The notes under the pieces are model-generated. The model made no database searches and was not told where the DNA came from. It worked only from the letters and a program-made list of their open reading frames with translations. This document shows positions 1 to 64,000 of a stretch of 64,000 bases of DNA, piece after piece. The first letter of the stretch is position 1, and each line of letters starts with the position of its first letter. A program made the translations under genes and the position numbers. This DNA comes from Oceanicoccus sp. KOV_DT_Chl (GTDB taxonomy: Bacteria > Pseudomonadota > Gammaproteobacteria > Pseudomonadales > Dasaniaceae), in the NCBI RefSeq assembly GCF_900120175.1, contig NZ_FQLF01000002.1:2294001-2358000 (forward strand), in the 5' to 3' direction.

Positions 1-2
1 CG

Positions 3-1082
3 CTGGCGCAGGATCCTTATCCAGTACCCGGCGTCGAACGTTTTTTGATGACGAGAAAAGAGCCAGTAGGTGTTGCCGCGCAAATCGTGCCATGGAATTT
101 CCCGCTGGGCATGACAGTGATGAAGCTAGGCCCAGCGCTCGCAGCAGGTTGCACCGTGGTATTAAAACCGGATGAGCATACACCTTTATCAGCGTTGCTA
201 CTGGGTCGATTGGCTTGCGAGGCGGGGTTTCCTCCCGGCGTGATCAATATTATTCCCGGTCATGGTCATGTTGCCGGAGCGGCTTTGGCCGCGCACCCGG
301 ATGTCGATAAAATTTCGTTTACCGGTTCTACCGAAGTCGGGAAAAAAATAATTGATGCCGCTAAAGGTAATTTGAAAAAAGTAACACTGGAATTGGGTGG
401 CAAGTCTCCTTTCATTGTTATGCCAGATGCAGATTTAAGCAAAACTATTCCAATGGCAGTACAGCAGGGCTATTTTTTACAGAGTCAAAATTGCGTGTGT
501 CCGTCGCGCATGTTGGTCCATAAAAATGTCTACGATCAATTTGTTGAAGGGCTGGCAGCTGGTGCGGATAGTCTGATTATCGGGCCGGGGTTAAATCCAG
601 CAACCACACTGGGGCCGTTGGTTTCCGCGCAGCAGTTACAGCGGGTGCAGAGCTATGTGCAATCAGGAATAAAAGAAGGGGCGGAACTTATTACCGGCGG
701 TGATGAATTGGATCGCCCGGGTAACTTTATGCGTCCGGCGGTATTTGCTGGCGCCCATCGTGATATGAAGATTGTGCGTGAAGAAATTTTTGGGCCAGTG
801 TTAAGTGTCATAAAGTTAGATACCGACGATATCGATGAGATAGTACATCAGGCCAATGATACTGAATATGGTTTAAATGGCAGTGTGTGGACAGAAAATA
901 TTGGCACCGCAATGCGAATTTCTGCGGGTATTCGTTCCGGTATTGTCGGTATCAATGCTCACACTATGTCAGATATCAATGGTGGTTTAGGCGGCTACAA
1001 ACAGTCTGGATGGGGGCGCGAGATGGGAGAGGAGTCCTTGCATGCGTATTTGGAAACCAAGACCATTATGATGCATTATTAA
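3..1082 (+). CDS. aldehyde dehydrogenase, 5' truncated by window edge
   Basis: NAD(P)-dependent aldehyde dehydrogenase oxidising an aldehyde to a carboxylic acid in the cytoplasm. The frame is open to the first bases of the window, so the start lies upstream. About 360 residues are visible of the family's usual 480-500. Visible landmarks are VPWNFPLGM (cofactor-binding region), FTGSTEVGK (nucleotide loop), ELGGKSPF with the general-base Glu, QNCVCPSR carrying the catalytic Cys, and EEIFGPVLSV near the C-terminus. The next gene on the same strand starts about 140 bases downstream. The substrate cannot be told from sequence. Confidence is high for the family and low for the substrate. Confidence 0.93.
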   Translation: MAQDPYPVPGVERFLMTRKEPVGVAAQIVPWNFPLGMTVMKLGPALAAGCTVVLKPDEHTPLSALLLGRLACEAGFPPGVINIIPGHGHVAGAALAAHPDVDKISFTGSTEVGKKIIDAAKGNLKKVTLELGGKSPFIVMPDADLSKTIPMAVQQGYFLQSQNCVCPSRMLVHKNVYDQFVEGLAAGADSLIIGPGLNPATTLGPLVSAQQLQRVQSYVQSGIKEGAELITGGDELDRPGNFMRPAVFAGAHRDMKIVREEIFGPVLSVIKLDTDDIDEIVHQANDTEYGLNGSVWTENIGTAMRISAGIRSGIVGINAHTMSDINGGLGGYKQSGWGREMGEESLHAYLETKTIMMHY

Positions 1083-1223
1083 TTAATTTCGTGAAGGAAT
1101 TTAATCCTGAAGCTGGGGCGCATCAATAAATTACGTTAGCGCAAAAGTGTATTTAATCTTGCTAGTGGCGAGATTTTCAGCATTTAAATAACGTACTGCT
1201 TTGATAAACCTTTTAAAGGCATA

Positions 1224-2236
1224 ATGATGAATAATAACGCCACTGCTAATAATTTTTTGAGTCAGCATTTTTCACTGTGGTGGGTGTTGCCGGCTGTGTG
1301 CTGTTAATAGGCTTAGTCATGCTGGTCGGTCCTTATAGCGATGATGTCATCTTGGCCCCGGATAAAATGCAAAACTTTTGGTATAAGTGGCAACTGGCCG
1401 AGCCGACTTTCTGGACTCGCTTTACGGCCTGGGGTGGTTATGCCTCTCATCAAATTGCTGCCTGGAGTATTATTTGGTATGCGCAGCATAAAAAGCCAAA
1501 ATACAGCAATAATTTGCATGACTTTAATATTATCGCCCTGCTGATCAATGCGGTTTTTGTCGGGTTACATATAATCCAAACTAAAATTTGGTACGACGCT
1601 ACTGCCCAGGATGTTCATGAGGCGACTTCGTTTGGTTCGGTAACGTTGATGCTAGTGTTTATCCTGATTATGGAAAACCAGCGCCGTGGAATGTTTTTTG
1701 GTAAGCGCGCGCCGCTCTTGACGGAAGTGGGGCAGTTTCTTCGTCGTTATCACGGTTACTATTTTTCCTGGGCTATTATCTATACGTTTTGGTATCACCC
1801 TGTCGAGATTACCTATGGTCACTTACTAGGTACTTTCTATATCTTGCTTTTGATGTTGCAAGGTAGTTTGTTCTTTACCCGCATGCATATCAATCGCGGA
1901 TGGACTGTTTTTTTGGAGTTGTTTGTAGTGATACATGGTATGGCCGTGGCCATCGTCAAGCAGGGTGAGGTCGCAACCGCCCGGTTTTTCTTTGGTTTTT
2001 TTCTGATTTTTATTATTACCCAAATGCACGGCTTGAAAATGAAACTTTGGCAGCAACTGGCTGCGGTCATGAGTTGTGCAGTTTTAATGGCCTGGTATTA
2101 CCCTGCATATTCTACAATTGAAGAGTTTTATCGCGCCTTTCAGGTTCCGCTGATGGAGTACGGCTTATTATTTTTTATGCTGTTATTATTATGGCCTATT
2201 TATAAGGTTTCCAGTTTGTTGAGTAAGTCATCATGA
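1224..2236 (+). CDS. histidine-rich polytopic membrane protein (one frameshift near 1282)
   Basis: Unrecognised integral membrane protein with roughly ten hydrophobic segments, about 337 residues once repaired. The ATG pair at 1224/1227 follows AAAGG and opens a frame that stops at about 1304. The rest of the protein is in the -1 frame. Adding one G to the G3 run at 1282-1284 joins them, giving WWGVAGCVLLIGL. This aligns with YLGILGCLVLMVI in the intact paralogue at 11508-12515. Both share many histidines in or beside membrane segments (SHQ, GLHI, RYHGYYFSW, FWYHP, GHLLG, IHG, QMHG), suggesting haem or metal binding by inference. The stop overlaps the next start by four bases (ATGA), so they are translationally coupled. 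Confidence 0.7.
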
Positions 2237-2919
2237 ATCAGGATCAACGCCTGCAGGCGGTCTTGGAAAAAGTGAGTGGCCTGCTGCCATTGAGGGAAGT
2301 GGCTGTTGATGCCGACATTTCAGATAACAGCGCTTTTTTAAAATTAGTCAATGTGAGCTGCCATAACTGGACGGCGGGTAAACTGTCCAGAATTGGCGCG
2401 TTGCGGATGACGGTAAAAATACCTGCGCTGGATGCATTGACGATAATTTTTTACCCACAGGAAAATACCGACGCGCCAATATTTTTATTGTTCTTTTTAA
2501 TTACCGGTCGCAAGGTAATTAGCCATTTCAATGTGTGTACACCATTTGACGATGAGAACTATCTGAATAAGTGGGTTAAACCGTTGGATGGTATTTTGGC
2601 CGCTTATCCTGAGTTTGAGTGTATGGACCGATATCCTGACTGGATGAAGCAGTATCAGCATGATTCCACAATTTATGGTCTATTCAAACAAGATAAACTG
2701 GCTGACTTAACTGCCTGTTCTTTTGAGTTTCTTGATCATTATTTACAACTGGTGGCTGCCAGTGACGTGGTGACTAATACTGATCAACTGGCTCACATCG
2801 CTAGCTTTCATGAAAAATTTAAAACTGATATCCGCACCCGTGATAAAGCCCAGGGTATGACGTCAAAATTTATTGGCAAAGAAAAAGCGCGGCGTATATT
2901 TTATGAGGTAGTGACATAA
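2233..2919 (+). CDS. divergent ferredoxin-dependent bilin reductase-like protein
   Basis: 228-residue soluble protein. By eye it follows the bilin reductase family (PcyA, PebS, HY2). A central stretch (LDALTIIFYPQEN, then APIFLLFFLITG) matches the PcyA strand pair around LDILHCVMFPEP and LPLFGCDIVAG. The C-terminal helices (FLDHYLQLVAAS, then RDKAQGMTSKFIGKEKARR) match the family's closing region. Known members reduce biliverdin or related linear tetrapyrroles with ferredoxin. The PcyA catalytic His88 and Asp105 positions appear as Thr and Phe here, so a different substrate or only binding is likely. The gene overlaps the upstream membrane-protein gene by four bases and abuts a cytochrome c gene. 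This assignment is from memory of the family, not a search. Confidence 0.55.
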   Translation: MNQDQRLQAVLEKVSGLLPLREVAVDADISDNSAFLKLVNVSCHNWTAGKLSRIGALRMTVKIPALDALTIIFYPQENTDAPIFLLFFLITGRKVISHFNVCTPFDDENYLNKWVKPLDGILAAYPEFECMDRYPDWMKQYQHDSTIYGLFKQDKLADLTACSFEFLDHYLQLVAASDVVTNTDQLAHIASFHEKFKTDIRTRDKAQGMTSKFIGKEKARRIFYEVVT

Positions 2920-3747
2920 ATGAGGCTGGGTAAATTACTATTTATATTAAGTGTTTTTGTGTTGCCAGTGTCAGCGCAAACGGTTGAAGCAGATAAAGTG
3001 CCAGCGGTAAGTTTGGACGCGCTAAAGAGCGCTGACTACTGGGGTGGCCGCAAAGCCTTTCAGGGCAGATGCAGTGCCTGTCATACCTTGGCTGAAGATA
3101 GCCTGGATATTATGGGGCCCAATTTATGGAAAATGTTTGATCGTAAGGTCGGCAGCAAGCAGGGCTTTAATTTTTCTCCGGCAATGCAGCAGGCAGATTT
3201 TCAATGGTCGGCAGAACACCTTAATCAATTTTTGAAAAACCCCAAAAAATATATTCCTGATAATGCCATGATGATTCCGCAACCTGTGCCGGCACGAGAG
3301 CGTTTAGGTATGATTGCTTTTATGCTCATTGAAACCGGTGCGGTGGATTGGCCCAGACCTGAGCGAACAGCACTGGACCCCATGGATGATAAAAGTCTAC
3401 CGTCAGAACAGCGCTTCCCCAGTTTTTGGAATCATATGATGAATAATACTGTGCGTTATCGTATGGTCAGTGGCGAGCAGCAATTGGTTTTTCATGCCTA
3501 TTTTCATCCCGGTGGAAAAGTTACTACAGACAATAAAGCCGAAGGGTTTTGGTATTTAACTGAAAAAGATTTTATGTGTTATGCCATTCATCAATTGCCG
3601 ATTACACCCAGTGAGTTTGTCGAGTGTTTTCCTGTCGGAGCGATGGCTATTCCACGCTTTGCCCAGGAGCTATGGGAGTCCAAGCCAGTTGACGGAGTAG
3701 TAATGTACGGTGGTATGTTACCAGGGCGAGAAACAGTATCGGACTAG
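2920..3747 (+). CDS. periplasmic c-type cytochrome with extra C-terminal domain
   Basis: 275-residue exported electron carrier. A signal peptide covers residues 1-19 (cleavage after VSA). One haem c attachment site, CSACH, is at about residues 51-55, and DNAMMIPQP near residue 113 probably supplies the axial Met. This makes a class I cytochrome c domain of about 130 residues. Residues from about 165 on (from FWNHMMNN) form a further domain of unknown function with FHAYFHPGGK and CYAIHQLP, which is not part of a standard mono-haem cytochrome. The ATG follows directly after the stop of the bilin-reductase-like gene, so the two are co-transcribed. It may shuttle electrons for that cluster (inference). 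Confidence 0.8.
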   Translation: MRLGKLLFILSVFVLPVSAQTVEADKVPAVSLDALKSADYWGGRKAFQGRCSACHTLAEDSLDIMGPNLWKMFDRKVGSKQGFNFSPAMQQADFQWSAEHLNQFLKNPKKYIPDNAMMIPQPVPARERLGMIAFMLIETGAVDWPRPERTALDPMDDKSLPSEQRFPSFWNHMMNNTVRYRMVSGEQQLVFHAYFHPGGKVTTDNKAEGFWYLTEKDFMCYAIHQLPITPSEFVECFPVGAMAIPRFAQELWESKPVDGVVMYGGMLPGRETVSD

Positions 3748-3792
3748 CAGTTGATTGCTACATTATTTGAAAGAATTTATCCGGAGATAAAA

Positions 3793-4500
3793 GTGAAAAA
3801 AATAGCGATGAGTATTATTTTAGCGGTCACCGCTTCTGCCTGTTCAAGCCAGAGTGATGAAGAGCGTTATGCAGAGCCAGCCACCGGCCCACAGGATGTG
3901 GTGGACGCGAATTACTGCGCTGATCTGCAACAACAAATGGTGGGTAGCAAGCTGCCTGTGGTGAATGAGGTGCATTCTGACTACAAAAGTTTTGTCAAAT
4001 CAAAACCCTCAGTTGAGCCATTAACATCACATCAATATGTAAATTATTTGCCGTTGATGGTTAAGGGGCAGCCACAGGATTTTCCGGCGATTATTTCCTG
4101 CAAATTAAAAACGGAAGACGTTATTAAACAAACTTTTGGAGAAGACGCTGCAGCCACTGAAGGCAGTTGTCAGCAGTTTATTAATCGCGATCTGAAGCGC
4201 GCGCTGAGCACCATATCGGATCGTGAACCCGTATTTGCAGCTGATGCCATAGTGATTGAAGAAGATGAGGTTGTGCGTATGGGCCCTAAATGGTTAAAAC
4301 CCTGGCCCTACCCGGTTGCATATCTGGGTGAAGACGGTGCGTTACATTTGCGTAGTAAAGCTTTGCTGGTGCCCTTTTCCAAACTAATTCCTATGCCCGA
4401 TCGTTTTAAGGGTACCCATTATTGTCACCTGCCAACGGCACAGTATTTAGAGGCGGTTTTGCTGGGCGATATCAAAGTCGCTGAGCTGGTGGCGGAATAG
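3793..4500 (+). CDS. hypothetical lipoprotein
   Basis: Unrecognised protein of about 235 residues. A GTG at 3793, preceded by GGAG with a six-base gap, is preferred over an upstream start because it gives a clean lipoprotein signal: a short Lys-rich N-terminus, a hydrophobic stretch and then ASACSS, with the Cys as lipidation site. The mature part has several Cys (NYCADLQ, ISCKLKT, GSCQQF, THYCHLP) that could form disulfides in the periplasm. It sits 45 bases after the cytochrome gene and before another lipoprotein gene. No function is proposed. Confidence 0.65.
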   Translation: MKKIAMSIILAVTASACSSQSDEERYAEPATGPQDVVDANYCADLQQQMVGSKLPVVNEVHSDYKSFVKSKPSVEPLTSHQYVNYLPLMVKGQPQDFPAIISCKLKTEDVIKQTFGEDAAATEGSCQQFINRDLKRALSTISDREPVFAADAIVIEEDEVVRMGPKWLKPWPYPVAYLGEDGALHLRSKALLVPFSKLIPMPDRFKGTHYCHLPTAQYLEAVLLGDIKVAELVAE

Positions 4501-4527
4501 TTTTTGTGTTTTAAAAGGTAGCGTGTA

Positions 4528-5232
4528 ATGAAGTGGTTAAAAGTAAGTAGTGCAGTAGTAATGATGGTTTTAATCACGGCCTGTAGTTCCAAGCCGATGC
4601 CTGAAGCGTTAGCCGTATTGGCTGATGCAGAACAAACCGATAAATATTATTTGTTTAAAGCTGACAATCCAACAGTCAAAAGCTGTTACATCTATTACCC
4701 GGGCGGTCTGGTTGAAGCGGAGGCCTATGCTCCTTATGTTGCAGACATAGCCGCTGCGGGTGCACATGCCTTTTTGCTCAAGTTAACATTGGATTTGGCG
4801 ATGTTGGATGTGGATGCTGCCGAGAACGCTAAGCAAAGTGATTTTGCTAAAGCTAACTGTAAAAATTATGTATTGGGTGGTCATTCATTAGGAGGTATTG
4901 GCATAGCGCTGTATGCGGAAAAAGTAAAAGATGATGGTCTGTTATTTATTTCCTCTTATGCACATAAAGAAGGTTTGGTTGCCCAGCATCCGCAGCCAGT
5001 GATGGTGGTGAGGGGGAGCAATGATTTGTTGTCCTCGGAAGAAGAAACAAACGAGGCTAAACCTTTCATGCCCGCAGTAACGCAGTACATCACTATTGAT
5101 GGTGGTAATCATGCGCAGATGGGTTATTACGGCCCTCAAAATCGCGACGGCGAAGCAACTATTAGCCGTGCTGAACAGCAACAACAGTTAGTAAAATACA
5201 CCATGGATATTCTCAGACAGATGGATAAGTAA
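4528..5232 (+). CDS. alpha/beta hydrolase lipoprotein
   Basis: 234-residue predicted lipoprotein hydrolase. The N-terminal signal ends in LITAC, with lipidation at Cys19. The fold is shown by GGHSLGG (nucleophile Ser at about residue 120), then VRGSNDLLS (likely acid region) and DGGNHAQMG (catalytic His). These are the hallmarks of a dienelactone-hydrolase or esterase-like alpha/beta hydrolase in the periplasm. It lies in the plus-strand run with the cytochrome and bilin-reductase-like genes and about 50 bases before the MFS carrier. The substrate is unknown; an ester of a larger aromatic or lipid compound is possible. Confidence 0.75.
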   Translation: MKWLKVSSAVVMMVLITACSSKPMPEALAVLADAEQTDKYYLFKADNPTVKSCYIYYPGGLVEAEAYAPYVADIAAAGAHAFLLKLTLDLAMLDVDAAENAKQSDFAKANCKNYVLGGHSLGGIGIALYAEKVKDDGLLFISSYAHKEGLVAQHPQPVMVVRGSNDLLSSEEETNEAKPFMPAVTQYITIDGGNHAQMGYYGPQNRDGEATISRAEQQQQLVKYTMDILRQMDK

Positions 5233-5285
5233 ATAGCATTGAATAAATGATAAATCAAATAATCCACTGAAAGAGAGAGCTTACA

Positions 5286-6520
5286 ATGAAACTTTATTAT
5301 CCCTGGTTAATGGCTATTCTGGCTGCGCTAACATTATTGGTTAGTAACGGTATGGCGATTACCGGCTTGTCAGTATTTGACGAAGCGTTGCTCGGTGAAT
5401 TTGGATGGTCGCGGGGAGAATTAAAATTTAATGGTTTGATTACCATGGTTGTGACCGGCTTGCTGGCGCCTTTTGCCGGGATTTTATTGGATCGCTATGG
5501 TGTACGCATTTGTATGATGGTGGGCTGGCTGTTTTTGGCGATTGCTTACTGGCTGTACGGTAATATTAACGGCCTGACCGACATGTATTTAATTCATATC
5601 ATGTTTAGTGTGGTGTTGGTGTTTTGTGGTTTAAATCCCGCTGTCATATTGGTGTCGACCTGGTTTGTGGCGCGACGTGGTACGGCAATAGGTATTGCTT
5701 TAGTGGGTACCAGTTTAGGTGGTGCGGTTTTTCCGCAAATCAGTACTCGCTTAATTGAAAGTATGGGTTGGCGGGATGCATTTCAAACAGAAGTTATTGT
5801 GCCTATAGTGTTGTTGTTTATTGCTTTTTTTATTGTGCGGAATAAGCCTGCTGATGTAGCTATGAGTGCATATGGTGGCGATAACGCTGTCCAAGCTGAT
5901 GGCTCTGCGGCGGTTTTGACCGGAGTCGCTTATAAAGATGCTATTAAAACCAGTAGCTTTTGGTCATTGGCACTCATTGCGATGTTTACCTTTTATTCCG
6001 TGCTGGGAGTATCGGCGCATTTGTTTCTATATATGCGTGACTTGGCGTTCACTCCGGCAGTGGCGGCCAATGCCATCAGCACATTTTTTCTTTGTGCTTT
6101 GGTAGGTAAGTTTATATTTGGCTTATCAGCGGATTATATCGATCAGCGCAAAGTATTCTATGGCAATATTTTTGTGATGTTGGTTGGCGCGGTTATGTTG
6201 GCTGCTATGCAGACTCCGTTGGTGTGGTTTAGTGTGGTGTTATTTGGCCTCGGTTGGGGGGCGTCTATACCATGATTCAATTGAACGCGATTAATTGCTT
6301 TGGACTGAAAGATTCGGGGAAAATTCTTGGCACCATCACATTGTTAGATGCTTGGGGCGGTGGCTTGGGTATTTGGTTGAGCGGTGTTTTATTTGGTAAG
6401 TTTGGGAACTATGAAGTAGCCTTCCAGATTTTCGTGGTGCTTATATTCCTGGCATTATTGTTGATTTCACAAGTTAAAAAAATAGATGTCACTGTAGAAA
6501 AAGGAGTTTCCCAGGCATGA
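5286..6520 (+). CDS. MFS transporter (one frameshift at a G run, 6256-6261)
   Basis: Major facilitator superfamily permease of about 411 residues with about 12 membrane segments. The first frame covers residues 1-329 and ends in GLGWGASIP then a stop. The rest continues one frame back. Adding one G to the G6 run restores GLGWGGVYTMIQLNA and the last two to three helices. The motif A-like loop GILLDRYGVRICM is seen after helix 2. A Shine-Dalgarno GAGAGAG precedes the ATG at 5286. It resembles monocarboxylate/oxalate-formate type MFS carriers. As the only transporter in this cluster it may move the cluster's substrate or product across the inner membrane. Confidence 0.85.
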
Positions 6521-6673
6521 TTTATTGGATTTAAATGCGGTTCCTGTGTTCATACTGAAACAAGTAATAAATCTTGTTGGTCGGATAATTTGTCGTACTA
6601 AGCGTTGAGGTGTATCTTTCCAGCAAACATAATTTACGCCCTTGTGGATAAGGGCCTAACAGAGGGTAACAAG

Positions 6674-7585
6674 ATGAACATATTGAAACAGGGAGCGGTG
6701 CTGGCTGCGGTAGTGTTATTGACGGCATGTGGGGGCAAAGACGGTAGTGCCAGTAAAGAACAGGCCAGTAGCACTGAGAGTGCAGAGCCTGTTGTAAGTA
6801 ACCAGACTGCCGCGGCTAATCAATTGGCGATGATTATTGCCGCGCGTAGTGAGGAGCAACAACAGCGCGATAGCAGTCGACATCCTCAGCAGACGATAGA
6901 ATTTTTTGGCGTTGAGCCGGGTATGACGATTGTTGAAGTGTTACCTGGCGGCGGCTGGTATACACAAATACTGGCACCTTACGTAGGACCTGAGGGTGCC
7001 ATTTATGGGGTAAACTATGCCGATACCATGTGGCCCTTGTTTGGATTTTTTAGTGAAGAGGTTATAGCCGGCCGTATTGCAGCTGCTGCTACCTTCGGGG
7101 ATACCGTCAATGCATTTGCGGGTGCAGAAGACGTACCGGCAAGAGGTTTTGCTTTTGATGGTATTGATCCAGAGATTAATGGCACTGTGGACGCGGTAGT
7201 TATGATCAGGGCATTACACAATTTAAATCGCTTTGAAGAAAAGGCCGGTACTCGAACCGCAGCCATCAAACAAGTCTATGACATGTTAAAGCCTGATGGT
7301 TTTGTCGGTGTGGTACAGCACCGGGCACCTGAAGATAGCGCTGATGAATGGGCGAATGGCAGCAATGGCTATTTAAAGCAGTCAGCTGTTATTGCGATGT
7401 TTGAACAGGCCGGGTTTGAATTGGTAGCAAGCAGTGAGCTGAATGCTAATCCAAAAGACCAACCAGTCGAGGGCGACTCTGTATGGCGGTTGCCACCATC
7501 ACTGCGGACTGCGGAAGAAAATAAAGCGGCCAATACCGCCATTGGTGAAACGGATCGGATGACGTTGAAATTTGTTAAAAAATAA
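6674..7585 (+). CDS. lipoprotein with class I SAM-dependent methyltransferase fold
   Basis: 303-residue protein. The ATG at 6674 has AGAGGG seven bases upstream and starts a lipoprotein signal ending VLLTACGG. The mature part has a methyltransferase-like core: GVEPGMTIVEVLPGGGWY (motif I region), AEDVPARG and VMIRALHNLNRF. It belongs to the group of predicted exported methyltransferases (COG4798-like). SAM is not normally available outside the cytoplasm, so export is odd and the catalytic role is uncertain. It is the last gene of the plus-strand cluster and is followed at once by a strong terminator. Confidence 0.8.
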   Translation: MNILKQGAVLAAVVLLTACGGKDGSASKEQASSTESAEPVVSNQTAAANQLAMIIAARSEEQQQRDSSRHPQQTIEFFGVEPGMTIVEVLPGGGWYTQILAPYVGPEGAIYGVNYADTMWPLFGFFSEEVIAGRIAAAATFGDTVNAFAGAEDVPARGFAFDGIDPEINGTVDAVVMIRALHNLNRFEEKAGTRTAAIKQVYDMLKPDGFVGVVQHRAPEDSADEWANGSNGYLKQSAVIAMFEQAGFELVASSELNANPKDQPVEGDSVWRLPPSLRTAEENKAANTAIGETDRMTLKFVKK

Positions 7586-7601
7586 ACGATTTTTTTGCTA
7601 T

Positions 7602-7626
7602 AGGCCCGTGCCAGCGGGCCTGTTTT
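7602..7626 (+). terminator. rho-independent terminator
   Basis: AGGCCCG and CGGGCCT form a seven-base-pair GC-rich stem with a six-base loop, followed by TGTTTT. It lies 17 bases after the methyltransferase lipoprotein stop and ends the plus-strand cluster. Confidence 0.85.
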
Positions 7627-7759
7627 ATTCCAGGTGACCTGCAGGATAAGCGGAGAAAATACTCCAGTACTACGGAGTGGATATTGCCTCGCTGACTCTG
7701 AATTTAATTTTTAAGTTTATATTGCTATGGAGAGTTTGACGGAGATTGCCCGGCCGCAA

Positions 7760-7787
7760 GTCACTTCTTTTGTTTCAAAGAAGTGAC
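7760..7787. repeat. perfect 11-bp inverted repeat (hairpin)
   Basis: GTCACTTCTTT and AAAGAAGTGAC are exact reverse complements separated by TGTTTC. It lies 31 bases beyond the 3' end of the minus-strand methyltransferase gene and may end that transcript, though no clear T run follows. It could also be a copy of a dispersed intergenic repeat. Confidence 0.6.
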
Positions 7788-7817
7788 CAAGTAAAGTGGT
7801 TCTGCATGGGTTGGCTT

Positions 7818-8708
7818 TTAGTTAGATGAATTGATCGCACTAATCACCCAGGACGAGCTATCCATAAAAATACCTGCTTCGGTAGTGGTCTGCGCAGCCA
7901 GCATATCGGTGAGTGCTGCTTCTATCTCGGGCCGGCGGGCTTCGCCCAACACTCCCGCTTCTCTAAACACTTCCCCCGCTGGCCCGATTGCCAGCTGAAA
8001 ATCTATCGCTTCACGGATAGTTGTACCCACCATCACTGGCGCATCCACCCGAATAAAGTGAATGTCGGTATAGCCGGCGGTTTCCATTAGTTTACGGGTA
8101 TGATCCTGATCGGCCATTGAGAATGGACCAGGGCCGCAGCTTAATCCGTCGCTGCCGGGGACAGGCAAAAACTTCAGTACGATATCTTTGGCTAACGACA
8201 ACCACGGATTGTCGGCTCGCGCGCCCCAGACGATATGGATCATTCGACCGCCGGGTTTGAGTGCCTGCCGCATTTGCCGCAACCCCGCCACGGGGTTAAC
8301 AAAAAACATGGTGCCAAATCTTGCAAACACCAGATCGAAGGCGGCGCTGGGCAAGGCATGTTCGGCATCACCCACTTCAAACACAATATTGGCAATACCT
8401 TCTTCCTGCACCTGCTTGCGGCCGAATTCCAAAAATGCATCGCAGCAATCAATACCGACTACCTCGCCTTGGGCGCCAACCCGTTTTGCTAAAGCAATTG
8501 CGCTATCGCCAAAACCACAACCTACGTCGAGCACGCGGTCACCGGGAGCCAACGGGAGAGCGGGAAAAACCAGTTCACTGTGGCGTGACAAGCCGCCCAC
8601 CATAATGTGTTTGTACTTGATAAATTTAGGGGCCAATACCTCGTTCCAAAAATCCGCTATGGGGTTAACAATTTTTACTGGTTTTAAAGTCGCTGCTTGC
8701 TGATTCAT
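7818..8708 (-). CDS. class I SAM-dependent methyltransferase
   Basis: 296-residue cytoplasmic methyltransferase. The ATG at 8708 has AGGAG seven bases upstream on the minus strand; longer forms would run into the neighbouring gene. Motif I is VLDVGCGFGDSA, followed by VVGIDCCDAFLE (acidic loop binding the SAM ribose) and FDLVFARFGTMFF. This matches the Methyltransf_11/25 type that acts on small molecules. It lies 50 bases downstream of a second methyltransferase gene on the same strand, so the two form an operon divergent from an HxlR regulator. Substrate unknown. Confidence 0.88.
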   Translation of the reverse strand: MNQQAATLKPVKIVNPIADFWNEVLAPKFIKYKHIMVGGLSRHSELVFPALPLAPGDRVLDVGCGFGDSAIALAKRVGAQGEVVGIDCCDAFLEFGRKQVQEEGIANIVFEVGDAEHALPSAAFDLVFARFGTMFFVNPVAGLRQMRQALKPGGRMIHIVWGARADNPWLSLAKDIVLKFLPVPGSDGLSCGPGPFSMADQDHTRKLMETAGYTDIHFIRVDAPVMVGTTIREAIDFQLAIGPAGEVFREAGVLGEARRPEIEAALTDMLAAQTTTEAGIFMDSSSWVISAINSSN

Positions 8709-8758
8709 CTTCATGCTCCTGGTTTGCTTTTTGAGTGTTATGGGGATTACCCGGTTTG

Positions 8759-9817
8759 TTACAGTCGGGCTTCCAGCACAATATTGAAGGGGGTTTCGGC
8801 AATACGGCGCACGCTGGCAAAACCGGCTTCTAACATTACCTCTGACAAGCGTTGTTGACCGGCCTGAGCACCCAGCGCGAGGCCTACGTCTTGCGACATT
8901 GAGCAGGGTGTGCACACTGCAGTAGACGCTGCGTAATACAGGCGGCTAACCGGATTGATATTTTGCTCCAGAGTATCGCCGGCGGCCGGTTCGACCAGCA
9001 ATATCCGGCCATCTGCTGCAAGCGACTTAGCTGCATGACGAGCTGCGCCTACCGGGTCGCCCATATCGTGCAAGCAATCCATAAAGCAAATCAGATCATA
9101 GGCGCCGCCATTGTATGACTGGGCATCGGCGGCTTTAAATTCAAGATTGCCATTAGTCTGTGCTTCGCTGGCCCGCTGGCGGGCGGTATCAATCGATTCA
9201 GCATGGCTATCCCAGCCGATAAAACGGGAGTTAATAAATTCTTTGGCCAACACAATCGTGGAAGCACCATGCCCACAACCTATATCCGCCACCCTGGCGC
9301 CGGCGCGCAGTTTATCTTCCATGCCATCCATTGCTCGCAACCATTCACTGGTGAGATAGGTTTTATAGCCTGGGCGAAACAGCGACTCTGAGCCACAAAA
9401 CAAGCGATGATGATGCGCGCCCCAGGCGATACCTTCGCCACTGCGAAACACGTCCAGTAATTTTTCTTCGTCCAGCCAGAGCGAGGCTGCCACCTCAAGC
9501 GCCGGCACTAAAAACACCGGGCTGTCTTCATCGGCCAGTACTGGCACATGGGCATCGGGCAGGGTGTAGCTACTGTTATCTGCATCGTAAAAAATATAGC
9601 CACCTGCGGTTTGGTTATTCAGCCATTCGCGCACATAGCGCTCGGCCAAAGCGGTTTTATCGGCTAATTGCTGCGAGCTGATGGGTCCGGCATGTGCCAT
9701 TGCTGCATACAAGCCCAGCTTGTGGCCAATCGATGTCATCACGCCTGACATGGCTGCGGCAACATCGCCTACGACCTGACCGGCAAAACTTTCTGTAGTG
9801 GTGGTATTTATAGTCAT
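8759..9817 (-). CDS. winged-helix N-terminal SAM-dependent methyltransferase
   Basis: 352-residue enzyme. The ATG at 9817 has AGGAG upstream and starts MTINTTTTES. Residues about 15-85 look like the winged-helix dimerisation domain of small-molecule methyltransferases (LGLYAAMAHAGPISSQQL, AERYVREWLNNQ). The C-terminal Rossmann domain carries motif I VADIGCGHGAST and ICFMDCLHDMGD. The architecture matches Rv2258c-like methyltransferases. It is the first gene of the two-gene minus operon, whose promoter region holds paired palindromes shared with the divergent HxlR gene, so control by that regulator is likely (inference). Confidence 0.87.
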   Translation of the reverse strand: MTINTTTTESFAGQVVGDVAAAMSGVMTSIGHKLGLYAAMAHAGPISSQQLADKTALAERYVREWLNNQTAGGYIFYDADNSSYTLPDAHVPVLADEDSPVFLVPALEVAASLWLDEEKLLDVFRSGEGIAWGAHHHRLFCGSESLFRPGYKTYLTSEWLRAMDGMEDKLRAGARVADIGCGHGASTIVLAKEFINSRFIGWDSHAESIDTARQRASEAQTNGNLEFKAADAQSYNGGAYDLICFMDCLHDMGDPVGAARHAAKSLAADGRILLVEPAAGDTLEQNINPVSRLYYAASTAVCTPCSMSQDVGLALGAQAGQQRLSEVMLEAGFASVRRIAETPFNIVLEARL

Positions 9818-9893
9818 GGGGTTTATCTCCTGAGATAAGTTGTGTTCAGGAGTAATACTAGATAAACCTTGGTTGGCAGGCCGATTCACTGGT

Positions 9894-9932
9894 TGTAGTA
9901 ATGCACTACAGATTCTGATGTAATTAACTACA
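9894..9932. promoter_or_regulatory. two operator-like palindromes between divergent genes
   Basis: TGTAGT-N5-ACTACA at 9894-9910 is an exact inverted repeat. TGTA-N6-TACA at 9919-9932 repeats the outer arms. Both lie in the 160-base gap between the methyltransferase operon and the HxlR-type regulator. Spacing and placement fit binding of that regulator to control both directions (inference). Confidence 0.6.
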
Positions 9933-9976
9933 GATTATGAAGTCAGGGTTATAGAACACTGATCAAGGAAGTATTA

Positions 9977-10672
9977 ATGAGCTACAACCAATTTTGTCCC
10001 ATCGCCAAAGCGATGGAAGTAGTAGGTGAAAAGTGGACCTTGCTAATTGTGCGCGAGTTACTGATGGGCGCATCGCGCTTTAGCGAAATGCAACGCGGCT
10101 TGCCAACGCTGTCGCCAGCATTGTTGACCAAGCGCCTGAATGATATGGAGCAAAGTGGGCTACTGGCCCGTAAACGAATTTCCGGCCAGCGTGGCTATGA
10201 ATATTTTCCTACCAATGCGTGTAAAGAGCTGATGCCGGTCATTGAGGCCATTGGGGGATGGGGTATGCAGTGGGCAAGGGAGCAAATGACCGAATCAGAT
10301 TTTGATCCTGGTCTGTTGATGTTATACCTCGAACGCAGTATCAACCCCGACAAATTGATCGGCAATGAAACGGTGATACGTTTTGATTTTAGCGACGTAC
10401 TGGATCATCCGCACTGGTGGATCGTAGTCGACGGGCAGAAAGTGAGTGTGTGCGTAACTGACCCCGGCAAAGAGGTCGATATTTATTTTAATGTGTGCGT
10501 ACGGGTGATGTGCGAAATATGGATGGGAGAGTTAAGTTACAAGCGTGCGATCAATGATGGTAAATTAAAATTGATCGGACCTAAGGCCCTCACTAAAAAT
10601 ATAAACGACTGGCTCGCTCCCAGCGTATTTGCCGGCGATCTGCCATCCAGTGCTATTCTTAACCCTGCTTAG
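9977..10672 (+). CDS. HxlR-family transcriptional regulator with C-terminal sterol-carrier-like domain
   Basis: 231-residue DNA-binding regulator. Residues 1-100 are a typical HxlR winged helix: CPIAKAMEVVGEKWTLLIVR, then FSEMQRGLPTLSPALLTKRL. Unusually for the family (about 110-130 residues), it continues for another 110 residues with a region like a sterol-carrier (SCP2) or ligand-binding fold, for example DPGKEVDIYFNVCVRVMCEI. A sensor role for a small hydrophobic ligand is plausible (inference). It is divergent from the two methyltransferase genes with palindromes between them, so it is probably autoregulated and controls that operon. Confidence 0.88.
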   Translation: MSYNQFCPIAKAMEVVGEKWTLLIVRELLMGASRFSEMQRGLPTLSPALLTKRLNDMEQSGLLARKRISGQRGYEYFPTNACKELMPVIEAIGGWGMQWAREQMTESDFDPGLLMLYLERSINPDKLIGNETVIRFDFSDVLDHPHWWIVVDGQKVSVCVTDPGKEVDIYFNVCVRVMCEIWMGELSYKRAINDGKLKLIGPKALTKNINDWLAPSVFAGDLPSSAILNPA

Positions 10673-10685
10673 GAAAAAACCGAGA

Positions 10686-10802
10686 TCAGACCACAGTTTA
10701 TTTATGGTTCCCGGCATTATTCTTTTTCGGGTAAAAGCGAAAACTTGTTCTGAGTTTATTGCCGCTTAAGCTGCGAAAACTGATTAAACAGTGGTCTGTC
10801 CC
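10686..10802. repeat. short element bounded by 13-bp inverted repeats
   Basis: AGACCACAGTTTA at 10688-10700 and TAAACAGTGGTCT at 10785-10797 are inverted copies with one mismatch, enclosing about 84 bases. The outer edge reads GTGGTCTGTCCCC, a string resembling the ends of REP or MITE-like elements common in gammaproteobacteria (from memory). No coding sequence lies inside. It sits between the convergent HxlR and GFA genes. Confidence 0.5.
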
Positions 10803-10805
10803 CAG

Positions 10806-11282
10806 TTACCCGATAGCTTGTTTATAGCGTGCGATACTATTCTCAGGCCAATATTTGCTGCGCTGATAGTACTCCGGCATTACCGGCGTCGAATCATCCA
10901 ACTTCACCCACGCTTGCTTGGTTGAGGTAAAAATATGAATATCCGGTGGGCAGTTATTGGGGTTGTTAAGAGTGCCGACACGGATAAACGCTATCGCTTC
11001 TTTTGCAGCACCGTAGTGACTCCATACGGCAGTTTTACAGGTAGGGCAACGGCTGATGTTTTGCCCATTACCGCTATTACTGGGTGTATGGACAATCTCT
11101 GGATGGCCGCTGATCAAGCGAATGTGGCGGCTTTCGATTAGTGCGTTTATAGCAAACGCGGAGCCGGTTTCTCGTTGGCACCAGCTGCAGTGACAGCAAT
11201 GAACAAATAGTGGGCTTGCAGTGAGTTCATAGTGAATTTCTCCGCAGGTGCATCTGCCCGCAGTGTTGGCGCTGTTATTCAT
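10806..11282 (-). CDS. GFA (CENP-V/Gfa) family zinc protein
   Basis: 158-residue protein of the glutathione-dependent formaldehyde-activating-like family. It has the full zinc cysteine set: CTCGEIHY, HCCHCSWCQRETG and CPTCKTAVW. Members bind two zinc ions; few have a proven reaction and the formaldehyde role is disputed, so the cellular job is unknown. It is a single gene on the minus strand, convergent with the HxlR gene. About 220 bases upstream show no other gene. Confidence 0.9.
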   Translation of the reverse strand: MNNSANTAGRCTCGEIHYELTASPLFVHCCHCSWCQRETGSAFAINALIESRHIRLISGHPEIVHTPSNSGNGQNISRCPTCKTAVWSHYGAAKEAIAFIRVGTLNNPNNCPPDIHIFTSTKQAWVKLDDSTPVMPEYYQRSKYWPENSIARYKQAIG

Positions 11283-11507
11283 TATTGTTATCCGTCTTTG
11301 TTTAAATCGATGAGTGGAGTGTAAGCGTAGATTTTATAGAATTTCAACTCCAGGCAGGCAAGTGCTGAATTTGCAGGGGTTGCGCCTAGGGATAAGCCGT
11401 TGAGCAATCAGGATTTGAAGTGGGTGTTAAATTTAAAAAAAGAGCATCCTTGCTCGAGGATATTCACATTGTAAATTTTTAGTTAATCATACTTTTGAAA
11501 GCCGTCA

Positions 11508-12515
11508 CTAATAGGATTTTGATACCCGTCCTGGTTTTGTAATGTAGAGTTTGTTTCTTGCTCTCACCAATCGACCTAGTAGCACTGGTAGCCAGGCAAT
11601 AGCAACAATAATAAATAGTAAGCCATATTCAGCTACGGGTATCCGCACGATTGCAATCATCGCGCCCCAGTCACCAAAGTAACTGAACACAATGGCGGCA
11701 ATATAAAGTCCGACTATGCTGCAACGGGTTTTGTTACCTAAGCCAATGCCGTGCATTTGGGTGATAACGAACATGGTTAGAAAACCAAATAAAAACATCC
11801 GCCACTGTCCACTCTCTGCCGTCATATAAGCCATCAGTGCACCATGAATCAGCACGAAGGTTTCTAATAATAACGTCCAGTGGCGATTGGTGTGGAACCG
11901 GGTAAAGAATAAGCTGCCCTGGAGCATCAGCATGATGGTGTAAAAAGTCCCGAGCAGGTGGCCGACGGTATCTTCAATCGGGTGAAACCAAAAGGTATAG
12001 ATAATCGCCCAGGCAAAATAGTAGCCGTGGTAGCGTTTGAGAAAACCGGCAGGTTTCTCTACTGCTTCGATGGATTTGCCAAAAAATAAACCGCGGCGTT
12101 TGTTTTCCATGATCAGCACAAATATCAGCATGAATACTACTGAGGCTTGTGAGGTCCATACCGGAGTATCTTGTGCTAAACCATCGTACCAGTATTTGGT
12201 TTGCCAGATGTGCAGCAGAATAAACAAGGCATTAACGGCAATGGCAGCGATATTGACAGGATTTAAGGTTTTGGAGTATTTAGGGCGCTGCAGCTGGGCA
12301 TAGGCTATTAAGCCCCAGAGGCTTATCTGGTGGAGTGCGTATAAGCTCCAGACACTAAAGCGTGACCAGAAATCCGGATTCTGCAATTTCCAGTAGTACC
12401 AGAATGAGCCCTGATCTGGTGCAAACATGGCCGCATTGCTATAAGGGCCCAGGCTAATAATGATAACCATAAGCACCAGGCAGCCTAGTATTCCTAAATA
12501 ATGTGTACGGGTCAT
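11508..12515 (-). CDS. histidine-rich polytopic membrane protein, paralogue of 1224-2236
   Basis: 335-residue membrane protein with about ten hydrophobic segments and no recognised family name. It is intact, unlike its paralogue at the start of the window. Shared motifs are SLGPYSN/LVGPYSD near the N-terminus, LHIWQTKYWYDG, KRYHGYYFAWAIIYTFW, FHPIEDTVGHLLGTFY, TRFHTNRHW, IHGAL and TQMHG. The many conserved His at membrane faces suggest haem or metal ligands (inference). It stands alone here, with no bilin-reductase-like or cytochrome gene beside it. Confidence 0.75.
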   Translation of the reverse strand: MTRTHYLGILGCLVLMVIIISLGPYSNAAMFAPDQGSFWYYWKLQNPDFWSRFSVWSLYALHQISLWGLIAYAQLQRPKYSKTLNPVNIAAIAVNALFILLHIWQTKYWYDGLAQDTPVWTSQASVVFMLIFVLIMENKRRGLFFGKSIEAVEKPAGFLKRYHGYYFAWAIIYTFWFHPIEDTVGHLLGTFYTIMLMLQGSLFFTRFHTNRHWTLLLETFVLIHGALMAYMTAESGQWRMFLFGFLTMFVITQMHGIGLGNKTRCSIVGLYIAAIVFSYFGDWGAMIAIVRIPVAEYGLLFIIVAIAWLPVLLGRLVRARNKLYITKPGRVSKSY

Positions 12516-12650
12516 AGTGTTGGGGTTTATTCGCGAATTTACAGTTGATACGGCAGCGCAGGGTTTTTAGATCAGTATGCCGGCATGCCAGTAATACCGT
12601 GCAGTCTGTGAGTCATTTGCTAGACTTGTTGGCACTCAGAGTCGTATCTA

Positions 12651-14551
12651 ATGCGGGAATTCATGTCAGTTGAAGAAAACAATAAGAGTCAGTTAGCCTT
12701 TCGTGGCAAGCGACTGGAGCAGGTGTTCTGGTTTGTCGAGGCTATTCTTGGCCTGATCGCCCTTCAGCAGTTTTTTTATGAGGCCAGTGGCTGGGTGCCG
12801 GCATTGCTGCTGGTGCTGATGCTATGTCTCCTGAGTGTCTATTTCCTGATTAAGCAGGGCCAGATTGATAAAGCCGCGGTAGTGTTAACAGGGAGTATCA
12901 CTGTTCTGTGCGTGGTATTTATGTGGACTTTTCAGGGGCTGCGCGATGAAGTGTTAATGGCGTTTCCCGGAGTGCTTATTTTCAGCGGCCTATTAGGCAA
13001 TAGAAAATTATTTTTCACGCTAACCTTTTTTATTATCGCGAATGTGTTGTTGCTGGGGTACTTCAATTCTCAGGGTTGGTACGTCAATGTAATCTCTACC
13101 GCTGACTTTTCCGTAGCTGTGGTGTTATCACTTATCCTGTTGCTAGTGGCCTTTAGTATCTGGCTACTGTCGAGTGATCTGCACAATGTGCTGCAAAAAC
13201 TATCCAAAGAAAACTTCCGGGTTAAAGAGTCGGAGAAGAAAATTCAGCGATTGGTTCATCATGATGCATTGACCAATTTGCCCAATCGATTATTGGCCAA
13301 GGATCGTTTTGAACATGCCTATAAAGCTTCCAAGCGGGAGTCCTCTATGGTGTGTTTGATGTTCCTTGACTTGGATAATTTCAAGGTGATTAATGACTCT
13401 TTCGGTCATAGTGCGGGTGATATTTTTTTACAGGAAATAGCATCAAGGCTGCAGTGCTCGGTAAGAGATACCGATACTATCTGCCGTCAGGGGGGGATGA
13501 ATTTCTGGTTATTCTGGAATCTATTACTGCAGAGCAGCAGATTTCATCAATTGCCGTTAATATTCTGGATAAAGTTAAACAGCCTTTTATTATTGGAGAT
13601 TCATCAGTTGCTGCGACTGTCTCAATTGGTATTGTCGTCGCGCCGGATGATGGCAGTGATTTTGAAACCTTGTGCAAAAAGGCCGATATAGCGATGTATC
13701 ACGCCAAGAGTCTGGGGCGTAATAGTTATCATTTTTTCAATGAAGGCATGGAGCTGAATGCAGAAAAAAATATTCGCTTGATTGCAGATTTGCGCAGCGC
13801 AATTAATAAAAATCAGTTTGAACTTTTTTACCAGCCAAAAATTAATTTAAGCGATGGCTCTATCATCGGAGCTGAAGCCTTGATCCGTTGGCGGCACCCC
13901 GAGCAGGGATTGATATTCCCTCTGGATTTTATTCCGGTAGCTGAATCGTCGGGGATTATTTTTGATATTGGCGAATGGGTTATTCAACAGGCTTGCAGAG
14001 ATTGCAAATCCTGGTCTGATTTGGGTCTGGCAGGACTGGGCGTAGCGATTAATGTTTCGGCAATGCAATTCAAACGCGGTAATATCGCGTCGGTGATCCA
14101 TGAAGCCTTAATCAAGAGTGAGCTGCCCGCTGCATCGCTGGAGCTGGAGTTAACGGAGTCAACCTTGATTGATGACTCGAAAACGTTTCGTGCGGTATTA
14201 TCCAGTCTGCGCTCTTATGGGGTGCAATTTTCCATCGATGATTTTGGTACCGGCTATTCAAATTTAGGATATTTGAAAAAAATGGAAGTGGGTATTTTAA
14301 AAATTGATCAGTCTTTTGTGCGGCGTTTGCTGGAAGACACACAGGATAAGGCGATTGTGCTTGCAGTAATCCAAATTGCTAAAAGTTTAAATTTAAAAAC
14401 TATTGCGGAAGGTGTCGAGCAAGAAGAGTTGATAGCCGTGTTGCGGGAAATGGGTTGTGATTATGGTCAGGGTTATTATTGGTCCAGGCCCGTACCCAAC
14501 GACGAATTTGTGCAGTATGTGCGACAGCAACGTGCCAGCAATCAGACCTGA
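12651..14551 (+). CDS. membrane GGDEF-EAL protein (one frameshift at a G run, 13490-13496)
   Basis: Cyclic di-GMP turnover protein of about 633 residues. Residues about 20-180 hold five to six membrane segments. A GGDEF domain follows (HHDALTNLPNRL, DLDNFKVINDSFGH), then an EAL domain (EALIRWRHP, DDFGTGYSNLGYLKK). The first frame reads CRQGGMNF; adding one G to the G7 run gives CRQGGDEFLVIL. This restores the diguanylate cyclase signature and, five residues before it, an RxxD inhibitory-site motif (RDTD). Both catalytic signatures look intact after repair, so it could make or degrade c-di-GMP. An alternative start is ATG 12663, which has GGGA upstream. Confidence 0.85.
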
Positions 14552-14575
14552 CTGCGTTGCTCTTTTAGTGCGCTA

Positions 14576-15652
14576 TTATAAAGACGGTATTTCCAAAGGG
14601 TCTTCGGCTACTCGAATGACACAGCCACCGGTATGACCGCCGGTAAATAAACTGCCTAAAGCGATGGGTGCGCTTTCAAGTCCTTCAAATACATCGTCCA
14701 CCAATTTTAACTTACCTTCGCTATACCATTGCCGCAGTTTAATTTCGAATTCTGGCCAGCGCGGCACATAATCAAATACGAAAAAACCCTCCATACGCGA
14801 GCGCTTGTACAGCAAATTAAAGTAATGTTTAGGGCCGTCGGGGCGCGGGTTTAAATATTCGGTTGAAATCATACCGCAGATAACCACGCGGGCACCCACG
14901 GCTATATTTTGTAAAGCTGCATCCAGCATATCGCCACCGACATTGTCGAGATAAACGTCGGCGCCATCGGGACAGTGGCTGGCGATGGCGGTGACCAAGT
15001 CTTCGCTTTTATAATCGATGGCGGCATCGCACAGTCCTTGTTCGAGCAGCCACTGGCATTTTTCTTTGCCGCCTGCAATGCCAACAACTTTGGCCGCGCC
15101 TTGAATTCGTGCCAACTGACAGGCAACGGAGCCAACACCGCCCGCAGCTGATGAAATCAGTACTACATCACCGGGTTTCACCTGACCAATTTCGATAATG
15201 CCGACATAGGCGCTGAAGGCCAGCTGGCCGAACAAGCCCATGATGGTTGTTAGTGGTCGCACAGGCTGATCCACTTTTTGAACGGTGCGTACATTTTTAC
15301 CGGTGTCGGTTTTGTCATCAGGGGTGAGTGCTACATATTGCTGCCAGCCTAGTGTGGCTTGAATAATATCGCCGCTTTTGAAATCGGGGTGTTTGGATTC
15401 CAGTACCAGGCCGACACCGCGGCCGCTCATTACTTCGCCGATTTCTACTGCAATGTGAAAGGTGCGTTGCTCGGTAACGTACATACGTTGGGCGGGACTG
15501 GTGCCAAGTAATAAGGTCTGCACCAGTATTTGCTGGTCGCCAATAGTCGGCATCGGCGAGCTAACCATTTCATAATGTTGCTCACCAAGCACTTCATCTG
15601 CCTGTACAAATTGCTTTAACAGCCACTGTTTATTCTCTGCCGGTTTATTCAA
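14576..15652 (-). CDS. MDR-family NADPH-dependent oxidoreductase (quinone/enone reductase type)
   Basis: 358-residue zinc-independent medium-chain reductase of the prostaglandin/curcumin reductase group, which reduces alkenal or enone double bonds with NADPH. The nucleotide site is SSAAGGVGSVACQLA. YLDNVGGDMLDAAL and CGMISTEYLN follow in the usual order, and the typical zinc Cys/His set is absent. Its start overlaps the end of the FAD monooxygenase gene by eight bases, so the two form an operon: hydroxylation plus reduction of a ring or side chain is a reasonable joint role (inference). Confidence 0.9.
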   Translation of the reverse strand: MNKPAENKQWLLKQFVQADEVLGEQHYEMVSSPMPTIGDQQILVQTLLLGTSPAQRMYVTEQRTFHIAVEIGEVMSGRGVGLVLESKHPDFKSGDIIQATLGWQQYVALTPDDKTDTGKNVRTVQKVDQPVRPLTTIMGLFGQLAFSAYVGIIEIGQVKPGDVVLISSAAGGVGSVACQLARIQGAAKVVGIAGGKEKCQWLLEQGLCDAAIDYKSEDLVTAIASHCPDGADVYLDNVGGDMLDAALQNIAVGARVVICGMISTEYLNPRPDGPKHYFNLLYKRSRMEGFFVFDYVPRWPEFEIKLRQWYSEGKLKLVDDVFEGLESAPIALGSLFTGGHTGGCVIRVAEDPLEIPSL

Positions 15653-16850
15653 TTTCGCTGGCTTCCTGTAAACAGTTCAACATGGAATTTTCCCGGCAAA
15701 AGTCTTTATGGCGAACCGGATCCTGAGTAATTTCAATCATTGCCTGGATTTGTTTGCGGGAGGATTCAGGATCTTTATTTTCCAGCATTTCTTTATTACG
15801 TATAGATTGTCGCTGCACAAATTTAGTGGCGATAGTACGACGCTGGCGGTCGTATAAATCAAAGGCGTCTTCACTGACTTCACCGCGTAAAAACGCTACC
15901 ATTTTTTCTGCCAGATTATAAGCGTCGTGGATGCCGCCGTTCATGCCCATGCCGCCTAGCGGGTTATTGATGTGGGCAGCGTCACCGGCCAAAAACACCC
16001 GGCCTTTGTGGTAGGTTTCGGCAACGCGCTGGTGTACCGGGTATAAAGTGCGATGGCCAATTTCGTAGCGGCCTTTTTTCGGCACCAGGCTTTGTAGTGT
16101 TTTTTCCAGATAGTCATCCGACATTAATTCTTCCGGGTCGGCGGCGGGGTCGGTAGGTACCAGAATGCGCCAAAGTGGGCGGCAATGCAGCGCCAAAAAC
16201 CATTGTTCCGGGTCGGCAAAATAACTGACCGGTGCCAGGTTTGGAATGTGTTCATCTAACGCATAAGGTGTGCTGGCAATCAGAAAGCGCTCCGGGAAAG
16301 TAAAGCCCTGGTAAGCGATACCTGAACTGACGCGAATATTAGAGCTGGCGCCGTCAGTGCCAATGACGTAGGGCGCACGAAATTCTTTGGTGCCTTCGGG
16401 GGTGCGTGTTTTTACCATTACCCAATCGTCGCTTTGCCAGACCGTTTCTACTACGGTATTAAATTGAATGTCGGCATCAGGCAGGGTTTCAAGCATTACC
16501 TGAGCGATTTTGGTCATGCGATATTGCTCGACCTGCACACGGTAGGGGTGATTGGTGTCGCCAGCGAGGGTACCTAGATCAAACTCTGCGCACAGATCGC
16601 TGCGTCGGTCGCGATACTGGTAGCGAGGGACTTTTAAGCCGGTAGCTACTAACGGTTGGCCAATGCCGAGGTTATCCATCATATCCAGAGTGGGTGGGTG
16701 CCAGGTAGAAGCGCGCAGGGTAAGCGGCATTTGTGGCTCGCTTTCAAGGATGCGCACCGGAATACCTTGCTGTGCTAAATACAATGCGAAGGTACAGCCT
16801 ACAGGGCCTGCACCGGCCACGATAATAGGATTCTCTTTAGAAACTTCCAT
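15645..16850 (-). CDS. FAD-dependent aromatic-ring monooxygenase
   Basis: 401-residue flavoprotein hydroxylase of the PheA/TfdB/MhpA group. The dinucleotide motif VAGAGPVGCTFALYLAQQG is at residues 11-29, the DG motif is GTDGASSNIRV, and the ribityl-binding GD motif is FLAGDAAHINNPLGG. It lacks the C-terminal thioredoxin-like extension of the longest members. Such enzymes insert one oxygen into phenolic rings using NAD(P)H. It is the first gene of the operon with the MDR reductase. About 250 bases upstream separate it from the divergent membrane-protein gene. Confidence 0.9.
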   Translation of the reverse strand: MEVSKENPIIVAGAGPVGCTFALYLAQQGIPVRILESEPQMPLTLRASTWHPPTLDMMDNLGIGQPLVATGLKVPRYQYRDRRSDLCAEFDLGTLAGDTNHPYRVQVEQYRMTKIAQVMLETLPDADIQFNTVVETVWQSDDWVMVKTRTPEGTKEFRAPYVIGTDGASSNIRVSSGIAYQGFTFPERFLIASTPYALDEHIPNLAPVSYFADPEQWFLALHCRPLWRILVPTDPAADPEELMSDDYLEKTLQSLVPKKGRYEIGHRTLYPVHQRVAETYHKGRVFLAGDAAHINNPLGGMGMNGGIHDAYNLAEKMVAFLRGEVSEDAFDLYDRQRRTIATKFVQRQSIRNKEMLENKDPESSRKQIQAMIEITQDPVRHKDFCRENSMLNCLQEASEIE

Positions 16851-17104
16851 AGTGCTACCTGAAGAATTTTACGGCGGCATGACGTTGCCGCTATCAGAGT
16901 AGCTACACTAACAAAGGCGTAAATTGAAGCCAATAGAGCTGCGTCGGATTAACCATATTTTACTTTTCTTTACAGCAACTTGGCAGCGATCTACGAGCAC
17001 TATGCGGTACTATATTGGCCGTTATAGCTGGCCAAAAATTGCTGCCGGTGACAAATAAGCATAGTGAATCTGGTCGCTCTTTAAAGCACAAATGTAGAGG
17101 TTTG

Positions 17105-17803
17105 ATGATGGAATTTTTGCTGGCCCACGAGCTGGGTACGTTGCGTTGGTTACATATCATTGCCATGGTTTATTGGTTGGGTGGAGAATGGGGGGTCTTT
17201 CAAACGTCATTTAATGTGGTTAATCCGCAAGTGTCACTGGATGAACGTAAAAGGCATTTGGAGACGGCCTACCGAATTGATATTTTAGCTCGTACCGGCA
17301 TTATTTTGTTATTGCCGCTAGGTTTGCACATGGGCTATTTGTGGGGTGTACAGCCTTATGGCGGCATTTGGTTGACTGCCATGTGGATCGCGTTTATTCC
17401 CTGGTTTTTATTGTGTTGGTCTGCCTTTTATTTTCGTGAAACTGATCGCGGCATTAAGTTGACCAAAATGGACGAAAAAATTCGCTGGGTGGTTATTCCA
17501 TTATTAATGATTTCCGCGGTTTCTTCGTTGCTGGGTTATGGTCCTTTTAATGCAGGAACTATGCAGAAATGGTATTCGATTAAAATTTTCTTATACGGTG
17601 GTACTTTAATTATCGGCTTGCATCTACGCTACGTTATGCGTGAGTGGACGGTGATGTTCCGTCGCTTGGTGACTGAGCCCGAAAACAAAGCAGAAATCGA
17701 AGCCGTGCTGGACCGTTCTATTCGTATTACTCGCCGCGAAGCGTATTTTTATTGGATTATAATTATGTCGATTGCCTTTTTGTGTGCGACTAAGCCGCTG
17801 TAA
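17105..17803 (+). CDS. hypothetical integral membrane protein (DUF2269-like)
   Basis: About 232 residues with five to six membrane segments. AGAGG ends four to seven bases before the ATG pair at 17105/17108, so this start is preferred over a longer upstream form. The N-terminus HELGTLRWLHIIAMVYWLGGEWG, cut here by a His-containing first helix, resembles small inner-membrane proteins of unknown function with conserved His and Gly (possibly haem-binding, a guess). It is divergent from the monooxygenase operon and ends in a strong terminator, so it is a single-gene unit. Confidence 0.72.
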   Translation: MMEFLLAHELGTLRWLHIIAMVYWLGGEWGVFQTSFNVVNPQVSLDERKRHLETAYRIDILARTGIILLLPLGLHMGYLWGVQPYGGIWLTAMWIAFIPWFLLCWSAFYFRETDRGIKLTKMDEKIRWVVIPLLMISAVSSLLGYGPFNAGTMQKWYSIKIFLYGGTLIIGLHLRYVMREWTVMFRRLVTEPENKAEIEAVLDRSIRITRREAYFYWIIIMSIAFLCATKPL

Positions 17804-17846
17804 TTTCGACTAGCTAGCGCGCAGTAACGATGCGATTTTTTAGCAG

Positions 17847-17898
17847 CGAGTAATGAGCCGCAATAAGATCTGTTGGCTGATTACTCGTTTTATCTTTT
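17847..17898 (+). terminator. rho-independent terminator
   Basis: CGAGTAATGAGCC and GGCTGATTACTCG pair over 12 of 13 positions around a 15-base loop and are followed by TTTTATCTTTT. It lies about 45 bases after the membrane-protein stop. Confidence 0.8.
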
Positions 17899-17986
17899 AT
17901 AGGATGCGCGGAAAAATATCGGACCTAGTCGCTAAGTTGCAATCAATAACATTGTTTGTAATAGAACTATTATCAGAACTGATGCT

Positions 17987-19174
17987 ATGACATTATTATT
18001 TTTTACAGTGCTTATCGATCTCATCGGTTTTGGAATTATCATTCCTATATTGCCTTTTATGGCACCGCAGTTAGGTGCCAGTTACACCGACGTATTTATG
18101 ATTACTGCGATTTATTCATTGTGTACTGCTGTGATCAATCCGTTTTGGGGAAAAATGAGTGATCGTTTTGGCCGCAAGCCGGTGCTGCTGGTTTGCTTGG
18201 GTGGGGCCTGTGTTTCTTATTTGATGTTAGCGTTTTGCACTACCTTGATTGCGGTGTATCTGGTACGTGCTTTTGCAGGATTGATGGCGGGTAATTTTGG
18301 TGTAGCTTCGGCGATGGTAGCGGATATGACCGACGCTGAGAATCGTGCCAAAGGTATGGGCATGATTGGTGCTGCGTTTGGTTTGGGCATGACTATTGGG
18401 CCAGGCTTGGGTGGTGTGTTATCCGGGGTGGAAGCAAATTTTGTTATCCCTTCGTTTGTTGCTGCAGGATTATCATTTGTAGCGATGCTATGTGGCATGT
18501 TTTTTTTGAAAGAATCCCTGGATGTGGAGAGTCGTGCTGAGAACGCCAGACACAGCAAAGCCAATCCATTATCCATTTTAGGAATGCTGCGACAAACCGG
18601 CAATATGTTATTGGTATTACAATATTTATTATTGAATAGCTGCGTGAGTTTAATGACGGTGATGTTTCCGATTTGGACCGGGGCGCTATTGGGTTGGACG
18701 CCGGTAGAAGTGGGTTACACGCTGGTGGTGCAGGGTTTTATTATGGCCTTGATGCAGGGAACTTTAATTGGTCCGTTATCAAAATTTTTCGGTGAGCTAC
18801 GGTTTTTATTAATGGGGATTGGTCTGTTAGTGGTGGGGACATTATTGGCGTCGCAAGCCATGACGGTATCTACTATTGTGATTTCGTTTTTTGTATCTCT
18901 TACCGGGGCTACTTTTTGTACGCCAGTGATGAACTCTATTACCACCAAACGCACACCGCCGCAGCTGCGCGGTAGAATGTTGGGCTTAACATCTTCGATG
19001 GGGGCCATGGGACGAGTGGTGGGTCCGGCAGTAGGTGCCCTAATGATGAAGTTTTCAGGATTTGAAGCCGCTTGGTTATTTGCAGCTACGGTAGCTGTTT
19101 TATACGGCGCGTGGGCATTTAGCCAGTTGCGACGCTACGGTATCAACGTCAAAGATATTGCAGAGCAAACCTAG
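17987..19174 (+). CDS. MFS drug/solute efflux transporter (TetA-like)
   Basis: 395-residue permease of the DHA1 type. The first helix LFFTVLIDLIGFGIIIPILP and motif A GKMSDRFGRKPVLL are typical of TetA-like exporters, and motif C-like GMTIGPGLGGVLSG follows in helix 5. Twelve membrane segments fit the length. A weak upstream region makes the ATG at 17987 the only reasonable start. It is a monocistronic gene followed by a TPR-protein gene after 70 bases. It is probably a proton-driven exporter of an unknown compound. Confidence 0.9.
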   Translation: MTLLFFTVLIDLIGFGIIIPILPFMAPQLGASYTDVFMITAIYSLCTAVINPFWGKMSDRFGRKPVLLVCLGGACVSYLMLAFCTTLIAVYLVRAFAGLMAGNFGVASAMVADMTDAENRAKGMGMIGAAFGLGMTIGPGLGGVLSGVEANFVIPSFVAAGLSFVAMLCGMFFLKESLDVESRAENARHSKANPLSILGMLRQTGNMLLVLQYLLLNSCVSLMTVMFPIWTGALLGWTPVEVGYTLVVQGFIMALMQGTLIGPLSKFFGELRFLLMGIGLLVVGTLLASQAMTVSTIVISFFVSLTGATFCTPVMNSITTKRTPPQLRGRMLGLTSSMGAMGRVVGPAVGALMMKFSGFEAAWLFAATVAVLYGAWAFSQLRRYGINVKDIAEQT

Positions 19175-19244
19175 CTCTGCGCCATCGATCGTTGGTGATT
19201 AGGTGTTATTTGATAAAATAATTAACAGTTTGAGGAATCGTTGA

Positions 19245-20465
19245 ATGCCAGACTTCCATCGTCATGTTGAACAATACAAAGTCTTAATTGCGCAGCGACA
19301 ATATGACCAAGCTTGCCATTATTTTATTGAGCACCTGGACAAGCCAACAGTGCAAGGTATCGGTGAGCCATGTTTGATGCGCGCCAGTTTACTGGAAATG
19401 CTATTTCCCGATGGCGTTGAAAATGAAACCGGATTAACTGAGCCTGCCAATAATATTTTTGTGCTGGCAGCATTGCCAATCACCTATGGTCTGACCGGGG
19501 GTTATCCGGGCAAGGCGGTGCCTTTATATGAGCGTCATGCCAAAATTTGTAAGCAGCAAAATGCAATGGAGTCGTTGGCGGAAGCCATGGGAAATCACTC
19601 CAAAGCGTTGCGCCAAACCGGCCGTTTTCGGGAAGCAGAAATAATTGCGTTAAAAGGTTTGGAATTACAACGCAGTGTCGGCAAACGAATGAAGGAAGCG
19701 GTAAATTTATATTGGGTGGGAACGGGCTTTGCACATCGCGGCGTGAGTGATGGCAGACCGTTTGCTGCTATGGATCGTTCCATTCGTATTTTTCAGAAAT
19801 TGTTGGCGGATCAATCGGAGGCGGTGACCAATACTTTTAAGGGGCAGTCAGCGATTTGGTTTGGCAATTACGATGAAGCAGAAATTTATCACACCAGAGC
19901 CTGGGAATTGAGTAAAGCTCGCGAGGGTACCGACTTTGCGGATCAGCAAACCGTCACCAAAGTGTTGTCAGCCAGTTCGCGTATGTTGGGTGAAATTGAA
20001 ATGCTGCGGGGCAATTATGCGAAAGCGCTGGAGTGGTTAGAGATTACAGAAGTGCATACTGCCAATATGGATTTTGGCGAAGAGATATTGCCGCACTACC
20101 GCGTAATGGCGGAGTTGGAGCGTCGTCAGGGGAACTTTGATGTTGCTCGTGAGTGGCTGGCCAAAAGTTGGGCGCGGGCAGAGCGTGGCCCTTACCGTTT
20201 ATATAACGTTGACTCTTATAATATTTTGGCTGAGTTGGAAGACAGTTGTGGTAATAAGGCGGCGGCAATTGACGCGGCGCAAACCGCTTATCAATTGGCG
20301 TGGTGTGATGGCCCGCCATACGCCTACCAGCGTGGCCTGGACGATGCAGCCGCTAAACTTGCTTCATTGGGCGGTACACTCCCAACGATGCCTGCCTATA
20401 ACGAGGCGGCCTTTGAGCCGGTACCGGATGTATTAATTAATCCGCAAGATGAATATTTTGAGTAA
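19245..20465 (+). CDS. tetratricopeptide-repeat protein
   Basis: 406-residue soluble protein without a signal peptide. Helical repeats run from about residue 85 to 350, with TPR-like patterns such as AEAMGNHSKALRQTGRFREA and YAKALEWLEITE. TPR arrays bind other proteins, and no catalytic domain is seen. The start at ATG 19245 has GAGGAA upstream. It may be an adaptor for the adjacent transporter, but nothing in the sequence shows this. It is convergent with the PilZ gene. Confidence 0.75.
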   Translation: MPDFHRHVEQYKVLIAQRQYDQACHYFIEHLDKPTVQGIGEPCLMRASLLEMLFPDGVENETGLTEPANNIFVLAALPITYGLTGGYPGKAVPLYERHAKICKQQNAMESLAEAMGNHSKALRQTGRFREAEIIALKGLELQRSVGKRMKEAVNLYWVGTGFAHRGVSDGRPFAAMDRSIRIFQKLLADQSEAVTNTFKGQSAIWFGNYDEAEIYHTRAWELSKAREGTDFADQQTVTKVLSASSRMLGEIEMLRGNYAKALEWLEITEVHTANMDFGEEILPHYRVMAELERRQGNFDVAREWLAKSWARAERGPYRLYNVDSYNILAELEDSCGNKAAAIDAAQTAYQLAWCDGPPYAYQRGLDDAAAKLASLGGTLPTMPAYNEAAFEPVPDVLINPQDEYFE

Positions 20466-20527
20466 GGTTGGTTGCTAACAAACTGTTTTACAGAAAAGAC
20501 TTGGATTAAGTGACTGGCCAGGCTGAG

Positions 20528-20893
20528 TTATCGCCCTAGGCTGGCCAGCTCGCGATCCAATAAATCGGCATCACCCAGATTGAGTTCCACCAATCGACGC
20601 AAATGAATAATGCTGTCGATATCAATATGTTCGCATTCGAAACCAATTTGGCCGGCGACATCATGGCGCCAGTTGATGCTCATATTGATAAATGCGTCTT
20701 CATCGAGTGTGATGTGAGCGTCAACCAGTTGCGTGATGTCGGCGTCCCAGTTTTGCGGTTTCTCGACTAACAATCCTTTTAGTGACAAATCAATCAGCTT
20801 TGCTGGCCATCGTTTTTCGCCTTGCGACAAGGTGATGCTGCAGTCAAAAGTAATGCGGCTGAAAACTCTGCGCTCTTCATTGGGATCGGTCAT
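20528..20893 (-). CDS. PilZ-domain protein (c-di-GMP receptor)
   Basis: 121-residue single-domain PilZ protein. The c-di-GMP binding signature is present: an Arg-rich start (RRVFSRITF) and then DLSLKGLLVE, matching the (D/N)xSxxG motif. These proteins sense c-di-GMP and affect motility or surface behaviour. It lies 79 bases downstream of ettA on the same strand, so it may be read from that promoter. Three more c-di-GMP-related genes lie in this window. Confidence 0.9.
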   Translation of the reverse strand: MTDPNEERRVFSRITFDCSITLSQGEKRWPAKLIDLSLKGLLVEKPQNWDADITQLVDAHITLDEDAFINMSINWRHDVAGQIGFECEHIDIDSIIHLRRLVELNLGDADLLDRELASLGR

Positions 20894-20972
20894 CTAACGG
20901 GTCCTTCTGCCTTCCGGATTACCCCTGCGGTAAAGGCTTATAACGGCAGGGGGAGTGTTCACTATAGCAGTT

Positions 20973-22634
20973 TTACTTGAGTTTTTTGTAGCGGACGCGC
21001 TGGGGCAGGGCGTTTTCCCCTTTGCGGGCGACAAAATCCTCATGGTATTCAGTGTAGTTGCCTTCGAAGAAAACGACTTCACTATCACCCTCATAAGCCA
21101 GAATGTGGGTACAGATACGATCCAGAAACCAGCGATCGTGGGATATGACCATGGCGCAACCAGGGAAGCTGAGTAAGGCTTCTTCCAGTGCCCGCAGGGT
21201 TTCTACATCCAGATCGTTGGAGGGCTCGTCTAACAGTAGCACATTGCCACCTTGCTTCAGGGTGCAGGCGAGCTGCAAGCGCCCGCGTTCACCGCCGGAG
21301 AGGTCGCCCACCCGTTTTTGTTGGTCGGCGCCTTTAAAGTTGAAGCGGCCGCAGTAGGCGCGGGAGGCGATTTCGTAGCCGCCAATTTGCAACATATCGT
21401 GACCGCCCGAGATAGCTTCCCACACCGACTTGCTGTCATCCAGTTCATCGCGCAGTTGTTCGACATGGACCAGATCGACAGTTTCGCCTAGCTCGATTGA
21501 GCCGGCATCGGGCTGTTCCATGCCAGCAATGATTTTAAACAAGGTGGATTTACCGGCACCGTTGCCGCCGATAATACCGACGATAGCGCCTTTGGGAACG
21601 CTGAAGCTGAGATCCTGATACAGCATTTGCTCACCAAAGGACTTGCTGATGCCATTCACTTCAATGACTTTGTCACCGAGCCGTTGGCCTGGTGGGATAT
21701 AAATTTCGTTGGTCTCGGCGCGGCTCTGAAAGTCCTGCGATTGCAGTTCGTCAAAGCGAGCCAGGCGCGCTTTGTTTTTAGCGCGACGGCCTTTAGGATT
21801 TTGTCGCACCCACTCCAATTCCGATTTGACGGTTTTTTGATGAGAGGCTTCTTGTTTGGATTCCTGCGCCAGCCGTATTTCCTTTTTCTCCAGCCAGTCA
21901 CTGTAGTTGCCTTCATAAGGAATGCCGCGGCCGCGGTCCAATTCCAGAATCCAGCCCGCGGCGTTATCTAAAAAGTAGCGGTCGTGGGTGATGGCTACTA
22001 CAGTGCCGGGGTATTCACAGAGAAATTGTTCCAGCCAGTGTACGGATTCCGCATCAAGGTGGTTGGTGGGCTCATCCAGCAATAGCATGTCAGGGTTGGA
22101 CAATAGCAAGCGGCATAAGGCCACACGTCGGCGTTCACCCCCGGACAGCTTGGTGACATCAGCATCCCATGGTGGTAGTCGTAGTGCGTCGGCGGCGACT
22201 TCCAGTTTGTGGTCGAGATTTTCTGAGCCCGCGGCCTGAATAATATTTTCCAATTCTTGCTGGCGCTTGCCCAGCGCGTCGTAATCCGCGTCAGGTTCGG
22301 CATAGGCGGCGAATACTTCTTCCAGTTCTTTCTGGGCGGTCACCACATCGCCCAGGCCGTCTTCGACGTTGCCGCGCACATCTTTATTGGGATCCAGTTC
22401 CGGCTCCTGGGATAAGTAGCCAACGTTGATACCTGCTTGTGCGCGAGCCTCTCCTTCAAATTCGGTATCAACCCCCGCCATAATTTTTAGCAATGTTGAT
22501 TTGCCCGCACCGTTTAAACCCAGCACGCCAATCTTGGCACCGGGGAAAAAGGACAGTGAGATATCTTTGAGAATTTGACGTTTGGGTGGAACAATTTTGC
22601 CGACCCGATTCATGGTGTACACATACTGTGCCAT
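20973..22634 (-). CDS. ettA: energy-dependent translational throttle protein EttA (ABC-F)
   Basis: 553-residue ABC-F ATPase, about the length of E. coli EttA. Two nucleotide-binding domains carry Walker A GLNGAGKSTLLK and GGNGAGKSTLFK, and signatures LSGGERRRVALCRLLL and LSGGERGRLQLACTLK. The linker with positively charged EWVRQNPKGRRAKNKAR is typical. There is no membrane segment. It binds the ribosomal E site and gates the first elongation step according to ATP/ADP ratio (established for E. coli EttA). The N-terminus AQYVYTMNRVGKIVPPKR matches the EttA subfamily rather than Uup. Confidence 0.96.
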   Translation of the reverse strand: MAQYVYTMNRVGKIVPPKRQILKDISLSFFPGAKIGVLGLNGAGKSTLLKIMAGVDTEFEGEARAQAGINVGYLSQEPELDPNKDVRGNVEDGLGDVVTAQKELEEVFAAYAEPDADYDALGKRQQELENIIQAAGSENLDHKLEVAADALRLPPWDADVTKLSGGERRRVALCRLLLSNPDMLLLDEPTNHLDAESVHWLEQFLCEYPGTVVAITHDRYFLDNAAGWILELDRGRGIPYEGNYSDWLEKKEIRLAQESKQEASHQKTVKSELEWVRQNPKGRRAKNKARLARFDELQSQDFQSRAETNEIYIPPGQRLGDKVIEVNGISKSFGEQMLYQDLSFSVPKGAIVGIIGGNGAGKSTLFKIIAGMEQPDAGSIELGETVDLVHVEQLRDELDDSKSVWEAISGGHDMLQIGGYEIASRAYCGRFNFKGADQQKRVGDLSGGERGRLQLACTLKQGGNVLLLDEPSNDLDVETLRALEEALLSFPGCAMVISHDRWFLDRICTHILAYEGDSEVVFFEGNYTEYHEDFVARKGENALPQRVRYKKLK

Positions 22635-22769
22635 AGAATTTTTATCCTAACAGGTATTGAAGAAATTGGCTGAAAGTTACCGGATGGACTGGTTAATGTC
22701 GAGTGCTTAATCGTTTGGTGCAGGAGCGGAACTTTGCTGCTTGGCAGTGCAAGTGGTGACAATCAGGTT

Positions 22770-24490
22770 CTATAGATAATGAATGCTGCTGTCCTTTGTG
22801 CTGTAAATTTTATTGCAATTGCGGCCTGCGGCCTTGGCTTGATAGAGTGCTTGATCGGCATGTTGGATCAGCGTTTTAGCTGTTTGCTGAAACAGTGTTT
22901 CGGTGGCGATGCCGGCGCTAATAGTGACGGTGTTGATTTGCGGCAATAGGCTGCCGGCGTGTTCGATAGCAGCGTCATTGACTATTTGTCTGAGCGTATT
23001 GGCGGCTAACTGTGCTTCGCGATTGTCAGTATTGCTGAGAATAACGACAAACTCTTCACCGCCATAGCGCGCGACTAAATCACCTGGCCGTCTGGCCGTA
23101 TTGCTTTGGTGTAGGAGTTGCGCAATGTGCTGCAAACACTCATCGCCCGTTGATGACCGTAGTGATCGTTATATTGTTTAAAGTAATCCACATCAATCAT
23201 GATGAGCGAAAGCGGCTGCTTCATGCGCTTGGCGCGCAGCCATTCACTGGCCAGATGTTGATCAAAGCGGCGCCGATTGGGAATGTTGGTAAGGCCATCG
23301 GTATCGGCTACTTGTTCCAGTTTTAGCTGCGCAGATAGTAATTCAGCCGTACGCTGCTGGACCTGTGTTTCCAGCTGTAGCCGCCCGGCTAGCATTTGTT
23401 TTTCGTTTTTTTTCTGGGCGCGCATGAGTTTATAAGTGAGTAGTAAAGAGACCAGTACGACGGTAATCATGAGCACAATGATGATAATCCGGGTTTGATA
23501 AAAGTCGTGTAGAGCTTCTGCCTGATCGATCTCGGTAGCCAGTCCGATACCCAGTTCCTGATCCCACATCCAACTACCTAGCACCCAAATACCCCGGTAA
23601 TCCCGGTAACCCATAATGTCGGTATCGTTAATGTTTTGGCTAGCACTTTTGGCCATAGCTGTGAGGGGCAGCCCTTCATTAGATTGCAGTTCTCTATTTT
23701 TTTGGGTCAAATTCAGGCCGGGGTCCGCAACGCGCAGGCCAATACTGGTTTGCTGCTGTTTGCCCAATAAACCAATCTTCCGCAGTGTGGGAGTAAAGCG
23801 GCTATTGCTAAGCATATAACCTTCGACATTAATGGCATAAGTTTCGCCGGAGTTACCTAGCCTGCCTAGCTGGGTAATATAAGTCAGGTCTTTACCGAGA
23901 TTAATTTGAAATAGCAGCAGTGCGATGGTGTTGCCTTGTTGGTCGGTAATAGGTGAGGCCAAAAATTGTTGCGGCTGTTGGTTGATCATCACCGGGTGGA
24001 TAAAGCGTGTTTCTCCGCTAATGACCTGTTCTAACTGGGTTGGTTTTAATGTTGCGAGTGGGTGGCGTTGGCCAAGCTGTAGGTTTTGTATCGCAGCGAT
24101 AATATTGAAGTCGGTATCCAGCAAGAAAAAACCACTGTCTTCATTACGGCTTAAAGCTGGCAGCAGGAGTCCACGTAGCGCATCAAGTTGGCTGGGTCGA
24201 TTGGCGGTATCAGCCAGTAATTGTTGGGCCATGTCAGTGAGTTGCACTGACTGAGAGAGCGTTTGCTGGTATTCGATGCGTCTTGCGGCCCAGCGTTGAA
24301 TAGCATCATGGTTGGTTTGTAGAACGGTTTGCAACGCGTCGCCAGCGGAGTAGCGAGTATTCATTTCAATTTGACCCAAGGCAGCCTTATAAATGATGGC
24401 AGCAATGACTAATAATATCAGCCCGGTACGCACTAGTGGTCGCCATGCAGGCGAGGAAATTGGGTCGGTAACCTTCGGTGTGCTGGTCAT
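22770..24490 (-). CDS. membrane diguanylate cyclase with periplasmic sensor (one frameshift near 23147)
   Basis: About 573 residues after repair. An N-terminal helix (about residues 20-40), a periplasmic region of about 270 residues resembling a CACHE sensor, a second helix (about 320-345) and a short coiled coil precede a GGDEF domain. The first frame ends soon after DYFKQYNDHYGHQRA. Adding one G (a C on the plus strand, run 23146-23148) gives GHQRGDECLQHIAQ and joins to RPGDLVARYGGEEF. The catalytic GGEEF and RxxD inhibitory site are then intact. ATG 24490 is taken as start; a TTG 15 bases upstream is possible. Confidence 0.85.
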
Positions 24491-24587
24491 GGCAGGAGTA
24501 ACCAAGCGAGGTGTGTCCTGACAGTATAGATGAAGTTGGCGGCGGGCTGGGTGTTTTTTAGGCTATTGAGCAGTTGATATTGGGCAC

Positions 24588-24893
24588 TTATGCCCGGGTA
24601 TCGATATTTTGTCCCATCGCCTGCATGGCTTCAAAATTGGATTTGTAGCGCTCGGTGATAGAGTCCATTGTGGTTCTATTATTGAGTAGTTGCGGTTGCT
24701 GTATTGAATTTACCGGTCTGGGCATTTCGCGGTTCGCCAGTGGTGTTTCTGTTACACCTTCGGTGATACTGTCCTGATCGACTTGCTTGGCTCGCTCCAG
24801 CAAATCCCTGGCGCTGCTCTGCTGTTGTTTGTTGCTGTGATTTTTGTCTACCAGTTGTTGAGCGATAGAGGTACTTGAAGAGTTGATCACCAT
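24588..24893 (-). CDS. small hypothetical protein with C-terminal IDTRA
   Basis: 101 residues, no signal peptide or membrane segment, rich in Gln, Ser and Asn. It is helical near the C-terminus and ends NFEAMQAMGQNIDTRA. ATG 24893 is preferred (MVINSSSTSIAQQ), though the ribosome-binding site is weak. The ending resembles that of another small protein at 48457-48663 (GTQIDTQA). Function is unknown; it lies upstream of a diguanylate cyclase gene on the same strand. Confidence 0.5.
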   Translation of the reverse strand: MVINSSSTSIAQQLVDKNHSNKQQQSSARDLLERAKQVDQDSITEGVTETPLANREMPRPVNSIQQPQLLNNRTTMDSITERYKSNFEAMQAMGQNIDTRA

Positions 24894-25285
24894 AAATGTC
24901 AGGCCATAGTCTAAAGTGGCCGGCAATAAGCCGGCAGCTTGCTCATAGAGCGCGATCGTTGAGAATTTGAATGTATATCGCCGCTGTGGAGGTGACGACG
25001 GTGGCTATTTTAATGGCCAAATTTTTTCCGTCCAATAAATTTTTATGCAGGATTTTCAGTTATTTATAGCTGAAAGTTTGTTGTTTGATCGTTCTGTAAA
25101 CAGTTGTGTATGACGGCTGATTGGGCGAAAGCCAAGTCGCTGGGTCAACTGTAATTCAGCCCTTGAAGTGGAGATTAGCTGGCAGCAATATCGCGCTAAA
25201 TAGAGCTGCCTAAATTGAGCCAATAATGTACAATGCGCGGCTTTCTAAAAAGCCGTTATTGCGGCCACGATGATAGGGGTTGCCC
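24894..25285. other. intergenic region upstream of glyA with leader hairpin
   Basis: About 390 bases without a gene. A seven-base-pair stem, CGGCTTT and AAAGCCG with loop CTAA, lies at 25238-25255. A possible -10 box TACAAT is at 25229-25234 without a good -35. No glycine riboswitch core was recognised. Transcription of glyA probably starts here. Confidence 0.4.
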
Positions 25286-26548
25286 ATGTTTACAAAAGAT
25301 ATGCAAATTGAAGGATTTGATGATGAGATTTTTTCCGCCATCGGTGAAGAGAATCTGCGTCAGGAACAGCATATCGAGCTGATCGCTTCTGAGAATTACA
25401 CCAGCCCCAGAGTAATGCAGGCTCAGGGTACCTCAATGACCAACAAGTATGCCGAAGGTTATCCCGGCAAGCGTTATTACGGTGGTTGTGAGTATGTCGA
25501 TAAAGCAGAAAATCTGGCGATTGAACGGGTAAAAGCCTTGTTTGGTGCCGATTACGCCAATGTCCAGCCTCACTCAGGCTCACAGGCAAACTCGGCAGTG
25601 TATTTGGCCTTATTGCAAGCGGGCGACACCGTTCTGGGCATGAGCCTGGATGCGGGTGGCCATTTAACTCACGGTGCCAAGCCTAACTTTTCGGGCAAGG
25701 TGTATAACTCGGTTCAATACGGTTTGGATGCGGACACCGGCATGATCGATTATGCGCAGGTTGAGGCGCTGGCCTTAGAGCACAAGCCAAAAATGATTGT
25801 GGCTGGTTTCTCTGCCTATTCCGGTATTGTCGATTGGGCAAAATTCCGTGAAATCGCCGATAAAGTCGGTGCTTATTTAATGGTGGATATGGCGCACGTT
25901 GCCGGCTTGGTTGCGGCGGGGTTATACCCCAACCCAGTGCCATTCGCTGACGTGGTGACCTCGACTACACACAAAACCTTACGTGGTCCTCGCGGCGGTA
26001 TTATTCTGGCCAAACATAATGAAGCGCTGGAAAAGAAATTTAACTCGGCAGTGTTTCCCGGTGGTCAAGGTGGTCCATTAATGCATGTGATTGCGGCCAA
26101 AGCGGTCAGTTTCAAAGAGGCAGCCACACCAGAATTTAAAGCCTATCAGCAGCAGGTGGTGGATAACGCCAAAGTAATGGCTGCGACCTTTATTGAGCGC
26201 GGTATTAAAATCGTATCGGGTGGGACTGAAAACCATTTGATGCTGGTTGACCTGATCGGTAAAGAATATACCGGTAAAGATGCTGATGCGGCTTTAGGTG
26301 AAGCCTTTATCACCGTCAACAAAAACGCGGTGCCTAATGATCCACGCTCGCCGTTTGTAACGTCCGGTTTACGGGTAGGTACCCCCGCTATCACTACGCG
26401 TGGTTTCGGTATCGAAGAAACCCGTGAATTGACCCATTGGATGTGCGATGTGCTGGATAGTCTGGAAAATGGCACTAGTGCTGAGGTGATTCCTGCGGTG
26501 AAGGCGAAAGTGCTGGAAATCTGCGCGCGTTTCCCTGTTTATAAGTAG
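25286..26548 (+). CDS. glyA: serine hydroxymethyltransferase
   Basis: About 420-residue PLP enzyme interconverting serine and glycine with tetrahydrofolate, the main source of one-carbon units. Landmarks are [16 protein letters not shown], the PLP lysine in [22 protein letters not shown]-type substrate region [10 protein letters not shown], and [13 protein letters not shown] 25286 with AGGGG upstream is preferred to TTG 25280. It is monocistronic, 94 bases before nrdR. Confidence 0.98.
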
Positions 26549-26642
26549 TTGATGCTTGCTTGTCGGGCGGTTGGGTGTCAGCTGCCCGGCACTAAAGCTG
26601 CTACACTTCAGCCCATAATTAGCTCCATGAAAAGGCCACGGT

Positions 26643-27113
26643 ATGCGCTGTCCGTTTTGTTCCTATGATGATACTAAAGTAATTGACTCTCGGTTGGTCG
26701 CCGAGGGCGGACAGGTTCGTCGTCGTCGAGAATGTCTCGACTGTGCCGAACGTTTCACCACCTATGAAAGTGCTGAGCTGTTGATGCCAAGAATCATTAA
26801 GCAAAACGGTAATCGTGAACCTTATGACGCCGAGAAAATGCGCGCCGGGTTATTGCGGGCGCTGGAGAAACGTCCAGTCAGCGTGGAAAAAATTGAGGCG
26901 GTTGTCAGCCAAATTGAACATGCTTTGCAAGCTGCTGGTGAGCGCGAAGTCGCGTCAATGGCCGTCGGTGAGAGAGTGATGGAGCATCTCAAACAGTTGG
27001 ATCAAGTGGCTTTTGTACGCTTTGCGTCGGTGTACCGTGATTTTAAAGATCTCAACGAATTCCGCGATGAAATCGATCGTTTGTCGAAAGAACCGCAAAC
27101 CGACAAAGGTTGA
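26643..27113 (+). CDS. nrdR: transcriptional repressor NrdR
   Basis: 156-residue ATP-cone repressor of ribonucleotide reductase genes. The N-terminal zinc ribbon has [11 protein letters not shown] and [12 protein letters not shown], with four Cys. The ATP-cone follows from residue about 49 ([21 protein letters not shown], cut here). It senses ATP/dATP and binds NrdR boxes. Its position directly before ribD (6-base gap) is the common gammaproteobacterial order, so it is co-transcribed with the riboflavin genes. Confidence 0.97.
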
Positions 27114-27119
27114 GCAGCT

Positions 27120-28229
27120 ATGACTGACCAGCAGTATATGCAGCTAGCTATCGACTTGGCTCAGCAAGGTTTATACACCACTGCACCCAACCCCAGAGTA
27201 GGTTGCGTGTTGGTCAAAGACGAAAAAATTATTGGTCAGGGTTACCATCTACGTGCAGGCGCAGGTCATGCAGAAGTGAATGCAATTGCCGATGCCGGTC
27301 ATCAAGCGACAGGCGCTACCGCTTATGTGACGTTGGAGCCCTGTAGCCATACCGGTAAAACACCACCGTGCTGTGAGGCATTAATTGCCGCTAAAGTGGC
27401 TAGAGTGGTGATTGCTATGACCGACCCTAATCCATTGGTTTCGGGTCGCGGAATTGCTGCTTTACAGCAGGCGGGTATAACCGTGACGACTGGGGTGTTA
27501 ACCGACCAGGCGAAGGCGTTAAACCCGGGTTTTGTAAAGCGTATGGAAAGTGGCTTGCCATGGCTGCGAGTGAAAATGGCGATGAGTGTGGATGGCCGCA
27601 CCGCCATGGCATCAGGTGAAAGCCAGTGGATTACCGGTACGGATGCGCGCAGTGATGTGCAGCGCTGGCGTGCCCGTAGCTGTGCCATGATCAGCTCGGT
27701 GGATACAGTGATGATGGATAATGCCTCGCTAACAGTCCGTGCTGATGAATTGGGCATTAATCCTGAACTGGCACTATTGGCAGCCGAGCAACAACCCTTA
27801 AGAGTGGTGTTGGATTCCCAGCTGCGTTTGTCGCCGCAAGCAAAAATTTTACGTCAGCCTGGGCATACCGTGGTGGTAGCTGCCGTTGAAAATGCAGCAG
27901 CACGAGCGGCATTAGAACAAGCTGGCGCCGAAGTGATGATTGTTGCTGGCGCCAATGGCAGAGTAGATTTGCCTGAGTTGCTGCGAGTGCTGGCCGAAGG
28001 CGAATGCAACGAAGTGATGGTTGAAGCGGGTGCGGTGTTGGCCGGGGCATTTGCGCAAGCGGGCCTGGTTGATCAGTACCATATTTATATGGCACCGACA
28101 TTTTTGGGCAGTGATGCCAGGCCGCTATTGGATTGGCCATTAGACACCATGGCGCAACAGCAGTGCTTGATTATTGATGCTATCACGCCGGTCGGAAACG
28201 ATTGGCGGATAGATGCAAGGCCGGCGTGA
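27120..28229 (+). CDS. ribD: bifunctional diaminohydroxyphosphoribosylaminopyrimidine deaminase / 5-amino-6-(5-phosphoribosylamino)uracil reductase
   Basis: 369-residue enzyme for two successive steps of riboflavin synthesis. The N-terminal deaminase has the zinc site HAEVNAI and PCSHTGKTPPC. The C-terminal reductase (from about residue 150) has LRVKMAMSVDGRTAM and binds NADPH. It starts six bases after nrdR. The next gene is ribB(A), with only 45 bases between, so the riboflavin synthase gene usually found at this point is absent. Confidence 0.97.
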   Translation: MTDQQYMQLAIDLAQQGLYTTAPNPRVGCVLVKDEKIIGQGYHLRAGAGHAEVNAIADAGHQATGATAYVTLEPCSHTGKTPPCCEALIAAKVARVVIAMTDPNPLVSGRGIAALQQAGITVTTGVLTDQAKALNPGFVKRMESGLPWLRVKMAMSVDGRTAMASGESQWITGTDARSDVQRWRARSCAMISSVDTVMMDNASLTVRADELGINPELALLAAEQQPLRVVLDSQLRLSPQAKILRQPGHTVVVAAVENAAARAALEQAGAEVMIVAGANGRVDLPELLRVLAEGECNEVMVEAGAVLAGAFAQAGLVDQYHIYMAPTFLGSDARPLLDWPLDTMAQQQCLIIDAITPVGNDWRIDARPA

Positions 28230-28274
28230 TAAGGCCGCCAACTCCCACAAGATTTGACTACAAGGTAATAGACA

Positions 28275-29390
28275 ATGGCATTAAATACCGTTGAAGAACT
28301 CATTCAGGATATTCGTTTAGGCAAAATGGTTATTCTGATGGATGACGAAGATCGCGAGAATGAGGGCGATTTGGTGATGGCGTCCGAATGCGTGAAACCG
28401 CAGGATATTAATTTTATGGCCAAACATGCCCGTGGCCTGATTTGTTTAACGGTCACCGAAGATCGCTGCCGTCAATTGAATTTGCCGTTGATGGTTGATG
28501 GTGCGAATGGTGCGCAATTTGGGACTAATTTTACTTTGTCTATTGAGGCTGCCGAAGGGGTGACTACCGGTATTTCAGCTGCGGATCGCGCTCATACTGT
28601 GCGTACTGCGGTAGCCCGCGGCGCCAAGCCAGCTGACATCGTGCAGCCAGGCCATATTTTTCCCATTATGGCGCAGCCGGGTGGGGTGTTAACCCGTGCC
28701 GGGCATACCGAAGCCGGTTGTGATCTGGCGCGTTTAGCAGGCTTCGAAGCGTCGGGTACTATCGTTGAAATTATGAATGAAGACGGCACCATGGCGCGTC
28801 GCCCTGAGCTGGAAAAATTTGCCGAAGAACACGGTTTAAAAATCGGCACTATTGCTGATTTGATTCATTACCGGGTAGTGAACGAACGTACTATCGAAAA
28901 AATTGGCTCGGGCAAAGTCAATACGGATCACGGCGAATTTGTATTGCACAGCTATAAAGATCTGTTAGCCGGTGAGATTCATCATGCTTTAGTGAAAGGT
29001 GATGTCAGCAACGGCGATGGTACATTGGTCAGAGTACATCTGGGTTCATCCATCCGTGATTTATTGGGTACCCAGCCAAGTGATACCCCAAGCTGGAATA
29101 TCCAGCGATGTATTGCTCGCGTTGCGGAAGAAGGCTGTGGCGTGGTGGTGTTGTTGGCCCATAAAGAAACTCTGGACGAAGTGTTAACGAGTATTGAGAT
29201 AGCGATGGGCAAAAAACCGGCGCCGCTGGCGACGGCTGACGGAAGTAATAATGCCTATATGACGGTTGGTTTGGGTTCGCAAATCCTACGCGATGTTGGC
29301 GTCAGTAAAATTCGTTTAATGGGGCCACCCATTAAATACAATGCGATTTCAGGTTTTGATTTGGAAGTGGTTGATTTTGTATCGCCTTAG
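28275..29390 (+). CDS. ribB: 3,4-dihydroxy-2-butanone 4-phosphate synthase with degenerate GTP cyclohydrolase II domain
   Basis: 371 residues. The N-terminal 200 form DHBP synthase, converting ribulose 5-phosphate to the four-carbon precursor of lumazine: DDEDRENEGDLVMA, RAGHTEAGCDLARLAG. The C-terminal 165 residues have a GTP cyclohydrolase II-like fold, but the zinc-binding cysteine triplet seen in the separate RibA (34494-35084) is missing, as are other key residues. This is the common RibBX-type fusion in gammaproteobacteria, in which RibA is supplied elsewhere. A ribosome-binding AAGG precedes ATG 28275. Confidence 0.94.
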   Translation: MALNTVEELIQDIRLGKMVILMDDEDRENEGDLVMASECVKPQDINFMAKHARGLICLTVTEDRCRQLNLPLMVDGANGAQFGTNFTLSIEAAEGVTTGISAADRAHTVRTAVARGAKPADIVQPGHIFPIMAQPGGVLTRAGHTEAGCDLARLAGFEASGTIVEIMNEDGTMARRPELEKFAEEHGLKIGTIADLIHYRVVNERTIEKIGSGKVNTDHGEFVLHSYKDLLAGEIHHALVKGDVSNGDGTLVRVHLGSSIRDLLGTQPSDTPSWNIQRCIARVAEEGCGVVVLLAHKETLDEVLTSIEIAMGKKPAPLATADGSNNAYMTVGLGSQILRDVGVSKIRLMGPPIKYNAISGFDLEVVDFVSP

Positions 29391-29446
29391 CATGGCGCTG
29401 CCAAGGTTTTAGTCCAAAAAAACAGGTTTAGTCAGAAAGGTAAAAT

Positions 29447-29926
29447 ATGAAAGGTATAGACACGCCAGTTTATGATCCGTCGGTGTTAGCGGGTAAAAAA
29501 ATCGCGATTGTCGTTACTCGCTGGAATACTTTTATAGTTGATAATCTGTTGGCCGCTGCCAAACAGCATTTAACCGCTAACGGTATTGGTGAGGGGGATA
29601 TTGAGCTGATTATGTGTCCCGGTGCTTATGAAATACCGTTGACTTGCCAGCATGTGGCGGCAACCAATAAGTATGACGCGATTATTACGCTGGGTGCCGT
29701 TATCCGTGGTGGTACCCCTCACTTTGAATATGTAGCCGGTGAGTGTTCCAAAGGGGTTATGCAGGTGAGCTTGGATAGCGGTTTGCCGATTGCCTTTGGC
29801 GTACTAACAGTTGATAACGAGCAGCAAGCACTGGAGCGTTGCGGTGTTGGTGAAAATTCCGAAAACAAGGGTGAAGAGTCCGCTGCCTGTGTGCTTGAAA
29901 TGCTTTGTGTTATCGCTAGTTTGTAA
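29447..29926 (+). CDS. ribH: 6,7-dimethyl-8-ribityllumazine synthase
   Basis: 159-residue subunit of the lumazine synthase shell, condensing the RibB product with the pyrimidine from RibD. RWNTFIVDNLL, CPGAYEIPL, GAVIRGGTPHFEYVAGE and GVLTVDN follow the family order. The active-site His is in PHFEYV. GVGENSENKGEESA replaces the usual short GNKG loop and is slightly longer. AAAGG precedes the ATG. Confidence 0.96.
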   Translation: MKGIDTPVYDPSVLAGKKIAIVVTRWNTFIVDNLLAAAKQHLTANGIGEGDIELIMCPGAYEIPLTCQHVAATNKYDAIITLGAVIRGGTPHFEYVAGECSKGVMQVSLDSGLPIAFGVLTVDNEQQALERCGVGENSENKGEESAACVLEMLCVIASL

Positions 29927-29986
29927 TCGTTAATCTACCGCGTAGCTTGCCTGCGCTGTGCTCTTTATGTTGAAAGGTTGTTTCTA

Positions 29987-30451
29987 ATGGTTGAAAAAAA
30001 TCAACAGTCTCCAAAGTCAGAATTTAACCCTGCCGCGCGTCGAAAAGCCCGACATTATGGTATGCAGGCGCTTTATCAATGGCAGATGACGAAAGATTCA
30101 CTGTCTGATATCGAATTACAATTTTTATCCGATTACGACTTTAGTCGCGTCGATGTGGAATATTTTCACGATATCATTCATCACGTTCCAGCAAGCCTTA
30201 ATGAATTGGAAGAGGCGTTTATTCCGCATTTGGATCGTGATATTAAGGACCTTGACCCGATTGAGTTGGCCTTGTTGCGTTTAGGGAGTTACGAGTTAAT
30301 AAAGCGTATAGATATTCCCTATAAAGTTGTTATCAATGAAGCGGTAGCCTTAGCGAAAAAATTTGGTGCGACTGATGGCCATAAATATATTAATGGTGTG
30401 CTGGATAAGTTGGCGCAGGATGTGCGGACTGTCGAGATTAAAGCTGGCTAG
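29987..30451 (+). CDS. nusB: transcription antitermination factor NusB
   Basis: 154-residue all-helical RNA-binding protein that pairs with NusE (S10) at boxA of rRNA operons. RRKARHYGMQALYQWQ and the C-terminal VINEAVALAKKFG...KYINGVLDKLA pattern identify it. ATG 29987 with AAAGG upstream is chosen over an in-frame TTG nine bases before. It lies in the usual place between ribH and thiL. Confidence 0.96.
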   Translation: MVEKNQQSPKSEFNPAARRKARHYGMQALYQWQMTKDSLSDIELQFLSDYDFSRVDVEYFHDIIHHVPASLNELEEAFIPHLDRDIKDLDPIELALLRLGSYELIKRIDIPYKVVINEAVALAKKFGATDGHKYINGVLDKLAQDVRTVEIKAG

Positions 30452-30534
30452 TATTTAAAATCTAACAATTACCTATAGTGGCTAATGTACCGTCGGCTGA
30501 TAAATTTTAACGCCGCTTTTAAAAGTAGCTTTTG

Positions 30535-31536
30535 ATGAATGATGCCCAGACACTAACAGAATTCGAAGTAATCCGGCGATATTTTTTGGGTGTCGGTGAT
30601 GCCGCAACGGATGTGGTGGCATTAGGTATCGGCGATGATTGTGCGCTGCTGAATATTCCTTCTGGCCAACAACTGGCATTGTCAATTGACACATTGTTGG
30701 CCGGCCGGCATTTTCCCGAAGATGCTAATCCAGCTGATATTGGTCAGCGTGCGTTGGCAGTGGCTATCAGTGATTTAGCGGCGATGGGTGCAAAACCTTT
30801 GGCGTTTACTTTAGCGTTGAGTTTACCGGATGTTGACGAACGTTGGCTTGAGGCGTTTAGTTATGGATTGGCTGCGGCCGCCAAGCATTACCATATTCCC
30901 TTGATTGGTGGTGATACCACCCGCGGCCCTTTGAGTATTACCATTCAGGTACATGGCGCCGTCCCTGACGGTCTAGCGATGTTGCGGTCCAAAGCAAAAG
31001 CCGGGGATCGTATTTTTGTTACCGGGAGTTTGGGCGATGCCGCGGCAGCACTTGCGGTAATAGAAAAGCGCTTGAATGTCGATGCCGAGCAACAACAGTA
31101 TTTGCTGAACCGATTTTACCGGCCATCGGCACGGGTGCAGTTGGGGCAGACGCTAGGGGCGATAGTGCATGCAGCGATTGATGTTTCTGATGGTTTGATG
31201 GCAGATTTGGGACATGTGATCAGGGCTTCATCTGTTGCTGATGAGGTGTTGTCGGCGGAGTTATATGTAGAGGCTTTGCCGTTGTCATCAGTGCTATCAA
31301 CCGTGGTGGAAAAACCTCAGGCGCAACGTTATGCGCTGAGTGGTGGTGATGATTACGAGTTATGTATGACTGTAGCGCCTGCGAATAAACAGCTGCTAAT
31401 CGATACTTGCCAGCAGTTTGGGGTGCCTGTGACAGAGATAGGACGAGTCCTTGTGAGTGAGTCCAGCTGCGTATACTGTCTGGGTTCACAAGGTGCTGTG
31501 CTTGATATTTCGCAGCATGGTTATCAACATTTTTAA
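30535..31536 (+). CDS. thiL: thiamine-monophosphate kinase
   Basis: 333-residue ATP-dependent kinase making thiamine diphosphate from thiamine monophosphate. FEVIRRYF near the start, GIGDDCALL (Mg and ATP binding), AVAISDLAAMGAKP, GGDTTRGP and AIDVSDGLMADLGH are family motifs in order. ATG 30535 is chosen over TTG 30532. It is followed by pgpA after 24 bases, the usual neighbour. Confidence 0.96.
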   Translation: MNDAQTLTEFEVIRRYFLGVGDAATDVVALGIGDDCALLNIPSGQQLALSIDTLLAGRHFPEDANPADIGQRALAVAISDLAAMGAKPLAFTLALSLPDVDERWLEAFSYGLAAAAKHYHIPLIGGDTTRGPLSITIQVHGAVPDGLAMLRSKAKAGDRIFVTGSLGDAAAALAVIEKRLNVDAEQQQYLLNRFYRPSARVQLGQTLGAIVHAAIDVSDGLMADLGHVIRASSVADEVLSAELYVEALPLSSVLSTVVEKPQAQRYALSGGDDYELCMTVAPANKQLLIDTCQQFGVPVTEIGRVLVSESSCVYCLGSQGAVLDISQHGYQHF

Positions 31537-31560
31537 TTTGACAGGGTTTTCAGTTTATCT

Positions 31561-32043
31561 ATGTCCGTCAACGCTAAAAAAATTCTGCTTAATCCTGTTC
31601 ACTGTTTAGCTTTTGGTTTTGGCAGTGGTTTGGCACCCAAAGCACCAGGTACTTTTGGTACGCTAATGGCCGTGCCCTTGTATTTATTGTTGAATCAACT
31701 GCCTTTGGTTATCTATTTTGGTATCGTTGTACTGGCTTTCGCGTTAGGTATTTATCTATGCGGTAAGACCGCTGATGATTTAGGTGTGCATGACCATCCA
31801 GGTATTGTATGGGATGAATTTGTTGGATTTTGGATAACCATGATGGCTGCCCCAGCGGGTTGGCAGTGGTTGTTGTTAGGTTTTGCTTTGTTTCGCTTGT
31901 TCGATATCTGGAAGCCCTGGCCGATTAAAATATTTGACCAGACAATGGAGACGGGTTTAGGTATTATGATTGACGATGTGTTGGCGGGAATTTACGCATT
32001 AGTGATTATTCAAATAGCGTTTTTAGTCATCCGGTCGTTATAA
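31561..32043 (+). CDS. pgpA: phosphatidylglycerophosphatase A
   Basis: 160-residue inner-membrane phosphatase for the last step of phosphatidylglycerol synthesis. GFGSGLAPKAPGTFGT at the N-terminus and HDHPGIVWDEFVGFWI are the conserved acidic/Gly motifs of the family. Three to four membrane segments. It lies 24 bases after thiL in the normal riboflavin-nusB-thiL-pgpA order. Confidence 0.95.
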   Translation: MSVNAKKILLNPVHCLAFGFGSGLAPKAPGTFGTLMAVPLYLLLNQLPLVIYFGIVVLAFALGIYLCGKTADDLGVHDHPGIVWDEFVGFWITMMAAPAGWQWLLLGFALFRLFDIWKPWPIKIFDQTMETGLGIMIDDVLAGIYALVIIQIAFLVIRSL

Positions 32044-32059
32044 TTTAAAGGAGAAAATA

Positions 32060-32623
32060 ATGAGCCATTGGACAAAGTTAAGTATTGTTGTAGCGGCATT
32101 TTTATTGCAAGCCTGTGCCACTTCAATTCCGAAAGCAGTGGTCGATTACAAGCCTGATTATGACTTTTCCGGGATTAAAACCTATGCGTTTGAAGCGGAT
32201 AAAAGTAGTGCCGGTGAAAGCTTGGGGGCTGCAAGAATTCAACAAAACATTGAGCTGCAAATGCAACAGCGCGGGATTAGACCAGCGAATATAGCCGATG
32301 CAGATATCAGCATAAGGTTTTTGTTAGCAACAGAAAACAAGCAGGATGTTCGCACATATAATAGTCATTATGGTGGCGCTTATCGCTGCTGGCGCTGTGC
32401 ACCGGTGATGGCAATGCCAACTACAGAAGTACGCGTTGTTGATTACACTCAAGGTACTTTGGTTATTGATTTTATCGATAAAAAATTACAGCGCACCGTT
32501 TGGCATGCTGTGAGTAAAGGTAAGATTCATCCCAAGAATACGCCACAGGAGCGTGATGAGGTGGCCCGTGCGGTTATTGAGAATATGTTAAAACAGTTTC
32601 CACCTGAAACCAGTGTAGAATAA
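32060..32623 (+). CDS. DUF4136-type lipoprotein
   Basis: 187-residue predicted lipoprotein. The signal ends FLLQACAT, with Cys19 as lipidation site. The mature region FDYSGIKTYAF-like string (YDFSGIKTYAFEAD), then ADISIRFLLATENK and GTLVIDFIDKK, matches the DUF4136 pattern. Function is unknown, presumably at the outer membrane. A good GGAG ribosome site precedes the ATG, 17 bases after pgpA. Confidence 0.85.
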   Translation: MSHWTKLSIVVAAFLLQACATSIPKAVVDYKPDYDFSGIKTYAFEADKSSAGESLGAARIQQNIELQMQQRGIRPANIADADISIRFLLATENKQDVRTYNSHYGGAYRCWRCAPVMAMPTTEVRVVDYTQGTLVIDFIDKKLQRTVWHAVSKGKIHPKNTPQERDEVARAVIENMLKQFPPETSVE

Positions 32624-32695
32624 CGCGCCTAATTGGGCGGTAAGTCAGTACTTGGATACAACATCGTTCATTCATTGTTAGCCTGCGAGAAGCGT

Positions 32696-33541
32696 GTGAG
32701 TAATATTTATAAAAAAGATACACCTATAGTTTGGACTATTGGCCACTCAGATTCGTCTGGCGGTACTGGTGTGCAGGCTGATCTACATACTTTTCATGAC
32801 TACGGTGTCTATGGTTGTAGTGTTATTACCTCGTTGGTAGCGCAAAATTCGTTTGCCTCTGGATATGCACTGGCAACCGAGCGTAAAAGTGTCGTCGCTC
32901 AAATCAATGCATTAGATAGTGATATGCCAGCCAAAGTGATTAAAGTGGCGGCAATCCCTGAAGCACAAGTGCTGGATTCCGTGGTTAAGTATCTGGATGA
33001 TTTTGACGGCTTTGTGCTTTACGATCTGGAATTGGAAAATAGTGGCGAGCTATTAGCGCAGGTTGGTACAGCATTACAGGAAGATTTCTTGCCCCGTGTT
33101 GATTTGTTTATTGTGAACACTGATGAGGTTGTGGCGCTCACTGGTCGCACCATTAATAACGAAAGTTCGATGCTGGCGGCGGCTAACGATTTACTGAAGC
33201 AGGGTGCGCGTTCGGTCTTCATTACTGGTGCGCAACTAGTGGAACATGACGGTAAGCGTTTGGACTATTGGACTAATGGCGAGAACAGTTTTTGGCTGGC
33301 GATTGAGGCAATTAGTACGGTTAATAATCGCGGCGGTGGCAGCACGTTATCCGCAGCAATTACCGCAGGTTTAGCTAAAGGTATGGCGATTGATGAGGCG
33401 ATTAAACTGGCCAAGGCTTATGTGACTCGTGGTATTCGCGAAGGTAATCAAATAGGCAGTGGCCCCGGTTCGGTAGCGCACTTGGGGTTGCCTGCCGCCG
33501 ATGATGCGGATATCCCGGTATTGTTAACGTCCTTGTCTTAA
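32696..33541 (+). CDS. ThiD-family (phosphomethylpyrimidine kinase-like) protein
   Basis: About 281 residues of the ribokinase/ThiD superfamily. GHSDSSGGTGVQADLHTF is the substrate-binding start, EVVALTGRTI and SVFITGAQL lie in the middle, and GGGSTLSAAITAGLAKG is the anion-hole motif. In canonical ThiD this last motif reads GTGCTLSSA; here the Cys is replaced by Ser. So it may not be a true HMP-P kinase and could phosphorylate another vitamin-like compound. The GTG at 32696 is the likely start. A longer form from TTG 32633 has no ribosome site. Confidence 0.78.
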   Translation: MSNIYKKDTPIVWTIGHSDSSGGTGVQADLHTFHDYGVYGCSVITSLVAQNSFASGYALATERKSVVAQINALDSDMPAKVIKVAAIPEAQVLDSVVKYLDDFDGFVLYDLELENSGELLAQVGTALQEDFLPRVDLFIVNTDEVVALTGRTINNESSMLAAANDLLKQGARSVFITGAQLVEHDGKRLDYWTNGENSFWLAIEAISTVNNRGGGSTLSAAITAGLAKGMAIDEAIKLAKAYVTRGIREGNQIGSGPGSVAHLGLPAADDADIPVLLTSLS

Positions 33542-33559
33542 TCTTGCGAGTTAAATGCT

Positions 33560-34195
33560 ATGCGCTCATTACTGCTTATCAGCTTATTGTTTGCTACAGC
33601 CTTGCCTGCCTGGGGTATGAATATTCAGGCCAAGGCGTTATTAAAAGGTATGGCGGTGTTGGATGTTGATGGCCAGCAGTACACGTTAAAAGTAGGCAAG
33701 CGCAGCCCTGAAGGCATTTTATTAGTCTCATCAACACCTAAGTTGGCGGTGATCGATGTCAACGGTCAACGGCGGCAACTGACCTTAAGTACCCTTATTA
33801 CCAGCACTTATAACCCCACTGTTAAAACTGAAGTCGCTATTCCGCGTAACAATAACCGGCAATATATCACCAATGCCAATATCAATGGCAGGCGCACGCA
33901 GGTGCTGGTTGATACCGGTGCTAATTCGGTGGCTATGAGTAGTCAGGATGCCCGGCGTCTTGGTGTTAATTATAAAGAAGGCGAGCCCGGCCGTGTGGTT
34001 ACTGCCAGTGGTGAAGCTAATGCTTATAGAGTTAAATTGAGTTCGATCAGTGTCGGTGGCATCACTGTGCAGAATGTGAATGCCTCGGTGGTGGAGGGGG
34101 ATTATCCGGAAATGGTGCTATTGGGAATGACCTACCTGGAGCATGTGGATATGCGTGAGCAAAATGGCAGTTTGATTTTGCAGGCCAAATTTTAA
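33560..34195 (+). CDS. retropepsin-like aspartic protease, exported
   Basis: 211-residue protein with a signal peptide (cleavage near ALPAWG). The C-terminal half is a retroviral-type aspartic protease domain (TIGR02281/clan AA): VLVDTGANSVAMS holds the active-site Asp, and VLLGMTYLEHVDM is the later hydrophobic-hydrophobic-Gly motif. One Asp per chain, so it must act as a dimer in the periplasm. Residues 20-95 form an extra N-terminal domain. Target unknown. Confidence 0.87.
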   Translation: MRSLLLISLLFATALPAWGMNIQAKALLKGMAVLDVDGQQYTLKVGKRSPEGILLVSSTPKLAVIDVNGQRRQLTLSTLITSTYNPTVKTEVAIPRNNNRQYITNANINGRRTQVLVDTGANSVAMSSQDARRLGVNYKEGEPGRVVTASGEANAYRVKLSSISVGGITVQNVNASVVEGDYPEMVLLGMTYLEHVDMREQNGSLILQAKF

Positions 34196-34493
34196 CTGGC
34201 GCAGCTATACTGAGGTACCTGCAGGGTTGAGGCTTCTTGCAAATATAACAGCAAGTGTGACCGGTGTTGCTCACAGCGCATTTATTTAGCTCGATGGCGG
34301 TCTTAGTGCCGCTTCCGCTTAGAATCCAGGCAAAGTCGTTGACACTTCTATTCTTAGATTTGGCCCACTCATTACAGCTTGTTTAAGCCTCATTCTTATA
34401 TTCGCCACGTCGTGTTGGTGCTGATAGAATGTGCGCCCGCTCACCAGCCTCCTTAATCTTGCTGGGGTCGCGGTTATCATCAGGAGATTGTTT
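34196..34493. other. intergenic region upstream of ribA
   Basis: About 300 bases without a gene. TTGACA at about 34339 and TAGAAT at about 34424 look promoter-like but are not correctly spaced from each other. No FMN riboswitch core was recognised. AGGAG at the 3' end serves ribA. Confidence 0.35.
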
Positions 34494-35084
34494 GTGACTG
34501 TACGCTATGTTGAATCCTCGAAACTACCCACGCAATGGGGCGAGTTTGATATGCATGGTTTTGAGGATAGCGGCAATGACAAAGAGCATTTGATCCTCAG
34601 TATGGGGGATATTGGCAACGGTGAGCCAGTATTGGCCAGAGTTCATTCCGAGTGTTTGACCGGTGATGCGTTGTTTAGCATGCGTTGTGATTGCGGTTCG
34701 CAATTACAAGCGGCGTTGCACCGTATCGCAGAAGAGGGTCGCGGTGCCCTGTTGTATTTACGTCAGGAAGGGCGCGGTATTGGGCTGCTGAATAAAATCA
34801 AAGCCTATAAACTACAGGATCAGGGAGCGGATACCGTAGAGGCCAATGAGCAATTAGGTTTTGGTGCGGATATGCGTGACTACAGCATCTGTAAAGTGAT
34901 GCTGGAGCATTTAAATATTCAGCAAGTGAAACTGATGACCAACAATCCGCGCAAAGTAAAAGCGCTGGTTGATCAAGGGGTTGATGTGGTGGAGCGGATT
35001 CCTTTACAGACCGGTCAAAACCCGCATAACGCGAAGTATCTGGCGACCAAAGCAGGCAAACTCGGCCATTTGATGGGCGAGTAA
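34494..35084 (+). CDS. ribA: GTP cyclohydrolase II
   Basis: 196-residue enzyme for the first committed step of riboflavin synthesis. GTG 34494 with AGGAG seven bases upstream gives the family N-terminus [18 protein letters not shown]. The zinc site is [19 protein letters not shown], with three Cys. [18 protein letters not shown] and [13 protein letters not shown] complete the active site. It supplies the activity missing from the degenerate C-terminal domain of the ribB product. It converges with dxs. Confidence 0.96.
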
Positions 35085-35108
35085 TTTCCAGTCAAACAAT
35101 TTTACAAT

Positions 35109-37019
35109 CTAACGAACAATCTCGGCAGTAGCTTTAAGCGGTGATAAGTGCTGTAGGCGCTGTTCGATCGCACGCTTAATTCCTTCGGCATCCAATTCAC
35201 AAAACGCTAATTGCTGCTGATGGCTACCGTGTTCAATGTATTGATCCGGTAAGCCCAAGTGCATGATCGGTACACTAATACCCTGCGCATTGAGATATTC
35301 ACTGACCCCAGCCCCAGCGCCGCCAGCGACGACATTCTCTTCCAGTGTGACCAGCAGTGTGTGGCTGCTTGCCAGTTTCTCGATCAGCGCATGGTCCAGT
35401 GGCTTAACAAAACGCATATCTGCCACGCTAGCGTTAAGCTGATTGGCTGCAGCAAGGGCGCCATCCAACAGCGTGCCGAAATTGAGAATAGCGACATTAG
35501 CGCCTTTGCGCCGGATAATACCTTTGCCAATGGCTAGCGCAGTCATCGGTTTTTCAATGGTTACATTCGGTCCCGTGCCTCTGGGGTAGCGCACTGCTGC
35601 CGGGCCGTGATGCTGGAACCCGGTATACAGCAGTTGTCGGGTTTCGTTTTCATCAGAGGGTGCCATAACTAACATGTTAGGAACGCAACGTAGATAGCAA
35701 AGATCAAAACTGCCGGCGTGGGTAGGGCCGTCTTCGCCCACCAGTCCGGCGCGGTCAATGGCAAATAATACATTCAGATTTTGCAGCGCGACATCGTGTA
35801 TCAGTTGATCGTAGGCCCGTTGTAAAAAGGTAGAATAAATCGCCACTACCGGTTTCAAACCATCGCAAGCCATGCCTGCGGCCAGTGTGACAGCATGCTG
35901 TTCGGCAATCGCAACATCGTGATAGCGATCGGCAAAACGTTCGGCAAATTCAATCATGCCAGAGCCTTCTCCCATTGCTGGAGTGATCCCTATTAGCTTG
36001 TCATCAGCCTCGGCCATATCACAAAGCCAGTCGCCAAAAACTTGTTGATACTTTGGTCCTTTGATCTTGGAGGGGCTTAGCGCAGGGCTGACTTCAATTT
36101 TATTGATGGCATGATAGCCCACCGGGTCGAGTTCGGCGGGACCAAAACCTTTGCCTTTCTGGGTGATGATATGCAGCAATTGTGAACCAGGCAGGTCCCG
36201 CATATTGCGGATGGTGTTAATTAATGTGGGCAGGTCATGACCATCAATAGGGCCGATGTAATTAAAGCCCAGTTCTTCGAATAAAGTCCCGGGGGCTACC
36301 ATGCCTTTCATGTGCTCTTCAACGCGGCGGGCAAAGTCCCAGGCTGGTGGAATCTTCGAGAGCACTTTTTTACTGCCCTGACGCAGGCCGGTGTAAGTTT
36401 TACTCGCCCAGATTTTAGAGAAGTAAGTATTGAGGCCGCCGGTGTTCCGTGAGATCGACATTTGGTTATCATTCAGAATCACCAGCATATCGCTATCGAC
36501 ATGGGACGCGTGATTGAGGGCTTCAAAAGCCATGCCGGCGGTCATCGCGCCATCCCCGATCACCGCTACAGTTTTTCGATCAAGCTGCTGGTGCTTGGCG
36601 GCAATCGCCATGCCCAGTGCTGCGCTGATGCTGGTACTGGAGTGGCCGACACCAAAGGTATCGTAGTCGCTTTCACCGCGTTTGGGGAATGCCGATAAAC
36701 CATCTTGCTGGCGCATGCTGTGCATTTGTTCGCGTCGGCCGGTCAGGATTTTGTGCGGGTAGCCTTGATGGCCAACATCCCACACCAGTCGATCTTCAGG
36801 GGTGTTATAAACGTAATGCAAAGCCACGGTGAGCTCAACGACACCTAAGCCCGCGCCAAAGTGGCCACCGGTCTGGCCGACGGTATAGAGCAGGAATTCG
36901 CGCAGCTCATTGACCAGTTGCGGCAGTTGCTGTTCATCGAGTTCCCGCAGCTGTGCCGTTTCGTCGATGTTATCGAGCAGTGGCGTGTTGGGACGTGAGC
37001 GCGGTATTTCGTTGAACAT
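35109..37019 (-). CDS. dxs: 1-deoxy-D-xylulose-5-phosphate synthase
   Basis: 636-residue thiamine diphosphate enzyme condensing pyruvate and glyceraldehyde 3-phosphate, the first step of the MEP isoprenoid pathway. [36 protein letters not shown] (TPP/Mg motif), [12 protein letters not shown] and [15 protein letters not shown] mark the three domains in order. It follows ispA and xseB in a minus-strand xseB-ispA-dxs operon, the common gammaproteobacterial order. Confidence 0.98.
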
Positions 37020-37134
37020 AGGGTCTTTTACAGGGTCCGATTTGGTCTGCTCGCAGAAGGGCTAACGGGCAATGGCGGAATTGTAACGTAAAGTATTGTT
37101 ATTTACTTGCTTTTGTCGATGCCGATTGCCGCTG

Positions 37135-38067
37135 TTAATGACTGCGATTAATGATGTATTGGGACAGTGCGCGCAAAGGGTCAGCCCCACTGCCAAAGGC
37201 CTGCAGGGCGTCGAGGGCTTGTTGGTGTAGGTCCTGTGCCAATGCTTTCGCCTGTTGAAGCCCTAGTAGTGCCGGGTAGGTAGGTTTATTGAGGGCAATA
37301 TCGGCACCTTGGGTTTTGCCAAGGGTATCGGTATCACTCTCGATATCGAGAATATCGTCCTGTACCTGAAAGGATAGGCCGATGGCCTCGCCATAGCGGT
37401 CCAGAGCGGTCAGTTGTTGGCTGTCAGCTGCAGCCAGCGTAGCTCCCATCGCTATGGCGGCACGTATCAATGCGCCGGTTTTCAGGCGGTGAATGGTTTC
37501 CAAATGAGCTATATCGATGTGCTGGTTAACGGCTCTCAAATCAATGGCTTGTCCGCCGACCATGCCTTGCTGTCCTGAGGCCTTGGCCAACAGCCTGACC
37601 AATTGCAGCGCTATTGCTGGCTCGCAATCCTCCAGTTCTGTCAGCAGCTCAAAGGCGCGTGACTGTAAAGCATCGCCGGCTAAAATGGCGGTGGCCTCAT
37701 CAAAGGCCTTGTGGCAGGTAGGTTGGCCACGACGCAGGTCATCGTCATCCATCGCGGGTAAATCGTCGTGAATTAGTGAGTAGGCGTGGATCATTTCCAG
37801 CGCGCAGGCGGCGCGATCCAGGTTGCTGGCCAACGTTGGTGAGGCACCGCCGACGGCATTGGCTGCGGCATAGACTAACAATGGTCGGACTCGTTTGCCG
37901 CCGTTCAGTAAGCTGTAGCTGATGGCTTGTTGTAAACGTTCTAAATAGGCGCTGCTATCGACAGTGGCGTAGGGGGAGTCAAAACTGCCGGTGTATTTTA
38001 CCAGTGCCAGATTAATACGTTGGGTAGATTGTTGCCGGTATTGGTCGAAGGCGTTGCTGTCACTCAT
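37135..38067 (-). CDS. ispA: farnesyl diphosphate synthase
   Basis: 310-residue trans-prenyltransferase building farnesyl diphosphate from IPP and DMAPP. The first Asp-rich motif is DDLPAMDDDDLRRGQ and the second is QDDILDIESD; NGGKRVRPLL precedes. Its ATG overlaps the xseB stop by four bases (translational coupling), and dxs follows after about 115 bases. All helical, cytoplasmic. Confidence 0.97.
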   Translation of the reverse strand: MSDSNAFDQYRQQSTQRINLALVKYTGSFDSPYATVDSSAYLERLQQAISYSLLNGGKRVRPLLVYAAANAVGGASPTLASNLDRAACALEMIHAYSLIHDDLPAMDDDDLRRGQPTCHKAFDEATAILAGDALQSRAFELLTELEDCEPAIALQLVRLLAKASGQQGMVGGQAIDLRAVNQHIDIAHLETIHRLKTGALIRAAIAMGATLAAADSQQLTALDRYGEAIGLSFQVQDDILDIESDTDTLGKTQGADIALNKPTYPALLGLQQAKALAQDLHQQALDALQAFGSGADPLRALSQYIINRSH

Positions 38068-38312
38068 TCCTGCAGGTCTTCCTCGGCATCGAGGGCGACG
38101 GTTTTGAGTTTGCCGTTTTCAGCGATCAGCATTTGCACTTTTTGTTCTGCCTGGGTGAGTGCGGATTGGCACTCGCGGGTCAACTTAATGCCTTGCTCAA
38201 AGGCTTTCAGGGATTCTTCCAGAGACAGGTCACCATTTTCCATATCTTCAACCAGCTCTTCTAGCTGGTCGAGCGCTTCTTCAAAGTCGACACCTTTTTT
38301 GGCCTTGACCAT
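38064..38312 (-). CDS. xseB: exodeoxyribonuclease VII small subunit
   Basis: 82-residue subunit. ATG 38312 with CGGAGA six bases upstream gives MVKAKKGVDFEEALDQLEEL, the family start; longer forms lack a ribosome site. Helical hairpin with LSLEESLKAFEQGIKL. It partners with XseA in single-strand DNA degradation. First gene of the ispA-dxs operon. Confidence 0.94.
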   Translation of the reverse strand: MVKAKKGVDFEEALDQLEELVEDMENGDLSLEESLKAFEQGIKLTRECQSALTQAEQKVQMLIAENGKLKTVALDAEEDLQE

Positions 38313-38643
38313 GTAAATTCTCCGAGGATTTATCGCCCTTTTGACAGGCGCTACAATGCCGGCAACGTTAACCGAGCGCATGGGGTGGGTCAATGCTTAC
38401 TGGCTATTTAGCGGCTTTTCTCCGGCAGCTGGCACTAAAGTCCGCCGAGTTAAGGCCGCTATCCTATAGAGATGTTTATTCCTTGTGCAATTGCGCAAAA
38501 AAGACTTTGTTTAAGTGTTATTAACCCCGCATAAGTTAGGTGCTTGCAACTGATAGCAGCTAGACTGTAAGCAACGGAAAATACCGTTTTTGCGAATGTG
38601 TATTTAAAATGTTCCAGCCAGTAAATCATTCAGGAGTCAGGTA
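38313..38643. other. divergent promoter region xseB / pomA
   Basis: About 330 bases without a gene between the minus-strand isoprenoid operon and the stator operon. A small stem AACGG/CCGTT followed by TTT at 38573-38591 lies in the likely leader of pomA. No convincing flagellar sigma-28 promoter was seen. Confidence 0.35.
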
Positions 38644-39402
38644 GTGGATCTAGCAACCCTCATCGGTATGATTGGCGCTATGGCCATCATCATCACAGCG
38701 ATGGTGCTCAGTGGCGGCGTCGGTATGTTCGTCGATATTCCTTCAGTGCTTATTGTTATTGTCGGCAGTATTTTTGTGGTCATGGCCAAGTTTGGTTTGG
38801 GTCAGTTTTTGGGTGCGGGTAAAGTTGCGGCCAAAGCCTTTATGTTCAAGGTAGAAGATCCAGCTGAGATTATTGATGAAATTGTCGGTTTGGCTGATGA
38901 GGCTCGTAAAGGCGGTTTGCTGGCGTTGGAGGGTAAAGAGTTAAGTAGTGATTTTTTGCAAGGCGGTATTCAGTTGTTGGTAGATGGCCACGACCCTGAT
39001 GTGGTTAAGACACTGTTATCGAAAGATAAAGATAAAGCGGTTGAGCGTCACTCGAGTGGCGCAGATATTTTTGCGGCATTAGGGGATGTTGCCCCGGCGA
39101 TGGGGATGATCGGGACTCTGGTCGGCTTGGTAGCAATGCTATCCAATATGGATGACCCTAAGTCCATCGGCCCGGCGATGGCAGTAGCACTATTAACGAC
39201 ATTGTATGGTGCGATGCTGGCTAATATGGTTGCGATTCCTATTTCCGACAAGCTCAGTATTCGTCGCGCTGAAGAAGAGATGAGTAAAAGCTTAATCATT
39301 GATGCGCTACTGGCCATTCAAGGTGGGCAAAATCCACGGGTGATTGACTCCATGTTGCGTAACTACTTACCGGAAAGTAAGCGGGCCAAAGCCGATGAGT
39401 AA
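38644..39402 (+). CDS. pomA: flagellar motor stator protein PomA/MotA
   Basis: 252-residue inner-membrane protein with four helices. The GTG start at 38644 has AGGAG upstream. It has a PomA-like N-terminus (GGVGMFVDIPSVLIVIVGS), the cytoplasmic loop that touches FliG, then GDVAPAMGMIGTLVGLVAML and the fourth helix. With the next gene it forms an ion channel driving flagellar rotation. Close likeness to PomA suggests Na+ coupling (inference). Confidence 0.93.
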   Translation: MDLATLIGMIGAMAIIITAMVLSGGVGMFVDIPSVLIVIVGSIFVVMAKFGLGQFLGAGKVAAKAFMFKVEDPAEIIDEIVGLADEARKGGLLALEGKELSSDFLQGGIQLLVDGHDPDVVKTLLSKDKDKAVERHSSGADIFAALGDVAPAMGMIGTLVGLVAMLSNMDDPKSIGPAMAVALLTTLYGAMLANMVAIPISDKLSIRRAEEEMSKSLIIDALLAIQGGQNPRVIDSMLRNYLPESKRAKADE

Positions 39403-39433
39403 GCCTGTCGGTGAGATGGTTGTGTAATCGCTT

Positions 39434-40453
39434 ATGAGTGATGACGAAAACAATTGCCCTGAATGTCCGCCCCCGGGTTCCCCTGGCTGGATGGGTACCT
39501 TCGCCGACTTAATGTCGCTGTTGATGTGTTTCTTCGTTTTGTTGTTATCGTTTTCAGAAATGGATGCAATGAAATTCAAACGGTTGGCGGGTTCGATGGC
39601 GCAGGCGTTTGGTGTGCAAAACAAATTGGATGTTAAAGACCCTCCCAAAGGTACCAGTATTATTGCTCAGGAATTTAGTCCCGGCCGTCCCGAGCCAACG
39701 CCCATCAGCGAAATTTATCAGCACACTGACGATTTAACTGAATTGTCTTTAGAAGTGAACGACTCTAAAGAATACGATATCGAGGCCGGTATTGAAGGTC
39801 AGGAAGGTGGTGCGCCTGAGAAGCCTGAAGAGGTTGATGAGCAGGCCGTGATTGAAAAAATCGAAGAAATGATTAAACAAACGCAGCAGGATGCGCGAGA
39901 AATTGCCGAGGCTTTACAGGAACAAATTGCCAAAGGTGAAGTGGAAATAGAAACACAGGGGCGGCAGATTATTGTCCGTATTCGCGAGCGCGGATCCTTC
40001 GCTTCAGGTTCGGCCGAACTGACCGGGAATTATTTGCCGCTGTTGCAAGAGATGCGTGATGTGCTGGCAACGAAAGAAGGGTCTATTGCTATCCAGGGGC
40101 ACACCGATGATATTCCGATAAACACTTCCCGCTTTCGCTCTAATTGGGAGTTGTCCACCAGTCGTGCAGTGTCAGTTGCCCATGCAATTTTTGATGGCGG
40201 CATTCTCAATCCGAATCGGGTCGAAGTCAGTGGCTTTGCCGATACCAAACCGCTGGCCAGTAACGAAACCGCTGAAGGGCGGTCTAAAAATCGTCGCGTT
40301 GAAATTGTTATACAGCAGGGCTTGGGTGGTCAGGCAATGAAACAGGGATTACAAGAATTAAAACGAAAGGACCCGGTGTTTTTTGAGTCGCTGGAGTTGC
40401 AAGACGAGGATGAAGGTCCGGCTTTTAAGCTCGATAAGAGTGATATTTTTTAA
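39434..40453 (+). CDS. motB: flagellar motor stator protein PomB/MotB
   Basis: 339 residues. One N-terminal helix contains the ion-binding Asp in GTFADLMSLLMCFFVLLLS, and the LMC residues are typical of PomB. A long acidic linker with coiled-coil character (about residues 95-175) leads to an OmpA-like peptidoglycan-binding domain: IAIQGHTDDIPINT and NRRVEIVI. It anchors the stator to the cell wall. It lies 31 bases after pomA. Confidence 0.94.
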   Translation: MSDDENNCPECPPPGSPGWMGTFADLMSLLMCFFVLLLSFSEMDAMKFKRLAGSMAQAFGVQNKLDVKDPPKGTSIIAQEFSPGRPEPTPISEIYQHTDDLTELSLEVNDSKEYDIEAGIEGQEGGAPEKPEEVDEQAVIEKIEEMIKQTQQDAREIAEALQEQIAKGEVEIETQGRQIIVRIRERGSFASGSAELTGNYLPLLQEMRDVLATKEGSIAIQGHTDDIPINTSRFRSNWELSTSRAVSVAHAIFDGGILNPNRVEVSGFADTKPLASNETAEGRSKNRRVEIVIQQGLGGQAMKQGLQELKRKDPVFFESLELQDEDEGPAFKLDKSDIF

Positions 40454-40482
40454 TGTTATCCCTGAGATAAGTATTCCACATT

Positions 40483-41064
40483 ATGATTGAAGAGCGACGC
40501 CGTTTTTTTCGGATTGAAGATTTTATGGGGGTTGCTTGCCGTCACTTGGGCGAGCAGGAAGCTAAAGTATTTTCCCGTCAACGCCGTGAGCAAGCTGGGC
40601 AATTTGATTTTGCCTCAAATTTTGATAATCGAATCCAGACTTTAGTTGATGCTTGTAAAATTCAGTCGCCGCTGGCTGCTGAATTAATTGACTTGATGAA
40701 TAAGAAATTAAATTTTGTTATTCAGCAGTTGGATGTGGATTCGAGCTTGCTGCATCAAGTTGTGTTTACCCAGCGAATGGTCAGTGTCAGTGCTTGCGGC
40801 ATGGGCTTTATGTACGAGCAGGCCTTACAGAAAAATACGTTTTTGCAATTAGATCTACAGTTATTACCATCTAAGCTGCAACTGGTCACATTGGCAAAAG
40901 TAATTGAGTGCAATGTATTATCTGCAAACGAGATAACGGATAATAAAACGCATTTCGTGCGTTTGGAGTTTCTTGAAATGAACAGTAATGATCAGGAGTT
41001 GTTAATTCAGCATATTGTTAAACGCCAATCAGGCCAAATCAAACAGCGTCGCGATGATAGTTAA
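40483..41064 (+). CDS. PilZ-domain protein downstream of stator genes
   Basis: 193 residues. The N-terminus IEERRRFFRIEDFMG carries the Arg-rich c-di-GMP motif. VSACGMGFMYEQ, about 95 residues later, corresponds to the (D/N)xSxxG part, with Ala at the +1 position. A long helical insert lies between. It sits 29 bases after motB in the same operon, so it may adjust motor function in response to c-di-GMP, like YcgR-type brakes (inference). Confidence 0.85.
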   Translation: MIEERRRFFRIEDFMGVACRHLGEQEAKVFSRQRREQAGQFDFASNFDNRIQTLVDACKIQSPLAAELIDLMNKKLNFVIQQLDVDSSLLHQVVFTQRMVSVSACGMGFMYEQALQKNTFLQLDLQLLPSKLQLVTLAKVIECNVLSANEITDNKTHFVRLEFLEMNSNDQELLIQHIVKRQSGQIKQRRDDS

Positions 41065-41250
41065 ATTCGTTGGGCCTAATTCGTCTTCTTGTAATAACAG
41101 TATCGATAACATCTAGTAATACTGGTGGGCTAGGTCTATAGTCATTGGTATCATCTGTTTATGATTAATCCATCCGTAAAGGATCAGCTTCTCTAAACTT
41201 GTTTAACACTGTATCGATTGATTCAGCGGCTGAAAGCAGGAGACGGGCTT

Positions 41251-41820
41251 GTGCAAATACTGCGTTTAAACAAAGCGGGTCAACCCATCGAGTGGTTACA
41301 CTGGCAGGATGCGGTGTGTTTGTATTCCAGAGATTTGGTATGTTGGAGTTTGGGTGAGCCCATTTTTCGGATTCGCGGCGGCTTTAATCGCCATTTGTGT
41401 CAACAAACTCAGGTGGATTTGCCCAGCATTATTGCTTGTGGTGGTGATCAGTTGGCCAGACCTAAAGCTAAGCCGCCACTGAGTAACCGCGCCTTGTTTG
41501 AGCGTGATAATTATCAGTGTTTATACTGCGGGCATTTTTTTGAGGGTGCGCGGCTTACCCGCGACCATATTATTCCCCGCTCCAAAGGTGGTAAGGATGT
41601 CTGGGAAAATGTAGTGGCTGCTTGTCGACGTTGTAATCAATATAAGAGTAACCGCAGTTTGCATGAAACACAGATGGAATTGCTGGCTTTACCTTATCGG
41701 CCTAACCCCGCAGAGTATTTGGCACTAGTGAATAGTCGGAGGATATTGCCGGAACAAGCGGATTTTTTAAGTAAACAATTTTCATCGAATTGTCGTTGGC
41801 AGATGCCTGCGGTGGCATAG
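41251..41820 (+). CDS. HNH endonuclease family protein
   Basis: 189-residue protein. GTG 41251 with AGGAG eight bases upstream gives MQILRLNKAGQPIEWLHW, a common start in this family. The HNH nuclease core is CLYCGHFF, RDHIIPRSKGGKD and ACRRCNQYKSNR, with two CxxC zinc pairs. It is a stand-alone chromosomal HNH protein of COG1403, widespread and without a known cellular role. It is not accompanied by mobile-element genes. Confidence 0.88.
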   Translation: MQILRLNKAGQPIEWLHWQDAVCLYSRDLVCWSLGEPIFRIRGGFNRHLCQQTQVDLPSIIACGGDQLARPKAKPPLSNRALFERDNYQCLYCGHFFEGARLTRDHIIPRSKGGKDVWENVVAACRRCNQYKSNRSLHETQMELLALPYRPNPAEYLALVNSRRILPEQADFLSKQFSSNCRWQMPAVA

Positions 41821-41854
41821 CTGTTATTCTATTAACTTTACTGTAGGACGTATT

Positions 41855-42115
41855 ATGTGGCCCGCCTTTGTAATTGCTCTATTTGCCGGTTTTTTAATTG
41901 GTTATTTGTTCAGGAAAGTATTTTTTCGCGATGCTATTGTTATCAAACAATTGGATCGAGAATTAACAGAAGCTAGCGAGGCTTTAGAACAGGCAAGGTC
42001 AACGCAAAAATTATTAGAGCAGGAAAATGCCGATTTAAAATATCAGCTAGGGGAAGAAAAAAAATCCCGAGCCTACGCTGAAAGTAAATACGATCAAAGC
42101 CAGGATCCTAATTAA
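41855..42115 (+). CDS. small membrane-anchored coiled-coil protein
   Basis: 86 residues. One N-terminal helix (residues 4-20, AFVIALFAGFLIGYLF) is followed by a charged coiled coil rich in Glu, Lys and Gln. It resembles small inner-membrane proteins with a cytoplasmic coiled coil, but no family was recognised with confidence. It lies 34 bases after the HNH gene and converges with the thioredoxin-like gene. Confidence 0.65.
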   Translation: MWPAFVIALFAGFLIGYLFRKVFFRDAIVIKQLDRELTEASEALEQARSTQKLLEQENADLKYQLGEEKKSRAYAESKYDQSQDPN

Positions 42116-42126
42116 TTTTCTGCTTG

Positions 42127-42726
42127 TTATTCTGCAATGTCTCCATCTTCTTTGGCCGCAGGGTTAGCTTCAGTTGCGGTGTTGTTGAGTTTCTTGATGC
42201 TAGTGGCCAGCTCTGATACTAACTCTGCACTTACCGCCCCTTTTATGGTGGCCGCAATGTTGCCCTCGGCATCCAGTAGCACCACTGTGGGCAGCTCGTT
42301 TAGAGGTAGTGACGCGCTATCGGCAAAACTTTGCAAGTCGTCAACAAACAACACTCCCGAATGGTCTGTGCTAACAGTGCCTTCATAAACGTCTGCCATG
42401 GCATTGCTGATAATGCCTTTGACAAAAAAGGGTGGGCTTTTCATGACCGGAAAGTGGTATGCGCTTATGGTGTTATCAAGTACGTTAGCCGCAACCAATT
42501 CTTTGTGCCAGGCAATTAATTGTTGTTGTTGTAATGTGCCATTTTCGCGATCGCTGCTCATGGCTAAAAATAATAAGCTTAGCGGCTTGCCTTGAATATC
42601 GTCAGGAAATAAAAACTTCTCGTCGTCAAAGGTTTTGCTTTTGATGCTGGGGAAGTCGGCTTGGGCGCCAAGGCTGCATAGAAGAAAAAGAAAGCCAAGC
42701 AAATGGGTTATAGTTGTGCGGCGCAT
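42127..42726 (-). CDS. exported thioredoxin-fold protein without CXXC
   Basis: 199 residues with a signal peptide (cleavage near AQAD). The mature part looks like a thioredoxin-like fold: LSLLFLAMSSDRENG in place of the active site and LPTVVLLDAEGNIAATIKG near the cis-Pro strand. No CXXC is present, so it is not a redox enzyme. Its role in the periplasm is unknown. Single gene. Confidence 0.7.
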   Translation of the reverse strand: MRRTTITHLLGFLFLLCSLGAQADFPSIKSKTFDDEKFLFPDDIQGKPLSLLFLAMSSDRENGTLQQQQLIAWHKELVAANVLDNTISAYHFPVMKSPPFFVKGIISNAMADVYEGTVSTDHSGVLFVDDLQSFADSASLPLNELPTVVLLDAEGNIAATIKGAVSAELVSELATSIKKLNNTATEANPAAKEDGDIAE

Positions 42727-42836
42727 AGATTGAGTTCCGTTGTGTCGGGGCTAGGTTATTAGGGTTTTACGTTAGCACAAACGTTTTAGATCTACTAAAA
42801 AGGGGCGCATGGCCCTTTGATTATTACTAATGATGA

Positions 42837-43805
42837 TTATTCGATGTATTGTGCACCGAGTATTTCATCACCTTCTTCCCAGGTTAGAGTGCCGTGGGTC
42901 ATATACTTCTCTTTTTGTGATTCCAAAAATTGCCAGGTACAGACCTGGGTGTAGTTATCATCTACTACCGCTTCACGTGACCACAGTTTGTATGACTCGG
43001 CGTAGCTGTGGCGAGTAGAATATAAATAGCGGCCATAGCTAAAACCATTACCAAACATATCGGGCCATGAAATTGATGGCTATTGCTGGTGCGGGTGCGC
43101 ATGGCAGTCCATTTGCGGTTAATCACCCCTTCGACTTCAATGGTTTGCTCGGAATGAATCAGATTGATTGGCTTGTGATGGATAGTCACCTTGTTATGGC
43201 CGATTAATTCCTGTTGATCATTATAGACTTCAAATTCGCCAGTAAATTTACCTTCATTCTTAACCGGTAGATTGTAGGCTTTGCGGCCTAGTTTCTTTTC
43301 CTGGGCTAAAAAATCCGCGACTTTTTTCTGAGTAGCAGGATTGGTTTTGTGATCCTGGGTGACACAATAGATACCGTTAAAAACACCGACCAGAGTATCC
43401 CCTTCAAACAGCTGCGAAGAGTAAACTTGAATGCCTAAGTCTGGCACTACGTGGTTCATGGTACGAAGACCTACATTCCAGCCGGGGAAAAGTAATTGGA
43501 ATCTACCAATAAACCGAACGGCGACCGGAACCTATAAAATCGGGGCCGGTATAGATGCGGTCTTGATCGGAATCGATAACGCCAAAGTTGAAGCGTGTCT
43601 TTAAATCAAAGCGTGTCATTAGCGGACCAACGGCATCAAAGTCGGTGTCCATCCAATAGGTGGTGCGGCCATCCTTGAATTCGCTAGCGCGGGTTACGTT
43701 GTTATAACCCACGTGAGTACCGTCGGCTTCAAATAGCGATGGGTAGCCGTGCCATTCGCCGGTGATGGCTTGTTGCCAGTTGCTGGGTTTTTTATCGTCT
43801 GCCAT
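42837..43805 (-). CDS. calycin/lipocalin-like protein (three frameshifts)
   Basis: About 323 residues when three single missing bases are restored near 43526, 43485 and 43063, each beside a G/C run. The joined protein reads from NWQQAITGEWHGYPSLFE through GPDFIGSRSPFGLLVDSNYF and SPAWNVGLRTMNH to FHGPDMFGNGFSYGRYLYST. Two barrel-like halves each begin with a GxW-type motif (GEWHGY, NRKWTA). The pattern resembles DUF3598 or other calycin beta barrels that bind hydrophobic ligands, recognised by layout rather than close match. It is the last gene of the minus-strand run with the RCCR-like gene 40 bases upstream, so the two are probably co-transcribed. Confidence 0.55.
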
Positions 43806-43845
43806 GTTTTTATACCTTAATTATCCGTTTGCTCTTATTAAGCTG

Positions 43846-44654
43846 TTACATATCAATCGCACGAGGTAATTGGCGGTTGCCACCCCACAGTGTAGTGACC
43901 AGACGCTCACAAAGCGCTTTGCCAAATAACGTTTCACCGACCACATTGGCGGGGTCAACTTCGGCTACGGTGCGTCTAACCATTAAGTCGCGCTCAGAAA
44001 CAGCAGCCTGTTTTTCTAGCGGAACCGGTACCGCTTGATCCACCCAGTCCAGCCATAGATCCAGACGCTGATGTGAAATTTCACGTAGTCGCTGAATATT
44101 TTTTTCATTGTTGTCTGCGCTTAAGCATAAAGCGTTGGGGGTCAATGAAACGCGGTATACATATGGTGACTGACAAATTCTTTAAAATCGGGGTCAGCTT
44201 TCATGTCCAAAAACATTTTATTGGGGATGCCGTTGTAATATTTTTCTACGTAATCGACATCAGTGATGTAATCGATGCGGGGTAAAAAATCCATATAAGC
44301 GAATAGGTCGGGAGTGGTGCCCAGGGCAAAACCAAAGTTGGGCACGTCGTACTGTGGCCCTAAGGTAATGGTCAGGTGCATATTGGTGAAGCTGGCTTTT
44401 GGATTGCCGGTCCAGGCGTGAACCAGCCAGTCAATATCCTTGGAGGCGTAAGTGTTTAGCAGGCCGCCTGATTCTCCATCAAGACCTTTGTATTCACCGA
44501 TGCTAGCGCCGTCTTGTTGCAGGTCAAAGCGCGCTTTGACTTTATCGAATAGCTCATTGGTGATCGCCCACAGTTGCTCAAAGGTGGCGGTGTTGTCTAC
44601 GTCCTGGCTTTCTTTGAACATCTCTTCTATCGATTTAAGGACTTTGTCGGTCAT
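43846..44654 (-). CDS. red chlorophyll catabolite reductase (RCCR/ACD2)-like protein (one frameshift)
   Basis: About 269 residues after adding one C beside 44154-44155 (minus strand ACCGC to ACCCGC), which yields HHMYTRVSLTPNALCLSAD. By eye it follows plant ACD2: VPNFGFALG vs APNFVVELI, DYVEKYYNG vs DYLKEYYQD, RVSLTPNALCL vs RSAFSPTASML, and RDLMVRRTVAEVD near the C-terminus vs the plant ERRDKSFRRKSIEDD stretch. RCCR reduces red chlorophyll catabolite with ferredoxin and belongs to the bilin-reductase superfamily. The plant Glu154 position seems to be Ala here, while the C-terminal Asp seems kept. There is no transit or signal peptide. It lies between two calycin-like genes. Confidence 0.65.
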
Positions 44655-44797
44655 GTTCTTACTCCTCTTCCGGCAGCTGTTGCGCGGGTGTGATCGTCAT
44701 TGCTATCGTTATATTAACAAAAAGTTATATTGATATGTTTTTAAGCTATTTTAGCGTTTGTGCTTACTGTCTTGCAATCTTTTCCATGCTTAAAGTA

Positions 44798-44811
44798 GGG
44801 CAATATTGCCC
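44798..44811. promoter_or_regulatory. perfect palindrome upstream of RCCR-like gene
   Basis: GGGCAATATTGCCC is an exact 14-base palindrome in the 180-base gap before the RCCR-like gene (minus strand). A regulator-binding site is possible. A further CAATGTTG lies about 10 bases away. Confidence 0.4.
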
Positions 44812-44834
44812 ATTAGGACAATGTTGCTAACGGG

Positions 44835-45443
44835 CTAGGATTCTTCATCAACCAAATGTTGCCAAATAGGGGATACAAATATATCGCCATGTACTGGGCC
44901 GTTGGGGCCTCTTGGGTCGCTAGGGTGGCGCTGTTCACAGGTAGGCGATAAGCGGCTGCCTTTAGCGGTGAGTGTCCTTACGGCTTTACCGTCGCGGTAC
45001 AGCACAGTATGGCGGATGCGCTGCCCGGGCCCGGTGACAATAATAAAATCCGGCTCCAGATACACATCGGTTGATTTGTTAAGCTCGGAGGCGTTAAACG
45101 TTAGAATGCCTGGTCCGCCGGACATGCCAATATTATGGAAAGCACCAGGCCCCATTTCCTGAAACACCAATAACCCGTCTTCCATGGTGCCGGCAAAAGT
45201 TTTGCTCGTCAGCTCACGGCCACGAATATGGACGTTGGTCAGTTTCAGCCGATAGCCATCAAAATCGATATAGGCTAGATTATCAAACGGACTAGGGCCA
45301 GGTGTGCCAGCCCCTAAATCGCTATCCGTATTCAGTGGGGTGCCGTCCAGATTGTATAGTTCGATATGGTCATGCCAGATACCGCGCAACAACATCAAGT
45401 TATAGCCTACAGAGCCTATCGGGAAGGTGGGGAAGGGTTTCAT
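44835..45443 (-). CDS. calycin-like protein, DUF3598-like
   Basis: About 202 residues from ATG 45443 (MKPFPTFPIGSVGYN). An in-frame extension to TTG 45593 exists but has no ribosome site. LLRGIWHDHIELYNLDG is a lipocalin-type GxW opening with the same layout as GEWHGYPSLFEADG in the gene at 42837. Later strands are LVFQEMGPG, PDFIIVTGPGQRIRHT and VHGDIFVSP. It is probably a ligand-binding barrel. It lies upstream of the RCCR-like gene on the same strand and divergent from the NYC1/NOL-like SDR. Confidence 0.55.
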   Translation of the reverse strand: MKPFPTFPIGSVGYNLMLLRGIWHDHIELYNLDGTPLNTDSDLGAGTPGPSPFDNLAYIDFDGYRLKLTNVHIRGRELTSKTFAGTMEDGLLVFQEMGPGAFHNIGMSGGPGILTFNASELNKSTDVYLEPDFIIVTGPGQRIRHTVLYRDGKAVRTLTAKGSRLSPTCEQRHPSDPRGPNGPVHGDIFVSPIWQHLVDEES

Positions 45444-45551
45444 AATCGAGTCCAAGGTGTTGATGTTAAAACTATAGGCTAACGGCCGCTGTTTGGGTGC
45501 GCTTGTTAGTCTTTGTGTAACAATAAGGTTGACGGCAAAGCCTAATGATAT

Positions 45552-45568
45552 AACAATGATATATTGTT
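45552..45568. promoter_or_regulatory. operator-like inverted repeat in divergent promoter
   Basis: AACAAT-N5-ATTGTT is an exact inverted repeat between the minus-strand calycin/RCCR-like run and the plus-strand SDR. Its placement allows one regulator to control both. No regulator gene is adjacent. Confidence 0.45.
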
Positions 45569-45634
45569 CGTTGAATACTATAGCTAAACTCAACTAACTG
45601 CCAGCCTAAAATTCAATCCTTGTGGAGTATGATC

Positions 45635-46450
45635 ATGATCACCGTTGTTGTCACCGGTAGTACGCGCGGCATTGGCCGTGGTCTCGCAGAGAATTTTTTA
45701 ACACGTGGATGTAATGTCGTCGTCAGCGCGCGTAATCAGCAGCAAGTGGAGGAGGCTATCGCGCAACTTGGTGCTGAATTTGGTGCTGAAAAGGTAGCTG
45801 GAATTGCCTGTGATGTGGCTAGTTATGAGGATCTGCAGGGCCTGTGGGATTGTGCTGAAACTGCATTTGGTCGGGTTGATCATTGGGTCAATAATGCCGG
45901 GCGTACGCTGGATCGCAGCCCGTTTTGGGAGGCTGAAAATGCTGAAATTGAGAGCATTGTCGCCACCAATCTCACCGGTTTATTGTTTGCCAATAAAGTG
46001 GCTATGCGTGGCATGATCAAGCAAAGTGATGGTCCACAAGGGAAGGGCCAAATCTGGAATATGGAAGGCTTTGGTAGCACGGGTATGACGCAGGCTGGTT
46101 TGGTTATTTATGGTTCGACCAAGCGTGCGGTCAATTATCTCAATAAGGCGCTGGTGAAAGACGCAAAAGATACCGGGGTAAAGATATGTACTGTCAGTCC
46201 CGGTATGGTGCTGACGGATTTACTGATCGGCGAATATGATACTAATTCCGAGGACTGGCGGAAGGTGCGCAAAACCTTCAACATTCTGGCGGATAAAGTT
46301 GAAACGGTTACCCCTTGGCTGGTTGATGGGATTTTGGCAAATAACAAAGACGGCGGCAAAGTTGAGTGGTTAACGACGCCTAAAGTGATCGGTCGTTTTT
46401 TGAAAAACTTGGTGGTTAAGCGCGATTTATTTGCCGGAATGGGTATCTAA
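45635..46450 (+). CDS. short-chain dehydrogenase resembling chlorophyll b reductase (NYC1/NOL)
   Basis: 271-residue NAD(P)H enzyme. ATG 45635 has GGAG seven bases upstream. The cofactor motif is TGSTRGIGRGL, with NNAGRTLDRSP and catalytic YGSTK. It matches plant NOL/NYC1 beyond the general SDR signature: WNMEGFGSTG (plant FNMDGAGSGG), YGSTKRAVN, VSPGMVLTDLL (plant ASPGMVLTELL), then FNILADKVETVTPWLV and VEWLTTPKVI (plant FNIICELPETV and NYLTPPRI). NYC1/NOL reduce chlorophyll b to 7-hydroxymethyl-chlorophyll a in plants. It is divergent from the RCCR-like run. The substrate here is inferred only. Confidence 0.75.
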   Translation: MITVVVTGSTRGIGRGLAENFLTRGCNVVVSARNQQQVEEAIAQLGAEFGAEKVAGIACDVASYEDLQGLWDCAETAFGRVDHWVNNAGRTLDRSPFWEAENAEIESIVATNLTGLLFANKVAMRGMIKQSDGPQGKGQIWNMEGFGSTGMTQAGLVIYGSTKRAVNYLNKALVKDAKDTGVKICTVSPGMVLTDLLIGEYDTNSEDWRKVRKTFNILADKVETVTPWLVDGILANNKDGGKVEWLTTPKVIGRFLKNLVVKRDLFAGMGI

Positions 46451-46499
46451 GCGATTAAGTGCTCTTTATATACAAATTTATTTAATACAGGTTTATAGC

Positions 46500-47279
46500 A
46501 TGGAAAATTATCAAATTGCTCGTCGGGCACAAATCGGTGTATTGATTCCTTCAACGAATACCGGAGTCGAATACGATTTACAAAAATTCGGTTTGGACGG
46601 GGTGACTTGGCATCCATCGCGTTTTTGGATTGAGTTAAAAAACTGGGCCGATGAAAAAGCGGCTACCGGTGATAGTGAAAATGTGGTGTTCGAACGCTTT
46701 CTGGATTTAATGCGTGATGAAATGCCACCAGCAATAAAAAATGTATTAAGCTCAAAAATTTCTCACCTGATGCTGGGGATGTCCGCAGAAACTTTCTGGG
46801 GCGGCAAAGAAGGTAATATAGAATTTGAAAAAGCCGTGCGCGAGCAGCTGCCTGCAGGTTTTGGTTTAACCACTGGCGCTACTGCCAGCCACGATGCGCT
46901 GCAGGCTTTTGGCGCCAAAAAGATTTCGGTTATCACGCCGTACCCACCGGTAGGCGATGACAATGTGCGCCAGTATTTCACTGAAATTGGTTATGAAGTA
47001 AAAGCAGTGAAAGGTTTGAATCGTCCGTCAGCAACAGCGATTGCTGAAACGTCGATTAAGGAAGTGATGGATGCAATAAAAGAAGTGGACGGGGATGACG
47101 TTGATGCTATTTTGCAGTGCGGTACCAACCTCTCTACCGTTGATATTTTCCCGACTTTGGAACACTGGTTGGAGAAACCGTTAATCCCCATCAATATTGC
47201 CACGGTATGGCATGCATTGAGAGCCTGCGGTATTAACGATAAGATCACAGGCAAAGGGCGACTGTTAGAAGAGTTTTAA
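46500..47279 (+). CDS. Asp/Glu racemase-superfamily protein (arylmalonate decarboxylase / maleate isomerase-like)
   Basis: 259 residues from ATG 46500. The opening RRAQIGVLIPSTNTGVEYDL and the middle KKISVITPYPPVGDDNVRQY match maleate isomerase and arylmalonate decarboxylase. The second catalytic Cys is present in ILQCGTNLSTVDIFP. The first Cys position is Ser in LMLGMSAETFW, so it has one Cys like arylmalonate decarboxylase rather than the two of maleate isomerase. It lies 49 bases after the NYC1/NOL-like SDR and is probably in the same operon. The reaction is uncertain: decarboxylation of a malonate-like acid or isomerisation. Confidence 0.8.
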   Translation: MENYQIARRAQIGVLIPSTNTGVEYDLQKFGLDGVTWHPSRFWIELKNWADEKAATGDSENVVFERFLDLMRDEMPPAIKNVLSSKISHLMLGMSAETFWGGKEGNIEFEKAVREQLPAGFGLTTGATASHDALQAFGAKKISVITPYPPVGDDNVRQYFTEIGYEVKAVKGLNRPSATAIAETSIKEVMDAIKEVDGDDVDAILQCGTNLSTVDIFPTLEHWLEKPLIPINIATVWHALRACGINDKITGKGRLLEEF

Positions 47280-47317
47280 GTTGTTGCCCACCTAACGTGA
47301 AGTTATTGGGGGCAGTT

Positions 47318-47677
47318 ATGGATGAGAACACGCCGGATTATCCCGCCAGTTATTCTGAACAAGGTTTTTGGAAAAAACTGGCGAACTACGCCAAAACTGC
47401 GGGTAGTGAAGTAGTGGAGAGGGCCTTGTTACTTTACTATGCCGCGCAAAAACCCGCCGTGCCTGCTTGGGCAAGGGCTACCATTATTGCTTCGTTGGGC
47501 TATTTTATTTCGCCTATTGATGCTATCCCTGATTTAACTCCCTTGTTAGGTTATAGCGATGATCTGGGTGTGTTGGCGTTGGCGATTGCAACGGTGGCGG
47601 CCTATATCGATGATGAGGTTCGGCAGCAGGCAAAGGCGAAAATGCAGCAATGGTTTATGGGCGCTAATGAGGAGTAA
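47318..47677 (+). CDS. YkvA/DUF1232 membrane protein
   Basis: 119 residues. ATG 47318 is preceded by GGGGG. The DUF1232 core is WARATIIASLGYFISPIDAIPDLTPLLGYSDDLGVLA, noted here by its ends only: a hydrophobic helix, then SPIDAIPD and LGYSDD. It is a widespread small inner-membrane protein with no established role. It follows the racemase-family gene by 38 bases. Confidence 0.87.
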   Translation: MDENTPDYPASYSEQGFWKKLANYAKTAGSEVVERALLLYYAAQKPAVPAWARATIIASLGYFISPIDAIPDLTPLLGYSDDLGVLALAIATVAAYIDDEVRQQAKAKMQQWFMGANEE

Positions 47678-47745
47678 GTGACTAGCGCCTATTGGGCTTT
47701 CGTGTTGCATAACCTTAGCCCATGGTAATCAATGGTCCTGCATTA

Positions 47746-48189
47746 TTACGCTTCCATCCTTGTTGAGAAATCCCAGGCATTAATAGTTGTTGGTGCTATT
47801 TTAATCGCGTATTCGTCGTCAATTCTGCTTAACAGCCACTCTCTCAAAGGCTCATTGCTGTTGCCGAGGTAGCGATCTATTAATCGTGGCAATACGCCTT
47901 GCTCGTCTTTACTAATCTCAATGGTGGCTTTGCCGCGCACACCTTTATAAGGGTAGTCATTGGTGGCAATTTCGAATGCTACTTTTGAATTTTTACTGAG
48001 TACTTTAATGATGTGAGAATTTTTATGGGATGCCGACCAAAAACAGCCATCGCTATAGTAAAACCATAAGGAGCAGACTAAAGGAAAATCGTCGTGGTCA
48101 ATGCACGCCAAACGAATGGGGATGTGCTGCAATTGAATAAATTGTTCAATCTCACTTAGATGCCACTGGCTTTTTGGGTGAATTTTCAT
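47746..48189 (-). CDS. pyridoxamine 5'-phosphate oxidase-like flavin protein
   Basis: 147-residue FMN-binding split barrel. Typical pattern: an N-terminal helix, then IRLACIDHDDFPLVCSLWFYY, SASHKNSHIIKVLSKN and VAFEIATNDYPYKGVRG, cited in part. Such proteins bind FMN, F420 or haem. The sequence does not show which, nor the reaction. It is a single gene on the minus strand. Confidence 0.82.
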   Translation of the reverse strand: MKIHPKSQWHLSEIEQFIQLQHIPIRLACIDHDDFPLVCSLWFYYSDGCFWSASHKNSHIIKVLSKNSKVAFEIATNDYPYKGVRGKATIEISKDEQGVLPRLIDRYLGNSNEPLREWLLSRIDDEYAIKIAPTTINAWDFSTRMEA

Positions 48190-48389
48190 AGTTGTTTGTC
48201 CAGGTTTTGAATGCTGTTCCGGGCGTGTTGTTTTGATATACGTCGCAATAGTTAGATGAGATTGTTTTGATTTACAGGCAGTACGGTGTAGCTGATAAGA
48301 AGCTTGAACTGGTATGGCTATGAGTTAAGTGAGTTGCGCTTCAGGCGGGCGTTGATTCTGGTTTTTGGTGGGCCTAAAGGTATAGCGCT

Positions 48390-48414
48390 GCGCTGCTACG
48401 GTTGCTAGCAGCGC
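48390..48414. repeat. 8-bp hairpin
   Basis: GCGCTGCT and AGCAGCGC pair around a nine-base loop in the 268-base gap between two minus-strand genes. ATTTTT follows about 10 bases later on the plus strand, so a weak terminator is possible. Confidence 0.4.
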
Positions 48415-48456
48415 CAATGGCAATTTTTGAGCGCGAGTAAATAAGCGGCTAGTGAT

Positions 48457-48663
48457 TTAGGCTTGAGTATCTATTTGTGTGCCTACTCTTTCATTGGGGT
48501 CAGCCTGACGTGGTTCAGGACGCTCATTTTCTCTTGGGGCCTCGGCGCGTTCAGGCTCTGGCTCTGGTCGCTCGGCGCGTACTTCTTCTTGTTCCCGGGG
48601 TGGGGGGGGGAGGGTTTGTACCGGGACTGGTGGTGGGCTATTACTGCTGATCGCATCGGTCAT
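48457..48663 (-). CDS. small Pro/Glu-rich protein with C-terminal IDTQA
   Basis: 68 residues, almost entirely Pro, Glu and Arg in a disordered-looking stretch (PPPPREQEEVRAERPEPEPE), ending NERVGTQIDTQA. No signal peptide or domain. The ATG at 48663 has GGAG in the leader. The ending resembles GQNIDTRA of the small protein at 24588-24893. Function is unknown; low-complexity composition leaves some doubt that it is coding. Confidence 0.5.
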   Translation of the reverse strand: MTDAISSNSPPPVPVQTLPPPPREQEEVRAERPEPEPERAEAPRENERPEPRQADPNERVGTQIDTQA

Positions 48664-48980
48664 GGCTAGCTCCGCTGATTGGTTGTGCTGAACGTGTTTA
48701 TTAAACCGTGGCCGATCATTTTAACAGTTGTTGTTTAAAAAGTGTACGTTCGTTTTTTTGCTTGTTAAGTTTTTCCGTAAGTGGCTGATAATATTGATTT
48801 TTTAGTTTATTTAGAGTGAGTCTTTGGGTTCGAATGTAGCGTTTTTTCTAGTCAGTAGGTGTGCGGCTGCCGGCAGAGTGCAGATTGAAGTACTTATCGA
48901 TGGTGTTGATCGGTGCAAAACTCTAAAATCGCTGCCTTTAAATTTTCTATTATCCAAATAGTTATGTAATGGGAGCTGAT
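48664..48980. other. AT-rich intergenic region
   Basis: About 315 bases between divergent genes, rich in T runs, with no coding frame, hairpin or repeat worth naming. It probably holds promoters for both neighbours. Confidence 0.4.
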
Positions 48981-49453
48981 GTGACAAAAATTATTCTTGT
49001 GGTGGCAGTGGCAATTGCACTGGTGTTTTTTCTCTTACGGGGTGCTGGCGGTGGTAAAGCCGCAGCAGAAAATCAGCAAAAGGGCACAGCTTTTATGTTG
49101 GATAATCAAGCGCGTGAGGGTGTGCTGACAACGGCTTCCGGTTTGCAGTATCAACGATTAGTGGAAGGTAGTGGCAAGGTTCATCCTGCGGCTAACGCTG
49201 TCGTAAAGGTGCATTATCACGGGACTTTAATTGATGGCACTGTGTTTGATAGTTCAGTACAGCGGGGGAGCCAATAGAATTTGGTTTGCATCAAGTGATA
49301 AAGGGCTGGACTGAAGGGTTGCAGCTAATGGTAGTGGGTGAAAAAGCCCGCTTGGTTATCCCTTCAGAATTGGCTTATGGTAACCGTGCTACCGGTAAGA
49401 TCGGCCCCGGCTCAACATTGGTTTTTGAAGTAGAATTATTGGCTATCAACTAG
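48981..49453 (+). CDS. membrane-anchored FKBP-type peptidyl-prolyl isomerase (one frameshift at 49264-49268)
   Basis: About 157 residues after repair. GTG 48981 has GGGAG five bases upstream; an upstream ATG 48969 is less likely. Residues 1-21 are a signal anchor ([18 protein letters not shown]). The FKBP domain runs from [12 protein letters not shown] through [19 protein letters not shown]. The first frame then stops after QRGSQ. Adding one G to the G5 run gives [32 protein letters not shown] and [16 protein letters not shown]. It speeds prolyl isomerisation of proteins in the periplasm. Confidence 0.88.
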
Positions 49454-49485
49454 TCGATTAATGGTTTGACCGACTAGTTGATAGC
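49442..49485. repeat. perfect 15-bp inverted repeat over the FKBP stop codon
   Basis: GCTATCAACTAGTCG and CGACTAGTTGATAGC are exact reverse complements with a 14-base loop. The left arm includes the last codons and TAG stop of the FKBP gene. No T run follows, so it is probably an mRNA 3' stabiliser or a recent local inverted duplication rather than a simple terminator. Confidence 0.7.
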
Positions 49486-49499
49486 TAAGCTGGTTTAAA

Positions 49500-50846
49500 T
49501 TAATGCCCGGCCGATAGCTGGGCATTTTCATTTAAGGGGACAATTTTATCCTTCACCAAAATTGCCCATACCAGAACTACCAGCGCCATTGCGCCCATAA
49601 ATACAAACGGGCCTTGACCTAGCCAATTGTCAAATAACCAGCCACCCACTACTGCAGAAATTAAAATACCAACACCGCCACTTAAGTTGAAGAATCCCAT
49701 CACTGAGCCGCGTATTTTTACCGGTGTCTGTTGCGAAATTAACACCGCGCTAGTAATGATGCAGCCAACTTCCGCCATGCCGATAAAGGCGGCACAGACA
49801 AGCATGCCAGCACTAAAGGGGTCGGAAACGAAGTAGGTGCCGCAATAACCAATAACCGAGCAAACCAGCGTGATAATCAGTGCGGTGGTGCGATTAATGC
49901 GGTCGGTTAGGATGCCGAATACAGGGGCTGATAGCAGAGCAATAGATTGAGCAATACCCAAAATCATACCGGCTTTGGCAAGTGCGTCGGCGCTGGACAT
50001 GGCTTTTTCTTCAATCCCGTAATCTTTAAGCCAGAGCGTAAAAAAAGCGCCAACCAGGGCGACATTGCCGCGGGCGATGAATGAGGCGCCGTAAGCGAGT
50101 GCGACACCAGGGTCCTTACCGGCAGTCAGGCCTTGTTTCGCGAGTGACAACATGCTTTCAGATTTGCTGCCAGCAACCTGTACCACTTCAATTTTTTTCA
50201 ATCCAAACCACATGATTACTGCGGTTACTATGGCGATAATTGCGGCAGTATTATAGGTCGCATAACCCGCCTCAATGGGGTCCATACCCTGACCCTGAAA
50301 AAAAGCTGGTAGTTGAAGCAGGATAAAAACACTCAACATAGCGCCCAGTCCGTTCCCCATTCCCAGTAGTCCTGATGCTTTGCCGCGGCTATTGTCTCTT
50401 GCGTAGTCCGCCATCAGGGTGATGATGATGCAGCTATAAGCGCCGATACCGGCGTTAAAAATAATTCTCGCCACGATCAGTTCGTCATAGCTGGTGACGC
50501 GAGGGTATAGATACATGCTTAAGGCAACAATTAAATAGCTGCCTGCCATCAACGGCCGTCGTCCAATTTTATCTGACAGTGTGCCCCAGATGCCGGTGGT
50601 TAGGATGATGGTGATCTCACCATAAAAAGCCAGATTACCGGTAATCATGCCCTGTTCTGAGCTGGGTATTTTCAAAAATTCATCGAGAATATAAGGTTGC
50701 AGCTGTGGCGTGAAAGCCGCCAGCATAATGCCGGTAAAGCAGGCAAAGTAAAAAGTGACCATATTGCCAAAGCCGACGCCTTCATTGAGATCAATGAAAC
50801 CAAGGAAGGTGTTCGGTCGTGCAGTGGGGGAGTTTGTTGTGCTCAT
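49500..50846 (-). CDS. MFS transporter
   Basis: 448-residue permease from ATG 50846 (MSTTNSPTARPNTFLGF); the longer frame upstream has no ribosome site. Motif A is GTLSDKIGRRPLMAG after helix 2, followed by ARIIFNAGIGAYSCI. Twelve membrane segments. No close functional group is evident; it is generic sugar/drug/organic acid type. It is followed within about 430 bases by the divergent catabolic cluster, which it may serve (inference). Confidence 0.88.
   Translation of the reverse strand: MSTTNSPTARPNTFLGFIDLNEGVGFGNMVTFYFACFTGIMLAAFTPQLQPYILDEFLKIPSSEQGMITGNLAFYGEITIILTTGIWGTLSDKIGRRPLMAGSYLIVALSMYLYPRVTSYDELIVARIIFNAGIGAYSCIIITLMADYARDNSRGKASGLLGMGNGLGAMLSVFILLQLPAFFQGQGMDPIEAGYATYNTAAIIAIVTAVIMWFGLKKIEVVQVAGSKSESMLSLAKQGLTAGKDPGVALAYGASFIARGNVALVGAFFTLWLKDYGIEEKAMSSADALAKAGMILGIAQSIALLSAPVFGILTDRINRTTALIITLVCSVIGYCGTYFVSDPFSAGMLVCAAFIGMAEVGCIITSAVLISQQTPVKIRGSVMGFFNLSGGVGILISAVVGGWLFDNWLGQGPFVFMGAMALVVLVWAILVKDKIVPLNENAQLSAGH
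49502..49530 (+). terminator. terminator shared by convergent genes
   Basis: AATGCCC and GGGCATT form a seven-base-pair stem followed by TTCATTT on the plus strand. The stem is also the last coding stretch of the convergent MFS gene, where it may act in reverse. Confidence 0.55.
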
Positions 50847-51275
50847 TAGTGTTATTAACTCTCTACAGGGCGGGTTGAGTATCGTTGTTTTTCTATGCGC
50901 CCAGCACAATAGTTGCTGTTAGCACTATGACAAGATAACAGGATTAGCAGATTGTACGCAGTCATGGTTAAAAACGATCAGTATTGGCGATATTGTTCTG
51001 GTGCGCCAGTCTATGGCAGGTGCGAAAGAATAACGTTTAAGAATTGTTAAGTTATTGAAAATCCAATCAAACCAGTGGCTTTGCGGGTTGTGAAAAGTGC
51101 TGATTGGCGGCATTGTGACTATCGTTGGAATGAATAAAAGGTATAATGTTATTAGTTTATATCATTTGCGGATTTTGTCTCTGATGGCATGATCGGGATA
51201 AGTCTACAGAAGTGGTTCCGCAGTAACCCCCTTGGCTCTTGTTTAGAGCTGAGTTTTAAGTGAAGAGTTTGACTG
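50847..51275. promoter_or_regulatory. divergent promoter region before catabolic cluster
   Basis: About 430 bases without a gene. TATAAT at 51142-51147 in GGTATAATG is a good -10 box for the plus-strand cluster, but no well-spaced TTGACA-like -35 is visible, so an activator may be needed (inference). No other structure seen. Confidence 0.4.
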
Positions 51276-52985
51276 ATGAGTGAGAGTTCAACAATCCGTG
51301 TAGCGGCCGCCCAGTTTCATATTGGCCATGATCTTGATGAGAATTTACAGACCTGCTTACGAATGATTCGTAAGGCGGCTGAGTGTAAGCCTGACCTGAT
51401 TGTTTTGCCTGAGTTTTGTAATCACTTGTCCTGGTATGAAGATCAGCAACATTGTGATCGAGTATCCGTCAGCCTGGATGGTGATTGGTTAAAAGCGATT
51501 GCCGCTGCGGTGAAAGAAGTGGCTACCTATTTGGTCATCAATGTGACAGTGCTGCGTGAAGATGGCGCTTGTACTGGCACTTCCTTGCTGTATTCCCCTA
51601 AGGGAGAATTGCTGGCCGATAACGATAAGCAGATTTATATTGGCCATGAGAATGATTTTCTGCGTCCAGCTCAGGTTGAAGGCCCGATTATCGACACGCC
51701 TTTAGGTAAGTTGGGAATGTACGCTTGTATGGACGGGGTGATAAATGAAACCCCTCGCTGCCTGAGCCTGAATGGCGCGCAATTAATTTTAAATAGTGTG
51801 AATTCCTTTGCCCCTGATGAAGGTTCTCTGCATATGCCGGTGCGGGCAGCAGAGAATCGGGTGTTTATGATAGCCGCCAATAAAGTTGGCCCTTTGATCC
51901 CTGATTTTTTAATGGATCCTGTAAGTGAGGCGACCGGAATCCCCAAGCCGTTTTTATGTGGCGCGGGCGATAGCCAAATTGTGGCGCCTGATGGCACGGT
52001 GTTAGCTATTGCCGGTAATGAAGAAGAAGTTATTTTTGCCGATATTAATCCCGCTGATGCACTTAATAAAGTAAATGCCAGTGGCACCGATATTTTTGCC
52101 AGCCGCCGCCCGGATTTGTACGGGGTCATTACCACTGATCCGGCGAGTCAGCCACAGTCTGAATATCGTGGTGCCGAAAAAGCCTCCGCTGCGATGATTC
52201 AATTATCGCAAACAGGCCCTGCTGCTATAGAGGAGGCAATTGAATATGTTACTAAAGCCGTTGCAGATGGCGCTCAGGTAGTGGTATTGCCAGAATTGTT
52301 TTTTGTTGCCGATAGTGCCAATCCTGATTTAATTGCTGCAGCAAAAGACTCTCAGGCGTTAATAGAAAAGTTTACTGCTATTGCAGGGCAAGCCGTGGTG
52401 GTGTGCTCATTGGTGGTGGTAGAAGCTGCGGAATATTTTCATACCACCGTGGCGATTGATCAAACCGGGGTGATTGCTGCACAAAAGCAATTACATGCAT
52501 GCGCGCGTTTAGCCTGGTCGGCCTTAGGCAATGACGTCGTTACTGTTAATACAGATTTTGGTCGCTTGGGTTTAGTGACGGGTGGCGATACTATTTACCC
52601 GGAAATGTTCCGCTTGGTGGCTATGCAAGGCGCCGAAGTGGTCGCTGTGCCGTTTGCAGTACAGGAAAAATGGGAGCTGGAAACTGGCCTGATTGAGCGT
52701 GCTGCTGAAAACCGATTGAATGTAGTGGCGGTCACTCAGCCATCGCCATTAGGTTGTAGTTTTGCTAATAAGCTACACAAAGATTTTACCGTTATGACGC
52801 CGTGGCAAGAGCGGGCGTTCGATGGTAATTTGACCTACCCGATTATTACTAAGGCCGGTATGGCTGCGGGTATTACCTTGGCAGAATTAACGCCGATTAA
52901 TGCTCAGGATAAAGTTGTATCCCTTGGTACCGATTTAATTCGCAATCGTCCTTGGCGAGTAGCCGGTGCGATTAGCAGGCAGTAA
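51276..52985 (+). CDS. two-domain nitrilase-superfamily (CN hydrolase) protein
   Basis: 569 residues with two carbon-nitrogen hydrolase domains in tandem. Domain 1 (about 5-280) has the Glu in LIVLPEFCNHLSW, the Lys in NDKQIYIGHEND and the Cys in MYACMDGVINETPR, so a full triad. Domain 2 (about 300-565) has the Glu in VVVLPELFFVAD and a Lys in AAQKQLHACARL, but the Cys position is Gly in LVTGGDTIYPEMF, so it is probably inactive. The enzyme likely hydrolyses an amide or nitrile in the cytoplasm. It is the first gene of the plus-strand catabolic cluster. Confidence 0.88.
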   Translation: MSESSTIRVAAAQFHIGHDLDENLQTCLRMIRKAAECKPDLIVLPEFCNHLSWYEDQQHCDRVSVSLDGDWLKAIAAAVKEVATYLVINVTVLREDGACTGTSLLYSPKGELLADNDKQIYIGHENDFLRPAQVEGPIIDTPLGKLGMYACMDGVINETPRCLSLNGAQLILNSVNSFAPDEGSLHMPVRAAENRVFMIAANKVGPLIPDFLMDPVSEATGIPKPFLCGAGDSQIVAPDGTVLAIAGNEEEVIFADINPADALNKVNASGTDIFASRRPDLYGVITTDPASQPQSEYRGAEKASAAMIQLSQTGPAAIEEAIEYVTKAVADGAQVVVLPELFFVADSANPDLIAAAKDSQALIEKFTAIAGQAVVVCSLVVVEAAEYFHTTVAIDQTGVIAAQKQLHACARLAWSALGNDVVTVNTDFGRLGLVTGGDTIYPEMFRLVAMQGAEVVAVPFAVQEKWELETGLIERAAENRLNVVAVTQPSPLGCSFANKLHKDFTVMTPWQERAFDGNLTYPIITKAGMAAGITLAELTPINAQDKVVSLGTDLIRNRPWRVAGAISRQ

Positions 52986-53047
52986 TCTATTGGTAACCAA
53001 GTCGTTTAAAAGATTGTATTAAAAATTGAAGAACATCTAGGAGAAGC

Positions 53048-54328
53048 ATGGTGAGTAAATTAACTGGTGAATATTACGTTGAGAATCTGAGTGCCGATGA
53101 ACGGAAAATTCAGGAGATCGTAGAAAGCATCCTGCCGTCGTTAAAAGAAAAATCAATCGAAGTGGATATCTCCGCAGAATTTTATCGCCCTCATGTAAAA
53201 ACACTTGCCGATGTTGGATTGATGGGGTTGATGGTACCTAAAGAGTACGGTGGTTTAGGTGGTGGATTACGCGATCTTTGTGCTTCGGTATTTGCCATCA
53301 GTACTGCCTGTCCTTCTACTGCGATGGCTTACTTTTTTCAGTGTTCTTCGACATCGCGTGGTGTGCTGTTATTAAAGGCGATTGAAGCGGGTTTGTTTGA
53401 AGATAAAGATGAAGAAGCGCGCGCCAAAGCTTGGGCTGAAAGATTATTGCGTATTATTGGCGAAGGCAAAAACTGGACGGGTAACTTTACTTCAGAGGGT
53501 GCCAAGTCAGAAAAGGCCAAGCTAACAATCGAAACTGTCGCTAAAAAAGTGGACGGCGGTTATGTATTGAACGGAGTAAAATCTTTCGCTTGTGCCTACG
53601 ATGTTGCCAATTACTATTTGGTTACCGCCTCGCTCGAAGGCACTGATGATGCTGGAGGTTTGTGTACTTTTATTGTGGATAGTAAAACCGAAGGTTTGGA
53701 TCGTCGGATTAAATGGGATGCAATGGGCTTGCGTGGTAGTGCGACTGACGGTTTGGTGATGACAGATGTTTTTGTGCCGCAGGACATGTGTCTGGATATT
53801 CAAGGGGCATTCGTGAAATCAATGTCAATGTCGCGCGGATCTTTTGTAGGTAATCAGGTTGCAGGTCCCGCAGTCTATTTAGGTGTGGCCCACTCCATCT
53901 ATGAAGAAACCAAAAAGAATTTACGTACTAAAACCTATAAGGATACCGGCGCCACTTATGCAACTAATCCGGTGTATCAAAATATTTTTGGTCAGATGAT
54001 GCAGGATTATCATACGGCAGTATTATTTATGCGTCGACAGCTGGATCTGGAAACTTCAGAGCCACCTATTTTGCCAAAGGATGAAGTTGTTAAGTTGTGG
54101 CGTTTAAGCAAGGGTATTATTGCTGAGGCGGCGTTTGGTGTGGCGCAGGGTGCTTTAAAAATTGCTGGTACCTCCGGTACTTTGGGTACAGCGCCACAGT
54201 CTCGTGCCATGCGTGATATCGGCATGGGGTTGGTGCAGGGCTTTTCGCCTGAAATGGGTAGAGCTGATGCGGCTAAAACTGAATTGTTGGAACAAGCTGA
54301 GGCTCAATTTGCTGCGGCAAAAAAATAG
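53048..54328 (+). CDS. acyl-CoA dehydrogenase family flavoprotein
   Basis: 426-residue FAD enzyme of the acyl-CoA dehydrogenase fold. Order: helical N-domain (DVGLMGLMVPKEYGGLGGG), beta domain (KVDGGYVLNGVKSFACAY, DAMGLRGSATDGL), then a C-terminal four-helix bundle. The ATG has AGGAG upstream. The usual catalytic Glu was not identified, so it could be a dehydrogenase of a CoA ester or a DszC/HpaH-like flavin monooxygenase. It lies 62 bases after the nitrilase-like gene. Confidence 0.85.
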   Translation: MVSKLTGEYYVENLSADERKIQEIVESILPSLKEKSIEVDISAEFYRPHVKTLADVGLMGLMVPKEYGGLGGGLRDLCASVFAISTACPSTAMAYFFQCSSTSRGVLLLKAIEAGLFEDKDEEARAKAWAERLLRIIGEGKNWTGNFTSEGAKSEKAKLTIETVAKKVDGGYVLNGVKSFACAYDVANYYLVTASLEGTDDAGGLCTFIVDSKTEGLDRRIKWDAMGLRGSATDGLVMTDVFVPQDMCLDIQGAFVKSMSMSRGSFVGNQVAGPAVYLGVAHSIYEETKKNLRTKTYKDTGATYATNPVYQNIFGQMMQDYHTAVLFMRRQLDLETSEPPILPKDEVVKLWRLSKGIIAEAAFGVAQGALKIAGTSGTLGTAPQSRAMRDIGMGLVQGFSPEMGRADAAKTELLEQAEAQFAAAKK

Positions 54329-54390
54329 TAATCGTTGCAGTTGGTTAACGAGTCTTGAAAATTGTTGTGAAAAGGTTGTGAAGTGATCGC

Positions 54391-55824
54391 ATGATTGAAC
54401 GTGGTTTGATAATTGGTGGTGTCGAGCAGGCAGCCGCCTCAGGTGAAACTTTTGATGTTTTGTCCCCGGCAACTGAGCAGGTTATTGGTAGGGTTGCTCG
54501 TGGTGCTAAAGCAGATGTCGATTTGGCGGTAGCTGCTGCACGTAACGGTTTTACCCAGTGGCACCGCCTGACGCCTAGCGCACGTGAAGCTGTTCTGTTG
54601 CGTGCAGCCGATATTATGGCAGAGCAGGGTGAGCAGCGTTATCTCGACTTATTAATCGATGAAAGTGGCTCGGTCATTAATAAGGCTCGTTATGAAATCG
54701 CTCGCACCGCGGATTTATTACGAGCCGCTGCTGGTGAAGTTCGTCGTTTGTATGGCGAGACCATGCCGAATGACAGCCCCGATAGAATTTCCATGGTTTT
54801 CCGTGAGCCTTTGGGGGTTGTCGCTGCCATAGTGCCTTATAACGCACCATTGCTATTGCTGACCAAAATGACGGCATTTCCGCTGGCAGCGGGCAATAGT
54901 ATTGTCATTAAACCCTCGGAAGAAACCCCGCTAATTGCCATTGAATATGCCAAGTTACTGGTAGAGGCTGGATTACCTGCTGATGCCGTTAGTGTAGTTA
55001 CAGGATTTGGTGCGGAGTGCGGTTCGCCATTAGTTGAGCATGATGATATCAACGCTATCGCCTTAACCGGTTCTACGGCTACCGGTAAAGCGATTGGAAA
55101 AATCGCGATGGAAAAAATGCGTCCGACCCAATTAGAGTTGGGTGGAAAATCTGCCTTAGTAGTACTGAATGATTTTGATGCTAAGTCCGCCGCTAAAATT
55201 GCCATCGAAGGGATGTTTACCCACGCCGGTCAAATTTGTATGGCTAACTCAAGGATCGTTGTTGAGGCTGGTATTTTTGATGAATTTATTGCTGAACTTA
55301 AAGCAGGTTGCGAACAATTGGTTGTAGGTGATGTGCGCGATACAAAATCGGCGTACGGCCCGTTGATTAATCGCAATGCCTTAAACAAAGTGCTCGCTCA
55401 TATTGAAGATGCAAAAAGTCGTGGTACCGCTTTGCTGACCGGTGGTGAAGTGCATCAAGGTTTGACGCTGCAACCAACCGTGTTGCTGGAGCCTTCTCGT
55501 GAAGCGACAGCCTGGCGGGATGAAAGCTTTGGCCCACTTACCAGCGTGGTTAAGGCGCAGGACCTGGATGATGCTATCGCATTAGCCAACGACAGTGTGT
55601 TTGCGTTATCGGCGGCAGTGTTAACCCATAATATTCAACGCGGTTTTAAAGCGGCTCGTGAAATTCGTTCCGGTGCGGTCCATATTGGCATGCACTCTTT
55701 TCAGAGTAATGCGATGGCGCCAATAGGTGGTATGGGTGATTCCGGTATCGGTCGCAGCGGTGGTAAATACAGCACAGAGGAATTTACTGAGCTGAAGTGG
55801 ATCAGTGTTGAGTTAGGTGGTTAA
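54391..55824 (+). CDS. aldehyde dehydrogenase
   Basis: 477-residue NAD(P)-dependent enzyme, full length. VVAAIVPYNAPLLLL, ALTGSTATGKAIGK, LELGGKSALVV with the general-base Glu, and THAGQICMANSRI with the catalytic Cys are in order, and DESFGPLTSVV follows. Vanillin/salicylaldehyde-type dehydrogenases look similar, but the substrate cannot be named. It lies in the middle of the catabolic cluster; its end is about 10 bases before the hydrolase start. Confidence 0.93.
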   Translation: MIERGLIIGGVEQAAASGETFDVLSPATEQVIGRVARGAKADVDLAVAAARNGFTQWHRLTPSAREAVLLRAADIMAEQGEQRYLDLLIDESGSVINKARYEIARTADLLRAAAGEVRRLYGETMPNDSPDRISMVFREPLGVVAAIVPYNAPLLLLTKMTAFPLAAGNSIVIKPSEETPLIAIEYAKLLVEAGLPADAVSVVTGFGAECGSPLVEHDDINAIALTGSTATGKAIGKIAMEKMRPTQLELGGKSALVVLNDFDAKSAAKIAIEGMFTHAGQICMANSRIVVEAGIFDEFIAELKAGCEQLVVGDVRDTKSAYGPLINRNALNKVLAHIEDAKSRGTALLTGGEVHQGLTLQPTVLLEPSREATAWRDESFGPLTSVVKAQDLDDAIALANDSVFALSAAVLTHNIQRGFKAAREIRSGAVHIGMHSFQSNAMAPIGGMGDSGIGRSGGKYSTEEFTELKWISVELGG

Positions 55825-55834
55825 TTTCAATCCC

Positions 55835-56620
55835 ATGAGCATTCGTCGCGATTATATTGATACAGCTATTGGTCAAATACACTATCGAAGCAGTGGTGAT
55901 AGCCGTTTAGGCGTACCGCTAATTTTATTGCATCAGGTTCCTAGTTCTTCCGCTATGTATGATGCATTGCTGACGGAATTGGCGGAAGACTATTGGATGA
56001 TTGCGCCGGACATGCCGGGTTTTGGTGGCAGTGATCCTTTGCCGGGCAGTATAACCATTGAAGCTATTGCTAAAGTATTTCACGAAGCGTTGTCTAACTT
56101 GGGGGTTAGCCAATGTTACCTGTTTGGCCATCACACCGGTGCCTCAGTTGCGGTGCAACTGGAATATGATTTTCCTGGCGTATGTAAAAAAATGGCGCTG
56201 TCTGGTCCGACCTTGCTTAATGATAGCTTGCGTGAATTACTGCCGACAATTTCCTGTGCTTTTCCTGTGCAGGAAGATGGTAGCCATTTAATACAAATGT
56301 GGCAGCGTATTCGTGGTAAGGATAACGATGCGCCACTGAGTATAAGTCAGCGTGAAACGTTGCTGGGTATTGAGTTGGGGGAGCGCTACCCCGATGCCTA
56401 CATGGCTGTTATTGCGCAAGATTACGCTACCCAGTTGGCCGCTATACAATGCCCAACACTTATTTTTGCTGGTACTCAAGACCCTTTGTACGGTCAGTTG
56501 GATGATGCGCTGGCTTTGTTGTCGCAAGGGACGAGGAAAGAAATTAAAGATGGTCGTACTTACGGCTGTGAGCGGGATGCCGACAAAATGGCGGTCCTGC
56601 TAAAGGATTTTTTTCAATAA
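55835..56620 (+). CDS. alpha/beta hydrolase-fold protein with unusual nucleophile elbow
   Basis: About 261 residues from ATG 55835; a GTG at 55817 overlapping the previous gene is the alternative. LILLHQVPSSSAMYD (oxyanion region) and MPGFGGSDPL are typical of C-C hydrolases and haloalkane-dehalogenase-like folds. The nucleophile elbow reads FGHHTGAS: His occupies the position normally held by Ser, and no clear catalytic His was found near the C-terminus (DGRTYGCERDADK). It may use other chemistry, for example decarboxylation or lyase activity, or be inactive. The next gene is an isochorismatase-type amidase. Confidence 0.8.
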   Translation: MSIRRDYIDTAIGQIHYRSSGDSRLGVPLILLHQVPSSSAMYDALLTELAEDYWMIAPDMPGFGGSDPLPGSITIEAIAKVFHEALSNLGVSQCYLFGHHTGASVAVQLEYDFPGVCKKMALSGPTLLNDSLRELLPTISCAFPVQEDGSHLIQMWQRIRGKDNDAPLSISQRETLLGIELGERYPDAYMAVIAQDYATQLAAIQCPTLIFAGTQDPLYGQLDDALALLSQGTRKEIKDGRTYGCERDADKMAVLLKDFFQ

Positions 56621-56642
56621 ATTTTAGCTACTGAGAGATATT

Positions 56643-57236
56643 ATGGATCTGGAACGCAAAGCCCTTGGCTTGGGTGATAAGCCTGCACTGGTGTTAGTTG
56701 ATATGATCAATGGCTTTACCAGTTCAAAATGTCCGTTGGGAACCGATTGCCCTGAAGTGGTGGCGGCTAATAAAACGTTGTTGGAAGCATTTAGAGCCAA
56801 AGGGCTACCGGTGTTTTTTACTACCGTTGTTTATCGTAATGATGATGACGCCACTGTTTTTCGTGGCCGTATTAGTGCGCTGAATGTTTTAACGCCTGAC
56901 TCTGACTGGGTGTTGGTTGACCCTGAGTTGGAGCCTATTGATGGTGAAGTATTAATCGAGAAATGTTGGGCGAGTTCGTTTTTTAAAACGGATTTGGATC
57001 AACAGCTTCGAGCCATTGGTGCTGACTCTATAGTGGTCACAGGGCTAACGACTAGTGGTTGTGTGCGAGCCACAGTAGTTGATGGCTTGCAGAATAATTA
57101 CCCGGTAGTGGTGCCTGTTGAGGCGGTCGGAGATCGCAATCAGGAAGCGCATGAAGCAAATTTACACGACATGCACGCGAAATATGCTGAAGTGCAAACT
57201 GTGCAAGATGTAATTAATCATTTAAATAGCATGTAA
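56643..57236 (+). CDS. isochorismatase-family amidohydrolase (N-carbamoylsarcosine/maleamate amidase-like)
   Basis: 197-residue cysteine hydrolase. The Asp-Lys-Cys triad is in LVDMINGF, LIEKCWASSFF and GLTTSGCVRATVVDG, and the cis-peptide TGLTTSGC matches maleamate amidase (NicF) and N-carbamoylsarcosine amidase. It releases ammonia from a small amide such as maleamate or N-carbamoyl acid (family knowledge). The ribosome site AGAGA lies six bases before ATG 56643. It is next to an alpha/beta hydrolase, the same pairing as NicD-NicF in nicotinate breakdown. Confidence 0.9.
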   Translation: MDLERKALGLGDKPALVLVDMINGFTSSKCPLGTDCPEVVAANKTLLEAFRAKGLPVFFTTVVYRNDDDATVFRGRISALNVLTPDSDWVLVDPELEPIDGEVLIEKCWASSFFKTDLDQQLRAIGADSIVVTGLTTSGCVRATVVDGLQNNYPVVVPVEAVGDRNQEAHEANLHDMHAKYAEVQTVQDVINHLNSM

Positions 57237-57259
57237 TTGCTACTTCACGGTCGTCCGTT

Positions 57260-58717
57260 ATGGATAAAGTCACCATCGTTCTAGTTACGCTGGTTGTTTA
57301 TAAAATCTTTTTGATCGGTGTAGGGTTGTGGGCGCAGCGGCGTACTCACGATGAAGCAGATTTTTTTCTTGGCGGTCGTGGTCTAGGTCCCGTTGTCGCC
57401 GCTATTAGCTACTCGGCGAGTTCATCTTCTGCCTGGACTTTGTTGGGCGTCAGTGGGGCGGCCTTTGTGATGGGCTTGTCTGCTATATGGCTGGTGATTG
57501 GCGCTGTTTTGGGAATGTTATTCGCGTGGGTTTTTGTTGGTCAGCGATTAATGGTATTTAGTCGCGAGCATAATTTGCTGACCTTGACAGACTTTCTTGC
57601 ACTGGGTGCTGAGGGTTTTTGGCGCAAGGCTATTGTTTACTCCGCGTCCATTATCATTATTTTTGCTTTTTCTTTTTATGTTGCCGCTCAATTTCAAGGG
57701 GCTGGCAATACCTTTCACCAGACGTTTAATATTTCAATGACTAACAGCATTGTGCTTGGTGCGGTCATTATAATGATTTATACCTTTCTCGGTGGTTTTT
57801 GGGCCGTCAGTGTGACGGATACAGTGCAGGGGTTTTTAATGGCCATAGCGGCTATTTTGTTGCCTACTGCTGCACTGATTGCTGTGGGAGGTATTGATGG
57901 TTTTGTTACCGGCCTGCAGGCGGTGAGTACACCTGAGCAAATGAGTTTCACCGGCGCTTTTTCGGGGTGGACGGCACTGGGGTTTGTATTAGGAGCAACC
58001 GGTGTGGCGTTCGGTACCTTCGGTCAGCCGCATTTGTTGGTGCGTTTTATGGCTCTAAGAGATGAAAAATCACTGCGACAGGCGCGGTTAATTACGGTGT
58101 TATGGTTTTTTGTTGTGTTTGGTGGCATGTGTTTTGTTGGCTTGGTTGGTCATATACTGATTCCGGAAGTTGTAAACCCAGAGTATATTTTCTTTGAATT
58201 AACAGATTATTTATTTCCGCCGGTGATTGCCGCGGTACTAGTGGCTGCAGTGTTGTCCGCGATTATGTCGACCGCAGATAGCCAATTGTTGGTGGGGGCG
58301 TCGGCAGTATCTTATGACTTGGGTTTAAGTAAGCGGTTTCCCAGTAAGGCGCTATTGATCTCTCGTTTAGCGATTGCAATACTGGTGGTGTTGGCGGTGG
58401 TGGTTTCATTAACTTTGCCATCGACTATTTTTAAGCGTGCGTTATTGGCGTGGACAGCCTTGGGCGCTGCGTTTGGGCCGTTAGTATTGTTGCGGGTGTC
58501 GGGGGTGAATATCGTACCTAAAGGTGTATTTTTCGGTATGGTTACTGGCTTTACATTGGCAGTATTTTTTCACTTCAATCCCGGAAGTTTTGTCCAAAAT
58601 TATATTTCTGACAGTTTGCCTGCGACAATTTTTGAGCGAATTTTATCGTTTGTAGCGGGCTTGGTCGTGCTGCTGTTTTTTCGCCAGCGGCAATTACTAA
58701 ATGAGAAGGTCGTATGA
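57260..58717 (+). CDS. sodium:solute symporter (SSS family)
   Basis: 485-residue permease with 13 predicted helices. RRTHDEADFFLGGRGLGPVV near the N-terminus and LTDTVQGFLMA-type sequence (VSVTDTVQGFLMAIA) are typical of the PutP-like SSS group, as is STADSQLLVGASAVSYD. It takes up a solute with Na+; similarity to PutP and panthothenate/proline carriers does not fix the substrate. It lies 23 bases after the amidase and overlaps the oxidase start by four bases, so it is cotranscribed with the cluster. Confidence 0.92.
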   Translation: MDKVTIVLVTLVVYKIFLIGVGLWAQRRTHDEADFFLGGRGLGPVVAAISYSASSSSAWTLLGVSGAAFVMGLSAIWLVIGAVLGMLFAWVFVGQRLMVFSREHNLLTLTDFLALGAEGFWRKAIVYSASIIIIFAFSFYVAAQFQGAGNTFHQTFNISMTNSIVLGAVIIMIYTFLGGFWAVSVTDTVQGFLMAIAAILLPTAALIAVGGIDGFVTGLQAVSTPEQMSFTGAFSGWTALGFVLGATGVAFGTFGQPHLLVRFMALRDEKSLRQARLITVLWFFVVFGGMCFVGLVGHILIPEVVNPEYIFFELTDYLFPPVIAAVLVAAVLSAIMSTADSQLLVGASAVSYDLGLSKRFPSKALLISRLAIAILVVLAVVVSLTLPSTIFKRALLAWTALGAAFGPLVLLRVSGVNIVPKGVFFGMVTGFTLAVFFHFNPGSFVQNYISDSLPATIFERILSFVAGLVVLLFFRQRQLLNEKVV

Positions 58718-60273
58718 GTGTAGTGGTATCCCTGCAGCAGATTGTTGGTGAGCAGTATTGTTTGCTTGATGAAGAAAGCCGTGTGTTTTATTCCATGGAT
58801 ATATGGAGTCGTGGTGAAACTGCAATAGCTGTAGTGCAGCCGGAAAATGCGGAGCAATTGTCGCAGGTGGTGGCTGCAGCCACTACCGCAGGACATGCTG
58901 TCATAGCGCGTGGTGGCGGTATGTCTTATACCAAAGCCTATACACCTGATCACCCTGATGCGGTGATGATTGATTGTTCGCGGATGAATAAAATTATCGA
59001 GATCAATCGCGAAGATATGTATGTCACGGTAGAGGCTGGTTGTACATGGAAGGCATTGCACGAAGCCTTAAAGGGCAGCGGCGTAAGAACGCCATATTGG
59101 GGACCGCTATCGGGTATAAAAGCAACAGTGGGTGGAAGTGTTTCGCAAAATAGTATTTTCTGGGGTGGTGGTAGTTACGGCAGTGCTGCTGACTCGGTAG
59201 TCAGTATGGATGTGGTAGTGGCTGATGGTACCATTTTGTCTACAGGTTCGGCGGCACAAAAAAATGGGACGCCATTCTTTCGGCATTTTGGACCTGACTT
59301 AACGGGCCTGTTTACCTGTGATTGTGGTGCGTTGGGTATTAAGGCTGCAGTGACATTAAGGCTAACACCAGAGCTTGGCGCGCATCGCTATGTTGCTTTT
59401 GATTTTGCGGATCATCATGGCTTGCTTGCCACTATGAATGAAATTTCCCGCTCGGCGTTAGCGGCGGAGTGTTTTGGTTTTGATCCTTTGCTCACTGAAA
59501 TGCGCGCACAGCGCGATAGTTTGGTGAATGATGCTAAAGCGTTTGCTGGAGTACTGAAGAATAGCGGTTCGGTAATGGGCGCGTTAAAGGACGGCGCTAA
59601 GTTAGCATTAGCTGGTCGACGTTTTATGAAGGATTTGCGATGGCCGATGTATGTTGTCATTGAGGAGCGAGTTGCTGCCGCAGCTGAAGATGCTTTGGAA
59701 AAAGTAGTCGCCATTGGTAAAAAGCATGGTGGTAATGAGGTGGAAAACTCTATCCCTAAAATCATTCGCGCTAATCCATTCGGGCCGGTAAATAATATGA
59801 TTGGCCCCGGCGGCGAGCGTTGGGCGCCGGTTCATGCATTGATGCCCTTATCAAAAGCGAGTGCGGCTACGGAAGCGGTGTTGGCGATTTTTGCCAAGCA
59901 TGCAGCTCTCATTGAACAATATCAAATTAAAACCGGTTTTCTTTATAATAATGTATCGACTAATTGTATTGCAGTGGAGCCGTTGTTTTTTTGGCCGGAT
60001 GCAGTGGATGAAATACAAAAGGCCAGTGTAGAGCCAGCTTTCTATCAAAAAGTGGTTAAGCATAATGAGGATCTAGTCGCGCGTGCAGCAGTGGCGAAGA
60101 TTAGGCAAGAAGTAGCGGATCTGTTTAGTGAGATGGGCGGTGTGCATTTACAAGTAGGCCGGTCTTACCATTATAAAACCGGCTTAAAGAAGAATGCTTT
60201 TGACTTAGTGGCGAGTATTAAAAAAGTTGTAGACCCGAATGGAAAAATTAATCCAGGGGTATTAGGTTTATAG
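58714..60273 (+). CDS. FAD-linked oxidase of the vanillyl-alcohol oxidase family
   Basis: 519-residue flavoprotein with an N-terminal PCMH FAD-binding domain: VIARGGGMSYTKAY, AGCTWKALHEALKG, GATVGG-type KATVGGSVSQNSIFWGGG and GALGIKAAVTLRL. The C-terminal cap is VAO-like, ending VDPNGKINPGVLGL. The family oxidises phenolic or 2-hydroxy acid substrates (VAO, 4-cresol dehydrogenase, glycolate oxidase). Its ATG overlaps the symporter stop (ATGA). No separate cytochrome subunit is adjacent. Confidence 0.9.
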   Translation: MSVVVSLQQIVGEQYCLLDEESRVFYSMDIWSRGETAIAVVQPENAEQLSQVVAAATTAGHAVIARGGGMSYTKAYTPDHPDAVMIDCSRMNKIIEINREDMYVTVEAGCTWKALHEALKGSGVRTPYWGPLSGIKATVGGSVSQNSIFWGGGSYGSAADSVVSMDVVVADGTILSTGSAAQKNGTPFFRHFGPDLTGLFTCDCGALGIKAAVTLRLTPELGAHRYVAFDFADHHGLLATMNEISRSALAAECFGFDPLLTEMRAQRDSLVNDAKAFAGVLKNSGSVMGALKDGAKLALAGRRFMKDLRWPMYVVIEERVAAAAEDALEKVVAIGKKHGGNEVENSIPKIIRANPFGPVNNMIGPGGERWAPVHALMPLSKASAATEAVLAIFAKHAALIEQYQIKTGFLYNNVSTNCIAVEPLFFWPDAVDEIQKASVEPAFYQKVVKHNEDLVARAAVAKIRQEVADLFSEMGGVHLQVGRSYHYKTGLKKNAFDLVASIKKVVDPNGKINPGVLGL

Positions 60274-60282
60274 TTGTTAACG

Positions 60283-61446
60283 TTAAACGCACACACGATT
60301 TAATTCGGTATTTACTTTGTGTGCGATTTCTTGCTGGTCATGAGCTTGTTCGGCAATGACACCCAGGCCGGCACTAACTTCCCTGATTTGCTCCGCGATG
60401 GCGGTCATTTGTTTATTAATATCTTCAGTAGCACTGGTCTGCACACTCGTGCCTTGATCGATTTGGCTGGCTAAACTATTGACCTCACCCACAATGGATT
60501 GGACTTGTTGCAAAACCGATTCAACTTGCTGGCTTTGTTCAAGACTGTTGCGGCTCAAAGTCAGACCCTGTTCCATTGCCTTTACAGCACTGCGCGCTTT
60601 TTCTTGTAGCCCTTCTACCATGGTTTGAATTTCACCGGTAGAATCTTGAGTGCGGTGGGCCAGTGCGCGAACTTCATCTGCTACTACCGCAAAGCCGCGA
60701 CCTTGCTCACCGGCTCGGGCGGCTTCGATGGCAGCGTTCAAGGCTAGCAAATTAGTTTGTTCGGCAATGCCGCCGATAACATCAAGTACTGAGCCAATTT
60801 GAGCGCTTTCTTCCTGAAGCCGGGCGATGTTGGCGCTCATGGTTTCTACATTACTCACTAGCTCTTTCATAGATGCTTGATTGGCATCTGAAGCGGCACA
60901 GCCTAGTTCAAGCGAGTCAATGACTTCGCCCACAGTGCTAGTAATTTGGTGTGTGTTGTCAGATAAGGTAGAGGAAGTAGCGGTAATTTGGCTAAGTGAT
61001 TCAGCTACGGTTAGCACAGACTGATTGCTGCTTTCTAGCTGGGCTACAGATGATGACATGCGTTGTGCCTGGTTTTCTGCACCCTGTAACACTTGATCGG
61101 CATCGGTACGAATATTGGATAACACTTCACGTAGGTTACCAATGAAGTTGCTTAGGTTATTGGTGATTTGCGCTAATTCATCATTGGCTGTATCACGTAA
61201 TGGGTTTGAAGGTGCTGTTTCTGTGCTGATAATCAGTGAGAGGTAGCGGCCTAGCGCTTCCAGTCTGTTGCTTGCCAGACTTTTTAAGCTTACAGCACTA
61301 ACGATTACCATAAGGGCCAAACTGATGACCAAATTAATCAGGCCCTCGCTGCCGCTAATAAAGACGTTGGCTAATATAAGAAGGATGGCGGTAATGCCAA
61401 TGGGTAACAGTGCGCGCCCGATCAGGCTGCTGCTTAATATGGACAT
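60283..61446 (-). CDS. methyl-accepting chemotaxis protein without periplasmic sensor
   Basis: 387 residues from ATG 61446. Two N-terminal helices (about 10-30 and 35-55) with almost no loop, then a coiled-coil signalling region with the hairpin tip [20 protein letters not shown] and [20 protein letters not shown]. There is no ligand domain outside the membrane, so it probably senses membrane or energy state, or a signal via the helices. It is divergent from the TRAP genes and convergent with the oxidase, so it may direct the cell to the cluster substrate (inference). Confidence 0.9.
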
Positions 61447-61602
61447 GGTTATTGATACTCTGATTAGGTCTGGATGACTGTTAATTATAGGAGAAGTATT
61501 AACATATAGCGGTAAAATAACCAATAACTTAAGGCTTTTGCTGAGATTATTGGGGTGTCAGTAATATCTTCAAACTTGCAGCTAAAGTCGCTAATATAGG
61601 CA

Positions 61603-61627
61603 TTGTTATACGCGATAACAATATAAT
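61603..61627 (+). promoter_or_regulatory. operator overlapping -10 of TRAP operon
   Basis: TTGTTAT-N5-ATAACAA is an exact inverted repeat at 61603-61621, joined to TATAAT at 61622-61627. Its arms resemble the AACAAT/ATTGTT repeat at 45552-45568. Overlap with the -10 suggests repression. Confidence 0.5.
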
Positions 61628-61656
61628 ACGTTAACCACTTCTAAATTCCGGCCACT

Positions 61657-62151
61657 GTGAACACTTCGTCAATGTTAGCTATTTTAAATCATATCGAGCG
61701 AGTGCTATGCAATAGTGCCCTAGCCTTGTTAGCGTTGGTGCTATTTGCCGATGTGTTACTCCGGACTTTATTTGGAAACGGCTTAAGCTGGGCGCATCAA
61801 GTGGCGGTATATGCCAATATCGTGGTTTCCTTGTTGGGATTAGGTTTAGCTTCTGCCAATGGTAGCCATTTGCGCCCGCGATTTGCCGACCATTGGCTAC
61901 CACGGGCCTGGGAGCCGCAGATACAGCGCTTGGCTGCGTTGCTTAGTGCTATGTTGCTTGGGTTTTTTGCTTTTTTAGGTGTGCAGTTGGTGTTGGAGAG
62001 CTACGCGCTGGCTGAGAAGTCTAGTGTGTTGTTAATACCGGTATGGCCGGTGCAGTTGTTATTACCGCTGGCTTTTGTTTTGTCGAGCATCCGCTACTTG
62101 TTGTTTTCATTTTATCCCGCATTGCAGCCCGTAAATGAGTCGGTGGAGTAG
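61657..62151 (+). CDS. TRAP transporter small permease (DctQ)
   Basis: 164-residue inner-membrane protein with four helices. LNHIERVLCNSALALLALVLF and ADVLLRTLFGNGLSWAHQVAVYANI match the DctQ pattern. GTG 61657 is taken as start; ATG 61672 is possible. It pairs with the following DctM protein to take up an organic anion with Na+. The periplasmic binding protein (DctP) normally found with them is not in this window. Confidence 0.87.
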   Translation: MNTSSMLAILNHIERVLCNSALALLALVLFADVLLRTLFGNGLSWAHQVAVYANIVVSLLGLGLASANGSHLRPRFADHWLPRAWEPQIQRLAALLSAMLLGFFAFLGVQLVLESYALAEKSSVLLIPVWPVQLLLPLAFVLSSIRYLLFSFYPALQPVNESVE

Positions 62152-63407
62152 TGGTGACGATTCTCGGCTTGATAGTGCTGGTGTTGTTGTTGCTATTGTT
62201 GCGACAGCCAGTGATGATAATTTTGATGGCAGTACTGGCCTACTGTTATTACTTCTTTAGTGATAGTGAATTACGTTTTATTCTGCTGGATGCGTGGGGG
62301 GCATTAAACAAAGAAGTATTGCTCTCTATTCCACTGTATATCTTGGCCGGTAATTTAATGAGTGCCGGTTCTATGGCCAGCCGTATCACCGATGTGTTGC
62401 GAGAAGTGACCATTATAATACCAGGTGGCCTAGCGCTATCGGCAGTGCTGGCTTGCGCAATTTTTGCTGCTATGTCCGGGTCCTCCACGGTGACATTGTT
62501 AGCAGTCGGTAGCGTCCTGTATCCGGCTTTAATTGAGGCGGGTTATCCCAAGCGTTTGTCCATAGGCGTACTTTGTGCCGCTGGCACGCTGGGTATTATT
62601 ATTCCGCCTAGTATCCCGCTTATTTTATATGGTGTGATGACCAAGGCTTCAATTGTTGATTTATTTCTCGCGGGCTTCGGGCCGGCACTACTACTAACGT
62701 TCATTATTTCAGCTTATGTTTTATTTAAATGCCGACATATGCCAACGGGGCGTTACTCAGTCGCGTTGTGGCATAGTTTAAAACGTAGCATATTGGCGTT
62801 GTTGGCGCCTGCTTTAGTATTGGGTGGCATATACAGTGGTTTTTTTACTGCTACTGAGGCGGCGGTAGTAGCCGTTTTTTATACATTGTTTATACAATTA
62901 TTTGTTTATAAAGAAATGCAAATAAACGATGTATTAAAAATTACGGAAAAGACCTGCACGTTAATTGGCGGTTTATTTCCAGTGTTGATGCTAGCCGTTT
63001 GTCTGAATATGTTTCTTACCTACCAGCAGCTTCCCGACCAGTTAGTGGCCACAATGCTGCAATATATTGATAGTAAGTTAAGTTTTTTACTGGCTAGTAA
63101 TATCCTGCTGTTATTAACTGGCAGTATTATTGATATTGGTTCGGCTATTTTGATTTTAGCGCCATTACTAAAGCCTGTTGCCAATAGCCTGGGGATAGAT
63201 ACCATTCACTTTGGTATTATGATGATTGTGAATTTGGAAATCGGGTATTTAACGCCGCCTATGGGTCTGAATTTAATTATTGCCATGGGCGCTTTTAGGG
63301 AAAGTTTCTGGGAGATATGCAAGGCGGCGGTGCCTTTTATGGGCTTGATGTTAATTGGCTTAATAATAGTTGCGGCTGTACCCGAGATTAGTTTGTTTTT
63401 ACTTTAA
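62151..63407 (+). CDS. TRAP transporter large permease (DctM)
   Basis: 418-residue permease with 11-12 helices. SIPLYILAGNLMSAGSMASRI, FAAMSGSSTVTLLAVGS and PPSIPLILYGVMTKASI are DctM motifs. GTG 62151 overlaps the DctQ stop; GTG 62154 with GGAG five bases upstream is equally possible. Residues NLEIGYLTPPMGLNLI in the C-terminal half close the substrate path. Substrate unknown. Confidence 0.95.
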   Translation: MVTILGLIVLVLLLLLLRQPVMIILMAVLAYCYYFFSDSELRFILLDAWGALNKEVLLSIPLYILAGNLMSAGSMASRITDVLREVTIIIPGGLALSAVLACAIFAAMSGSSTVTLLAVGSVLYPALIEAGYPKRLSIGVLCAAGTLGIIIPPSIPLILYGVMTKASIVDLFLAGFGPALLLTFIISAYVLFKCRHMPTGRYSVALWHSLKRSILALLAPALVLGGIYSGFFTATEAAVVAVFYTLFIQLFVYKEMQINDVLKITEKTCTLIGGLFPVLMLAVCLNMFLTYQQLPDQLVATMLQYIDSKLSFLLASNILLLLTGSIIDIGSAILILAPLLKPVANSLGIDTIHFGIMMIVNLEIGYLTPPMGLNLIIAMGAFRESFWEICKAAVPFMGLMLIGLIIVAAVPEISLFLL

Positions 63408-63448
63408 GTGTCACCCGTTCTGGTGCTGAAATTTACAGGGAGAGTGAA

Positions 63449-63907
63449 ATGCCGTTTATTGATTGTGTCGATGAAATAACAATCGAAGCGCCAGCCTCAA
63501 TGGTATACCAGGTAGTGGCTAACTATCCGCAATGGAAAAAGTGGATACCTGTTTACCAGTGTTCTCTTATTAATCAAGATAGCGTGGTTGTGGGGGCGCA
63601 GCTGCGTCATCAGTATGGTTATAAACCAATAATTCTCAGTGATTTTGTTCGGCAAATTGATGCCATGATTCCCGGTGAAAGCATTGAGGAGTCTTATATT
63701 GAGGGCGATCTTATTGGTAAAGGCATTTGGCGCTTTCTAGAAAAAAATAATAAAACCACTGTATCTTTTCATTGTGCGGTGCAATCCAATAAAGTCTTTT
63801 CTCATTTGTCTTTTTTGTTGATGGGGAAAATGGCGCATCGAAATGTCTATAAGCCGCTACTGAAAAAATTAAAAGAGCATTGTGAGTCACTAGTGGCGAT
63901 CGAGTGA
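63449..63907 (+). CDS. SRPBCC (START-like/COQ10-type) ligand-binding protein
   Basis: 152-residue protein of the polyketide-cyclase/coenzyme-Q-binding superfamily. ITIEAPASMVYQVVANYPQW at the start and VSFHCAVQ in the last strands match the RatA/COQ10 layout, and the pocket would bind a hydrophobic ligand. A GGGAG ribosome site precedes ATG 63449. It lies 42 bases after DctM and may be cotranscribed. The function is not known from sequence. Confidence 0.8.
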   Translation: MPFIDCVDEITIEAPASMVYQVVANYPQWKKWIPVYQCSLINQDSVVVGAQLRHQYGYKPIILSDFVRQIDAMIPGESIEESYIEGDLIGKGIWRFLEKNNKTTVSFHCAVQSNKVFSHLSFLLMGKMAHRNVYKPLLKKLKEHCESLVAIE

Positions 63908-63921
63908 AGCAGAAAAAGTGA

Positions 63922-64000
63922 TTAGTTTAATCGGGATAAGGCCCAGTTAATGTGCTCCGCGACCATAGTAGACGCCTGTTTTTTTTTGGCTTCAAGTGCA
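63922..64000 (-). CDS. C-terminal end of a minus-strand gene, possibly epoxyqueuosine reductase QueG
   Basis: Only the last 25 codons are visible, ending STMVAEHINWALSRLN then stop at 63924-63922. The MVxEHIxWAL ending is typical of the C-terminus of QueG, the cobalamin/iron-sulfur enzyme for the last step of queuosine tRNA modification (from memory). It could be another protein with a similar tail. It converges with the SRPBCC gene. Confidence 0.4.
   Translation of the reverse strand, partial: ALEAKKKQASTMVAEHINWALSRLN

Follow-up and report, generated by a model that had tools for sequence, protein, structure and literature searches.

The occurrence of genes resembling two plant enzymes of chlorophyll breakdown, an RCC reductase (RCCR) and a short-chain dehydrogenase (SDR) of the NYC1/NOL type, side by side in the genome of Oceanicoccus sp. 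KOV_DT_Chl raises the question whether such bacteria possess a gene system acting on chlorophyll, on some other tetrapyrrole or on an unrelated compound. Enormous amounts of chlorophyll are synthesised and degraded every year, and its breakdown in plants by the PAO/phyllobilin pathway involves NYC1/NOL, chlorophyllase or pheophytinase, PAO and RCCR. A description of bacterial genes for its destruction was not found in topical searches of open-licence PMC papers, which yielded mostly plant work, nor was a pairing of RCCR with NYC1 in heterotrophic bacteria found there in titles and abstract openings among the matches listed. The conserved set of neighbouring genes described below, resembling the plant degreening pathway, suggests that some non-photosynthetic gammaproteobacteria degrade chlorophyll or a similar pigment, and we place at roughly 60% the probability that the locus belongs, as one branch, to an inducible regulon of catabolic genes by which such bacteria dismantle chlorophyll-derived tetrapyrroles.

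The RCCR-like gene (family K1) of the window, that is, the whole 64,000-nucleotide stretch of DNA analysed, lies on the minus strand (43846..44654), with its frame broken once near 44142-44145 into two overlapping ORFs (44654-44142 and 44145-43846). The N-terminal and C-terminal parts score 20.8 and 13.4 bits, respectively, against the RCC reductase model PF06405, both below its cut-off of 24.9, and the C-terminal part does not reach PF05996, the model of the ferredoxin-dependent bilin reductases (FDBRs; 19.5 bits, cut-off 31). The RCCR/ACD2-like assignment made in the preliminary description is nevertheless sound, because the intact relative at locus L014 (Litorivivens lipolytica CECT 8654; gene at L014:9992-10789) scores 50.6 bits against PF06405, its sole match in the Pfam scan with PF05996 unmatched, and Arabidopsis RCCR (3agb) reaches 84.9 bits (E 5.8e-23, positions 31-257 of 269) with a profile built from 23 intact relatives. 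Against FDBRs this profile scores 26.7 bits at best, then 25.5 and 23.2 bits; RCCR is thus 58 bits closer, an FDBR identity for the window gene is ruled out, and the family is, as judged from its sequences, of the RCCR type. Glu154 and Asp291 of the Arabidopsis enzyme are residues which we take to belong to the substrate site. The Asp291 position is kept in all 23 intact proteins, a set that excludes the broken window copy, and the Glu154 position is Ala or Val in every one of them; therefore, the substrate may differ from that of the plant enzyme. An FDBR-like gene is present elsewhere in the window's genome.

Two further genes of the window lie on the minus strand with the RCCR-like gene. 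The first (K8; 44835..45443, frame intact) encodes a protein of about 200 aa with a lipocalin/calycin-type barrel, which has Ycf58 and the phycobiliprotein lyase CpeS among its structural neighbours, in agreement with one of the calycin-like neighbours noted earlier. The second (K4; 42840..43805) encodes a beta-rich, internally duplicated protein of about 322 aa, its frame being broken twice into three pieces (43805-43521, 43486-43061 and 43064-42840). The predicted structure of K4 is all-beta, with a pLDDT of 42, too poor for a structure search, and a profile comparison found no relation between K8 and K4 (probability 1%). In two genomes a rubredoxin-rubredoxin-reductase fusion separates K8 from K4, and the otherwise similar cluster of genome G005 has no RCCR gene between them. 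The latter arrangement, the one break in the RCCR-like gene and the two in K4, and the unsplit state of 52 of the 56 orthologous genes compared favour a decaying window set, in which RCCR and K4 would be pseudogenes and the transporter and oxidation genes alone would be working; the RCCR copy in the window may be non-functional. Against decay, the K4 pieces are each still 92-95% identical to the intact G005 homologue (tblastn), so that the breaks either arose recently or stem from sequencing errors, and the window's genome holds stop-free RCCR copies at C2:637466 and C2:767857 and a whole K4 copy at C2:1186997. Decay of this copy, which would be compatible with the regulon operating elsewhere, is plausible, though we would bet against it.

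The NOL/NYC1-like SDR (K3) lies on the plus strand (45629..46450, start ATG at 45629 or 45635), divergent from K8, K1 and K4. In Pfam it is an ordinary SDR (adh_short, 133 bits), and NCBIfam returns generic SDR models alone, none at cut-off (best 25 of 233 rows); we know of no NYC1 model in either collection. The NOL sequence used for the SDR searches was not a database entry; K3 is 35% identical to it over 272 columns. With this non-database query, K3 is the second-best of the 51 SDR matches found in the window's genome (E 1.3e-36), the fourth match in genome G000 having an E-value of 1.6e-18. The best E-values obtained with it range from 3e-37 to 4e-47 in all eight RCCR-positive genomes searched and from 1.5e-22 to 4.2e-13 in all eight RCCR-negative ones; across these 16 genomes, all 15 matches at E <=1.3e-25 to the non-database query fall within cluster loci of the positive genomes and none in the negative ones. 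The rank of K3 for the non-database query is compatible with the earlier NYC1/NOL-like assignment, whereas the curated models, among them no NYC1 model known to us, literally place it among generic reductases.

The RCCR family is rare. Of 390 genomes sampled from the order, 11 carry a PF06405 match, and of 398 sampled over the phylum one does, namely the window's own; it was present in 5/5 genomes reached via related loci, a set selected for it. The K4 profile (alignment A2, 11 intact relatives) detects the same 11 of the 390 genomes and is absent from the other 379, with the proviso that in eight of the 11 K4 had initially been picked up next to RCCR, only G005, G600, G636 and the absence in 379 being new. 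The profile rows come from seven of the positive genomes (G484, G492, G517, G538, G610, G704 and G743), the broken window copy being the eighth; the RCCR coordinates of G484 match those of the genome of L014. Both K4 and the Rieske family K5 were picked from RCCR neighbourhoods, which makes their co-occurrence circular in part and, together with the kinship of the genomes, is why no probability is attached to the shared 11; loci L090, L091, L097 and L098 were chosen after SDR, K4 or Rieske matches. A NOL-like SDR lies within 5 kb at 18 of 28 RCCR-family loci and is lacking at 10, the 28 including one FDBR-like locus (L069), while the SDR of L068, cut by the sequence end, was left uncounted. 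RCCR-like, NOL-like SDR, Rieske, calycin, alpha/beta hydrolase, aldehyde dehydrogenase (ALDH), flavoprotein, carbon-nitrogen hydrolase, isochorismatase and transporter genes recur as mutual neighbours. The co-occurrence that the preliminary description proposed to look for is thus recurrent. The reaction-centre family PF00124 was found in 0/15 RCCR-positive genomes, the Synechococcus control being positive, and the hosts' own photosynthesis is unsupported as the source of a pigment.

Several of these families are represented in the window. On the plus strand are a EutA/arylmalonate-decarboxylase-like protein of the Asp/Glu racemase superfamily (K10; 46500..47279; PF17645, 58 bits), 78% identical to L013/L014 neighbourhood proteins and, at 77 bits against TIGR02990, far under the cut-off of 318; a carbon-nitrogen hydrolase of 569 aa (K7; 51276..52985; PF00795, 163.8 bits; loci of 10/15 genomes); an acyl-CoA-dehydrogenase-like flavoprotein (K11; 53048..54328; PF02770/PF02771/PF08028; 8/15); an ALDH (K6; 54391..55824; PF00171, 499.6 bits; 10/15); an alpha/beta hydrolase (K29; 55817..56620; PF00561, 58.2 bits; also at L057, L061, L091, L098, L102 and L106) and an isochorismatase-family hydrolase (K17; 56643..57236; PF00857, 135 bits; 6/15). 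An MFS transporter (K2; 49500..50909; PF07690, 151.8 bits), of a family found at loci of 13/15 genomes, lies on the minus strand. No equivalog cut-off was reached by cluster proteins among the NCBIfam matches listed.

Recurring neighbours at the related loci include a Rieske oxygenase, esterases matching the Chlorophyllase family of Pfam, a PuuE-like hydrolase, an isochorismatase, a methylisocitrate-lyase-like enzyme, ALDH and transporters. The Rieske family K5 scores 698-740 bits in six of the eight RCCR-positive genomes, four of which supplied rows of its profile, about 300 bits in G000 and G005, and at most 123 bits in the eight RCCR-negative genomes. Its motifs for the Rieske centre and mononuclear iron (C-x-H..C-x2-H and N-G-x-D-x2-H-x4-H) are invariant in 10/10 proteins. 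No PaO C-terminal model was matched by K5 at E 0.01, VanA_C (72 bits) and KshA_C being found instead, and it is not classed as a PAO. The K19 esterases score 36.6 (L060), 32.6 (L061) and 34.0 bits (L090, in the window's genome) against Chlorophyllase PF07224 (cut-off 26), and 36.5, 30.2 and 40.3 bits, respectively, against the PAF-AH model (cut-off 20), which thus about equals or exceeds the Chlorophyllase score in two of the three. The chlorophyllase nucleophile motif is, we assume, GHSRGG; the three K19 proteins inspected carry GHSFGA and the three of K12 carry GHSAGG, GHSRGG occurring in none. The nearest solved relatives of K19 are PETase-type hydrolases, and the family is not classed as chlorophyllase. 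K25 matches PuuE allantoinase (8e-22), and K21 matches methylisocitrate lyase (3.6e-53) and 2,3-dimethylmalate lyase (4e-46). A search for the Staygreen Mg-dechelatase (SGR) matched 0/15 RCCR-positive genomes, with no control responding.

As the preliminary description had it, a palindrome, AACAATGATATATTGTT, lies between the divergent K8 and K3 (45552-45568). It overlaps an unstranded operator-like site, TAATGATATAACAATG (45543..45558), with one mismatch to TWWTGWTATAWCAWWA, and the exact site TAATGATATAACAATA occurs in the same gap of L013, L091, L097 and L098; a shared palindromic site is also found upstream of some cluster genes. The operator pattern was derived from the same cluster loci and is to that extent circular, the non-circular part being where the remaining sites of G600 and G636 lie: all seven genome-wide sites (<=1 mismatch) of G600 fall inside one 55-kb region around cluster loci and all six of G636 inside one of 51 kb. 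Sites number 58 against 34 for the reversed pattern in the eight RCCR-positive genomes, and 31 against 49 in the eight RCCR-negative ones. In G000 there are 17 sites against 16 for the reversed pattern, three of the 17 at cluster loci. The clusters of G743 and G538 have none, G743 having none genome-wide and G538 one, outside the cluster. At L103, L104 and L105 (G000 and G005; away from RCCR), such sites adjoin genes without a strong cluster-family match.

The regulon might instead degrade another tetrapyrrole, such as haem-derived biliverdin or the phycobilins of cyanobacteria and red algae, with the RCCR-like protein as a bilin reductase and the SDR acting on a bilin side group. RCCR and FDBR belong to one superfamily, and the weak FDBR likeness of K1 (23.2 to 26.7 bits), the Ycf58 and CpeS neighbours of K8 and the replacement of Glu154 would all suit such a role. 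However, RCCR is by far the nearer relative of K1, the NOL-like SDRs and the Chlorophyllase-Pfam esterases suit chlorophyll better, and no haem oxygenase match was found among the proteins scanned with Pfam, so that this reading appears unlikely. According to PMC10151467, V4R, globin or haem oxygenase form the pre-1/pre-3 context of pre-PcyA clusters in heterotrophic bacteria; the present loci share with these the superfamily and a non-phototrophic bacterial host, but differ in the nearness of K1 to RCCR and in having no V4R, globin or haem oxygenase match among the scanned proteins. Excerpts of PMC2716323 describe RCCR homologues of Nostoc and Anabaena, which are likewise bacterial members of the family; their hosts, however, are photosynthetic, and those excerpts mention no clustering with genes for NYC1, a Rieske protein or an esterase.

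A regulon for an unrelated algal aromatic, heterocyclic or terpenoid compound would have recruited its reductase from the RCCR family, its SDR being NOL-like by ancestry only. The catabolism of N-heterocycles and aromatics commonly employs Rieske, ACAD-like, ALDH, carbon-nitrogen hydrolase, isochorismatase and EutA/AMDase-like enzymes, the closest solved structures of K5 are NdmA and SxtDIOX/SxtT, and the failure to reach an equivalog cut-off among the matches listed points the same way. The SDR, Rieske, MFS, ALDH and hydrolase families are likewise found in pathways that act on other compounds, which weighs against chlorophyll. Nicotinate and maleamate-type ring-fragment pathways employ isochorismatase, EutA/AMDase-like and dimethylmalate-lyase-like enzymes, as does the cluster, which differs from them in its RCCR neighbourhood and the unreached equivalog cut-offs. 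Such a substrate would require two independent chlorophyll-enzyme coincidences, co-occurring in 8/8 against 0/8 genomes, in addition to the Chlorophyllase-Pfam matches, and we hold it to be quite improbable. Accidental adjacency of the RCCR-like gene and the SDR is ruled out by the recurring neighbourhoods (18/28 loci, 8/8 vs 0/8 genomes).

The joint chlorophyll or tetrapyrrole system of the preliminary description thus gains from a linkage that recurs and from further genes that fit the pathway (Rieske, Chlorophyllase-Pfam esterases and ring-fragment-type enzymes), whereas chlorophyll as the substrate, and the chemistry, are what we infer, and the RCCR and K4 copies of the window are frame-broken. 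In such a chlorophyll-degrading regulon, the pigment or its fragments would enter via TonB receptors and MFS permeases, and esterases K19, K12 and K23 would strip off phytol or methyl esters. The NOL-like SDR may reduce a formyl group, either at C7 of chlorophyll b or one arising from ring opening; K5 would open the macrocycle in the manner of plant PAO, and the RCCR-like enzyme would reduce the resulting linear product, with ferredoxin or rubredoxin as electron donor, the bilin possibly being bound or isomerised by the calycin K8 and the putative calycin K4. The fragments, presumably substituted maleimides or maleamates, could then pass through the PuuE/imidase-like K25, isochorismatase K17, carbon-nitrogen hydrolase K7, oxidations by K6 and K11, and the methylisocitrate/dimethylmalate-lyase-like K21 to central metabolites. 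The set resembles the plant PAO/phyllobilin pathway in uniting an RCCR-family reductase, a NOL-like SDR, a Rieske protein and Chlorophyllase-Pfam esterases in one neighbourhood set; it differs in being organised in bacterial gene clusters, in a Rieske protein without the PaO domain, in Ala or Val at the Glu154 position of RCCR and in the addition of calycins, transporters and enzymes of fragment-degrading type.

The question is open to experiment because the cluster is defined and has an operator-like site, intact enzymes exist and a carrier strain, Litorivivens lipolytica CECT 8654, can be named, and the fate of algal chlorophyll would become testable gene by gene. The cluster also bears on the origin of plant RCCR and NYC1/NOL. 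Tentatively, and with the odds somewhat against it, the cluster may amount to an inducible regulon that would de-esterify, reduce, open and mineralise the pigment, which would make it the first bacterial pathway to be complete and genetically defined all the way from chlorophyll to central metabolites, and such clusters may be the evolutionary source or sister of the plant RCCR and NOL enzymes.

The locus placed at 43846-46450 in the preliminary description was recovered at those coordinates on re-reading of the window, and its genes together suggest a phyllobilin pathway like that of plants, coupled to the oxidation of fragments. The minus strand carries the calycin-fold gene K8 (45443-44835), the RCCR-like gene K1 (44654-43846, two overlapping ORFs) and the beta-rich gene K4 (43805-42840, three frame pieces). 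The NOL/NYC1-like SDR K3 (45629-46450) is divergent from K8 on the plus strand and is followed on that strand by the EutA/AMDase-like K10 (46500-47279). Families recurring in relatives include the MFS gene K2 (49500-50909) and, at 51276-57236, the C-N hydrolase K7, ACAD-like K11, aldehyde dehydrogenase K6, alpha/beta hydrolase K29 and isochorismatase K17. Genes for a PutP-like SSF symporter, a FAD_binding_4 oxidase and TRAP DctQ/DctM, located downstream (57260-60273 and 61657-63407), showed no recurrence among the loci compared.

The frame breaks in K1 and K4 are local, since only 4 of 56 genes having an orthologue of at least 60% identity in the compared genome G005 are split in the stretches at hand from the genome of the window (G000), K4 among them; they represent either pseudogenes or read errors. 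A second place in G000 with local breaks is locus L087 (contig C2:852000-871900), where three genes, including a TonB receptor, are frame-split relative to G005 near a gene resembling the Rieske family K5.

G000 (4.8 Mb in 7 contigs) also carries two stop-free RCCR genes above the Pfam cut-off (C2:637466 and C2:767857) and an unbroken K4 (C2:1186997). The K1 pieces of the window, scored singly, fall below the Pfam cut-offs, and the intact K1 of Litorivivens lipolytica CECT 8654 (locus L014) scores 50.6 bits against a cut-off of 24.9. A profile of 23 intact K1 relatives, built without the K1 of L016, L017 or L054 and without the frame-broken copy of the window, matched Arabidopsis RCCR with an E-value of 5.8e-23 (84.9 bits, positions 31-257 of 269), as against 26.7, 25.5 and 23.2 bits for the best bilin reductases, which bears out the initial assignment of K1 as RCCR-like. 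In the profile alignment to Arabidopsis RCCR, Asp occupies the position of plant Asp291 in all 23 relatives, while that of Glu154 holds Ala or Val in all 23; both are residues that we take to belong to the substrate site. Residue numbering was checked for chain offset through the sole residue differing between two PDB chains (F218V, presumably the known mutation distinguishing them). Because the profile matches RCCR with Asp291 kept and Glu154 replaced, the K1 family is, as judged from its sequences and the residue roles assumed here, RCCR-type with a putatively altered substrate site. G000 and G005 each have three genes of the RCCR type, a hint at different substrates. RCCR paralogues outside both main gene arrangements occur in L022, L018, L023 and L065, with K11 adjoining the L018 copy. 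RCCR-family sequences are already known in Nostoc (PMC2716323) and outgroup sequences in Ca. Schekmanbacteria (PMC10151467).

The assignment of K3 as NYC1/NOL-like held in part: curated libraries classify it as a generic SDR, its only solved relatives at an E-value of 1e-20 being a gluconate 5-dehydrogenase and a FabG, but in the genomes searched the SDRs nearest to NOL are located in the cluster loci. All comparisons with NOL used an approximate NOL sequence as query, to which K3 is 35% identical over 272 columns. This query was searched in 16 whole genomes, comprising 8 of the 15 RCCR-positive genomes at hand and 8 without RCCR. The best matches ranged from 3e-37 to 4e-47 in all eight positives and from 1.5e-22 to 4.2e-13 in the negatives, and all 15 matches at 1.3e-25 or better were within cluster loci. 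Of the 51 matches in G000, only the SDR neighbouring the RCCR copy at C2:767857 scored better than the window K3, which came second. A NOL-like SDR lies within 5 kb in 18 of the 28 RCCR-family loci of the fetched stretches, and ten loci have none that close.

When 390 genomes from 142 genera were sampled evenly from the order, PF06405 was detected in 11 genomes of 7 genera, and the K4 profile in the identical 11. Since K4 had been discovered beside RCCR in 8 of these, counting the window copy, the new observations are that G005, G600 and G636 have it too and that the other 379 genomes lack it. Two arrangements recurred, one (A) with K8, K1, K12, K4, K3, K5, K2, K7, K11, K6 and others, some missing in individual genomes, and the other (B) with K9, K3 and K1 plus K2 or a MATE transporter; L014 contains both within 20 kb.

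K5 is a Rieske oxygenase whose C domain is of the VanA type and whose motifs are complete in all 10 of the proteins inspected. Its profile scored 698-740 bits in six of the eight RCCR-positive genomes (four of which contributed profile rows); G000 and G005 gave about 300 bits, and none of the eight negatives exceeded 123 bits. K12, K19 and K23 belong to the alpha/beta hydrolases; for K12, the copies in L014 and L100 had no match in the Pfam scan. Three K19 proteins, one in G000 at C2:782-783 kb, exceed the Chlorophyllase cut-off, and all three likewise exceed that of the PAF-AH model; the GHSRGG motif, which we assume to be expected of chlorophyllase, was looked for in K19 and is absent. K25 resembles PuuE allantoinase, whose superfamily includes cyclic imide hydrolases, and substituted maleimides are oxidation products of tetrapyrroles. 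K21 resembles methylisocitrate and dimethylmalate lyases, K18 is a TonB receptor with likeness to the siderophore/haemin type, and K16 and K30 are Crp-type and GntR-type regulators. A fusion of rubredoxin with rubredoxin reductase (L097:10356-11789, L098:8124-9587) occupies the K8/K4 interval of G600 and G636, which holds RCCR in other genomes; it would plausibly supply electrons, possibly as a dedicated donor.

The palindrome reported between the divergent genes is present (45552-45568) and overlaps a 16-base operator-like site (45543-45558) in the K3/K8 gap, with an exact copy of TAATGATATAACAATA in the same gap of L013, L091, L097 and L098. With up to three mismatches, the pattern gave 66 matches against 8 in one mononucleotide shuffle of the 962 kb fetched, counting both strands, and symmetric sites twice, in stretches picked for the clusters. 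Genome-wide, with at most one mismatch, all seven sites of G600 (2410781-2466134) and all six of G636 (445870-496662, the site at 445870 being 7 kb beyond the fetched stretch) lie in the region of the cluster loci, against 4 and 2 for the reversed pattern. The corresponding counts are 58 versus 34 in the eight RCCR-positive genomes, 31 versus 49 in the eight negatives and 17 versus 16 in G000, where three of the 17 are at cluster loci (637295, 778728, 2339543). At this threshold G743 has no site genome-wide and G538 one, outside the cluster. Locus L106 of G517 contains four sites, of which two immediately precede K29- and K18-type genes and the other two precede unassigned ORFs. Thus, from these positions, a shared putative operator is well supported in G600 and G636 and less so in G517; for the window, it is the place in the K3/K8 gap that suggests such a role.

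Elsewhere in G000, a non-phototroph, an FDBR-family gene was observed (L020:9869-10564, minus strand; C2:2260868-2261563), with related genes in L069, L025 and L067; PF05996 scores 46 bits for the L020 gene and 31.7 for that of L025. Next to it are genes for a cytochrome c and for a TPP-dependent enzyme, and a HupE/UreJ protein is encoded nearby, in a neighbourhood common to G000 and G005 (L069). A scan of six L020 neighbours gave no match to any pre-PcyA partner gene described in PMC10151467.

As to the joint pathway initially proposed, the co-occurrence, gene families and gene order of the cluster were observed directly, and from them we infer the reactions, step order and substrate. A rival reading is that another tetrapyrrole is the substrate; a further one is that the enzymes were recruited for an unrelated compound. 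Under the phyllobilin-type reading, plant-like breakdown would pass its products to fragment oxidation. No reaction-centre gene was found in any of the 15 RCCR-positive genomes, and therefore the pigment would come from outside the cell, supplied to a non-phototrophic host. Among the literature matches listed, judged by titles and abstract openings, no account pairing RCCR and NYC1 in heterotrophic bacteria was found. Litorivivens lipolytica CECT 8654, being a collection strain, would be a good experimental host.
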